From the NCBI GenBank assembly GCA_938045815.1, contig CALIBI010000052.1, positions 1-46,981 on the forward strand: a stretch of DNA of 46,981 bases, read 5' to 3'. The notes beneath the pieces are model-generated. The model was not told the DNA's origin. It saw nothing but the letters and a program-made list of their open reading frames with translations, and ran no database searches. The stretch comes from an uncultured Sulfolobales archaeon (lineage in GTDB: Archaea > Thermoproteota > Thermoprotei_A > Sulfolobales > NBVN01). The translations under genes were made by a program, and so were the position numbers. This document shows positions 1-46,981 of this stretch, one piece after another. How positions within the stretch are numbered: the stretch's first letter is position 1; each line of letters starts with the position of its first letter.

Positions 1-557
1 TTACGTATACATAAGAAACCCTTATTTAGTCTTATACTATCGTTACTACTCTCAATTATTAAGTAGTTTTCTAGTTTCTTGCTATGTGAGTATGTTACGT
101 AAGTAGTGAAGCATTCGTTATTATCACATACTCTGAGAAACTCTCCTAAAGTAATGTTTAGTTTCCTCAGTAATGCTGGACTTACTGAAATTTTCGTATA
201 CTCATCATAACTACCTCCAGTCACTCTTAGGCTGAGGTTCGTGAGATTCTTTAATCTCATCACGTCATCTACCACGATAACTTGTGCTCTTAATGAAGTC
301 TCTCGTGAGACTATCGTGATTAAGCCGTACCATGCTTGTAAGCAATGATTTAATGAGTTCGTGTTCTCGCTAATAATTATGGCGGTGTCGCCAGCGTGCT
401 CCAGTAACCTTCCTGAGTAAGCCTCAATAGAATTGATAGAGAGAGAAAATGAGAGGAAAATAAGTGTGGGTGGTAGCACAGCTAGTAAAATAATTACGGC
501 TAGCTTTCTCCTAAGAAGAGAAAGCAACAAGACCGTGAGTCCGTGACTCAGCTTCAT
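1..557 (-). CDS. Partial CDS running off the left edge; N-terminal TM segment plus extracytoplasmic domain (possibly ABC-transporter permease, FtsX/MacB-like)
   Basis: Reverse-strand reading from ATG at 557 is open to position 1: MKLSHGLTVLLLSLLRRKLAVIILLAVLPPTLIFLSFSLSINSIEAYSGRLLEHAGDTAIIISENTNSL... Not in the ORF track because it lacks a stop inside the window. Confidence 0.6.
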   Translation of the reverse strand, partial: MKLSHGLTVLLLSLLRRKLAVIILLAVLPPTLIFLSFSLSINSIEAYSGRLLEHAGDTAIIISENTNSLNHCLQAWYGLITIVSRETSLRAQVIVVDDVMRLKNLTNLSLRVTGGSYDEYTKISVSPALLRKLNITLGEFLRVCDNNECFTTYVTYSHSKKLENYLIIESSNDSIRLNKGFLCIR

Positions 558-927
558 GTCATCATCCTTACACGACACCTTCGTATTTCCTACAGGTTAT
601 CTCCCGACTCACAGCAACCACTAGAGTTAGTGACTTCACGAAAACCTCACCGTTTATTGAGTTCATTAAATAAGACCCACCCCCATCCACTCTTGAATCA
701 AGCCATACGTGTTCAGGAACCCCCACGAAAGTTCTCACACACAGTTACGATTAATGACTGTATAGAACTTAGTAGGTTGTGCGGAATCAAGAACGTATGA
801 ATTCTTGACGAGAGCATCCTGCATCATCCAGATTTATTACTGAATCAGTATTATTATTTTCTGAAATGCAAGACAACGTATAAAGACTTAATAACAATCG
901 TTCCAGTAAGAAAGTAAAAAAGCACGA

Positions 928-1230
928 TTAAGACTTCTCTTCAGATCCTTCCGTGCTAGCTATCTTCTTCTCAGTAACCTCGCTCTCCAGCTTCTTTAGC
1001 TCTGCTTCTATCTCCTTCTCTATCTCTTCTATGGGTTTAGGGGGAGGTGTCGTGGCTAACGTATAGCCGATCCACGCTAAAATACCGAAAACACCTGCCA
1101 CAGCTATAAAGCCTGTGAGCTGTAATACTAGTAACGCGTACTCAGTTAAGAAAACTAGCCACCCATAAACAACTATCACGACCGCAGAAACTATGAGAAG
1201 CAAATACCCTACTACCTGATCCCTACTCAA
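928..1230 (-). CDS. Small membrane protein, two TM helices plus charged coiled-coil tail
   Basis: ORF track; hydrophobic N-terminal half followed by an E/K-rich tail. Confidence 0.6.
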   Translation of the reverse strand: MSRDQVVGYLLLIVSAVVIVVYGWLVFLTEYALLVLQLTGFIAVAGVFGILAWIGYTLATTPPPKPIEEIEKEIEAELKKLESEVTEKKIASTEGSEEKS

Positions 1231-1390
1231 TTGACTTCCCTAAACATAATATGAGGGAGCAACAATATAAAGCTAAGCACTTTATGTTTCTCAATCAGTA
1301 CATGTTAAGAGAAACAAGATAACGCGTCATAACACCAACACCGTATAGGAGCGAAGGAATTTACAAAATCACATAACCTGACTTGCTGGA

Positions 1391-1450
1391 CGGTTTCAGT
1401 GAAGTACGCTTTCATCACATACTCAGATCCCGGATTCCTCATCCTCAACC
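1391..1450 (-). ncRNA. C/D box sRNA candidate
   Basis: Reverse strand: ggttg-AGGATGA-ggaatccgggat-CTGA-gtat-GTGATGA-aagcgtacttca-CTGA-aacc. C (1439-1445), D' (1423-1426), C' (1412-1418), D (1396-1399); both guides exactly 12 nt; intergenic. Confidence 0.75.
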
Positions 1451-1740
1451 AGCGTGTTAGGCTTGATCCTCAATAAGATTTACGTATAAGGTTTATTAAG
1501 TTATGTTTTTCGTGATAAGTTTTAATAGTCTTAGGTCATGCAATACTAAAATTCTATTTCGAGTTTCGGTGGAGTGAAATAATTAATGAGGATTTTCTCG
1601 GTTAGTTTAATTTTTTCTATTTTTTCATTAGGTGTGATGAATTTCTTTTGTTGTTCTCCTCATAATAAACTCGAACAAATACTTTTTCTTCAGAAGCTCG
1701 CGTGAATAAGTTTTTAAGCTCTTAGTAATAACTTCAAGCG

Positions 1741-3378
1741 GTGATAGTGGGAGTGCGTAGGAGTGTTTTCTTGGGTGTTTCTATCTCCTTAGTTGTGCTT
1801 ATAGTTGTTGGTTTTATTGCTTACCAATACGTTTGGGGCCCACCCACAATTAAGCAGAGAGTAGTTGTTTACGCTTACAACGATAGGATTACAGGTATAG
1901 ACCCAAGTATTGAGGATGATACGGGTCTCGTTATCATAGGCTTGGTTTACGAGCAACTATTACGCTACAACCCTATTACTGGGGAGTTAGAGCCTGTGTT
2001 AGCTGTCGCGTGGAATAGTAGTAAGAACGGTACGGAGTGGGTTTTCCGTCTCAGGGAGGGTGTGGTATTTCATGATGGCACACCACTCAACGCTACAGCA
2101 GTCAAGCTAAGTATTGAGAGAGCTAGGGACGTGTACGTGGAGACTGGTAGAGGTGCTGGCTACATATGGGAAGCCTTAGAAGATATAGAGGTGCTGGATG
2201 AGTATACAGTCAAGATAGTGCTCAAATACCCGCAAAGACTAGATCTTTTGGTAGCGGCTACCTACGCAGCGTACATCTTCTCGCCTAAAGCTCTCTCATC
2301 TAGTGGTGCGTCGTCATATCTAGACAGGAAGCTTGAGGAATGGTTTAATAGAGGTAATGATGCTGGCACCGGACCCTACACTATAGAGTACTACAAACCA
2401 GACTCGGAAGTAAGGCTCAAGAAATTTGATAGGTGGTGGGGCTGGTCCCTAATAAACAACACTCAAGCACCAGACTACGTCATCATAAAGATATTGCCGG
2501 ACCCTCAATCACAGTACAACGGCTTAATTTCTGGTGAGATAGACATAGCTTCCAGCGTACCGAGAGACTACGTCAGCATACTACTTAGCAGGGGCTTTAA
2601 GGCGTATAACCTTACAACATACCATAACTACCTAATGTTCTTTAACACGAGGAGATACCCAACAAACATAACTGAGTTTAGGAAAGCAATAGCGTGCGCG
2701 CTCGACTTAGACGAGGCTGTGAGGCTAGCTATGAAGGGGTTTGCTCTGAAGGGGAGCGGTATAGTACCGCACGGATTCCCAGGATTTACTGATGGATTAT
2801 ACCACCAGTGCGGGTTGAGTGAGGCTTTACAGTATCTTAGTGAGTCAGGTGTTCAAACACCAGTAAGGATAGAGATCCTGTATCAGGTAGACTACGAGGA
2901 AACAAGAATTTTTGCTGAGGTTCTACAGTCTAGGCTGAGAGACCTTAACATTGAGTTGATTCTTAACCCGCAACCGTGGTCGCAACTTAAGGAGATAGCT
3001 AAGGGTGTGTGGGAGAACCCTGAGAACACTCCGCATCTAATAGTAGCTGATTGGTGGCCTACGATGCCCTCACCATACGATTTCCTATACGTGATGTTTC
3101 ACAGTGACTCGAAGGAATGGAATTTCGCGGGCTACGATAACGACGAGTTTGAGGACTTGCTAGATCGAGCGTGGGAGCTGGAAGGGATCAACTATTCTGA
3201 AGCGTTGAGTCTCTACAGGAGAGCGCAGGAAATAATCTTCAATGATGTGGCAGGGATTAATTTATGGGATGAGGTAAGACCGTTCATGTATAGTGCTAGA
3301 GTTGAGTTACCTCCTAAGTGCATGAACCCCCTATACATGTACGTGATATACTTCCAGTATGTGAGTGTGAGAATATAG
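1741..3378 (+). CDS. ABC transporter substrate-binding protein, family 5 (oligopeptide/dipeptide type)
   Basis: N-terminal TM anchor; SBP_bac_5-like text (WVFRLREGVVFHDGTPLNATAVK...); first gene of a five-gene ABC operon. Confidence 0.9.
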   Translation: MIVGVRRSVFLGVSISLVVLIVVGFIAYQYVWGPPTIKQRVVVYAYNDRITGIDPSIEDDTGLVIIGLVYEQLLRYNPITGELEPVLAVAWNSSKNGTEWVFRLREGVVFHDGTPLNATAVKLSIERARDVYVETGRGAGYIWEALEDIEVLDEYTVKIVLKYPQRLDLLVAATYAAYIFSPKALSSSGASSYLDRKLEEWFNRGNDAGTGPYTIEYYKPDSEVRLKKFDRWWGWSLINNTQAPDYVIIKILPDPQSQYNGLISGEIDIASSVPRDYVSILLSRGFKAYNLTTYHNYLMFFNTRRYPTNITEFRKAIACALDLDEAVRLAMKGFALKGSGIVPHGFPGFTDGLYHQCGLSEALQYLSESGVQTPVRIEILYQVDYEETRIFAEVLQSRLRDLNIELILNPQPWSQLKEIAKGVWENPENTPHLIVADWWPTMPSPYDFLYVMFHSDSKEWNFAGYDNDEFEDLLDRAWELEGINYSEALSLYRRAQEIIFNDVAGINLWDEVRPFMYSARVELPPKCMNPLYMYVIYFQYVSVRI

Positions 3379-3379
3379 G

Positions 3380-4408
3380 TTGCCTCTAAGCCTAAACTAC
3401 CTAGTAAAGAGGTTTATCTGGATCTTCCTGGTAGTCGTAGGTGTAGTGATTTTCTCCTACGTAGCAATAATCGCGTCCCCAGGAGACCCAGCAGTTAAGT
3501 GGGCTGGTAACCCTAGAGGACCTAATGCCTCACTAGCTATAGAACTAGCTCGTAGAGAGTTAGGGTTAGATAAACCACTACATATTCAGGTGTTAAAGTT
3601 TGTGAGTGATGTCTTCACGGGCAACATAGGGCTGAGTATAGCTTACAAGATCCCTGTTTTCGAGGTCATACTGAGGCGTTTAGTAGCTACGCTGGAACTC
3701 CTCTTCGTAACCTACTTAATAGCTATACCTCTAGGTGTTTTCCTAGGTATTGAGTCAGCACTTCATAGAGGTGGTAAGCTAGACACCCTACTACAGTCTC
3801 TGGGTACCGTGTTAGCTAACACACCAACCTTCTGGGTTGGTGCTTGGTTATTCCTGTCTCTGATACTTCTGGGTGCGTACCCTTACGGTAGAGTAGACCC
3901 GAAACTAGCCACAGCAACAGGTTTCCACCCCATAACAGGTTTCTACTTAATTGATAGCTTAATCGAAGGCAACATACTAGTCTTCGCGAACGTCTTAAGT
4001 AAGATCGTACCACCAGCTATAGCCATAGCTATCTATCCGGTAGGTGTTTTAGTCAGGCTTACGAGAGCCTTAGTGTCTGATACCCTGCTTGAAGACTACA
4101 TAAGAGCTTCTGTAGCTTGGGGTGTTAGGAGATCCGTAATCATATGGAGATACACACTCAAAGCTATAACACCAGGCTTAGTACAGGTTATTGGTTTAGC
4201 TTTCGCGTACAGCTTAGTAGACGCTATGGCGGTCGAGTACGTGGTTTTCGGGAGGGAAGGGTTGGGTAGCTTACTAGTAGACTCACTAAACTATAGCGAC
4301 TTCAGGATAGCTATAGGTTTAGTTATCGTGGTTGCTGTGTTCTACCTACTAGTTAATACCTTAACAGACATCATACAAGCGTTAATAGACCCTAAGGTGA
4401 GGTTGTAG
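3380..4408 (+). CDS. ABC transporter permease, DppB/OppB type
   Basis: Multiple TM segments; position after family-5 SBP; VFGREGLGSLLVDSL motif. Confidence 0.9.
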   Translation: MPLSLNYLVKRFIWIFLVVVGVVIFSYVAIIASPGDPAVKWAGNPRGPNASLAIELARRELGLDKPLHIQVLKFVSDVFTGNIGLSIAYKIPVFEVILRRLVATLELLFVTYLIAIPLGVFLGIESALHRGGKLDTLLQSLGTVLANTPTFWVGAWLFLSLILLGAYPYGRVDPKLATATGFHPITGFYLIDSLIEGNILVFANVLSKIVPPAIAIAIYPVGVLVRLTRALVSDTLLEDYIRASVAWGVRRSVIIWRYTLKAITPGLVQVIGLAFAYSLVDAMAVEYVVFGREGLGSLLVDSLNYSDFRIAIGLVIVVAVFYLLVNTLTDIIQALIDPKVRL

Positions 4409-4410
4409 AG

Positions 4411-5343
4411 TTGGACGCAGTACTCAGCAACTTTATGAAGTTGCTTAAATCTTCTGGCTTGAAGCTCTACCAAGACTTAACAAAGAGTACTGAGAAATAC
4501 ATCAGGAGGACTAGGTTCAAGGTAGGTCTCACGATAACTTTGATTGTGTTTGTTTTAGCTTTGATAGGTCCTTGGGTAGTGCCTTACCCTGATGAAGGTG
4601 CTGGGTACGTCCCGCCTGAGGCTTCCCTGCGAGAGAAGAAACCCCCGAGTCTCACGTTCTTCTTCGGTACAGACACGAGAGGTCGAGACTTATTCTCGAG
4701 AGTTATTATGGGTGTTAGGTCAGCTGTCATTCAGATAATTACGGTGATTATGCTAAGCCTGGCAATAGGTCTTGTTGCAGGTATTTTAGCAGCCTACTTT
4801 AAGGGTGTTGTTGAGGTCGTTCTTAACTACCTGATCGAGCTATTCATCAGTATTCCTGCAGTTATAATAGCTCTAGTCTTGAGGTTAGCGTTAGGTCCTG
4901 GATTACTTACCGTGATAACTAGCTTAGTAGTTACTTGGTGGTCTTGGTACGCGCGAGTTACTTACGTCTACGCTAGGAGCGTCATGGAGATGGATTACGT
5001 TACTTTAGCTAGACTCAGCGGCTTAAACCCGTTAAAGATCATGAGTAGGCATGTTATGAGGAACGTCTTAACACCTGTTTTAGTTCAAGCAGTAACTGAT
5101 ATGGGTAGTGTACTCCTAGAAGCAAGCACTATAAACTTCCTTGGTCTAGGCTTGCCGCTAAACTCTCCTGAGTGGGGAGTGATAATGTATGAGGGCTTAA
5201 GCGTTCTTGAGATAGCTCCGTGGGTGAGTGCTTTCCCAGGTATCTTCCTCCTCATAACAGCACTAGGCTTTAGCTTGGTTGGCGACACACTTCGTGAGGA
5301 GATGGACCCGAGACTGAGGAGGAGGTGGAGATTGTGGTTCTAG
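4411..5343 (+). CDS. ABC transporter permease, DppC/OppC type
   Basis: FFGTDTRGRDLFSRVIMGVRSA and EASTINFLGLGLPLNSPEWGVI motifs. Confidence 0.92.
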   Translation: MDAVLSNFMKLLKSSGLKLYQDLTKSTEKYIRRTRFKVGLTITLIVFVLALIGPWVVPYPDEGAGYVPPEASLREKKPPSLTFFFGTDTRGRDLFSRVIMGVRSAVIQIITVIMLSLAIGLVAGILAAYFKGVVEVVLNYLIELFISIPAVIIALVLRLALGPGLLTVITSLVVTWWSWYARVTYVYARSVMEMDYVTLARLSGLNPLKIMSRHVMRNVLTPVLVQAVTDMGSVLLEASTINFLGLGLPLNSPEWGVIMYEGLSVLEIAPWVSAFPGIFLLITALGFSLVGDTLREEMDPRLRRRWRLWF

Positions 5344-6299
5344 CTGTTAAAGCTAGAGATCTCAGAGTAGGTTACGTGGACGAGGAAGAGAATATCCTAT
5401 GGGCAGTTAAAGGAATCTCCTTCGAAGTGAGCCAGGGTGAGGTGTTCTGCTTAGTTGGTGAGAGCGGGTGTGGTAAATCAACCATAGGCAACACCATAAC
5501 AGGGATACTACCCCCCTACGCAGTAACTGAGGGAGAGCTACACATTTTCGATAAGCTAGTAATCAAAGGAAATCAGAGAAACTACTCAGGGATTAGAGGA
5601 AGAGTTGTTTCCTACGTACCGCAAAACCCTGGCACCAGCTTAAACCCCTACCAAACGATCGGGACGCAGCTCTACTACGTGCTGAATAGTGTGTATGGGT
5701 GGGATAAGAAGAAATCTCTCGACGTAGCTAAGAAGTACTTGTCTCTTGTTGAGTTAGACCCGGAAGACACTATTGATCGCTACCCACACGAGCTTAGTGG
5801 TGGGATGCAGCAAAGAGCAGCCATAGCTATAGCGCTCTCAACAGGTGCTAAAATCATCGTGGCTGACGAACCTACCTCAGCTCTGGACGCTCACTTAAGA
5901 CTACAACTAATTAAACTCTTGATGAAACTCAAGGAGTCTGAGTCCCTAACCCTAGTCATGATAACACACGACCTCGTGGCTGCGGGGAAGATATGTGATA
6001 CTGTAGCGGTGGTTTACGCGGGCAAGATCCTCGAGAAGTGTTCAGGGAGTAACGTGATAGTTGAGCCGCTACACCCCTACACGCAGATGCTAGCGGACGC
6101 TGTACCACTCCTAGGGTTTAAGAGACACCTCAGATCAATACCTGGTGAACCACCAAAACCTGACGAGGAAATACCTGGTTGTGTTTTCGCGCCTAGGTGC
6201 CCACTGGTTTTCGGGAAGTGTGTTGAGCCCCCACCATACGTTAAGGCATATGGCGGGGAAGTAGCTTGCTGGAGGTACGTTAGTGGTGCCAAGCAATAA
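5325..6299 (+). CDS. ABC transporter ATP-binding protein, DppD/OppD type
   Basis: Walker A GESGCGKST, LSGGMQQR, ADEPTSALD; C-terminal GCVFAPRCP typical of the OppD family. Confidence 0.92.
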   Translation: MEIVVLAVKARDLRVGYVDEEENILWAVKGISFEVSQGEVFCLVGESGCGKSTIGNTITGILPPYAVTEGELHIFDKLVIKGNQRNYSGIRGRVVSYVPQNPGTSLNPYQTIGTQLYYVLNSVYGWDKKKSLDVAKKYLSLVELDPEDTIDRYPHELSGGMQQRAAIAIALSTGAKIIVADEPTSALDAHLRLQLIKLLMKLKESESLTLVMITHDLVAAGKICDTVAVVYAGKILEKCSGSNVIVEPLHPYTQMLADAVPLLGFKRHLRSIPGEPPKPDEEIPGCVFAPRCPLVFGKCVEPPPYVKAYGGEVACWRYVSGAKQ

Positions 6300-7083
6300 C
6301 TTGATAGTCTCACTTAAGGACGTCGTCGCGGGCTACACAACTACAGGTAAGGGGTGGAGATCCTTATTTAAGCACGTTAACGTGGTGCTGAAAAACATAA
6401 ACCTGAGGGTGTATGATGGGGAGAGGATAGCCATAATAGGTGAGAGCGGTTCAGGAAAAACCACACTACTTAAGGTGATTCTAGGACTACTTAAGCCCGT
6501 GAGTGGGAGGGTTGAGGTCCTAGGTAAGGAGATATACAGGTTCTCATGGAGTGAGCGCGTGAACATACTTAAGCAGATAGGTTACGTGCCTCAAGACCCG
6601 TACAAAGCTCTAAACCCTAAACTACGTGTTAAGACCATAATAAGCGAGCCTCTAGAATCCACGAACACGGAGCCTGAAGAAATTGAAGGAAGAGTTCGGG
6701 AAGTTATTAGGATGGTTCAATTAAGTGATAAGATCCTGGATAAGTACCCTGGCGAGCTTAGTGGCGGGATGATGCAGAGAGTACTGATAGCACGCTCCAT
6801 AATACACGACCCAGAAATCCTAATACTTGATGAGCCTACGTCAGCGCTTGACGTCTCTATTCAAGCGCAGATCATAGAATTAATTAACAACATACACAAG
6901 AAGCTAGAACTAGCTATCCTCACAGTAACGCACGACTTAGGTGTTGCTCAATACTTGAGTAATCGTGCAGTGATACTGTATAGGGGGAACATAGTTGAGG
7001 AGGGCTACATAGATGAGATAATCACGAAACCTAAGCACGAGTACACGAACCTGCTAATAGCTAGCTATAAAGCAAGTATTTAA
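6283..7083 (+). CDS. ABC transporter ATP-binding protein, DppF/OppF type
   Basis: GESGSGKTT, LSGGMMQR, LDEPTSALDVSIQAQI. Confidence 0.92.
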   Translation: MVPSNNLIVSLKDVVAGYTTTGKGWRSLFKHVNVVLKNINLRVYDGERIAIIGESGSGKTTLLKVILGLLKPVSGRVEVLGKEIYRFSWSERVNILKQIGYVPQDPYKALNPKLRVKTIISEPLESTNTEPEEIEGRVREVIRMVQLSDKILDKYPGELSGGMMQRVLIARSIIHDPEILILDEPTSALDVSIQAQIIELINNIHKKLELAILTVTHDLGVAQYLSNRAVILYRGNIVEEGYIDEIITKPKHEYTNLLIASYKASI

Positions 7084-7145
7084 GTGTTGGTGGTGTGACC
7101 TAAGCATTATATTCCCTAGCTAGTGAGTAATCCTAGTGGTGCGCT

Positions 7146-7718
7146 ATGCTTACTAGAGTCAGGAACGCGGTAACGCCTCTCCTAGAACGCTTAGGTCTAC
7201 TCCTCTGGAGACTGAGAATAACCCCAAACACACTCACGTTAAGTGGTTTAGGACTGAGCTTCCTAGCGCCAGTCTTCGCTTTCTTCGGGATTGCTTCAGC
7301 AGTCTTAATATTAATGATTCTGAGTCTTGCTTGCGACATGCTTGACGGTGCCGTAGCTAGGGTAGCTGGTCTCACAACACCTAAAGGAGCTCTCCTAGAC
7401 TCCCTGAGTGATAGGGTTGAGGAGTTAATGTTTGTCTTGAGTTTAGGTATTATGAGGGTTGAGTGGGTCTTGCTAGTACTGTTTCTCGGTACTTCATTCC
7501 TCATAAGCTACTTAAGAGCTATAGCATCACAACACAGAATCAACCTGGAAGGCGTTGGTTTTATGGAGAGAGGTGAGAGAGGCTTACTACTAGTTTTCTC
7601 AACAACATTACTAATATTCGGTGTGAGGCACTACGCAGAGTTACTAATAATTGCTGGCACACTACTAAACACCGTAACAGTGATTCAGCGTTTCATGAAG
7701 TTAATTAACTCACTATAA
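7146..7718 (+). CDS. CDP-alcohol phosphatidyltransferase family (archaetidylinositol-phosphate synthase-like)
   Basis: Signature CDMLDGAVARVAGLTTPKGALLDSLSDR; multiple TM segments. Confidence 0.85.
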   Translation: MLTRVRNAVTPLLERLGLLLWRLRITPNTLTLSGLGLSFLAPVFAFFGIASAVLILMILSLACDMLDGAVARVAGLTTPKGALLDSLSDRVEELMFVLSLGIMRVEWVLLVLFLGTSFLISYLRAIASQHRINLEGVGFMERGERGLLLVFSTTLLIFGVRHYAELLIIAGTLLNTVTVIQRFMKLINSL

Positions 7719-7800
7719 ACCTCTCCTAAGAGTTCAGCTCTAACACCTAAACTCACTAAACTATTTATTTATTGCTGTCAGTATCTATTGGTGAGTAAAG

Positions 7801-8118
7801 CTGGCTAGGATTAAGAAGCTCGTACTAGTTACGGATAAAGATCACGCACTACACAAGCATTTCAGCGGGATAGCTGAGAAGATATCTAGAGAACTCAACA
7901 TACCTCTCGAGTATAAGTGGGGTGATTACGTCTACGTATCACAGTACGGCGACTCAGACGAGCTAGGCATTACTTGGTTACCACAATTATTCGCTGAGTT
8001 AGATGACGGAACAATAATTAAGGTCTTGACACAACCTAACTTGAGTGAGGCGGGCTACCTCGACGAGGAGAGAGACTATAAAGCTTCCTTAGAAGCGTTG
8101 AAGAACTACTTAGGTTAG
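7801..8118 (+). CDS. Conserved-looking hypothetical protein, no ATG/GTG/TTG start visible
   Basis: Open frame LARIKKLVLVTDKDHALHKHFSGIAEKISRELNIPLEYKWGDYVYVSQYGDSDELGITWLPQLFAELDDGTIIKVLTQPNLSEAGYLDEERDYKASLEALKNYLG*; GGTGAG Shine-Dalgarno-like sequence just before CTG at 7801; tightly followed by the 8133 ORF. Confidence 0.5.
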   Translation: MARIKKLVLVTDKDHALHKHFSGIAEKISRELNIPLEYKWGDYVYVSQYGDSDELGITWLPQLFAELDDGTIIKVLTQPNLSEAGYLDEERDYKASLEALKNYLG

Positions 8119-8132
8119 TAGGGGTATACTGC

Positions 8133-8471
8133 TTGAGCGTGAAAACAGTAATAGCTAGGATAAGTGAGGGGGAAATCAAGACACTAGACATAATAGAGTT
8201 TGGGAGTGTTGGAGAAGCTATCAAGAAGGTAGTCACAGACATACTAAAAGAATGGGATCCGGAGAAACACGACTTAATAATAACTAGGCATGAGTCAAGC
8301 GAGATAAGCGAGTCTAAGGAGTCGATACCCATCTACGTATTAAGTCCTTCAAGCGAGTGGGTAGGTGAGGAACTAATAGAGAAAGAAATAATAACGGTTT
8401 TTCCCTACGTTAACGAGGAACTAACAAACGAGATTCTGCGAGTACTCAGCGGATACAGCAAGCCAAGATAA
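8133..8471 (+). CDS. Hypothetical protein
   Basis: ORF track; 14 bp after the 7801-8118 frame, operon-like. Confidence 0.65.
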   Translation: MSVKTVIARISEGEIKTLDIIEFGSVGEAIKKVVTDILKEWDPEKHDLIITRHESSEISESKESIPIYVLSPSSEWVGEELIEKEIITVFPYVNEELTNEILRVLSGYSKPR

Positions 8472-8514
8472 CTAACACGAAAACACTATTTACCTCAAGT
8501 TAGTGTTTTATCTT

Positions 8515-8577
8515 GAATTAAATGATGAGTGGTGTCCTGCCTGAGTAATGATTGAAGGACCACAAGCTGATTAATTC
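8515..8577 (+). ncRNA. C/D box sRNA
   Basis: GAATTAA (8515-8521) - C ATGATGA (8522-8528) - 12-nt guide gtggtgtcctgc - D' CTGA (8541-8544) - C' ATGATTG (8548-8554) - 12-nt guide aaggaccacaag - D CTGA (8567-8570) - TTAATTC (8571-8577). Outer 7-nt arms are perfectly complementary. Confidence 0.85.
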
Positions 8578-8626
8578 TGTTTTCACGTAGGTTCCTGAAC
8601 CCGTAACCACCACTACCTAGTAAGGA

Positions 8627-10651
8627 TCAAGAATCACTGTCTTCACGTGTTGTGTTAATGTGCTTGAGAAAATCTGTAAAACCTCTTAAGTCTTCCTCAG
8701 TGTGAGGCGTGTTTTCCTTGATTGCTCTCCTAATAATCCCGCTAGAGATTATCGAGAGTGCTTTCGCTACGACGTCTCTTCTCCTACCCCTACTCTTAGG
8801 CTTCCCTAACAACTGAGTAACTATGTTTTTCTCAACCAGCATCTCAGCAATCGGGCACACGTCAACACACACCCCACAACCTGAACATTTTGAGGAGTCT
8901 ACGCGGGGCTTCCCATCAACTATATTGATAGCGTTTCGAGGGCACCAACTAACACAGCTTAAGCAACCAACGCATTTGAGCCACCTAATACCGAGCTTTA
9001 TAGCAGTGACTACGTCCTCGAACGCATTACTTGATACTGCTTTCATGATGCCGTTCGAGCTTATTCGTATTGAACCGTTAACTGACTTAATTTCTAGTGA
9101 TTCGCTAGATAACGAGTACCTATATCCGAGAATCCTCCACTGACTCAAGAAAGAATCCAGCGGTAACTCGGGAGTAATCTTGATAGAGACTTCCTCACTA
9201 TCTCGTCTCTCCAGCAGTACTGCTTCGAATCCCGACCTCCTGACGAATTCTGAGACCCATGAGGTAGTGGTGATGCCGGCCCACTTCTCGACTCTCCTCC
9301 TCCCTTGAGCTTCAGGGTTATGCCATCTCCACAAGTGTTTCGTTACGTAGTACTCACTCAGCCCACGCTCAGCAGACCAAGTCCTCAGGAATTCTTCCCA
9401 CCTACACCATAACCCCGGATACTTCTTTCTTATCTCATGATATTCTGCGATGTTAGCTGCCGGGCATAAGTAACAACCAAGTCTCTCAAAACCTTCAAAG
9501 TAGAGTGGGTTGACGGGTAGTTTATTAATGTGTATGTAAGACCACACACTTATCTGGTCCCACTCCTGTATGGGAGACATAGACAGTACTCCAGGTAACC
9601 ATCTATTCCTCCACACGCTGCCTGAGAGAGACCTATCGATAGACTCGAAAGCTCTCTGCCCAACAACAGATAAGACACCTCCCTGAAAACTACTCTTGTA
9701 CGCTCTAGCTATGGGGACTAACTTTACTACTTTACAACACCACCTGTAGTCTTTTGCTGGAGGACCGAATACCTCTAAAGCCTCCCAGAACTTACTACCC
9801 GCGTCCGCGTTAATCAGCTTCAAACCATAGATCTCACTAACCTCCCTAACATTCTTGAGTGTTTCAGGGAGTTCTAGACCAGTATCGTTGAACAGCATCG
9901 TGGGTTCTATACCAGCTCTAAGAACTAGGTGAAGAGCTACTAACGAATCCTTACCTCCGGAATAAGAAACAACGACAGGTAACTTAGTCTTACTATGCAT
10001 CACAGCAACATTCTTCACTCCTTTCGAGATTCTCGTCCTGATCCAGAGATCATTACTTCTTATTAAGTCATCGATAGTAGTTTTCTTCTTTATAGGTTCT
10101 TCCGGCTCCCCCCTGAACAGGGTCTGAACCCTAAACCTACCTTTCCTAGCTACTGCTAGCGCTACTGGGTAGCCAGACTTATCAACCACGACTGCTTGCT
10201 CACCTTCCGCACCCCCACCACCAACAGGTTCTAGTGGTTTCGGCTTATCCGTGACGAACTTCCTAACCAATCCCTCATTAAGCGCTAGTACTGAGCTATA
10301 CTTACTTAATCTCCATCTCCAACACATTAAGTCTGGGTCGAAATGGATTCTCCCTACAACGACACCACCAACTATTACTTCCCTCATATCGTCTACGTGG
10401 GGGACCTTATTCAGGAAGAATAAACCCGACTCCAGACCGAGAAGCTTAACTAACTTGGTAGTGCCGAACTCGTTTGTGATTCCTTCCTCGATTATTCTCA
10501 GGTCTCCGAGGAAGCCCGGCCTCAAGTCTCCGGGCTCCCCCACACGCAGTTCTTTTCCAGTAGCTCCACACTTACTGCAGGTTTGTTCTCTGATAGGGAC
10601 GTTACAGTTACTACACCAATACAGCTTGAGCTTGACACCCCACTTCCTCAC
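8627..10651 (-). CDS. PAPS-reductase-family PP-loop protein with N-terminal zinc ribbon and C-terminal 2x[4Fe-4S] ferredoxin domain
   Basis: CSNCNVPIREQTCSKCG zinc ribbon; VVSYSGGKDSLVALHL PP-loop; CVGCLSCVSWCPRNAI and CSGCGVCVDVCP Fe-S motifs. Confidence 0.9.
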   Translation of the reverse strand: MRKWGVKLKLYWCSNCNVPIREQTCSKCGATGKELRVGEPGDLRPGFLGDLRIIEEGITNEFGTTKLVKLLGLESGLFFLNKVPHVDDMREVIVGGVVVGRIHFDPDLMCWRWRLSKYSSVLALNEGLVRKFVTDKPKPLEPVGGGGAEGEQAVVVDKSGYPVALAVARKGRFRVQTLFRGEPEEPIKKKTTIDDLIRSNDLWIRTRISKGVKNVAVMHSKTKLPVVVSYSGGKDSLVALHLVLRAGIEPTMLFNDTGLELPETLKNVREVSEIYGLKLINADAGSKFWEALEVFGPPAKDYRWCCKVVKLVPIARAYKSSFQGGVLSVVGQRAFESIDRSLSGSVWRNRWLPGVLSMSPIQEWDQISVWSYIHINKLPVNPLYFEGFERLGCYLCPAANIAEYHEIRKKYPGLWCRWEEFLRTWSAERGLSEYYVTKHLWRWHNPEAQGRRRVEKWAGITTTSWVSEFVRRSGFEAVLLERRDSEEVSIKITPELPLDSFLSQWRILGYRYSLSSESLEIKSVNGSIRISSNGIMKAVSSNAFEDVVTAIKLGIRWLKCVGCLSCVSWCPRNAINIVDGKPRVDSSKCSGCGVCVDVCPIAEMLVEKNIVTQLLGKPKSRGRRRDVVAKALSIISSGIIRRAIKENTPHTEEDLRGFTDFLKHINTTREDSDS

Positions 10652-10695
10652 CGAGACACCACCTCCTCACCCATTCCTCCAGCCTCGAGCACAAC

Positions 10696-11736
10696 TCAAG
10701 CAACTAGTTGGTGTCGAGACTTGTAGAATTCGAAGCACCTACTTTTAACCCACTCCAGCAGAGCGTCTACACCAACCCCCGTAAGAGCGCTTATCTTGTA
10801 CACCTCGTCGTTATGGATCTTCTTGACCATACTCAAAACCTCTGTTAGTCTCTCCTCAGAGGTCTCGTCAATCTTGTTTATCGCTACTAGGACGGGCTTA
10901 TCACTAAACATTGCTTTAATCATTTGGAGTAGGTCTATTTGCTGCTCTACTGTGTAGTAGCTAGATGGTCTTGGGTCAATCAAGTATATCACTACGTCAG
11001 CAAGAAACTTAATAGCTACTAAGGCTCTCTTCTCTATCTCGTTGAGTTCCGAGATAGGTCTATCAAGTATTCCTGGAGTATCGAATACCTGAACTCTCAT
11101 GTGGTTTACCTGGAGATGACCAGAGATAATGTTTTTTGTCGTGAATGGGAAGGGAGATACTTCAGGTTTCGATGTCGAGATTCTCCCAACTAATGTTGAC
11201 TTACCTACTTGAGGCATCCCAGAAACAACTACCTTAAGGTTGGTGAAGTCTATGCACGGCAGCTTCCTCAACTCATTAACAGCTACCTCAAGCTTCTTCA
11301 AGTCTTTATTTAGTCTCCTAACAATAGATAACGACCTACCGATAAACTCTCTCAAGTCTTTCTTTGCTTCCTCACTAGTTAGAGCAAGCTTTACTCGAAT
11401 CCTATAGTGCCTCCACAGCTTTCTCACGACTTTCTTGAATCCTCTCAACCTAAGATACGTTGACTTGTAATCAGTTATTCCTGAAATAGCTAGGAGCTCA
11501 GCGTAGAAAGGACTCAATACGTTTGGGTTTGGTAACGCGTTAAGAACCTCAAAAACCTTATTGAGTGTTTCGTACGCTTTATCAAGCCTAACCAAATACC
11601 TCACTACGTCCTTCCTCCTCACTTTCTTAGCTAGAGTGATGGGTTCCGAATACACGTTCATTAACGCTTCCCTAACCTCAGCATAACCCCACACCCTAAC
11701 ACTCCTTAAAGAATTACTCAAGCACTCCTCCTCCAC
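10696..11736 (-). CDS. NOG1-type GTP-binding protein
   Basis: G1 SGMPQVGKST, G3 DTPG, G4 NKID; N-terminal NOG1-like helical region. Confidence 0.87.
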   Translation of the reverse strand: MEEECLSNSLRSVRVWGYAEVREALMNVYSEPITLAKKVRRKDVVRYLVRLDKAYETLNKVFEVLNALPNPNVLSPFYAELLAISGITDYKSTYLRLRGFKKVVRKLWRHYRIRVKLALTSEEAKKDLREFIGRSLSIVRRLNKDLKKLEVAVNELRKLPCIDFTNLKVVVSGMPQVGKSTLVGRISTSKPEVSPFPFTTKNIISGHLQVNHMRVQVFDTPGILDRPISELNEIEKRALVAIKFLADVVIYLIDPRPSSYYTVEQQIDLLQMIKAMFSDKPVLVAINKIDETSEERLTEVLSMVKKIHNDEVYKISALTGVGVDALLEWVKSRCFEFYKSRHQLVA

Positions 11737-11972
11737 AAAACCTCACCCGACTTCCTAATCTCAACTATCCTGTGGAGAGGTATGATAGTGTCTCCCAAGA
11801 CTACCCTATCCTTCATCAACCTCGTGACCTCACTAAGTCTGATTTCTTTCAGGGAGTTGCTGGCTTTCCTATCCAAGACTACCATAACGTAGTTCCCCAG
11901 CTCCTCAGCCGGCACAGTATGAATTATTTTCTTGATTAACTCGTAGTTTTCCAGTCTCTTAATCGCGCGCAC
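11718..11972 (-). CDS. UPF0248/DUF504-like protein
   Basis: IIHTVPAEELGNYVMVVLDR...GDTIIPLHRIVEIRKSGEVLWRR. Confidence 0.8.
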   Translation of the reverse strand: MRAIKRLENYELIKKIIHTVPAEELGNYVMVVLDRKASNSLKEIRLSEVTRLMKDRVVLGDTIIPLHRIVEIRKSGEVLWRRSA

Positions 11973-12052
11973 CTCACACCATAATCATCTACTTATTATG
12001 CTTGGTATTAAACCTTATATTATGTGTTTAACTCAATTAATTAGGTGTTTGT

Positions 12053-12661
12053 ATGGCGTACGAGAGAATAGGAACTGGTGCTACGGCGGTCGGTATTAAG
12101 ACTAAGGATGGTGTTGTGCTAGCTGCTGAGAAGAGAGTGTCTTACGGCGGGTTCGTCATGAGTAGGGGTGGTAGGAAGGTATTCGCTATTAAAGACAGGT
12201 TCGGCTTAGCTTTCGCTGGTCTATTCTCTGATATCCAAACACTGAATAGAGCTATGAACGTGTTAATACATTCCTACGAGTTAGAGAATAATAGACCTAT
12301 GAGTGTTCACTCAGCAGCTAGGTTGCTGTCCGTCATCCTATACCAGAATAAGTGGCTACCATACATATCTGAGGTGATTTTCGGAGGTATTGACGAGACA
12401 GGGACGCACCTCTACGTCATGGATATGCTTGGATCACTAATAGAGGATGTTTACGCGGCTATAGGTTCTGGAGCTCCGATAGCTATAGGTATTATTGAGT
12501 CTAAGTATAGGGAAGACATCTCCGTAGAGGAAGCTACGCAAGTAGCTGTAGAGGCTGTTTCCGCAGCCATAAAGAGAGACGCTCTATCAGGGGACGGCGT
12601 AGATGTCGTGGTAATAAAGCCTGGAGGAGTGACTGAGAAGTTTGTGAGTCTAGCGACATGA
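12053..12661 (+). CDS. psmB: Proteasome beta subunit, probably the non-catalytic crenarchaeal paralog
   Basis: GATAVGIKTKDGVVLAAEKRVSYGG...GSLIEDVYAAIGSGAPIAIGIIE; the TTTVG start of active subunits is replaced by ATAVG. Confidence 0.93.
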   Translation: MAYERIGTGATAVGIKTKDGVVLAAEKRVSYGGFVMSRGGRKVFAIKDRFGLAFAGLFSDIQTLNRAMNVLIHSYELENNRPMSVHSAARLLSVILYQNKWLPYISEVIFGGIDETGTHLYVMDMLGSLIEDVYAAIGSGAPIAIGIIESKYREDISVEEATQVAVEAVSAAIKRDALSGDGVDVVVIKPGGVTEKFVSLAT

Positions 12662-12674
12662 GGAATAAGTACTC

Positions 12675-13322
12675 ATGCTATTCTTCGATCAACACAGAGC
12701 TTCAGCACTACAGAAGAAGCTTTCTGAGTTGGTTGATACTAAGTACGAGCCAACTAAGATAGACCTAGTGGTTGGGTTAGACTTATCTTACGTTGGTGAT
12801 GAAGGGATAGCTATAGCTACACTACATAACTACCCGGACATGAGTCTAGTTAAGTATGCTGTAGCTTCAGACGAGGTACGCGTCCCCTACATACCAGGAT
12901 TACTGGCTTTCAGGGAAGCACCACTAATGTTTGCTGCTTACGAACTACTAAACGCGGACCCGGACTTAATTCTGGTTAACGGGCACGGGATAACGCACCC
13001 AAGGTCCTTCGGCATAGCATCACACGTGGGCGTGGTTCTCGACAAACCTACCGTAGGTGTTGCTAGGAGGATTCTCTCAGGTAGGGAGGTAGTGATTAAC
13101 GGGGAGAGATACCTAGAAAACAACGGCGTGTTAGGAGCTTACGTGGTCGTGAGAGGCGTGACTAAAACCTACTTAAGTATAGGTCATAAAGTTAGTCTAA
13201 GATTCATAGTAGAGATCACACCGAAGTTATTCAAGAATCACGAACTACCGGAACCAATATATACCGCAGACAGAATTTCTAAGCAGGTGAGGAGTAAGAT
13301 TGCACATAGTACTCGAGGGTAG
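12675..13322 (+). CDS. nfi: Endonuclease V
   Basis: VVGLDLSYVGDEGIAIATL, YIPGLLAFREAP, DLILVNGHGITHPRSFGIASHVGVVLDKPTVGVARRIL. Confidence 0.93.
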   Translation: MLFFDQHRASALQKKLSELVDTKYEPTKIDLVVGLDLSYVGDEGIAIATLHNYPDMSLVKYAVASDEVRVPYIPGLLAFREAPLMFAAYELLNADPDLILVNGHGITHPRSFGIASHVGVVLDKPTVGVARRILSGREVVINGERYLENNGVLGAYVVVRGVTKTYLSIGHKVSLRFIVEITPKLFKNHELPEPIYTADRISKQVRSKIAHSTRG

Positions 13323-13713
13323 GGTAGTCACGGGCTTCAAAGTTGGAGCTAAGTATGTTTCTATGTCACCATACAACATAATCCTGACTGAGTTAATAGA
13401 TGAGGAACCATACCCAGGAACACTCAACATAGAAATAAACAAAACATACGAGGAACTAATTAAGGAATGCACACCCTCAACCATAAGAAGCTTAATAGTT
13501 AGTGGGGTTAAGAAAGGAGGCTTCTACTACTGGTTCGGCAAAATACCTGAGATCCCTAACGAGTGGGTTTTAGTGATTAGACCATACCTAAGCAAACACA
13601 AACCAAACATCATAGAAATAATCTCAGCACACAACCTAAGAGAAAAACTCTCCCTAACAGACGGAAAACCACTAAAAATAAAGATATACTGCGCAGACTT
13701 CATGTCACTTTAA
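13300..13713 (+). CDS. ribK: Archaeal CTP-dependent riboflavin kinase
   Basis: LEGRVVTGFKVGAKYVSM...YPGTLNIEI...GGFYYWFGKI...NLREKLSLTDGKPLKIKI. Confidence 0.87.
   Translation: MHIVLEGRVVTGFKVGAKYVSMSPYNIILTELIDEEPYPGTLNIEINKTYEELIKECTPSTIRSLIVSGVKKGGFYYWFGKIPEIPNEWVLVIRPYLSKHKPNIIEIISAHNLREKLSLTDGKPLKIKIYCADFMSL
13629..13704 (+). repeat. ribK 3'-end direct repeat, copy 1 (left boundary of RLP island)
   Basis: acacaacctaagagaaaaactctccctaacagacggaaaaccactaaaaataaagatatactgcgcagacttcatg; 2 substitutions and one 3-nt indel versus 20441-20513. Confidence 0.95.
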
Positions 13714-13829
13714 CTACTTCACCCACTTTGGGGGTTTCGGATGCTTTAAGGGTTTTATATAGTAGTATAAAAGCGTGATTCAAAAATTCGTTAAAGTGCT
13801 TGAAGACCAAACCCCGAATTAAAAAAGAA

Positions 13830-13854
13830 AATATAAAATTTAAAATTTTATATT
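13830..13854. terminator. AT-rich perfect inverted repeat (12-nt arms, 1-nt centre), possible terminator or architectural site
   Basis: AATATAAAATTT-A-AAATTTTATATT at the 3' end of the UPF0261 gene. Confidence 0.4.
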
Positions 13855-15262
13855 AAGGAGGTGTAAGATTTAATTTTTTGAAGTCATTTAATGAGAGAGT
13901 CCAGAATTCCGTGAAGTATGCTCCTTTCTTCCATCTTCCTGCAAGCATATCATCCAGTATTCTTGCTATGAGTAGGCCAAAGTCTTTCTCGTTTATGTGT
14001 TTATCACATACTATTAGATCTAGGTTCTCCTTGCTTAAGTCCAAGTGCTTACTTAATTCATCCACAAATGCTACCGACCTTAAGCTCCACTCAGGCTTCT
14101 CTGGGTGTGATGCCCAGAAAGGTCCTGAGCCCGGACCAGCCCAACCTAGTTCGAGAGACGGCTCACGTATGTCGTAAGCACTCCAGCCTCTCATAGGAAC
14201 CACTAGCGCTGTAGGTCCTTTAGACTTGTTTAGTCTAACAGCCATCTCCTGCGCTAAACGTCTCGCCTCTATGGGTAGAGTTCCTATTACTGTGACCATT
14301 GGGTGGTGCACGTGTATCCTTCTGCCTGGAAGTCCTTCTGCCTCCTCCACCTCAAATTCTCTTTCAGTAACTAAGGATTTCTTTCCTTTAACCTCTACTC
14401 TGGGTCCGAAGTTGATCATATCAGCACCGCCCGTCGACACTACCTGAGGTATTCCCTTCTCCCCTGCTGCTGTGAGTCGTTCAGGACCAGCGCTGAGGAC
14501 ACCGCCGCAAACTAGATCTGTAAGCTCGTGAGTTGTTATGTCGGCTACAGCTGCTATGAAACCATCTCTAATTAATTCCTCTAACGACCTACCTCCAGTA
14601 CCAACAGCATGCAGTATCATTGAGTCATAACCCTTCTGTTCAAAGTACTCTGAGACGGTTTTAACGCAAGGGGTAGTGGTGCCGAACATAGTATACCCTA
14701 TGAGAGGTTTCAACACAACTCCTGGCTCAGGCGCTTTAGCCGCGCCCACAGCGGCCCCAGCAGCTGCCGCTAATATTTTCGCAGTCACGACGTTAATACC
14801 TTTCTCAGCTAGGGGATACCACATAGCTAAGTCTTTGATGTCTATGTAAGGTCTTACATCACCTGAGGCCATAGTGGATAACATGAACTTCCCAACACCG
14901 TATGGTAGGGCTCGCATGATCCTGCTAGCTATGGAGGTTCCTAACGAACCTCCGAAAGCGATCGCGCTTTTTATCTTGCCTTCCTCATAAAGTTTACGAG
15001 CTATCTTAATGCCACCAGCCACTATATACTCGGCAGCCTTTTCTCTCGTTATTTTACTTAATTCTTCAGCGGTAATGCCTGCTTCTCTAGCTACATCCTC
15101 TATCGATATATCGGCCCATCCTACAGGCTTTCCTGAAACAGTGAGTTCCATAAAGATAGGTCTGCCGCCAGCGCGCTTCACTAACTCAATCAGGAATTTA
15201 AGCTCTGGACCCTTAGTATCAGCTATGCCCATAACAAGAACTCCGGGTACTTCTGAACTCAT
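13853..15262 (-). CDS. UPF0261/Tm-1-like ATP-binding domain protein
   Basis: VLVMGIADTKGPELKFLIELVKRAGGRPIFMELTV...; matches remembered Tm-1-like UPF0261 features. Confidence 0.9.
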   Translation of the reverse strand: MSSEVPGVLVMGIADTKGPELKFLIELVKRAGGRPIFMELTVSGKPVGWADISIEDVAREAGITAEELSKITREKAAEYIVAGGIKIARKLYEEGKIKSAIAFGGSLGTSIASRIMRALPYGVGKFMLSTMASGDVRPYIDIKDLAMWYPLAEKGINVVTAKILAAAAGAAVGAAKAPEPGVVLKPLIGYTMFGTTTPCVKTVSEYFEQKGYDSMILHAVGTGGRSLEELIRDGFIAAVADITTHELTDLVCGGVLSAGPERLTAAGEKGIPQVVSTGGADMINFGPRVEVKGKKSLVTEREFEVEEAEGLPGRRIHVHHPMVTVIGTLPIEARRLAQEMAVRLNKSKGPTALVVPMRGWSAYDIREPSLELGWAGPGSGPFWASHPEKPEWSLRSVAFVDELSKHLDLSKENLDLIVCDKHINEKDFGLLIARILDDMLAGRWKKGAYFTEFWTLSLNDFKKLNLTPP

Positions 15263-15401
15263 AATTAATACCTCTCAGTATAGTATTAATACCAGAGTTT
15301 TTAAACATTCCGTACATGAGAGAATCCGTGTTAGCTTGAATTTAGTGCCTGAATAAAATATAAAAAAGTTGTAGGGTCCATTATGCTCAAAACTTTTTAC
15401 T

Positions 15402-16268
15402 TCACTTAAGCCTTAACTTCCATGGCTCTATCTTTATGGATTTCCATCTCTTGCATTCTTCTAACAAGAACTTCTTCACTGGGGTTCTCTCTATAGCAGA
15501 GCCCGACACAAACCCGACAGCCTTAGTGGCGCTTAGTACGCGAGCGACGGTCTCAGGATCTTCCATCGGGCCTCCATGCGTTATCGATATAAAATCACCC
15601 TCTGGTCTTACTCTGTAAGCCACATCTAGAAGTTTATTCGTTCTCTCAATGGCTTCTTCTATCGTGATAGTAGTTTTAGCACCCACTATTCCGCCAGTAG
15701 TCAGACCTACGTGAACCGCTATCAAGTCAACACCCGCTTTTGCTAGAGCTTCAACCTCATCTTCTGTGAAGGCGTAGCCGAGAGTAAACATATCCATCTC
15801 ACGAGCTATCTTAAGTACTTTAACTTCCTTGTCATAACCCATGCCAGTCTCCTCTAGGTTTCTTCTGAATAGTGAGTTCTTATCGATTAGTCCTACTGTC
15901 GGGAAGTTCTGAATACCTGAGAACCCCGTCTCCTTCAGTTTCTCTAGGTATTCAGACCATATGGTCCTCGGGTCCTGAGCACATACTCCAGCCAACACAA
16001 GCGAATTCTTAACACGCGGGAGTATCTCGCGACCCATCTTTATGATTAGTCTATTGGTATCGAATATGGGCATTAGACCTGAGAGCGAGCCTACCCCTAA
16101 ATGCCTTCCGAAGCCAGAGTTATACACACCTATAACATCTATGCCTGCTATATCAAATATCTTGGTGAAGAACCCGTCTCCAGCACTAGCAATAATTATT
16201 ATCCTGCCAGCTTTTACCTCACTCCATAATTTTTCGAGAGCTTTCTCACGAGGCACGAACTTAGCCAT
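15402..16268 (-). CDS. Phosphoenolpyruvate-hydrolase-like TIM-barrel protein (paralog A)
   Basis: IIIASAGDGFFTKIFDIAGIDVIGVYNSGFGRHLGVGSLSGLMP...FSGIQNFPTVGLIDKNSLFRRNLEETGMGYDKEV. Confidence 0.88.
   Translation of the reverse strand: MAKFVPREKALEKLWSEVKAGRIIIIASAGDGFFTKIFDIAGIDVIGVYNSGFGRHLGVGSLSGLMPIFDTNRLIIKMGREILPRVKNSLVLAGVCAQDPRTIWSEYLEKLKETGFSGIQNFPTVGLIDKNSLFRRNLEETGMGYDKEVKVLKIAREMDMFTLGYAFTEDEVEALAKAGVDLIAVHVGLTTGGIVGAKTTITIEEAIERTNKLLDVAYRVRPEGDFISITHGGPMEDPETVARVLSATKAVGFVSGSAIERTPVKKFLLEECKRWKSIKIEPWKLRLK
15822..15940 (-). repeat. 119-nt inverted tract shared with 18211-18329 (1 mismatch)
   Basis: Reverse complement aligned base by base to 18211-18329; only GAC/GAT at 18223 differs. 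Confidence 0.95.
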
Positions 16269-16431
16269 ACAAACAACTCATTTAAGATTGAGTATCTAAT
16301 TATTTAAATCTTTACAATAAAGACTCTTTATGTGTGCATAAAAGTAATTGCAGTACTGAATTATAACTCTCTAAGAAATTGAGCACCTGCTCGGACTCAG
16401 GCACTATAACTGCTTATGAGAGCCCATTTGA

Positions 16432-17084
16432 CTAATCTAGCTGGGTGACCTGCAGCACTATATTAAAGATGTTAACTCTGTTGGATATAACTATATCTTC
16501 ATAGTGTCCTGTGCTGGTAACTATCTTACCGAATTTGCTTTTACTAAATAATTCGAGGAGTGTTTCTCGTGTTGAGCGGTACATGTAGAGGGTTGCCAAG
16601 CCCTTGTCCTCGAGCACCACTCTTGGCTCTAAACTTACTAACGCTTTCTATTAAAGCTCAGCCCCTACATAATCCTCTACCGCGAACTTGCTCAGATCTG
16701 GACCTCCACACATTACGTTCACAGCACCATACCTCCTATCCAGCAGTACCTTTGCTACAGTCCTTGCGTTCATTGTTGACGAAATGAAAACGTTTTGAAT
16801 CCTCGCCTAACTGCATTACTAACTATGGCGGCTCTGGAAGAAGTTCTGATCACTAACTTACTTATGCCTCTCTTCAAGTAGGTCACCCAACACCTCATGA
16901 GGTCACTAGGCAAGTTATTTACCGCTTCTGGAGGCTTTACCCCACGTACCTCAGCTAAGAGAGGCAACTTCCTCGATTTAGCAAAGTTAACGGCCTCACT
17001 AAGTTCAGAAAACGCGTAGATGTGTTTGAAGCCTAAGCTAAGAGCGACTGTTACCGTAGTTAAGAATCTCAGTACCTCTATCAA
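16432..17084 (-). pseudogene. 2-phosphosulfolactate phosphatase (ComB)-like pseudogene
   Basis: Fragments in different frames: IEVLRFLTTVTVALSLGFKHIYAFSELSEAV...KLPLLAEVRGVKPPEAVNN...VIRTSSRAAIVSNAVRRGF / frameshift / NVFISSTMNARTVAKVLLDRRYGAVNVMCGGPDLSKFAVEDYVGAEL / TAA TAG / KALVSLEPRVVLEDKGLATLYMYRS... Confidence 0.7.
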
Positions 17085-17230
17085 TGATCATGGCATCCGC
17101 CTCCTTATCTAACCCTCCCTCAAACTATGTAACATGTACGGTAACTACTACAACCCACCCGTGAGTTTATCGTTAAATATGTGAAAAATAAAGATTTTTA
17201 GCTGTAAAAATTATAATTTAATCTTAACAA

Positions 17231-17800
17231 TTACTTAACGACCTTCTTAGGGAATGTTAGGAGTATGTTGAGCCAGCCTAGAAAGCCTCCAAATATCCCT
17301 GCTAGGCTCACCCATATCCAGAGTATCCACGCATCTATGAATGGATCTCCTGTGAGAGGTCCGGCACCAGCTCCGGGTTGTAGTCCCGAGAAGTAGAATG
17401 CCAAATACATTGAGATTCCGTTGAAGTACGGGAGACTCCCCTGCCGGAAGAGTGGATGAAACCTCATGGAGAACACAGCTATTGCAACCCACACAAATAT
17501 CCATATAGTAACCGATACAAGCGGCTTCCAACCTGCGTAGATGATAAAGTAATTGTTGAAGATCGCGAATATGGCCATAGTAAAAGCCCCTAACGGGAAG
17601 AGAATCCATATAGGTTTCAAAGCTGAAGGCTTTGCTCCAAGTGCGAAGTACTCAGCCCAAGCTATGAACGAGGCCCATAAAGCTAAGTTATACTTGCCTA
17701 ATAACGTGCCGAAAGGCAGCGATATAACCACGGTTAGAGCTACAGCAAGCCAGAGAGGCACTCTATGAACAATTACTTCAGTAGAGTTTGAGGTCGACAT
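17231..17800 (-). CDS. DUF1097-like integral membrane protein
   Basis: Several TM segments, VPLWLAVALTVVISLPFGTLLGKYNLALWASFIAWAEYFALGAKP; family recognised only by pattern. Confidence 0.6.
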   Translation of the reverse strand: MSTSNSTEVIVHRVPLWLAVALTVVISLPFGTLLGKYNLALWASFIAWAEYFALGAKPSALKPIWILFPLGAFTMAIFAIFNNYFIIYAGWKPLVSVTIWIFVWVAIAVFSMRFHPLFRQGSLPYFNGISMYLAFYFSGLQPGAGAGPLTGDPFIDAWILWIWVSLAGIFGGFLGWLNILLTFPKKVVK

Positions 17801-17864
17801 GAAAGCACTCTCATATAATAATGCTATGAAGGTTTATAAATGTTCATAATAGGATAATATTGAG

Positions 17865-18731
17865 GTGCTATATTTGGTTGAATACATACCTAGGAAATCA
17901 ATCTTAGAAAACATGTACAGTAAAATATCCAGAGGTGAGCCGATAATAGGTGTTGGGGCCGGCGTAGGCATAATAGCTAAGGTAGCGGAGCTCGCCGGTG
18001 CTGACTTAATCATAATATATAACTCTGGCAGGTATAGGATGGCTGGTTTCGGGTCGCTTGCAGGTCTCATGCCTTACGGCGACGCACATGAGGTACTCCT
18101 AGAGTTGGCTCCTGAAGTTTTAAGCGTCGTCAAGTACACACCCGTTCTCGCAGGAGTTACTGGAACCCACCCGTTCTACCAGGGTTACAGAATGCGGAAA
18201 TTCCTTCAGCAACTGAAGGAGATGGGGTTCTCAGGTATTCAGAACTTCCCGACAGTAGGACTAATCGATAAGAACTCACTATTCAGAAGAAACCTAGAGG
18301 AGACTGGCATGGGTTATGACAAGGAAGTTGAAGCAGTTAAGATAGCGCACGAACTTGATATGCTAACAACTCCTTACGTGTTTGACGAGGAAGACCTCAT
18401 TAACATGCTGAGGGTAGGAGCTGATGTTCTAGTACTACACTTCGGACTCACGGCTAAGGGCACTATAGGTGCTAGAACAACGATAACGTTAGAGGAGGCA
18501 GCCAAGAAAGCTCAGGAGTGGGCTAACCTAGCTAGAAGCCATAAGCCAGACGTGATAGTTCTCGTGCATGGCGGTCCGGTAGCAGACCTTGATGATTGGA
18601 AGTACATTGCAGAGAGGGTTAAGGGGGTGCACGGATTCTTTGGCGCCACAACATTTGAGAGACTACCAACAGAGAAAGCAGTGGCAGAGCAGATCAAAGC
18701 TTTCAAGGCGATTAAAATAAGGCCTACTTAA
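17865..18731 (+). CDS. Phosphoenolpyruvate-hydrolase-like TIM-barrel protein (paralog B)
   Basis: GEPIIGVGAGVGIIAKVAELAGADLIIIYNSGRYRMAGFGSLAGLMPYGDAHEV...; paralog of 15402-16268. Confidence 0.88.
   Translation: MLYLVEYIPRKSILENMYSKISRGEPIIGVGAGVGIIAKVAELAGADLIIIYNSGRYRMAGFGSLAGLMPYGDAHEVLLELAPEVLSVVKYTPVLAGVTGTHPFYQGYRMRKFLQQLKEMGFSGIQNFPTVGLIDKNSLFRRNLEETGMGYDKEVEAVKIAHELDMLTTPYVFDEEDLINMLRVGADVLVLHFGLTAKGTIGARTTITLEEAAKKAQEWANLARSHKPDVIVLVHGGPVADLDDWKYIAERVKGVHGFFGATTFERLPTEKAVAEQIKAFKAIKIRPT
18211..18329 (+). repeat. 119-nt inverted tract shared with 15822-15940
   Basis: See 15822-15940. Confidence 0.95.
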
Positions 18732-19044
18732 GGGAACTGAGTTCTTAGTTCTTTTTTGAATATTAAATGTAGTGTTTTAAGGCTTCAAAAACTCGAGAAA
18801 GTCTCCTAAGGGTAGGTAATCCTGATCCTAAGCCTAATGAAAACAACACAAACATAAATAATAAAAGTAGAACCCTCTGTTCAGAAGGTGATCCTCAATG
18901 CCATCAAAATAATTTAAATAAAGATGTGGGAAGGTGAACGTGTTTTACCAACATACTCTTCAGGCCTAACCATCCTTGTTCTTTAGTCTTGTAATTTAAA
19001 TTTTTTAAAAGAATAATAAGCAACATTTAGTTGGGTATCATGTT

Positions 19045-20421
19045 TTGAGCGAGCCCTCATATAAGGCTAAATATCTAGGAGCTGAGGACCCACGATATAC
19101 TCATGTGTTATGGTCTTCTTTAGACGCTTTAGATCCTGATCAATACATAATTGCAACCTATCTTGCTGTGTTAGCACCAGACGTAGACTTAGACGAAGCT
19201 TTAATACATGCGGCTATAGAGAACTCAACAGGTACCTAGACACCAGTTAAGTACGAGACAGTTGAGTTAAGAGATAAATATGGAGCAAAGATAGCTCGTG
19301 TAGTAACCTTCAGAACATGTGATAGGAATGCAGCAATATTCACGTTAGGCATATATGCCGAGAACTACAATCCTGAAGACGCAGGTCTTGCTAATTTACT
19401 AGCCGACATTGCGGGCAACGCATACGATCTCTTGGAGCTAGAGAATCTAAAACTAATAGATCTTCAGTTCCCTAGATGGTGGGCTGAAGCATTTCCTGGC
19501 CCTAAGTTTGGCGTTGAAGTCAAGAAAAGTGTCGGCGCTGATAACAGGCCTATGGTTGGGTGTATAATTAAACCTAACCTTGGTTTGGGCCCCAAACAAA
19601 TTAGTGAAATGGTCTATGAGCTAACTAGAGGCGGTATAGACTTCATAAAAGATGATGAGGCTTTAGTTAACCCAAAGTATTGCCCGATAGAGGAAAGGGT
19701 TGTGAGAGTTATGGAGGCAATAGATAAAGCCTCCAGTGAGACTGGTAAGAAGCCTTACTATGCTTTCAACATAACAAGTGATAGACAGGATAAAATGATG
19801 AAACTCGCGGATGTGGTTCAGTCTCACGGTGGTAACTCATTAATGGTGGTCTTGCCTTACGTGGGTTACGGCGGCGTACGCAGACTAGCAGAAGACCCCT
19901 CTATCAAGGTTCCACTACATGTTCACAGATGCGGGCACGGTGCCTATACTAGAGTTCCCTACCACGGCTTCTCACCAGTGTTAGTGAGTAAGCTCGGCAG
20001 GATGAGTGGTGCTGACGAAATCCACATAGGTGTTCTCTGGGGTAAATTCCACCATGATGTTACAGAAGCTCGACAACACTGCGAAGTCTTGAGGAAACCT
20101 TGGCTACACTTCAAGCCAACGTTACCAACATTGTCTGGAGGAAACGATCCCAGCAACGTTGGTCGAGCAAGCAGTATATTAGGAAGAGATCTCTTAATAC
20201 TTGCTGGAGGAGGTATTCTAGGACATCCTTCGGGAATCAAGGCTGGAGCCTTGGCTATGATGCAGGCAGCTGAAGCCGTGGAGAAAAACATACTAGCAGA
20301 AGAATATGCTAAAGAGCATGCGGAGCTAGCAGAAGCCTTGAAATTCTGGTTGAAAGCCTACAAGAAGCAGAGTAGATTTTGTGATACATATTCTGAACGA
20401 GAATTAGACCCGAGCAAATAA
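19045..20421 (+). pseudogene. RuBisCO-like protein (form IV) large subunit interrupted by in-frame TAG at 19237-19239
   Basis: Track ORFs 19045-19239 and 19432-20421 are in one frame. Reading through TAG gives ...AIENSTGT[*]TPVKYETVELRDKYGAKIARV...CIIKPNLGLGPKQ...GGIDFIKDDEALV...HVHRCGHGAYTR...TLSGGNDPSNV...AGGGILGHPSG. KPN instead of KPK suggests RLP rather than bona fide RuBisCO. Confidence 0.88.
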
Positions 20422-20440
20422 AAACAAACATTATGAGGAG

Positions 20441-20513
20441 ACACAACCTAAGAGAAAAACCCTCCTTAACAGACGGAAAACCACTAAAAAAGATATACTG
20501 CGCAGACTTCATG
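20441..20513 (+). repeat. ribK 3'-end direct repeat, copy 2 (right boundary of RLP island)
   Basis: acacaacctaagagaaaaaccctccttaacagacggaaaaccactaaaaaagatatactgcgcagacttcatg; lies inside a mini-ORF (20433-20522) MRRHNLREKPSLTDGKPLKKIYCADFMPT*. Confidence 0.95.
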
Positions 20514-20554
20514 CCAACCTAAACATATGAATTTCCTGAGGCTTGAGAGAACAT

Positions 20555-21163
20555 CTAGAGCAAGTATTGTCTTATTTTTGACTGCAGTTGAGTAGCTACT
20601 CTCGACCTAGCTGTGTTGGTCACCTCATCCGTTAGGTTATTTCCTTGAGAGTCTATGGCGACTATCAGGGGTCCGAACTCCTTCACCCTCAGTAACCAGA
20701 GTGCTTCAGGAATTCCTAGGTCAAGCCACTCAACCCCCAGTACCTCCTCCACAGCGAAGGCGCCGAGAGCTCCGCAACCTCCGGGGAATATCACGTATAC
20801 TGCCTTAAACTTCCTGCAGGCTTCAGCTGTTCTGCTACCCATACCCCCCTTACCTATGATTATCTTGACCCCCGTCCTCTCAATGAATTCGCTCTCATAG
20901 TACTCCATCCTCATGCTTGTGGTAGGACCTACGGATCGGCAGACCCACTTACCACCAAACCTAACCATGATAGGACCTGCGTGAAGTATTGCTAAGCCTC
21001 TCAGATCCACGGGCAACGGAACTCCCTCCACAAGGAATCTCCTGTGAGCCGCGTCTCTCGCGGTCACCACGACGCCGCTGACGTAGATGACGTCACCTAC
21101 CTTTAGTTCAGACACAACGTCATCAGTTACTGGGAGATTCACAACTCTACTCAAGAACCACAC
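20555..21163 (-). CDS. Class I fumarate hydratase, beta (C-terminal) subunit
   Basis: VGDVIYVSGVVVTARDAAHRRFL...GPTTSMRMEYYESEFIERTGVKIIIGKGGMG. Confidence 0.9.
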   Translation of the reverse strand: MWFLSRVVNLPVTDDVVSELKVGDVIYVSGVVVTARDAAHRRFLVEGVPLPVDLRGLAILHAGPIMVRFGGKWVCRSVGPTTSMRMEYYESEFIERTGVKIIIGKGGMGSRTAEACRKFKAVYVIFPGGCGALGAFAVEEVLGVEWLDLGIPEALWLLRVKEFGPLIVAIDSQGNNLTDEVTNTARSRVATQLQSKIRQYLL

Positions 21164-22085
21164 CCCCGTGAGTTAGTACCTGGTAGCTCAAGTCAGGGAA
21201 TACTCTCAACCACCCCTTCCTGAGGGCCCAGCATGCGGTACTCACCCCGACCGCTAGGGTAGCTGGATGTCTCCCAGCATACTCCACATGAACCGCGAGA
21301 GCGGTGGTCCTGCCGCCGAGACCTTGCGGACCTATCCCTAACCCGTTAATAGCTTCCGCAAGCCTCTCTTCAAGCAGTGCTATCTTGGGGTTAGGATTCC
21401 TTGACCCCAGGGTCCTGAGGAGCGCCTTCTTAGAGAGGAGGGCTGCGATCTCTACGGTAGGACCTAAGCCAACCCCCACTACTAGTGGTGGGCACGCCGG
21501 CGGACCGTACTCCGCAACAACATTTAACACGAACTCGGCAACACCCTCCAGACCTAAAGCAGGGTCTAGAACCCTAGCCGAACCAGGTCTGCTTGAACCT
21601 CCTCCCGCGATGTAGAGCCGGAGGTCAGCGTGGTTGACGCCTGGAAGCATTTCTATCTCTACCCACGGATGTCCGAGCCCTGTGTTATCTCCAGTGTTCC
21701 TGCTCGTGACCGGGTCGACTACGTTAGGTCTTAAGAAACCATCATTCGTAGCCCTCACTACAGCTTCCCTAATGGCCTTAAGAAGATCACCCGCGTACGT
21801 GAAGCCCTCACCCAACCCGACGAAGAACTCTAGCACTCCAGTATCCTGACAAAGAGGAACATTCCTTTTAGCAGCGATTTCCAAGTTCCTGAACATCGCC
21901 TCATAAACTAGTTTGACGTGCGGGGAGCTCTCGATCTTGGAGGCGCTTGCTAGAGCGGAGAGCACGTCATCAGGCAGCCTGACGACAACGAGGGATATGA
22001 ACCTGGAGATCAAGTCGACGAACCTCTCGCGAACAGACTGGGAGGAACCCAGAAGCACCGCCTCCGAAGTACAATTAATGAACAA
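21147..22085 (-). CDS. Class I fumarate hydratase, alpha (N-terminal) subunit
   Basis: VPLCQDTGVLEFFVGLGEG...LRPNVVDPVTSRNTGDNTGLGHPWVEIEM...LGIGPQGLGGRTTALAVHVEYAGRHPA. Confidence 0.9.
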   Translation of the reverse strand: MFINCTSEAVLLGSSQSVRERFVDLISRFISLVVVRLPDDVLSALASASKIESSPHVKLVYEAMFRNLEIAAKRNVPLCQDTGVLEFFVGLGEGFTYAGDLLKAIREAVVRATNDGFLRPNVVDPVTSRNTGDNTGLGHPWVEIEMLPGVNHADLRLYIAGGGSSRPGSARVLDPALGLEGVAEFVLNVVAEYGPPACPPLVVGVGLGPTVEIAALLSKKALLRTLGSRNPNPKIALLEERLAEAINGLGIGPQGLGGRTTALAVHVEYAGRHPATLAVGVSTACWALRKGWLRVFPDLSYQVLTHGGVVLE

Positions 22086-22119
22086 GATATATTAAGACAT
22101 AAATGAGTTTGTTTCGTGA

Positions 22120-22998
22120 CTATATCAGCCCGTACAGTGTCAGGAGTTCGTTAGGTATGGAGCAGCAGGACTGAATAACTTCTAGTTTGAATTTGTTTAT
22201 TGTGTTTTTGAGGGGGTTGACTATCCTGTCTATGATGCCTGACTCACATAACTCATTATCTAGTGTGTGCTTAGTTATTGCTGGCCTCATACATCCTAAG
22301 GCTATCTCACCCCTGAATCTCTGTCTCGCGTAGTTGATTACCTTCACTACTTCCTGGTTGCTAGGGATTCTCGCTGGGTACGGGCTTGCTTCCCTCGTCG
22401 GCTTGATTACTAAGAACACTATTATTTCCGGGGAGCCATCAACAGATGCTTCAACAGCTTCAAATTCCTTAACGATGTCCCCGTTATTCGCGCCGATGAG
22501 TATGTGGGGGATTATGTGTGGTGGTCCGTAGGTTCTTAGTTCCTCGTACGTTCTTATGAAGTCCTCACTACTCTTGCTAGGTAAGTGCATCACGTTTTTA
22601 ATCACGTAATCATCCGTAACTAACTCGTAATCCACTACATCAACCTTAGCTTCTCTTAACTTAATAGCTAGGGATCTACTTACGAGTCCTGCGTGCACAC
22701 TAATTATCATGTCGAAACTATTCTTGATTTCCTTGATTACTTGTATGTAGGGCTCTATTGGTAGGTATCCTTCCTTGTTGAAGCCCCCACTAATTAGCAT
22801 TCCTTTAGCTCCTTCCGCATGTAGGTGCTTAGCTATGTCGTACAATTGCTTAGGAGTGATAGCTTGTTCCATACCTCTTAAGTAGTACCCTCTACAGTAA
22901 TTACACATTAGTGAGCATTGAGTACCAGTGATGCTTACACTAACGAACTTACGGCCAGGTATGAAGGCTCTAACGCTTCTCAACTCACCCACACTCAC
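22120..22998 (-). CDS. Radical SAM protein, LipS1/LipS2-type lipoyl synthase subunit
   Basis: CSLMCNYCRGYYLRG radical-SAM CxxxCxxC; adjacent to a second radical SAM gene and LplA/LplB. Confidence 0.75.
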   Translation of the reverse strand: MSVGELRSVRAFIPGRKFVSVSITGTQCSLMCNYCRGYYLRGMEQAITPKQLYDIAKHLHAEGAKGMLISGGFNKEGYLPIEPYIQVIKEIKNSFDMIISVHAGLVSRSLAIKLREAKVDVVDYELVTDDYVIKNVMHLPSKSSEDFIRTYEELRTYGPPHIIPHILIGANNGDIVKEFEAVEASVDGSPEIIVFLVIKPTREASPYPARIPSNQEVVKVINYARQRFRGEIALGCMRPAITKHTLDNELCESGIIDRIVNPLKNTINKFKLEVIQSCCSIPNELLTLYGLI

Positions 22999-23965
22999 TA
23001 AGCAGACGCTTCAACTCACTCACTAACGAATCTTTATTCCTGAGTAGGAATTCTCTTGAGGGGTAGTTGTAGTAAGGTCCTCTCACACTCTCGTTGTAGA
23101 AAGGTCTGTTACAGCTTGGGCAGCCGTAAGTTAAGAACGCATCAAAGAACTTATCAGTACTGCTTAAGATACCGTTAATTAACTCCTTACTCAGGATGAG
23201 TTTACCTCCCTCCACCCTGACGTAGTTGTCTACGTCGAGTCCTGAATCCATGAGGTACCTAAGAATCTGCATCTTCCTATAACCTATCAAGTCAGGTTTT
23301 CTCCAGTTACTGCTCGTGGTTCCTTTCACTGGGGTGAAGGAAAACAAAGATATGTTGACTCCTAAACTCTTAAAGAACTTCATTGATTTGAAGAACTCCA
23401 CGTCGTTCTCACCCAACCCGTATATCAGGTGAACGTACACGTTGCTAGGACCAAAAACATCTATCGAGTTACTCAGGAATTTGAGGTAGTGTTCCCAGCT
23501 GTATGGTTTTCTCACAAGCTTGAATACCTCAGGTGTTGATGCGTCGAAACCTATCCCTAACTTATCAACACCGAGATCTCTCAGCCTCTGTAGGTCTCCC
23601 TTACTGATCGGGGTTGTAGAAACGCTGATGGGTTTCTCAACTCCCTCACTTCTTAACGAGCTCACTATCTTGAGTACGTCGTCTAGGAAACGTTTCTTGA
23701 TTACTGTCTGTATGCATATCCTCCCTACCGCTGTGTTGGTCTTGATCTTGTTGATTAGTTCTTCAAGCTCTACCTCAGGCCACGGAACTCTGGATACTAA
23801 GTCTTTGCTAGATCTGCTTAACCTGCTTTGAGGGCAGAAAACACACTCACCCATACACCCGTTCTCAGAATGTAGGAGTAGGTAGGCGGTCGTGGGTTTC
23901 TCAACCACGCCTACATCAACCAACCCTAGGAGTGCTAGGGTGCCTAGAGATGCTCTAACCCTCAC
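22985..23965 (-). CDS. Radical SAM protein, LipS1/LipS2-type lipoyl synthase subunit
   Basis: NGCMGECVFCPQSR motif; partner of the gene above. Confidence 0.75.
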   Translation of the reverse strand: MRVRASLGTLALLGLVDVGVVEKPTTAYLLLHSENGCMGECVFCPQSRLSRSSKDLVSRVPWPEVELEELINKIKTNTAVGRICIQTVIKKRFLDDVLKIVSSLRSEGVEKPISVSTTPISKGDLQRLRDLGVDKLGIGFDASTPEVFKLVRKPYSWEHYLKFLSNSIDVFGPSNVYVHLIYGLGENDVEFFKSMKFFKSLGVNISLFSFTPVKGTTSSNWRKPDLIGYRKMQILRYLMDSGLDVDNYVRVEGGKLILSKELINGILSSTDKFFDAFLTYGCPSCNRPFYNESVRGPYYNYPSREFLLRNKDSLVSELKRLLSECG

Positions 23966-24024
23966 CTCACGTAACCGTGGAGTAAGAACTACAGAAACTA
24001 ATATAAATCAGCACGTAATTCTTT

Positions 24025-24789
24025 ATGTGGGTATTGCTGATGTGGAGGTTGATCATAGACGAGAACAACGTTTACAGGAATATGGCTATTGATGAAGCAC
24101 TCCTGATACTTAAGGATAGGGGGCTAATCCCTAATACTCTCAGGCTGTATGTTTTCAACCCAAGTGCTGTCACTGTAGGGTATTTCCAGAGAATTAGTGA
24201 TGCTGTGAACCTGGAATTCCTCAAGGAGAACAACATAGGTTTCACTAGGAGGATTAGTGGTGGAGGTTCAGTATATCACGACGCTAACGGTGAGATCACG
24301 TACTCTGTCGTAGCTTCTATACCTGATATCTCACACGATATTCTGGAGAGTTACAGAATCATATGTGGTGGTATTATCAACGCTTTAGGCGAGTTCGGGC
24401 TTAGAGCCGAGTTCGTGCCCGTGAATGACGTCGTAGTGGGTGGTAGGAAAATATCTGGGAGTGCTCAATCAAGGAGGAAGTCAGCTCTGCTACAACACGG
24501 TACCTTAATGTACGCGACAGACCTGAACACGCTAGCAAGTACTTTGAGAGCACCTAAAGAGAAGTTAAGAGAACATAAGGTTTCTTCAATTCTTGAGAGA
24601 GTAACCACCATATCTAGAGAATTAGGTAGGGTAGTCACTAAGGACGAAACCATCAACGCAATGATCAAGGGGTTTAGCAAAGCACTAAACACGGACTTCG
24701 CTAGAGGCTGGTACACGAAGGAGGAACTCAAACTAGCTGAGGAGCTAGTAAGCAAGTATGCGAGTCACGAATGGATTTTTCAGAGGTAG
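24025..24789 (+). CDS. lplA: Lipoate-protein ligase A, N-terminal/catalytic part (LplA)
   Basis: NMAIDEALL...NPSAVTVGYFQRISDAVNLEFLKENNIGFTRRISGGGSVYHDANGEITYSVV...GRKISGSAQSRRKSALLQHGTLMY. Confidence 0.92.
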   Translation: MWVLLMWRLIIDENNVYRNMAIDEALLILKDRGLIPNTLRLYVFNPSAVTVGYFQRISDAVNLEFLKENNIGFTRRISGGGSVYHDANGEITYSVVASIPDISHDILESYRIICGGIINALGEFGLRAEFVPVNDVVVGGRKISGSAQSRRKSALLQHGTLMYATDLNTLASTLRAPKEKLREHKVSSILERVTTISRELGRVVTKDETINAMIKGFSKALNTDFARGWYTKEELKLAEELVSKYASHEWIFQR

Positions 24790-25084
24790 GTGGGGTGGGT
24801 TGGTTACGTGTAGTTTGGTTAAGAGGTTGAGTGGCGGAAAAACAATCAAGGTAGATCTAGAAGTAACTGGTGAGGTAATAAAAGACGTAGTGATTAGTGG
24901 TGATTTCTTCCTCTACCCGGAAGAATACATACACGTGATCGAGTCAGAACTGAGAGGAAAGAAAGTATCGGAAGTCTCTAAAATCTTAAGCAAGTTCAGG
25001 GATTCAGTCGTGATTGCGTCTGCGTCTATAGAAGAATTCGCTGAAGCTATAATAGAGACCTACAGAACCTGCGTGTCAGGATAA
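24758..25084 (+). CDS. lplB: Lipoate-protein ligase accessory/C-terminal subunit (LplB); true start probably internal near 24803
   Basis: SLVKRLSGGKTIKVDLEVTGEVIKDVVISGDFFLYPEEYIHVIESELRGKKVSE; follows LplA. Confidence 0.85.
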   Translation: MRVTNGFFRGRWGGLVTCSLVKRLSGGKTIKVDLEVTGEVIKDVVISGDFFLYPEEYIHVIESELRGKKVSEVSKILSKFRDSVVIASASIEEFAEAIIETYRTCVSG

Positions 25085-25136
25085 TTACTACTAAGAGCTT
25101 GATTAGGTTGAGTATAGTGGTAGGTGGGGGCTAGAG

Positions 25137-26219
25137 TTAGAGATTCTTTGCTGCCTCCTCTATTAGGGGGTCTAGGAACTTGTTTTGTTCATCTACTATC
25201 GCGTGTTTCCTGAGTGTGTGGAGAATATCGTGAAGAACTCTATCACTTATAGCTCTCCCTTCCAGGTTTTCTAGTTTTGTTTTGAGTCTTCCCCAATCTC
25301 TTAAGTCTTGAGCTAAGAGTCTTAATACGGTCTTATATCTCTCCCTACTCACCCTATATTTCAGGAAATCTTCTAGTTCTTGTTTCGCGAGTTCTACTGC
25401 TTCTCTCCAGATTGATTCAAGGTTTTTGTTCTGCATTATTTTCGCGTATCCGTAGTATGTGAGCCACCCGATTACGCCATTCAACTTATTAACTACTTCT
25501 TCAATTTCTCTTAACTCTACCTTATGTCCTGCTTCCTCAAATCCCTTGATTAAGTAGTTTATTGATTCTTCTCTCGTAAGTCTTCTTGTTCTGACTTCTA
25601 AGTATGCTCTGCCGTAGAGAGGAGCTTCAGGATCTTCAAAAAATTTGTAGAGGACCCCCATCTCGGAACCTGAGATCACGAATGAGAGGTTTCTTAGGTA
25701 GTCGTAAGCGTGAGCGATAGTGTTTTGGAGGATGATTGACGCGTGTCCTGTAGCTCTCTGAAGTTCATCGAAAACTACAGTTATTTTTGTGTTATGCTCT
25801 ACACCAACCTCGTTTAAAGCTGTGAAGACTTCACTCAGTAGAGGTTTCTCGGTACCCCAGGAAAACTCGATAGTAAATCCTGACACGGAAACACCTCTAA
25901 CAAGCTTAAGGAATCTTAGTATTGTTTTGTATAGTCTCTCGCTCCTCGAAATCCTGGAGAGGAATTCTGAGAAGCCGGAAGAGATGAGTTGATATAGTTC
26001 CCTCCTAGACTTAGTTATGGTTCTTAAATCAAAGTACACGTATGGGGAACCAGACTCGTTAAGAGCTGTAAGAATTAATGATGTTTTCCCAGTCCTTCTT
26101 AATCCAGTAACAACTATGAGTGGTTCTCCAAGATACTTCTTAAGTGTATCAAGTTCTTTCTCGAAATCGTAGAGATCCTCAACACGAGTTTTCGGTCGAG
26201 GATCAAAAAGCACTTTCAC
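25137..26219 (-). CDS. Archaeal STAND/AAA-family ATPase
   Basis: Walker A VVTGLRRTGKTSLI; ITVVFDELQRATG Walker B-like; winged-helix-like C-terminus. Confidence 0.82.
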   Translation of the reverse strand: MKVLFDPRPKTRVEDLYDFEKELDTLKKYLGEPLIVVTGLRRTGKTSLILTALNESGSPYVYFDLRTITKSRRELYQLISSGFSEFLSRISRSERLYKTILRFLKLVRGVSVSGFTIEFSWGTEKPLLSEVFTALNEVGVEHNTKITVVFDELQRATGHASIILQNTIAHAYDYLRNLSFVISGSEMGVLYKFFEDPEAPLYGRAYLEVRTRRLTREESINYLIKGFEEAGHKVELREIEEVVNKLNGVIGWLTYYGYAKIMQNKNLESIWREAVELAKQELEDFLKYRVSRERYKTVLRLLAQDLRDWGRLKTKLENLEGRAISDRVLHDILHTLRKHAIVDEQNKFLDPLIEEAAKNL

Positions 26220-26346
26220 ACCGAAACATACTTTCGCACCGAAATAAATAACTCTTCTTCAAACACGAAATTAATGATTTCTTCAGCTATGCTTAGTAGT
26301 GTAATGTTTTTTAACTTTGATTACGTTATATTTATTGTGAGTTAGC

Positions 26347-26592
26347 ATGCCTGTAGCTATAGTTCTCATAAATACTGAGATAGGGTCTGAAGCTGACGTG
26401 CTAAACGCTTTAGCTAATATCGAGGGGGTTAAGGAAATCTACGAAGTTTACGGTATGTATGACGTCGTAGTCAAGATTGAAGCACCAACACACGAAGCAC
26501 TGAGAGACCTAATAATAAACAAAATCAGGAAAATACCTCAGGTACGCGGAACAACCACGATGATAGTAGTAGAGCAAAGAATAGTCACGTAA
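26347..26592 (+). CDS. Stand-alone Lrp/AsnC ligand-binding (RAM) domain protein
   Basis: AIVLINTEIGSEADVLNALANIEGVKEIYEVYGMYDVVVKIEAPTHEALRDLIINKIRKIPQVRGTTTMIVV; no HTH. Confidence 0.88.
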   Translation: MPVAIVLINTEIGSEADVLNALANIEGVKEIYEVYGMYDVVVKIEAPTHEALRDLIINKIRKIPQVRGTTTMIVVEQRIVT

Positions 26593-26739
26593 GAATAAAT
26601 CACTCGTTTTTGCTTTCTCACAAAAGTTTTAATACCGTAGTTTATCAAGCTACTGTTAGAAATAACGCATAACACGTAATAATAAGATCCCTCTTAAAGA
26701 ATTCCATAATGTCTTTATTTTAGTCTTGTGGTTCCCAAC

Positions 26740-26880
26740 ACTACCATACTAGGTGCTGCACCCTTAATGCTGTTTCGATTTTCATTGGTCTTTCTGGGAC
26801 AGGTGTTTCCTGAACACTCCTAAGCCTGGTTAAAGACCTGAGAAAACTTAGGAGAAACCAGTAGGCGAGAACGTTACACC
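26740..26880. ncRNA. Candidate structured RNA with interleaved complementary segments (H-type pseudoknot possible)
   Basis: TCCTAAG 26818-26824 pairs CTTAGGA 26847-26853; CTGGTT 26826-26831 pairs AACCAG 26856-26861; convergent intergenic. Confidence 0.3.
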
Positions 26881-26885
26881 ACATT

Positions 26886-26901
26886 GAAAGTCGGCTGACT
26901 T
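26886..26901. terminator. Short hairpin AAAGTC-GGCT-GACTTT downstream of TrmB stop
   Basis: Perfect 6-bp stem, 4-nt loop, immediately 3' of the minus-strand CDS. Confidence 0.4.
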
Positions 26902-26907
26902 TAATCA

Positions 26908-27954
26908 TCAGTCGTGTGCGGGTTGCGGCGGTCTATATACGGTTATCTTAAACGCCTCGAAGTCTTCGTAGATCGCTCCTCTCCCCCCAACGAGTATTCT
27001 TGCTCCGTCGCGTTCTATTATTAAGGATGTTATTTCGCGGTACTTATCTCTTGTAGCACTTATTGGCTTCCCCTTAATAACTCCTACCTCGCCGCTGGAT
27101 AACCACCTCCCCTCCACCTCTACCTCTACTTCCATGCCGTTTTCTTGCATCTTCTGTATCATTTCTATAGCTCGTAGCAAGTTCCTGAACCTTCTTCTAC
27201 CTATGTCTACACCTAATCGATACACTATAGGGCTTGAAGTTTCTCTGAGGCTGAAGAAGTAATTTATTATGGGTGAGAGTATTTCTGCGTCTTCGATTAC
27301 GTAAGCGATTGGTCTCTGTTTGTATGTTCGCGGGATTATCAACCCGTTTGAGAGATCTCTTAAAATCATTATTGGTCCCTGCGTTGGCTTAAGCCTCACC
27401 TCATCGTACAAGACTAAGCTCTCAACGATTTTCTCGTTTTTGTCGTACAGGATAACACAGACGGAAACTTCTTTCTTCTCTATCTTCTCAAGATTCTTTA
27501 ATAATATTTTCTCCGCGAAGTCTGTGTAGGTCGTGATGAGTAGTTCGTCTTCTGTTTTCTCTATGAAGTCTCTAATAAGTGCTGTAATACCGTGAATACC
27601 GCTCACACTCCATACGTAATCCTCCTCAGCCAAGTGAGGACTCTTCTCAATACTCTTTAGAATCTCGTCCACGATCTTGATCTTACCTAACATCTCTTGC
27701 TCTACGTAATTCTTTAGAGCTATGTCCGGCTCAATGAGAGAGTATCGTGTAGGCCTGCCTTTACTAACTTTAACTAACCCCTTAGAAACAAGTTTTTCGA
27801 TAATATCGTAAAGCCTTGCTTGAGGTATCCCCGCTATCTTTATAAGTTCGGTAGAAGTCAATGCTCCATGCTTTAATAACGCGTAATAAACTCTGGCTTC
27901 ATACTTCGTGAAACCTATCCTTAAAAACTTTAAAATCGCTTCCTCATCACTCAC
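26908..27954 (-). CDS. TrmB-family sugar-sensing transcriptional regulator
   Basis: N-terminal HTH GFTKYEARVYYALLKHGALTSTELIKIAGIPQARLYDIIEKLVSKGLV; C-terminal TrmB-like domain; adjacent to a sugar locus. Confidence 0.88.
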   Translation of the reverse strand: MSDEEAILKFLRIGFTKYEARVYYALLKHGALTSTELIKIAGIPQARLYDIIEKLVSKGLVKVSKGRPTRYSLIEPDIALKNYVEQEMLGKIKIVDEILKSIEKSPHLAEEDYVWSVSGIHGITALIRDFIEKTEDELLITTYTDFAEKILLKNLEKIEKKEVSVCVILYDKNEKIVESLVLYDEVRLKPTQGPIMILRDLSNGLIIPRTYKQRPIAYVIEDAEILSPIINYFFSLRETSSPIVYRLGVDIGRRRFRNLLRAIEMIQKMQENGMEVEVEVEGRWLSSGEVGVIKGKPISATRDKYREITSLIIERDGARILVGGRGAIYEDFEAFKITVYRPPQPAHD

Positions 27955-28016
27955 GAAGATCCCTCACTCATAAATACCTGCTAAACACCTAATAAAGCGA
28001 GAGCTTGTTGCTGAAT

Positions 28017-30038
28017 TCATGGGGTAGCAACCCTGATCTTACTGCCTACGTAATTTATGTTTACTGCTAGCCTGAAGTTACTAATCTTCTTTGGGGAATA
28101 CACTAGGTTCTTGTTTCTTAACCTGATACCCAGTATACCGAATAGTATAGCGTACCATAAACCCCCGGCTGTCGCGACGTGGAAGCCTTCATGAGTATTT
28201 CTATACGTGTTTCTGAGGTCTGTCTCCAGAGTCTTCAAGAATAGGTCCCACCCTTCATTTAATCCGAGAATAAGAGCTACTGTAGCGAATATGGGTAACG
28301 AGAGTGATGATTCGTGAGTTGTTCTTTCCAAGTAATACCTGTAGTTCTTCTCAAGTATCTCGGGACTCACCCCCTCAATTATTTCCTTCAGTAATAGTGC
28401 TAGTATGGCGTCTGCTTGCTTAGATAAGTGAGCTTTCTCGAAGAAACCCTCGAATTCTTCGAAGACTCCGTCTCTTACCCTACCAAGGAATAAATGCTTA
28501 GCTATCTTCTTCCACTCCTCAACTTCGGCTTGATTAACGTTAAGGTGCTTGAGTAGATCACCGTATTTCCCTGTTCTTAATGCTTCGGAAAATATTCTTG
28601 AGGCTTCCTCTAAGTTATACTTAGCTATTAAGTTTGTGTAGAAATTATTGTCTACGCCAACGTAATACTCGTCAGGACCTATAACCCCTCTTATGACGTA
28701 CGCTTCCTTAGCAGGATCAAATTCTGCTCTGCTAGTCCAGAACCTAGCTGTCTCGATAAGGATCCTTAACCCACATTCTCTTAAGAAATCCTCATCGTTC
28801 GTGACTCTATAATAGAACGCAGTAGCAAATGCTATATCGCCTGTAACGTGTATTTCTTGCTCGCCTGTTAAGATACTAATACACTCACATTTATTCAAAT
28901 CTGTTGGGTAGAATCTCGGCGTAGACTCGAAACCTTGATCAACGCTTTCCCAAGGATATCTAGCACCCTTGTGTCCTGTCTCGAGCGCATACTCAAGAGC
29001 TTTATCGAGGGTTCTACACCTGAAGTTCAGTACTTTCCGCATAGCCTTTGGGTAGATAAGAGAAAGGAAGGGAAGTAGATAGAGATCGGTATCCCAGAAT
29101 ACGTGGCCTCGGTAACCAATACCATGTAGGCCTCTTGCCGGGATCATGAGTTCCTCTGAGTCCTCATTAATTAACTGGAGGAGGTGGTACGTATAGAATG
29201 TTATGGCACCAGCAACCTCTTCAGGACCCTCAATCTCGAGACCAATCTCCTCCCAAAGTCTCGACCATGCGTTAACGTGCTCTGCAAGTAACTTACTCCA
29301 GTTAAGTACTGGATCCACCTCCTTATGAGTAGGTACTTTATCGTGTACGTAGAACGTTAAGTACCTCTCAATATCGATGTTCCTACCTCTCACTATGAAG
29401 CCAGCACTATCTCTCGTTACGAAGTGCTGTAAATCTGGTAAGGGGGTGTTCAACCTGATTTTCTCTCTAATCTCTATCGAGACGTCAGCTCCTCTAAGCT
29501 TATAGTAAACTACTAACTCGTCATTATCTAGTAGTACCTTCTCACGGAGGAGGTGTTCCGTGTATGTGTAGTTGTAAAGGAACGGGTTGAGTGAATTCTC
29601 TACTGGTAACGCAACAGTTATTTCGTTGCTGGAAGTAATTCTTACGTGTTGCATGAATAGATTTTTACGTGTCCTGTGCGTGAGGCTCTCGCTACTGTAT
29701 GATATAGTTCCTCCTACCTCCGCTCTCGTTACTAGAATACCTTGCTTCACGTCTAGTAAGCGCTCAACATGCCTGTAGTCCACAGTACCCGGGACTTGAC
29801 TCAGATAAACGTTATTTACTGCTGGTAACGCTACGAGTTCTCTTCTCCATATAGGGACGTCATTATATAAGTGTGAGTGAAAACTTACGTTGCTTTTAGA
29901 ACCAATTAATTCGAATTCACCTCTTACCCCTAACCTACCATTACTTAGTGTTAGTAGGGTGCCGATCCACCGCTCCTGACTTAAGTCAAGCCCAGATATT
30001 CTTAGCTTGTAAGGCTCCTGCCTTATGCTTACCTGCAT
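28017..30038 (-). CDS. Glycoside hydrolase family 65 (disaccharide phosphorylase/hydrolase)
   Basis: NGRLGVRGEFE...GIGYRGHVFWDTDLYLLPFLSLIYP...GARYPWESVDQGFE...VIGPDEYYVGVDNNFYTN. Confidence 0.9.
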   Translation of the reverse strand: MQVSIRQEPYKLRISGLDLSQERWIGTLLTLSNGRLGVRGEFELIGSKSNVSFHSHLYNDVPIWRRELVALPAVNNVYLSQVPGTVDYRHVERLLDVKQGILVTRAEVGGTISYSSESLTHRTRKNLFMQHVRITSSNEITVALPVENSLNPFLYNYTYTEHLLREKVLLDNDELVVYYKLRGADVSIEIREKIRLNTPLPDLQHFVTRDSAGFIVRGRNIDIERYLTFYVHDKVPTHKEVDPVLNWSKLLAEHVNAWSRLWEEIGLEIEGPEEVAGAITFYTYHLLQLINEDSEELMIPARGLHGIGYRGHVFWDTDLYLLPFLSLIYPKAMRKVLNFRCRTLDKALEYALETGHKGARYPWESVDQGFESTPRFYPTDLNKCECISILTGEQEIHVTGDIAFATAFYYRVTNDEDFLRECGLRILIETARFWTSRAEFDPAKEAYVIRGVIGPDEYYVGVDNNFYTNLIAKYNLEEASRIFSEALRTGKYGDLLKHLNVNQAEVEEWKKIAKHLFLGRVRDGVFEEFEGFFEKAHLSKQADAILALLLKEIIEGVSPEILEKNYRYYLERTTHESSLSLPIFATVALILGLNEGWDLFLKTLETDLRNTYRNTHEGFHVATAGGLWYAILFGILGIRLRNKNLVYSPKKISNFRLAVNINYVGSKIRVATP

Positions 30039-30715
30039 AAACCTATCAACACCTCAGGATCTACTTGCTTAAAGTCCTCGATAACCAGTCTAGCACCGTA
30101 GTTGATGAGATCTTTCTGACGAAAACCTACCGGAATAATCCCTAAATCTCTCGCAGCCATGATTCCGGAGGGAGCATCATCAATCGCCATAATACAGTTA
30201 AACCTACCAGCCCTACTCATACCAATTGCGAATATCTCTTTCTTGCTCGCAGAAGAACCACTCACGTCTACGTCGAAGAAATCACTCAATACCCTCCCTC
30301 CTACACTAATGATCTTAGTGAGTTTCGCGACATTCCTAGACGCTGATGCGAGAACATGCACGAATTTGACGCCACCGAAGATCCTAGTCTTTTCTATGAA
30401 GTCTAGTGCATCGTGGTTAACGACGTACTGACCTTTCGACACTAGCTCATTAAAAACAACGTTCTTTTCCTCAGCGAATCTAGTTATTAATTTATTCCTG
30501 GATTCCTCATCAAGCTCGTTAAGCAACCCAAAATACTTAAGTATTTCCTGAGCTCCTTCGAGCCTAGGACGCCCTGCAACGAACCTAAGATAGAACTCAG
30601 AAGTGAAATTCGTTATGCCGTATTTAGCTGCTGTAAGCCTCCACGCATCTTCGTGTGGAGTGAATACTATAACGCCATCGAAATCCCACAATATAGCTAC
30701 AATCAATGTTACCAC
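30029..30715 (-). CDS. HAD-family beta-phosphoglucomutase-like protein
   Basis: AILWDFDGVIVFTPHEDAWRLTAAKYGI...IMAIDDAPSGIMAARDLGIIPVGF; adjacent to GH65. Confidence 0.85.
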   Translation of the reverse strand: MVTLIVAILWDFDGVIVFTPHEDAWRLTAAKYGITNFTSEFYLRFVAGRPRLEGAQEILKYFGLLNELDEESRNKLITRFAEEKNVVFNELVSKGQYVVNHDALDFIEKTRIFGGVKFVHVLASASRNVAKLTKIISVGGRVLSDFFDVDVSGSSASKKEIFAIGMSRAGRFNCIMAIDDAPSGIMAARDLGIIPVGFRQKDLINYGARLVIEDFKQVDPEVLIGLCR

Positions 30716-30810
30716 CTGCTAGTAGTACTAATTAATCTGTTAGTCGTGGTTTATATTTTTATCTTCTAGGGGTAGAGTATGTGGTAACTATATCGTCACA
30801 AAATTTATAA

Positions 30811-30826
30811 ACTACTATATAGTAGT
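30811..30826. promoter_or_regulatory. 16-bp perfect palindrome ACTACTATATAGTAGT, candidate operator
   Basis: Between TATA-like aaaatttataa (~30800) and GTG start 30849 of the sugar-binding protein; divergent from the HAD/GH65 genes. Confidence 0.55.
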
Positions 30827-30848
30827 ATATAACATGAGGTGAAAACAA

Positions 30849-32183
30849 GTGGTTCTATCCACCCGCGTGATTCTGGGTGTTATAGCTGTTATCATTGTAG
30901 TTGTAGCAGTTGCGGTAGTGTTGTATTACGGGATGCAGCCAAAACCTATTGAGACGGTCGTGATTAGGTTCTCTGGGTGGGGAGCTGGGGAGACTGAGGT
31001 TAAGAATTACGAGAAAGTAATTAGCGAATTCCAGAAGCAGTACCCGAATATAGTGATCAAGTATGAGCCAATACCGATGATGTTCCACGAGAACATACTG
31101 GCAGCTTTCCCAGCTGGCACAGCCCCCGATGTGTTCTATGTGGATTCATCTTGGGCAGCGATATTCGTTAGTAAAGGGGTGCTGAAAGCTTTGGACGACG
31201 TAGAACCAAATATCGCTGCTGTGAAAAACAAATACTTTGATTTCCTGCTACAGCCGTTCTACGGTCCTGATGGGAAACTCTACGGTCTTCCTAAGGACTG
31301 GTCTATTCTATTCCTAGCGTACAATAAGGAATGTCTTTCCAGAGCGGGCTTAAACGCTCCCCCAACAGACTGGTCAAGCTTTATTGGGGGTCTTGAAGCT
31401 ATTACGGATGCTGCAGGCAAGCCCGCTCTCGTAGATCATTACCACTGGAGGACATTCGTAGCCATGGCTCTCGCGTACGGCGCTCCCTACCCAGACTTCA
31501 GCACACCTGATGGCGTGAGGTCGTGGTTCAATAGAGAAGCAGTGAAGACAGCTCTCAAGAACTACATGGATCTCTATCTGAACGGATATGTCAAGAGGTT
31601 AGATGCGGGTAAGACCCCCTACGTAGTATTACCGAGAGACGTTGATTCCGGGTGGGGTGGTGAGGCGTTCGGTAAGCAAGCCGCCTGCTTCACTCTGGAA
31701 GGGAGTTGGATGATACCATTCATTCGTGACCAGTTCCCCAACTTCAAGTACGGGCAACACTGGGATATAGCTCCACTACCTGGCGGGCCCGGCGGGAAAT
31801 ACACACTCGCGTTCACTGTGATACTAGGTATTAACAGCAAGACAAAACACCCTGAAGAGGCTTATAGATTCGCGAGTTACGTCACCGGGAAGGAAGGGCA
31901 GGAGTTCCTTGTTGTTCAGTTAGGACATACACTCCCCTCGATAAGGGAGCTAGCTACTAGTCCTAATCTATGGCCAGAACACCGCAAAACGTTAGATCAG
32001 CTAACACTCTACTCCAACGTGTACGTGTGGCCAACTATGAAATCCGAGAAAGCAGGTGCAGTGATCTCTACTATAGATTCCGTGATTCAATCATACATAG
32101 CTAGTATGAAGGAGACCAAGACCTACGACTTAAGCAGCTTAATCAATGATTTAGTGAATAGCATTATATCAGCAAGCTTCTAG
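30849..32183 (+). CDS. Sugar ABC transporter substrate-binding protein (family 1, MalE-like)
   Basis: N-terminal signal; RFSGWGAGETEVKNYEKVISEFQKQYPNIVIKYE...AAFPAGTAPDVFYVDSSW. Confidence 0.9.
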   Translation: MVLSTRVILGVIAVIIVVVAVAVVLYYGMQPKPIETVVIRFSGWGAGETEVKNYEKVISEFQKQYPNIVIKYEPIPMMFHENILAAFPAGTAPDVFYVDSSWAAIFVSKGVLKALDDVEPNIAAVKNKYFDFLLQPFYGPDGKLYGLPKDWSILFLAYNKECLSRAGLNAPPTDWSSFIGGLEAITDAAGKPALVDHYHWRTFVAMALAYGAPYPDFSTPDGVRSWFNREAVKTALKNYMDLYLNGYVKRLDAGKTPYVVLPRDVDSGWGGEAFGKQAACFTLEGSWMIPFIRDQFPNFKYGQHWDIAPLPGGPGGKYTLAFTVILGINSKTKHPEEAYRFASYVTGKEGQEFLVVQLGHTLPSIRELATSPNLWPEHRKTLDQLTLYSNVYVWPTMKSEKAGAVISTIDSVIQSYIASMKETKTYDLSSLINDLVNSIISASF

Positions 32184-32196
32184 AAGTGAATTAACG

Positions 32197-33144
32197 ATGC
32201 CCCACCTAAATAAAAAACGTTTTTTCTCTTCTAAAAAATACCGCAGAGAATTCCTAGAAGGGATGTTCCTCATATCAATCGCGGTACTCGTAAATTTTGT
32301 TTTCGGTTATTTTGCTTTCGCTTACGCATTCTATCTGAGTTTCTTCAGGTGGGATTATATCACGGAACCTCTCTTCAGCGGGCTAGATAACTATCTGAAA
32401 GCAATTGATGAGTTAGTTAAGGGTTTTTTCGGGGCTAAGTGGTATGAGGTACCTTTCTTCATGGGGCTCAGGAACATACTCCTCTACACGATTATCGTAG
32501 TGCCGATACAGACTATCCTAGCTATGGCTCTCGCAGCTATCGCTTCATCAAGAATTAGGGGTTCTTCAGTCTTCACGACCTCGTATCTCCTGCCAGGCTT
32601 CACATGCAGTGTCATCATAGCGTTGATCTTCATATACTTTTTCAGTCAGAGAGGCTTCATAAACTATATTCTGAACTCAATATATCCAGACTTCGGATAC
32701 CCGGATTGGCTATATTCGAAAATCCTGATCATACCGGCGATGGCTATAGTAGCTATCTGGGGGACCTCAAGTAATTTCGCAATACTCTTCATAGCAGCCA
32801 TGCAAGCCATACCACGCGACGTTCTCGAGCAAGCGAGACTTGATGGTGCTGGCCCCGTAAGGAGGTTTATACACATAATCCTTCCTTTGATTAAGCCAAC
32901 CATCATATATGCGGTCATAGTAGGGACTGTTGGAGCTCTGCAAATGTTTGATCTCTCATTCGTTATGGCTGGACCGCAAGGAGGGGTAGAGTACTCCGGC
33001 ATGACGGTAGTACTCGATATATACAGAACTGCATTCGCGCAGTTAGATCCTGGCTACGCTTCAGCTAAAGCGATTGTTTTCTTCGCTTTAATGTATATCC
33101 CTACAGTCTTATTCCTTAAGAAGTACGGGGGTGGTTTCAGGTGA
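32197..33144 (+). CDS. Sugar ABC transporter permease (MalF-like)
   Basis: EQARLDGAGPVRRFIHIILPLIKP EAA loop; TM segments. Confidence 0.9.
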   Translation: MPHLNKKRFFSSKKYRREFLEGMFLISIAVLVNFVFGYFAFAYAFYLSFFRWDYITEPLFSGLDNYLKAIDELVKGFFGAKWYEVPFFMGLRNILLYTIIVVPIQTILAMALAAIASSRIRGSSVFTTSYLLPGFTCSVIIALIFIYFFSQRGFINYILNSIYPDFGYPDWLYSKILIIPAMAIVAIWGTSSNFAILFIAAMQAIPRDVLEQARLDGAGPVRRFIHIILPLIKPTIIYAVIVGTVGALQMFDLSFVMAGPQGGVEYSGMTVVLDIYRTAFAQLDPGYASAKAIVFFALMYIPTVLFLKKYGGGFR

Positions 33145-33968
33145 GGAAGCGTGTGTATTACGAGTTAATAGCGTTTTCAGCTGGTGTATTCTTTTTCGTA
33201 GTATATACTATACCTTTCCTCAGATCACTTATCGTGTCTTTCATGACTTGGGAACAAGCCTCAAGAATACCGCCTGAGTGGTTACCGAATCCCTTCATTC
33301 TTGAGAACTACTTGAGACTTTTTAGGATTGAGTTGTTTCCGAGGTGGGTGTTAAATACTTTGTTGTATGGAGGTCTAGTCTCTATTTCTAATGTGTTGTT
33401 AGGACTTATGGCTGGGTATTCGTTCGCTCTCCTTAAGTATCCTGGTAGGGACCTACTGTTTAACGCGCTCCTAGCACTAATAATGCTCCCGATGTTCGTC
33501 ACGATGGTTCCTCTGTACGTAATACTTACTCAACTCAACTTACTCGATAATATAATCGCTCTACCTATCCTAGGACTCGTTAACGTGAACACTGTTTTTA
33601 TGGCGAGGCAGTATTTCCTTTCCCTACCTAGAGAATTTTTCGAAGCCGCGAAGCTTGATGGAGCCTCACATCTCAGAACGTTCGTGGAGATAGCGCTGCC
33701 TCTAGCAAAACCCCTCATAATAACTATTACCGTATATCAGTTCCTCGGTGCGTGGAACTCTTTCTTCCTGCCAGTTATTGTTCTGAAGAGTCCTGAGAAC
33801 TTCGTGTATGCTCAAGGTCTTAATTACGCTTTCTCGAGAGTATGGTATGTTGAGTACACACCCATAATTGCTGGCACGCTAGTTGGTTCAATTCCTACAC
33901 TCCTATTTTTTATAGTTTTCAGGAAGTTCTTAATTGGAGGGATAGTTATTAGGACTTACAGGAGGTGA
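33141..33968 (+). CDS. Sugar ABC transporter permease (MalG-like)
   Basis: EFFEAAKLDGASHLRTFVEIALPLAKP EAA loop; TM segments. Confidence 0.9.
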   Translation: MRKRVYYELIAFSAGVFFFVVYTIPFLRSLIVSFMTWEQASRIPPEWLPNPFILENYLRLFRIELFPRWVLNTLLYGGLVSISNVLLGLMAGYSFALLKYPGRDLLFNALLALIMLPMFVTMVPLYVILTQLNLLDNIIALPILGLVNVNTVFMARQYFLSLPREFFEAAKLDGASHLRTFVEIALPLAKPLIITITVYQFLGAWNSFFLPVIVLKSPENFVYAQGLNYAFSRVWYVEYTPIIAGTLVGSIPTLLFFIVFRKFLIGGIVIRTYRR

Positions 33969-33972
33969 TACT

Positions 33973-35076
33973 GTGTCGTTTCTTAGGTTAGTGAATGTAA
34001 CGAAGAAGTTTAAGGACTTAAGAGCTGTGGATAGGATTAACTTATCTGTTGAGAAAGGTGAGTTCCTCGTAGTTTTGGGGCCTAGCGGTTCCGGGAAATC
34101 AACACTACTAAGACTTATAGCAGGTCTTGAGGACCCTGATGAAGGTGATATAATACTTGATGGTGTGAGAATCAACGATATTGACCCGAAAGATAGAGAC
34201 ATAGCTATGGTTTTTCAGTCTTATGCTATATATCCTCACATGACTGTCCACGGTAATATTGAGTTCCCCTTAAGAATGAGAGGAGTTCCGAAGAACGAGA
34301 GAGATAGGAAGGTTAGGGAAGCAGCTGAGTTATTAGGCATAAAACACCTTCTTGAAAAGAAAGCCTGGCAATTATCGGGAGGTGAGCAACAGAGAGTAGC
34401 TCTTGCTAGAGCCTTGGTTAGGAATCCTAAGCTATTCCTCCTCGACGAACCTCTAAGCAATCTAGACGCTAAGCTTAGAATAAGACTTAGATTTGAGCTC
34501 AGGAAACTCCTCCACGACGAATTAAGAATCACCACCATACACGTTACGCACGATCAGGTAGAAGCAATGACTATGGCGGACAGGATAGCCGTCATGAATC
34601 AAGGAGCAGTAGTTCAGGTAGGAACACCATCCGAAATATTTAACAAACCAAGAAATCTTTTCGTAGCTACGTTCGTTGGAGCACCATCAATGAATCTGCT
34701 GAGAGCGAGAGTTATTAACGGGCACACACTATCAGTAGGTGATCTCGTAATAAGAACGGAAAAAATCTTAAGACTCGAGAACAAGGAAGTTATTCTCGGA
34801 ATCAGACCACAACACTTAACCATAGAGAAAACCGGAATAGGAATTAAGTGCAGGGTCGGGAGTTTCGAGAATCTTGGTGAGGAAGTAATCCTACACCTAG
34901 AAACAACTGAAGGAGAAATACAAGTAGTAATGTCTTGGAGAAACCTACAAGACATAACACTAGGACAAGAACTCTTATCAAAACCAATAGACAAACTATA
35001 CATATTCAACGAGGAAAACAAAGAACTACTAGACGTAATAGAACCAAACGAATACATACTGAGCATCAAACACTAA
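33973..35076 (+). CDS. Sugar ABC transporter ATP-binding protein (MalK/UgpC-like)
   Basis: GPSGSGKST, LSGGEQQRVALARAL, LDEPLSNLDAKLR; C-terminal TOBE-like region. Confidence 0.93.
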   Translation: MSFLRLVNVTKKFKDLRAVDRINLSVEKGEFLVVLGPSGSGKSTLLRLIAGLEDPDEGDIILDGVRINDIDPKDRDIAMVFQSYAIYPHMTVHGNIEFPLRMRGVPKNERDRKVREAAELLGIKHLLEKKAWQLSGGEQQRVALARALVRNPKLFLLDEPLSNLDAKLRIRLRFELRKLLHDELRITTIHVTHDQVEAMTMADRIAVMNQGAVVQVGTPSEIFNKPRNLFVATFVGAPSMNLLRARVINGHTLSVGDLVIRTEKILRLENKEVILGIRPQHLTIEKTGIGIKCRVGSFENLGEEVILHLETTEGEIQVVMSWRNLQDITLGQELLSKPIDKLYIFNEENKELLDVIEPNEYILSIKH

Positions 35077-35189
35077 ACAAACACAAACCCTACACCACAC
35101 TGAGTGTTTCGTCGTAGCGTATGTGCTATGCTTCGTAGCGTTAAGTTACATCTCTTTAGATTTCTTGAGACCCAGATAGTCGTTAACGT

Positions 35190-35333
35190 TCACGAAGACT
35201 GAAAGAAGAACACTAATCCCGCGGGACCGCGGTATTCCTCCCAATCAATAGTGCGAGCCTCCGTAATCCAGGCACGAAGATACTCATCTTGAGGAACTCG
35301 AGAAATATGTCCAGCAGTAACCCGAGTTAACAC
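35190..35333 (-). CDS. Possible small protein (47 aa), weak
   Basis: GTG-started frame VLTRVTAGHISRVPQDEYLRAWITEARTIDWEEYRGPAGLVFFFQSS* with TATA-like atataaatta upstream. Confidence 0.25.
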   Translation of the reverse strand: MLTRVTAGHISRVPQDEYLRAWITEARTIDWEEYRGPAGLVFFFQSS

Positions 35334-35420
35334 ACTACACGTAATTTATATGAGGTAAAGCCTAACTTATGTTGTGAGCCTACTTAAGTATTTGGTGATT
35401 GCTCCTAAGGTGATTACGAA

Positions 35421-36350
35421 ATGACTAGATACGATGTCCTCTTGCTCGGTGACTTGAACGTTGACGTGGTCTTGCGCGTGGATAGGTTGCCTGAGCCTGG
35501 TGAAGATGTTCAAGCCACTGATTTCAAGATTCGTCCAGGCGGTGTCGGCTATAACACTAGTGTCGCTTTACACGAACTTGGTTTGACGCCGTACCTTATT
35601 GGTGGTGTGGGTGACGATTTCTTTGGCCGATACGTTGTTGAGGAGATGATTAGGAGAGGCCTGGATGTGAGGGGGGTGAAGGTCATTAGTGGTGTGAGGA
35701 CAGGTGTCGTGAGCGTGCTAGTTTTACCTACTGGGGAGAGAGCTATGGTGAGTTTTAGGGGGGCTAACAAATACGTGACCGTCTCTGTGCAGGACCTCGA
35801 CGTGCTGAGTTACGTGAGGCATGTTCACGTCTCGGGTTACATGCTCCTGAACGATGATGAGGGGAGAACGTGTGTGGATCTCTTGAGTGAAGCGGGGAAG
35901 CGAGGAATACCGAGGAGCATAGATCTAGGGGGCGCGGCTTTCAGCGGGTTGGATAGAACTATCATCGTTAGAGGGCTTGTCGAGTATTTGTTCTTGAATA
36001 AGAAAGAGCTAGAGTCGATGACTGGGCTTGAAGTTCTTGATGGTGGTAGTGAGGTTCACCAACTCATTAAGCCTAGCGTGACTATCGTTAAGTTGGGTGA
36101 GGAAGGCTCCGTAGCGTTCACGGGGGGTGAAGTCTTGAGGCAGGGGGCGTACAGGGTTAGAGCCGTCGACTGCACCGGTGCTGGCGACGCTTTCAACGCG
36201 GGGTTTATTTACGGTATGTTGACGGGGCCTGACCTGCGAAGAGCTTTAATGATAGCTAACGCGTTAGGAGCTCGTAAGTGTTGTGAGGGTGCTGGCGACG
36301 CTTGCGTTGAGTTGAGTGAGGTGCTTGCTGAGCTCGGTGTTAGGTTGTAA
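35421..36350 (+). CDS. PfkB-family sugar/nucleoside kinase
   Basis: LLLGDLNVDVVLRVDRLPEPGEDVQ; RPGGVGYNTSVALHELG; DCTGAGDAFNAGFIYG. Confidence 0.92.
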   Translation: MTRYDVLLLGDLNVDVVLRVDRLPEPGEDVQATDFKIRPGGVGYNTSVALHELGLTPYLIGGVGDDFFGRYVVEEMIRRGLDVRGVKVISGVRTGVVSVLVLPTGERAMVSFRGANKYVTVSVQDLDVLSYVRHVHVSGYMLLNDDEGRTCVDLLSEAGKRGIPRSIDLGGAAFSGLDRTIIVRGLVEYLFLNKKELESMTGLEVLDGGSEVHQLIKPSVTIVKLGEEGSVAFTGGEVLRQGAYRVRAVDCTGAGDAFNAGFIYGMLTGPDLRRALMIANALGARKCCEGAGDACVELSEVLAELGVRL

Positions 36351-36357
36351 CTAGCTG

Positions 36358-37260
36358 CTACTCTCTCAGGTAGGGTACTCCAGACTTCCTTGGCGGTCTA
36401 GCTCTACCTATGACGCCAGCGACGGTTCCCAGCGTCACTATGTACGGTAGTGTGTTGATTATGGTGACTGGGACGACACCCTTAACCCCGGGCAGGACTT
36501 TAAGCCACTCTGTTAACGCCCATGAGGAACCGAATAAAGCGCCTCCCAGTAGAGCTAGGGATGGTTTCCAATTACTGAAGACTACGAGTGCTAGTGAGAT
36601 GAAGCCTCTCCCCGCTGCTATTTCCTTAGTTATCGTTCCGAGCCAGTCTAGACTCATGAAAGCTCCTGCAAGACCTGCTAGAGCACCGCCGTATACCGTA
36701 GCTATTAACTGAAGCCTCTCCACGTGAACCCCTAGCGTGTCAGCTGCTTGAGGTTCCTCGCCGAGAGCTCTGATCTTAAGACCTAGGGAGGTTCTGAAGA
36801 GTATGTAGTGGGTCGCTATAGCTATTAGGACACAGAAGATGAAGATAGGACTCACTAGCCCGGCGATCCTAGGTATCCTGCCTGCTTCAGGAACCTGCTT
36901 GTAGCCAGCGACACCCCATAAAGCTATGATCATGTAGGGAACGAAGCCTAAAGCAAATATGTTTATGCCTACCCCCGAGATTATCTGCGCGCCCTTACCG
37001 TAAGCAGATATGATCCCGTGAATAAACCCTATCAACGCTCCCGCACAGACACCAGCCAACAAACCTAGCCACGGATTTAAGGTTTGCGTAGCTACAGCAA
37101 CCGAGACTAGCGCTGAGACACTAATCATTCCTTCAAGCCCTATATTCACCACGCCAGCTCTCTCGGAAGTTATCTCTCCCACAGCCGTTAAGGTTAGGGG
37201 CGTCATAGCGTATGAGGTGGAGACGAGTAGGTTAATTATTGTGCTGAGTACGTAGCTCAT
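36358..37260 (-). CDS. ABC permease, BMP-associated nucleoside type
   Basis: LTLTAVGEITSERAGVVNIGLEGMISVSAL. Confidence 0.9.
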   Translation of the reverse strand: MSYVLSTIINLLVSTSYAMTPLTLTAVGEITSERAGVVNIGLEGMISVSALVSVAVATQTLNPWLGLLAGVCAGALIGFIHGIISAYGKGAQIISGVGINIFALGFVPYMIIALWGVAGYKQVPEAGRIPRIAGLVSPIFIFCVLIAIATHYILFRTSLGLKIRALGEEPQAADTLGVHVERLQLIATVYGGALAGLAGAFMSLDWLGTITKEIAAGRGFISLALVVFSNWKPSLALLGGALFGSSWALTEWLKVLPGVKGVVPVTIINTLPYIVTLGTVAGVIGRARPPRKSGVPYLRE

Positions 37261-38345
37261 GAGACCACCTCCATCCTACCTCTCCTAATACTTAAGTATT
37301 TTCGGAACGTGCTTAATACGCCTGGCATAGCTAGAGACACTACTATAACCCCCTGAATAAGCCTAACCAGCTCGAATGGGACTCTCGCCTCTATCTGCAT
37401 CCCCCTAACCCCACTATTCAGTGCGCCGATCAGAATTGAAGCAAAAATCACGGCTATCGGGTGATTAAGTCCTATGAGTGAAACAGCTATCCCGTCGAAA
37501 CCCAATCCCACTAAGTTGGAGATCCCCGTAGTTATTGAGTAGTGGGGTGGTCTACCAGCAACCTCACACACGCCGGCTAAGCCGCCTAGCACCGCGCTGA
37601 GGAGGAAAGAATAAATCATGAAGCGGGAGGTTTTTATCCCAGCATACTTAGCGGCTATCAAGTTAATCCCCGTAGCTCTCAACTCATACCCAAACACAGT
37701 ATACCATAGAACGAAGTAGGTCGTGAGTGAGGCTATTATAGCTATTATGATGGAGACAGAAAGCTCCGTGCCAGCGACGAGTAGGGGAATGCGCGCACTC
37801 GGCGGAACAGGGATTGTTTTCGAGGGGTCTCTGAGGTCGGGGAACACGTTCACTCTAACGTATTCGACGAGCCAGTACGCCACCCAGTTAAGCATGATAG
37901 TCGTGATGACTTCGTGCACCCCCCTAAAAACTTTCAGGGAAGCAGCTACGAGTGCGAAAAGAATGCTTAGACTTAAGCCCATCAAGGACCCAATAACCAG
38001 GACTAGAGGGGTATCAGCTTTAAGGAAGCCTGAAGCAAGCACAACCCCTAAAGCTCCTAAGTACACCGCGTTCTCAACACCTATGTTGAAGAGTCCTGAC
38101 CTAACACTAACAGCGAAAGCAAGACCAGTAAATATTAGTGGTGTGGCCAGACTCAACGTGGATGTTAGGGGGTATGGGTCGGTTAGTGGGTTGCCGATTG
38201 CGTGTCTCAACAAGCTGTAGTATGCGTGTAGGGCGTCGTACCCGTAGGCCTGCATTATGAGTCCTCCTATGATTAACCCTACGGTCATCGCGGCTACTAC
38301 GTTACCTGTCTTAATGAGTACTTCTATTAAGACTTTCCTCCTCAA
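37257..38345 (-). CDS. ABC permease, BMP-associated nucleoside type
   Basis: ATPLIFTGLAFAVSVRSGLFNIGVENAVYLGAL. Confidence 0.9.
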   Translation of the reverse strand: MRRKVLIEVLIKTGNVVAAMTVGLIIGGLIMQAYGYDALHAYYSLLRHAIGNPLTDPYPLTSTLSLATPLIFTGLAFAVSVRSGLFNIGVENAVYLGALGVVLASGFLKADTPLVLVIGSLMGLSLSILFALVAASLKVFRGVHEVITTIMLNWVAYWLVEYVRVNVFPDLRDPSKTIPVPPSARIPLLVAGTELSVSIIIAIIASLTTYFVLWYTVFGYELRATGINLIAAKYAGIKTSRFMIYSFLLSAVLGGLAGVCEVAGRPPHYSITTGISNLVGLGFDGIAVSLIGLNHPIAVIFASILIGALNSGVRGMQIEARVPFELVRLIQGVIVVSLAMPGVLSTFRKYLSIRRGRMEVVS

Positions 38346-39868
38346 TCACTCACACCTCCTAGCATGAGCCCTAACTTATCCTCAGTTAACTCACTAACGT
38401 TCTTAATCCCAACGAACCTACCCTCATACATAACAGCGACCCTATCACTCAGCTGGAGGATCTCCTCAAGATCTGATGAGACTAGTAAGACAGCCTTACC
38501 TCTCTTCCTGAAGTCTAGTAGTAAGCTCCTAATATGTTCGGTTGCTGAGATATCAAGACCTCTCGTTGGTTGTGCAGCTATTATGAGTTGAGGTTCTTTC
38601 GAGATCTCACGCGCTACTACTAACCTCTGCTGATTACCACCACTCAAGTACTTTACTGGCGAGGATAGGCTGGGAGCAGTTATGTTGAACTTAGTTATTA
38701 AGCTAAGCGCGTGCTCAGCCACCCTACCCCAAACAAGAGTGTTGAGGAAGCCTCTGAAAGAAGTTGAGCGCTGTATGCTCAGTATGCTGTTCTCGCTTAC
38801 TGTGAAGTCCAGGATTAAACCCATCAGCGTCCTATCCTCAGGTATGTGAGCAATACCCAACTTATACAGCTCTGAGGGCGGGAGGTTATTGATCCTCCGC
38901 CCCCTAAAGATTACCTCCCCTTTCTCAACCCTCCTCAGCCCTGTTAACCCCTCAACTAACTCCTTCTGACCGTTCCCTTCAACGCCAGCGATACCTAGTA
39001 TCTCCCCCGACCTAACCGTTAGTGAGACGCCCCTAACAGCCCAAGTCCCTAAATCACTGAGGACCCATAAATCCCTCACGATAAGGAGCTCCTCACCAGC
39101 AGTCGTGGTCTCTCTTGAGGTGGCTGAGATCATATTCCTACCGACCATGAGTTGAGCTAGTAGGTTGAGGTTGGCCTCCGCGCGCGGAACCTCACCAACA
39201 ACCCTACCTTTCCTCAACACAGTTATCCTGTCAGCAACCTCCATCACTTCCCGCAACTTGTGTGTTATGAAGACAACAGACTTACCCATCTTCTTCAGCT
39301 CGTTGATCATGTTGAATAACTCTCTAGTTTCAGTTAGTGTGAGATTAGTTGTTGGTTCGTCCAGAATCAACACATCAACGTTCCTGAAGAGCATCTTAAG
39401 TATCTCTACCTTCTGCTTAACACCGAAAGGCAATACCTCAACACGCTCGTCGAGAGGTACTCTCAAGCCTGTTAAACTCATTAGCTTGTTTATGTTTTCC
39501 CTCGCGTTGAGTAGTTGCTTGCGTGGGAGACCCAAAACAATGTTCTCATATACGGTGAAGGAAGGGATTAAGGACAGATTCTGATGAACCATACCTATAC
39601 CTAGCTTGAGAGCGTCAGCAGCTGCTGAGAACACCACCTTCTTACCAACCACGTATATGGTTCCTGAAGTGGGTTTGAGGATCCCTGCCAATATCTTCAT
39701 TAAGGTTGTTTTCCCGGCCCCGTTCTCTCCTAGGAGTCCGTGGATCTCGCCGCGTCTTAAAGTGAAGTCAACACCTCTTAAGGCTATCGTGCCGTCTGGG
39801 TATATCTTCACTATGTTCTTCATCAGAACTAAGTACTCGTCTGACCCGGTATCTCCCGTGTTCCCCAC
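38342..39868 (-). CDS. ABC ATP-binding protein with two NBDs, BMP-associated nucleoside importer
   Basis: GENGAGKTTLMKILAGILKPTSG; GVEGNGQKELVEGLTGL; LSGGNQQRLVVAREI. Confidence 0.92.
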   Translation of the reverse strand: MGNTGDTGSDEYLVLMKNIVKIYPDGTIALRGVDFTLRRGEIHGLLGENGAGKTTLMKILAGILKPTSGTIYVVGKKVVFSAAADALKLGIGMVHQNLSLIPSFTVYENIVLGLPRKQLLNARENINKLMSLTGLRVPLDERVEVLPFGVKQKVEILKMLFRNVDVLILDEPTTNLTLTETRELFNMINELKKMGKSVVFITHKLREVMEVADRITVLRKGRVVGEVPRAEANLNLLAQLMVGRNMISATSRETTTAGEELLIVRDLWVLSDLGTWAVRGVSLTVRSGEILGIAGVEGNGQKELVEGLTGLRRVEKGEVIFRGRRINNLPPSELYKLGIAHIPEDRTLMGLILDFTVSENSILSIQRSTSFRGFLNTLVWGRVAEHALSLITKFNITAPSLSSPVKYLSGGNQQRLVVAREISKEPQLIIAAQPTRGLDISATEHIRSLLLDFRKRGKAVLLVSSDLEEILQLSDRVAVMYEGRFVGIKNVSELTEDKLGLMLGGVSD

Positions 39869-39968
39869 TCAACCCACCTAACCTTAAGGTTTGCTTATAC
39901 TTATAGGTTTGTTTGAAGGAGTTTCAAGTTAAAAATGAGTGGTTTAGTTATTTAAGCTTTAATTTTCT

Positions 39969-41219
39969 TTACCCTACGCCTAAGGAGCTTCTTAAGTTAG
40001 CTATAGTATCTGCTGTGAATGGTATCATCGCTTCTATATCCGAGAACTTAATACCCATGACTTCTAGGGACTTGTTTGTTTTCAGGGTTTCCTGCAGTTT
40101 ATATGCTTCCTCCCAAATCCATGAAGGTATTGAGTTCCTCATACTCGTGACTGCGTTGAGTATGGTTTCCTTATCCTGAGGTTTGATGGTGCCTGCCTGA
40201 ATACCTAGCTCGAGGAAAGTTTCTAGATCCTCTACACGGCTCATCGCTATACCGCCCTCAGCTATACCTAGCTCGAGGATTCCTCCGAATTTCGTCTCGT
40301 TCTTATGAATTAGATAATTCAGTGCTTTTTTGGTCGCAGTATATACGCCTACATCAACTCTCTTCATCATTGAAGCTATTATGAATCCAGGTTTTATGTA
40401 GTCTTGATCAGCGTCGACACCTATGCCGAACGGCGGGCCCATGGTTCTTCCTTCTCTGGCTCCCGCTTCAGCAACTGCTTCGAATATTCCTAAGCCGGTT
40501 GCTCCAGCTACGTTGTAGACTACGATAGCGCCCTCACCAAGCATGGCTTCAGTAGCTGTCTTACCTCTAGCAGGGTCGTTGAAAGCACCCGTGTACGTGA
40601 AGAGTATCTTGACGTTGATTTCCCTCCCTGTTTTCTCCTTAAAGATCTCCTGACCATACCTTATGCCCCAGTAGTAGCCGGCCTCAAACTTGTAGAGAAC
40701 AGGTATCTCCATCCCCAGCACAACACCAACAGTTGTTTTGTTGTAGTAGCCGGCTATCATGGCTGCCAGAGCACCCACTACCGCGCTCCCCTCATGCTCC
40801 TTGAACAAAACACTCAGAACGTTAGGCTTGTCTACGTAGCCGTCGATTATCGCGAATAACTGGTTCGGATACTCGTCAGCTACCTGCGCTATAGCGTCAG
40901 TGAGCAGGAACCCAACACCAACTATGATAACACACTCACCTGAACGAGATAATGTCCTCAAGTTAGGTAGGTAATCAGACTCACTCCGACTCTGCAATTC
41001 AGTGAGTACTAGGTTGAAGTCTCTGGCGGCTCTATCACCACCTAAGTAAGCCATGTCGTTGAAGCTTAGGTCTCCTCTCCCACCAATATCGTACACTATG
41101 CAGATCTTATTAAGTTGAGGTGTCGTGGGGGTTGTGGGGGTTGTGGTTGGGGCTGTAGGTAGGAACGTGTATATAGCTACTGCAGCAACCACTAATAGAA
41201 CCGCGATAACTATTACCAA
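39969..41219 (-). CDS. BMP-family (Med/PnrA-like) substrate-binding lipoprotein
   Basis: IVYDIGGRGDLSFNDMAYLGGDRAARDF; precedes the ABC ATPase and permeases. Confidence 0.9.
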   Translation of the reverse strand: MVIVIAVLLVVAAVAIYTFLPTAPTTTPTTPTTPQLNKICIVYDIGGRGDLSFNDMAYLGGDRAARDFNLVLTELQSRSESDYLPNLRTLSRSGECVIIVGVGFLLTDAIAQVADEYPNQLFAIIDGYVDKPNVLSVLFKEHEGSAVVGALAAMIAGYYNKTTVGVVLGMEIPVLYKFEAGYYWGIRYGQEIFKEKTGREINVKILFTYTGAFNDPARGKTATEAMLGEGAIVVYNVAGATGLGIFEAVAEAGAREGRTMGPPFGIGVDADQDYIKPGFIIASMMKRVDVGVYTATKKALNYLIHKNETKFGGILELGIAEGGIAMSRVEDLETFLELGIQAGTIKPQDKETILNAVTSMRNSIPSWIWEEAYKLQETLKTNKSLEVMGIKFSDIEAMIPFTADTIANLRSSLGVG

Positions 41220-41369
41220 AGTTTTAGAAATTCCTCTCGCAATAACGCCTATTGTAGATCACCTCAATAATGTATTTTTACGCATCACTTAAAAAATTTT
41301 TCTTACCTATCACTTCATCAAGAAATCAAGGGATACTTACGCTGCGTGGGGTGCTCTCTGGTGGGAATT

Positions 41370-41395
41370 AAGTACTCCTCCAGCGTCAAGTACTT
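41370..41395. terminator. Hairpin AAGTACT...AGTACTT downstream of fucose-isomerase-like gene
   Basis: 7-bp complementary arms (41370-41376; 41389-41395) adjacent to the minus-strand stop at 41399. Confidence 0.35.
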
Positions 41396-41398
41396 GCT

Positions 41399-42664
41399 TT
41401 AGGGTGTGTGGTTCTCGGTTGTGAGGTTGAGGATTTCTGCGGTGTAGCGTAGCTCGTCTTCCAGGTCTCCCAGGACTAACGCGTAGTGATTACCTATCGG
41501 TTTCTTCAGGATTCTTGTGGCGGTTTCTTCGTTTATCTTGATTTTGAGTTGTGTTCTGCAGTGTTTAGGGCTTGATGGTGTTCCCTCGATTATCTTTCCT
41601 TTAGCGATTCTTAGGGTGCGTGTTATTGGGTCTAGTTTAGCGATCGTGACTGTTTCGTTGGGGACGTGACCAGCTACCCCAACACCTATCCCGGACTCGA
41701 AGTGTGTGTCTAGCACGTACTTGTTAGTCATTCCTAGAGCTATGGTGCAGTGGCTTATGAGGATCTCGTCTCCCTCGACCCACGAGATGTTACCCATAAA
41801 GGCAGGTCTTTTTGAGAGTTCCTTAAGGATAGCCATAGTTACTAGAGTTGGGAGGTCGCCCTCACACCCTGCTACGATCCCCTCACTATTCAGTAGTGAT
41901 AGTGGGAGGCACGCGGTAGTTCCTAAGCTTTTTATTAAGTCGAAACACCTTATCGTGAATGCGTTTAGGTTGTGTTTTGTTGTGAGTTTCTTGAGTGCTG
42001 CGTAGATCTTGAGTGATTTCCTTATCTCGTGTTGAGGCACCCTCACCTCAGTAGCTCCTGAGCTAACCGTACTCACTAACTCAGTCACTTCATCATCGCT
42101 TACCCTACTAGCTAGTTCTATTACCTCATCTAGACTCACCTTAACGATCTTCATAGTCGGTAAAACCTTCCTCAAGCTCTCCACGACTTCCTCACCAGAA
42201 CTATAGACTAACCAGGGGGAGGGGTCCCCCACAACCCCGATAACGTAACTACTAACTCTACTAACAGCTCTCCACGAACTAATAAAACTCGAAACCTTCC
42301 TGGAGGGCGGCCACTCAACAATCAGGGTTGCTGGCTTCCCAGCAAGCCTTAAGAGCGAGTAAGCCTCCAGAGAAGCCGGCAAACTATTTAATTCCTTATG
42401 AGGAAGTATTAAAGTATACCCGGCCTTACTAGCAATCCTAACAATCAATTCCTCAGTCCCGCCAGTCACAGGAACCACAACAACCAAATCCTCAGCAGTA
42501 ACCGGAACCTCACCAACAAACCCACCCACAACAACATCAACAACCTCATCAACCAACAACCCCGAACCCACAAAACCCGAAACAACCTCAGCTACCAACC
42601 TAGGATCATGTAAAGAAGAAGCAACCGGAATCAAATACGACCTACCCAAAACCAACCACAACAC
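41399..42664 (-). CDS. L-fucose/L-arabinose isomerase-like protein
   Basis: GIVAGCEGDLPTLVTMAILKELSKRPAFMGNISWVEGDEILISHCTIALGM. Confidence 0.85.
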   Translation of the reverse strand: MLWLVLGRSYLIPVASSLHDPRLVAEVVSGFVGSGLLVDEVVDVVVGGFVGEVPVTAEDLVVVVPVTGGTEELIVRIASKAGYTLILPHKELNSLPASLEAYSLLRLAGKPATLIVEWPPSRKVSSFISSWRAVSRVSSYVIGVVGDPSPWLVYSSGEEVVESLRKVLPTMKIVKVSLDEVIELASRVSDDEVTELVSTVSSGATEVRVPQHEIRKSLKIYAALKKLTTKHNLNAFTIRCFDLIKSLGTTACLPLSLLNSEGIVAGCEGDLPTLVTMAILKELSKRPAFMGNISWVEGDEILISHCTIALGMTNKYVLDTHFESGIGVGVAGHVPNETVTIAKLDPITRTLRIAKGKIIEGTPSSPKHCRTQLKIKINEETATRILKKPIGNHYALVLGDLEDELRYTAEILNLTTENHTP

Positions 42665-42733
42665 CCCACAACAAATCCCCCACTAATACCTACCCACATA
42701 ACTAATTTATTCTTACACACAAACATCCAACCA

Positions 42734-42753
42734 CCCACCCCACCCACACCCCC
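42734..42753 (-). other. G-quadruplex-compatible motif
   Basis: Minus strand GGGGG-TGT-GGG-T-GGGG-T-GGG. Confidence 0.6.
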
Positions 42754-42879
42754 AAACCTAAAAACACCATTAGGAGTAACCACGCGTGGAGTACCCTTTC
42801 CGACAAAACTCCTAATGTAAAACTTAAATAACCACGCGTAGGAAGTAACAATTAGAGAGAAAAAAACACTCACAAAACA

Positions 42880-43035
42880 GTATCAAACAAGAATGAATTG
42901 AAAGCCAGTTTTTATGTATTCCTCCCTAAGCTTGTTTAGTGCTATGTATCAAGCAAGAATGAATTGAAAAGCTTAAGTACTTCATTATGTTTTGTGTGGC
43001 GCGAGCCTGAGCATCAAACAAGAAGGTTGGAGTAA
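42880..43035 (+). CRISPR. Mini CRISPR array: 2 good repeats plus a degenerate terminal one
   Basis: GTATCAAACAAGAATGAATTGAAAG 42880-42904; GTATCAAGCAAGAATGAATTGAAAA 42946-42970; GCATCAAACAAGAAGGTTGGAGTAA 43011-43035; spacers 41 and 40 nt. Confidence 0.85.
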
Positions 43036-43171
43036 TTAGGGTTTGTTTACTTGAAAATAAAGTCGGTAATCTTAGGGTATTTTGTTGAGGAGTAGAAAGA
43101 TTGTGAAGCATTAAGTGTTATTCACAAAAATTCTAGCGGGATTTTTAACTAGGGTTTTTGTGTTTCTATTT

Positions 43172-44407
43172 TTAACGTTTTCGCATTATGATGTAGGCTA
43201 GGGAGGTTATTAGGAAGCCTATGATCAGACCGTACCATAACCCCTCTATGACGTGGAGATAGTAGATAATTAAGCTTCCTAGAATCCATGAAGCAAAGGC
43301 TCGTATGTTCCAACCCTTAACACCTTCACCTAACTTCATTCTTGACTTAACATAGTATTCAGTCCACAAAACTATGCCTGCTGGTAGTGAGATTGATGTT
43401 AGTAGTGAGAGCCACTGAATCGCGAAAGTATGTAGCTTTATGAGAGCTAGTATTATGGTTAGTATGGTTGCTGCTATAAGAATCTTCCTCCTCTCAGTGA
43501 TCCTACCGAGAGATTTAAGACCTAGAGTCCAGGATAAGGAAGCTGAGTACAGCTGATTATCTGCTGAAGTCCACGCGAGAAGGAAGAGCGTTACTAAAGC
43601 AAGCAGAGAAAGCCCGAGTACTCCGTAAGCACTATAGAGATCCATCCCAGTAAGAGCTGCGGGAATTCCTGTGAGTAAGATGATGAAGCTCCAGAAACCA
43701 AGGAAATTAATAAAAGCAGTAAGTACCGCGTCTAGAGGCTTCTTACAGAATCTCTGGTAATCGAATGAAAGAACTATAGAACCGTTAACGAAAGTTCCTA
43801 GAACTAACCCGAAAATTAGTGGTAAGGTAGTTACGTCAAGTGCTCCAATACTCGGCATCCCCCACCTACTCACACTTAACGCTGTCCCAGAAATTATTAA
43901 TATTACGAGGAGAGGAACACCAACGTAAGCTAGTTTAACAATAGCTCTCACACCTATGTAGGCTGTGACAGAGAATAAGAGAGTTAGGACGACTGCTAGA
44001 ACGTAGTAGAGGAAGTCAGGTAATCCAGCTATGTAGGTAAAACCATCAGCAACAACACCTATCGAGAAAGCTAACCACCCAACACATACGATACCCGCCC
44101 AAATAGAAGGCACTACAACCCCTACTGAACCATAAACTCTCTCAGCAGTTAACGCGTACGTTAAACCCTCCCTCGATGCCATATAACCAGAAAGTGACGA
44201 AAAGATACTTAAAACGAGATTTGCTAGCAAAACACCAGCTACGAAGGTAGTGAAAGGAAATACAGAACCCCACCAAGAAGCAAGATAAGGAGCTGACGGA
44301 TCAAGTGTTAAGCTAACCCACAACATAGTTGTCGCGACTAAAGATAATCTAGCTGCTAAAGGAACTGGTGAAAGAGTATACTCTCTATCCACTACTTCAG
44401 AACCCAA
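43172..44407 (-). CDS. NCS1-family cytosine/purine permease (CodB-like)
   Basis: ~12 TM segments; WWGSVFPFTTFVAGVLLANLVLSIFSSLSGYMASREGLTYALTAERVYGSVG. Confidence 0.85.
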   Translation of the reverse strand: MGSEVVDREYTLSPVPLAARLSLVATTMLWVSLTLDPSAPYLASWWGSVFPFTTFVAGVLLANLVLSIFSSLSGYMASREGLTYALTAERVYGSVGVVVPSIWAGIVCVGWLAFSIGVVADGFTYIAGLPDFLYYVLAVVLTLLFSVTAYIGVRAIVKLAYVGVPLLVILIISGTALSVSRWGMPSIGALDVTTLPLIFGLVLGTFVNGSIVLSFDYQRFCKKPLDAVLTAFINFLGFWSFIILLTGIPAALTGMDLYSAYGVLGLSLLALVTLFLLAWTSADNQLYSASLSWTLGLKSLGRITERRKILIAATILTIILALIKLHTFAIQWLSLLTSISLPAGIVLWTEYYVKSRMKLGEGVKGWNIRAFASWILGSLIIYYLHVIEGLWYGLIIGFLITSLAYIIMRKR

Positions 44408-44573
44408 AATACTTACCTCAATCAGAGAGTTCTAGCATGGTTTTAAGTATGGATTCACATAAACATTATAGTAATAAATTAGTTAACACGTGTGAGTAAT
44501 TATACTGACTGAAGTAAGTGTTCTTGCAAAGAATAAATTAAGACTGACACGGAGATTTCGTAATCAAGATGTT

Positions 44574-44599
44574 CTTTCGATATCATTCTAGTTTGATGT
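44574..44599 (+). repeat. Solitary degenerate CRISPR-repeat-like sequence
   Basis: ctttcgaTATCATTCTAGTTTGATg versus CTTTCAATTCATTCTTGTTTGATAC (one indel, few substitutions). Confidence 0.4.
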
Positions 44600-44664
44600 T
44601 GTTTGTTGGGGTTGTGTGTTGGTGGGTAAAGCTTATAAGCTCTGAAAATATTTTCTTTTTGGTG

Positions 44665-44676
44665 TGACACGTGTCA
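44665..44676. promoter_or_regulatory. Palindrome TGACACGTGTCA overlapping the DUF438 gene start; ACACGTGT also at 44486-44493
   Basis: Perfect 12-bp palindrome; shared 8-bp core in the same divergent intergenic region. Confidence 0.4.
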
Positions 44677-45975
44677 AATGTTGGGGAGAGGAAGGTGGAG
44701 CTTGTTAAGAATTTGCTTAAGAAGATTCATGAGGGTGTTAGTCCTGAGGAGTTGAGTAGGGAGTTTAGTGAGGTTTTGAGGAATGTTGCTCCTTTTGAGA
44801 TTGTTCTTATTGAGCAGGAGTTGGTTAGGGAGGGTTTTAATGTTAGTGATATTCTTAAGCTTTGTGATCTTCATGTTCAGCTTTTCAGGGAGTACTTAGC
44901 TTCTAGGGAGTTGAGTGGTGTTCCTGAGGGTCACCCGCTAGATCTGCTACTCAGAGAGAATGAGTTGATTCTTAAGTGGGGTGAGGTTTTAGGGGTTTAC
45001 GGTAACGCTCTATCAAGGACTACTAGCGATGATTTCGTTAAGGTGCTTGATCAGTTAGCGGAGATCACGGAGAATTTGAGGAACATAAGACTACACTACA
45101 GGAAGATACAGATGCTGATCTTCCCCTACCTAGAGAGGAGAGGAATCATAGCAGTACCGAGAGTTTTGTGGGGTCGTGAAGACCAGGTTATTCTGAAGGT
45201 GAGGGAGCTTAAGAAACTGATTGAGGAATCTCGAGAGAAGAAAGAATTAGTTAGTGAGTTAGTGAGTAAGACTCAAGAATTAGCTAGAGAGATTAGTGAG
45301 TTGGTTTTCAGGGAGAACAAGATATTATTCCCTGCTGTGTGGGTTTTATTGAGTGAGGGTGAGTGGGCAGCTATTGGAGAGATAGGTAGGGAGATAGGTT
45401 ACTTAGTACCAGCAACTAAAGAGTGGAAACCTAGCGTGAGTCCCGTGATGCCTTACGAAATAATCCCTGAAATAACTGAAGAGCAAGCTAAAGCACTACC
45501 ACCAGAATTTAGAGAGTTAGCACTGAGGGGGATCGAGGCAGATACGTATGATGTGAGAGCTGGTAGTGAGTTAGAATTAAGTACTGGTTTCTTGAGTAAG
45601 AAAGAATTAGAAGCTATCCTCGAGTCACTACCACTAGAACTAACCTATGCTGACGCGAATGATAGAGTGAAGTTCTTCACGAGTAGTAAGTTGTCTAGAG
45701 GTTTCGTGAGAACCAAGACAATACTAGGTCGTAGACTACTTTTCTGCCACCCACCAAGACTTGAAGGCATGGTTAAGTTAGGTGTTGAGAGACTGAAGAA
45801 AGGTGAGAAATTTAGAGAGTACTGGACTAAGCAAGGAGATAGGATAATTAGGGTTCTCGTAGTGGGTGTTAGGGATGAGAAGGGGGAGTACTTAGGTACT
45901 CTAGAAATAGTTGAGGATCTTACGGAGGTAGTTAAGAATCCTGAGGAAGTAATGAAGAAGTTGATGGTGCTTTAA
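44671..45975 (+). CDS. DUF438/hemerythrin-like and PAS-like sensor protein
   Basis: KNLLKKIHEGVSPEELSREFSEVLRNVAPFEIVLIEQELVREGFNVSDILKLCDLHVQLFREYL...HYRKIQMLIFPYLERRGI...FRENKILFPAVW. Confidence 0.88.
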   Translation: MSNVGERKVELVKNLLKKIHEGVSPEELSREFSEVLRNVAPFEIVLIEQELVREGFNVSDILKLCDLHVQLFREYLASRELSGVPEGHPLDLLLRENELILKWGEVLGVYGNALSRTTSDDFVKVLDQLAEITENLRNIRLHYRKIQMLIFPYLERRGIIAVPRVLWGREDQVILKVRELKKLIEESREKKELVSELVSKTQELAREISELVFRENKILFPAVWVLLSEGEWAAIGEIGREIGYLVPATKEWKPSVSPVMPYEIIPEITEEQAKALPPEFRELALRGIEADTYDVRAGSELELSTGFLSKKELEAILESLPLELTYADANDRVKFFTSSKLSRGFVRTKTILGRRLLFCHPPRLEGMVKLGVERLKKGEKFREYWTKQGDRIIRVLVVGVRDEKGEYLGTLEIVEDLTEVVKNPEEVMKKLMVL

Positions 45976-46377
45976 GTGTCGTCTGTTTTTGAGTTAGGGT
46001 ATAGGTACTTAATCCCTTCACTCAGGAAGAGACTAGCTGAAATAATGAATAAAGAACTAAAAATGAGTGAAGTAGAAATCGCTAGAAAACTCAAAATAAC
46101 CCCCTCAGCAGTCTCAAGATACTTAAGAGGTGAGAGAGGCTCAACAATAGAGATATCCACGATCACAGACATAAACGAAGAACTCACCAAGATAGCAAAA
46201 GACTTAAGCACTCAAGACCTAGACTTCCTAGAAATAGAAGCAAGACTCCTCAAAATAACTATACAAGCCATGAGTAAAAAATACATATGCTGGTTCCACC
46301 AAAAAATACAACAATCAATAGACCCAGCAAACTGCAAAATATGCCCCGAAATATTCTCACAACCAACCAACCCTTAA
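45976..46377 (+). CDS. HTH transcriptional regulator with C-terminal Cys cluster
   Basis: MSEVEIARKLKITPSAVSRYLRGERGS HTH; CWFH...CKICPEIF; immediately downstream of DUF438. Confidence 0.82.
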   Translation: MSSVFELGYRYLIPSLRKRLAEIMNKELKMSEVEIARKLKITPSAVSRYLRGERGSTIEISTITDINEELTKIAKDLSTQDLDFLEIEARLLKITIQAMSKKYICWFHQKIQQSIDPANCKICPEIFSQPTNP

Positions 46378-46383
46378 TCCCCC

Positions 46384-46981
46384 ACTTCAATTCACTCTCA
46401 CTTGATACGTTAAATCAACTACTGCCAACCCTATTCCAACTGATGTTCTTTCAATTCATTCTCGTTTGATACACAACAAGCTGGAATCCAGCCGTCGCGA
46501 CCATGTTCACCTTTCAATTCATTCTTGTTTGATACGCGTCTACGTGAATGGCGTGGCGGTCGCTGACGTGACGCCTTTCAATTCATTCTTGTTTGATACT
46601 TGAAGTTGATTCTGAAGCTATAATATATGTCCCTATTGGAGCTTTCAATTCATTCTTGTTTGATACGCCCTTTGATCCGCAGCAGCGGCAGCAGCAAGAC
46701 CAACGCTTTCAATTCATTCTTGTTTGATACCTTACGTTAGGCTATTGCTGCTTAAGCATCTTGGGCTTTTCTTTCAATTCATTCTTGTTTGATACACACA
46801 CAAAAAGCTTAAAAACCCCATTAACGTAATATTAATCTTTCAATTCATTCTTGTTTGATACTCTAACTGTCTAAGGTCATGTGCTCTTATCCCTATACTT
46901 ACTTTCAATTCATTCTTGTTTGATACTTCATAAAGCCAAGTGTGTTTATAGTCACTTTCAGTTTCCTCGCTTTCAATTCTT
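46384..46981 (-). CRISPR. CRISPR array, 9 full repeats plus partial at the window end; 25-nt repeat
   Basis: + strand repeat CTTTCAATTCATTCTTGTTTGATAC at 46384 (degenerate), 46448, 46511, 46575, 46642, 46706, 46771, 46837, 46902, partial 46970; spacers 38-43 nt. Degenerate left end and the ATTGAAAG 5'-handle imply right-to-left transcription with the leader beyond the window. Confidence 0.98.

Follow-up and report, generated by a model that had tools for sequence, protein, structure and literature searches.

A circularly permuted island of metabolic genes between two copies of the ribK 3' end in an uncultured Sulfolobales archaeon

In the genome under study (G000), an island of metabolic genes 6.7 kb long lies between ribK, which encodes a CTP-dependent riboflavin kinase, and an isolated second copy of the ribK 3' end. 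We compared this locus, which is part of a 46,981-nt stretch of DNA analyzed as a whole (the window), with the genomes of four members of the same genus (G001–G004). The features from ribK to the Lrp gene region are as follows, in window coordinates.

13300–13713, plus strand: ribK, intact (Pfam PF01982, E 3.3e-22; 81% identity to the G002 and G004 orthologues); repeat copy 1 lies at its 3' end
13629–13707, plus strand: repeat copy 1, inside ribK (direct-repeat alignment)
13714–13821, no strand: spacer of ~108 nt after ribK (nothing in 8 related genomes matches it significantly)
13853–15262, minus strand: UPF0261-A (PF06792/PF23189; 93% amino acid identity to G001, dN/dS 0.05)
15402–16268, minus strand: PEPH-A, a PEP_hydrolase-like TIM barrel (PF09370, E 7e-89; 90% amino acid identity to G001)
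16316–16404, no strand: putative circle-closing junction, with the decayed 3' tail of a cas4-like gene (the gene flanks PEPH-A in G001) followed by the 3' side of comB (DNA blocks, shuffles)
16405–17130, minus strand: comB pseudogene, 2-phosphosulfolactate phosphatase family (tblastn with G001 ComB in frames -3 and -1; PF04029 fragment)
17231–17800, minus strand: DUF1097-like membrane protein (PF06496, E 2e-6; 87% amino acid identity to G001)
17865–18731, plus strand: PEPH-B (PF09370, E 4e-112; 93% amino acid identity to G001)
18740–19005, plus strand: internal-deletion scar, with UPF0261-B and PEPH-C gone and the PEPH-C 3' tail and PEPH-C/RLP spacer left (alignment to G001 locus L081, 0/300 shuffles)
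19042–20421, plus strand: gene for a RuBisCO-like protein (RLP) with one in-frame amber codon (PF00016; 89–94% amino acid identity to the intact G001 gene)
20441–20516, plus strand: repeat copy 2, the isolated ribK 3' end (direct-repeat alignment)
20514–22119, minus strand: imported fumarase block with the last ~15 nt of the neighboring asnC-type gene (89% DNA identity to G003, L097 9109–10709)
20555–21163 and 21147–22085, minus strand: fumarase subunits beta and alpha, respectively, within that block
22120–26219, no strand: further content of the ribK-Lrp insertion, namely two radical SAM proteins, a lipoate ligase (two genes) and an archaeal ATPase (Pfam)
26302–26598, plus strand: Lrp/AsnC-domain gene region, next to ribK in G002 and G004 (86–87% DNA identity)

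The ribK repeat is real and local. Aligned as one gapped match, its two copies measure 79 and 76 nt and differ by 3 substitutions and a single 3-nt deletion. As separate matches, 13629–13678 and 20441–20490 are 96% identical and 13677–13707 and 20486–20516 are 94% identical; no exact run common to both copies exceeds ~25 nt. The alignment has a local score of 128, as compared to 28 at most in shuffles (n = 300, 5 kb). A preliminary description of this DNA had counted 2 substitutions and one 3-nt deletion, which is correct up to 13704/20513; it had also named dispersal of the segment as grounds for giving up its reading, and a whole-genome DNA search of G000 returned just the two copies, with the next match at E = 0.48. 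A possible upstream extension of ~27 nt (13586–13612 versus 20409–20435), which reaches into the 3' end of the RLP gene, is weak and is equalled by 3 of 2000 shuffles and by 14 of 1973 random window segments.

The C-terminal reading is M-S-L-stop in copy 1 and M-P-T-stop in copy 2, while the ribK genes of G002 and G004 end in I-P-I-stop and I-P-S-stop. Because the Pro codon and the stop position of these two congeners are both found in copy 2, the comparison weakly suggests that this copy contains the older ribK end, which the insertion displaced. It additionally carries a Leu-to-Pro change and one lost codon, as expected for a dead fragment. At its 3' junction the likeness to ribK stops at 20516 and the likeness to the asnC-fumarase flank of G003 begins at ~20514–20517, an overlap of ~3 nt.

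All four congeners have a single ribK end, and none of them carries the island at ribK, which supplies the island-free alleles that had been proposed as a check. The Lrp gene region follows ribK after ~43 nt in G004 and ~374 nt in G002 and is 12.6 kb off in G000; convergent ferredoxin oxidoreductase genes come after ribK in G001 and G003. Relative to G002 and G004, the extra DNA of ~12.6 kb in G000 is composed of the island (~13708–20440), ribK copy 2, the fumarase block (~20514–22119) and the radical SAM, lipoate ligase and ATPase genes (to 26219). The insertion thus exceeds the interval first delimited, as G002 and G004 likewise lack ~20514–26301 between ribK and Lrp, and the radical SAM protein gene at 22985–23965 has no counterpart in G001–G004. 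Farther downstream, the interval from the Lrp gene to a block at 44.6 kb (26600–44630, compared with L031 and L032) differs in content and measures ~18 kb in G000, 6.4 kb in G002 and 9.3 kb in G004, and is thus a variable region. A CRISPR-like array of ~25-nt repeats ~65 nt apart occupies the contig end (46447–46927), and a single repeat matching it lies 3.5 kb upstream in opposite orientation (42879–42905).

The fumarase genes show a dS of 0.30–0.41 between G000 and G003, for which host genes are saturated, and a GC content of 0.54 as compared to 0.46 for host genes; fumarase was not found in G002 or G004. These values identify the fumarase block as a second import, from a G003-like relative. 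Hence, two imports with different closest relatives meet at ribK copy 2, and this second, downstream import makes the locus a mosaic.

A search for the same island elsewhere, which the preliminary description had recommended, located it in G001 at another locus (L081, G001:C3), where the order is cas4-like gene, PEPH-A (+), UPF0261-A (+), RLP (-), PEPH-C (-), UPF0261-B (-), PEPH-B (-), DUF1097 (+) and comB (+). Read in reverse, this gives comB, DUF1097, PEPH-B, UPF0261-B, PEPH-C, RLP, UPF0261-A and PEPH-A, to be set beside UPF0261-A, PEPH-A, comB, DUF1097, PEPH-B and RLP in G000. The G000 island is therefore circularly permuted with respect to that of G001, with all relative gene orientations kept and two genes missing. 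Three DNA blocks connect the window to L081: 13857–16340 with 10055–7554, 16405–18720 with 16174–13860, and 19046–20367 with 11498–10177. The internal RLP/UPF0261-A junction of G001 corresponds to both outer ends of the G000 island, each of which meets a ribK copy, and the outer ends of the G001 island (the cas4-like side and the comB side) are joined inside the G000 island at 16340/16405. The first of these blocks reaches into the G001 cas4-like gene, covering 28 nt at its 3' end, and a decayed cas4-like tail continues past the block end (alignment equalled in 6 of 2000 shuffles). Because this tail is kept inside the island, and the PEPH-C tail before RLP, the inserted island derives from a G001-like, eight-gene order flanked by the cas4-like gene. 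The permutation rests on one genome pair, G001 being the single other island bearer.

No ribK-like repeat and no other flanking direct repeat was detected at the G001 island. Its two flanks (L081 6935–7582 and 16337–18076) sit on separate contigs in each of the other four genus members (G000, G002, G003 and G004), which blocks an empty-site reading there; because of this separation, the G001 island may also be located at a rearrangement breakpoint.

Between G000 and G001, five island genes have a pS of 0.43–0.53 and a dS of 0.64–0.91, whereas among host genes psmB has a dS of 2.42 and saturation is reached in nfi, ribK and the GTPase gene (pS ~0.75). Island divergence this low against near-saturated host genes shows that the island moved horizontally. 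Third-position GC (GC3) of the island is 0.53 in G001, below the 0.67 of G001 host genes, and 0.44 in G000, which fits the host genes of G000 and not those of G001. Since its own island falls below its host genes, G001 need not be the donor itself but only a genome with the gene order that the donor had. Among the 229 genomes of the class, a PEPH-A homologue above 46% identity is present in G000 and G001 only, and PEPH-A was not found in viral contigs.

An assembly or binning artefact, in which the contig would join pieces from different genus members at similar sequence, has to be weighed here, as the G000 assembly consists of 72 contigs with 3% contamination and neighboring blocks differ in their closest relative. 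However, the sequences on either side of the 12.6-kb insertion lie on one contig and are both collinear with G002 and G004, the repeat copies have no common exact run longer than ~25 nt, and the island GC3 matches G000 host genes rather than G001; we consider an artefact very improbable.

The island is decaying in G000, with comB frameshifted, two genes deleted and an amber codon in RLP, so that the initial view of the interval as one functional set was too generous. The amber codon (TAG at ~19237–19239) replaces the Trp codon (TGG) of the STGTWT motif in G001 and interrupts a frame that is otherwise open, which is why the listed RLP ORF starts only at 19432; it is a recent nonsense mutation, a sequence error or a site of readthrough. 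The frames of UPF0261-A, PEPH-A, DUF1097 and PEPH-B are open, with dN/dS values of 0.04–0.11 between G000 and G001, and these four genes are under purifying selection between the two genomes. RLP is also conserved despite its amber codon (dN/dS 0.056). Within the two PEPH genes of G000, an inverted stretch of 169 nt (15784–15952 versus 18199–18367) is 91% identical, including one 20-codon bin at 100%, while the rest shows ~50% DNA identity; the stretch is raised in G001 too (86%), which may point to gene conversion between the paralogues or to very strong constraint on this stretch.

The preferred explanation is that a circle from a donor inserted into the 3' end of ribK and that ~80 bases of the target were duplicated by host recombination or repair rather than by an encoded integrase, an account we hold to be probable. 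The donor would have carried eight genes (PEPH-A, UPF0261-A, RLP, PEPH-C, UPF0261-B, PEPH-B, DUF1097 and comB), arranged as in G001 beside the cas4-like gene. This set would have circularized by joining the tail of the cas4-like gene to the comB end; the circle would have been broken between RLP and UPF0261-A, which are convergent, and would have entered ribK within its final ~80 bases in the G000 lineage, duplicating them on insertion. Copy 1 would have remained with the full ribK gene, while copy 2, at the far end by the older downstream neighbor, would have started to decay; UPF0261-B and PEPH-C would have been lost and comB degraded. The most likely sources of the duplication are host end-joining, replication-based repair or homologous recombination. 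The data directly show the repeat, the empty sites, the insertion, the second island locus, the permutation, the horizontal transfer and the decay, from which we infer the free circle, the way in which the duplication formed and the sequence of events.

A change in order from A-B/C-D to B-A/D-C with orientation kept has been treated as the mark of circular intermediates (PMC7450558). The same change, with the source ends fused inside the derived copy, characterizes circular-DNA-mediated segmental duplications in human (PMC7450558) and cattle colour-sidedness (cited therein), and the G000 island displays both the permuted order with orientations kept and the fused source ends (16340–16405). It differs from those cases in that a cluster of metabolic genes moved between lineages, in an archaeon, and in its direct target duplication of ~79 nt. 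Scars in the circular-DNA duplications are smaller, at 1–27 bp (PMC7450558); where a circle insertion would be expected to leave only microhomology or short indels, the insertion points in G000 have the 79-nt duplication and unassigned sequence of ~108 and ~41 nt at the two ends. The circle model leaves these ~108 nt (13714–13821) and the ~41 nt before copy 2 unaccounted for, and the former resemble neither the RLP-UPF0261 spacer of G001 nor the ribK-Lrp spacers of G002 and G004. Also counting against it, the repeat, at ~80 nt, is longer than expected of a simple target-site duplication, and copy 2 adjoins the second imported block, such that several events overlap. The same order would also arise with no free circle if a tandem duplication had formed in the donor and its middle had been captured.

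The position of copy 2 exactly between the G001-like island and the G003-like fumarase block, with its ~3-nt overlap at the 3' junction, would also be expected if replication-based repair had joined the imports by switching from the island end to the nearby ribK template (~80 nt) and on to the asnC-fumarase fragment, making copy 2 a copied patch instead of a target duplication. Short gene tails are found at other junctions as well (cas4-like, asnC, PEPH-C). On the other hand, the stop codon of copy 2 has kept its native position, something not required of a random patch, and a circle or tandem intermediate would still be required for the permutation. We take such templated copying to be the main rival to circle insertion, albeit an unlikely one.

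Site-specific integration, in which a tyrosine integrase encoded elsewhere or since lost would have acted on an att site in the element resembling the 3' end of ribK, would make copies 1 and 2 attL and attR and copy 1 a replacement end. Archaeal att sites have been reported inside protein-coding genes and are usually ~40–50 bp for several integrase groups, and archaeal tyrosine-recombinase islands likewise have direct repeats bracketing the island, an intact target gene and an isolated 3' end at the far side (PMC8371274). G000 shares with them the direct repeats at both island ends, one of them in a gene 3' end, the intact ribK and the empty allele with a single target end in G001–G004; the permuted order in G001 is compatible with this scenario, and the Pro codon and stop position of copy 2 are what a displaced original end would retain. 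However, Pfam scans of 39 window ORFs, all island genes included, revealed no integrase or transposase, and the island in G001 lies away from ribK with no att-like core repeat. ARAGORN found no tRNA in the window, and Rfam gave no match on 12.5–22.5 kb. Because integrase, transposase, tRNA and a flanking repeat at the G001 island are all lacking, we favor host recombination or repair, and site-specific integration seems improbable. The original description, of an element integrated into a gene 3' end with no visible integrase, is partly supported: DNA was inserted at the end of ribK and that end is duplicated, island-free alleles exist, and the island recurs in G001, in a permuted order that fits insertion of a circle ending in the two ribK copies. 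An integrative element as such is unproven, and the description is incomplete in that the island is permuted, of horizontal origin, partly decayed and adjacent to a second import.

The comB-DUF1097-PEPH-B-UPF0261-B core is present with other flanks in two further genomes, G005 and G011, in the same divergent arrangement as in the G001 island core and with PEPH-B at 91–93% amino acid identity. Unlike G001, these two genomes have no close PEPH-A/UPF0261-A/RLP part. Around the G011 cluster (L084), direct repeats of ~316 nt were considered as a duplicated gene tail and rejected, since alignment shows a dispersed, MITE-like element; its three copies (5304–5617, 7836–8151 and 11599–11914) are 80–92% alike and have the same edges, CCGTTTGTCCCTAGATG ... 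AACAGAACAGCCC. One copy interrupts the G011 comB, so comB was broken independently in G000 and G011.

RLP shares the RuBisCO_large domain with the RuBisCO superfamily (form III, OiaX, MtnW) but scores far below the curated cut-off of each of these families (293 bits against 497 for form III RuBisCO and 228 against 700 for OiaX). RLP aligns with the form III structure 6hun at the KDDE motif and at most of the remaining active-site positions, whereas the loop motif KPK of form III is KPN in RLP. Its relatives in the searched genome contigs are bacterial, at 34–38% identity. From its companion genes, one might guess at a role in sugar-acid or sugar-phosphate breakdown. We rejected a general RLP-PEPH partnership, as PEPH or UPF0261 is nearby at only 2 of 84 RLP loci, and our literature search found no report on RLP together with UPF0261.

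A broader proposal would regard the island as an integrase-free mobile metabolic circle of archaea that spreads among congeners and is inserted by host recombination at convergent gene ends, duplicating a gene tail each time; we find this generalization doubtful. At the level of single bases, the locus documents a cluster of metabolic genes that moved between archaeal lineages, circularly permuted, with the target gene end duplicated and no mobility gene, and it bears on how integrase-free islands travel and land. Because ribK itself is still whole and the far side is marked by a dead copy of its end, such scars, duplicated 3' gene ends 5–20 kb apart, can be searched for systematically.
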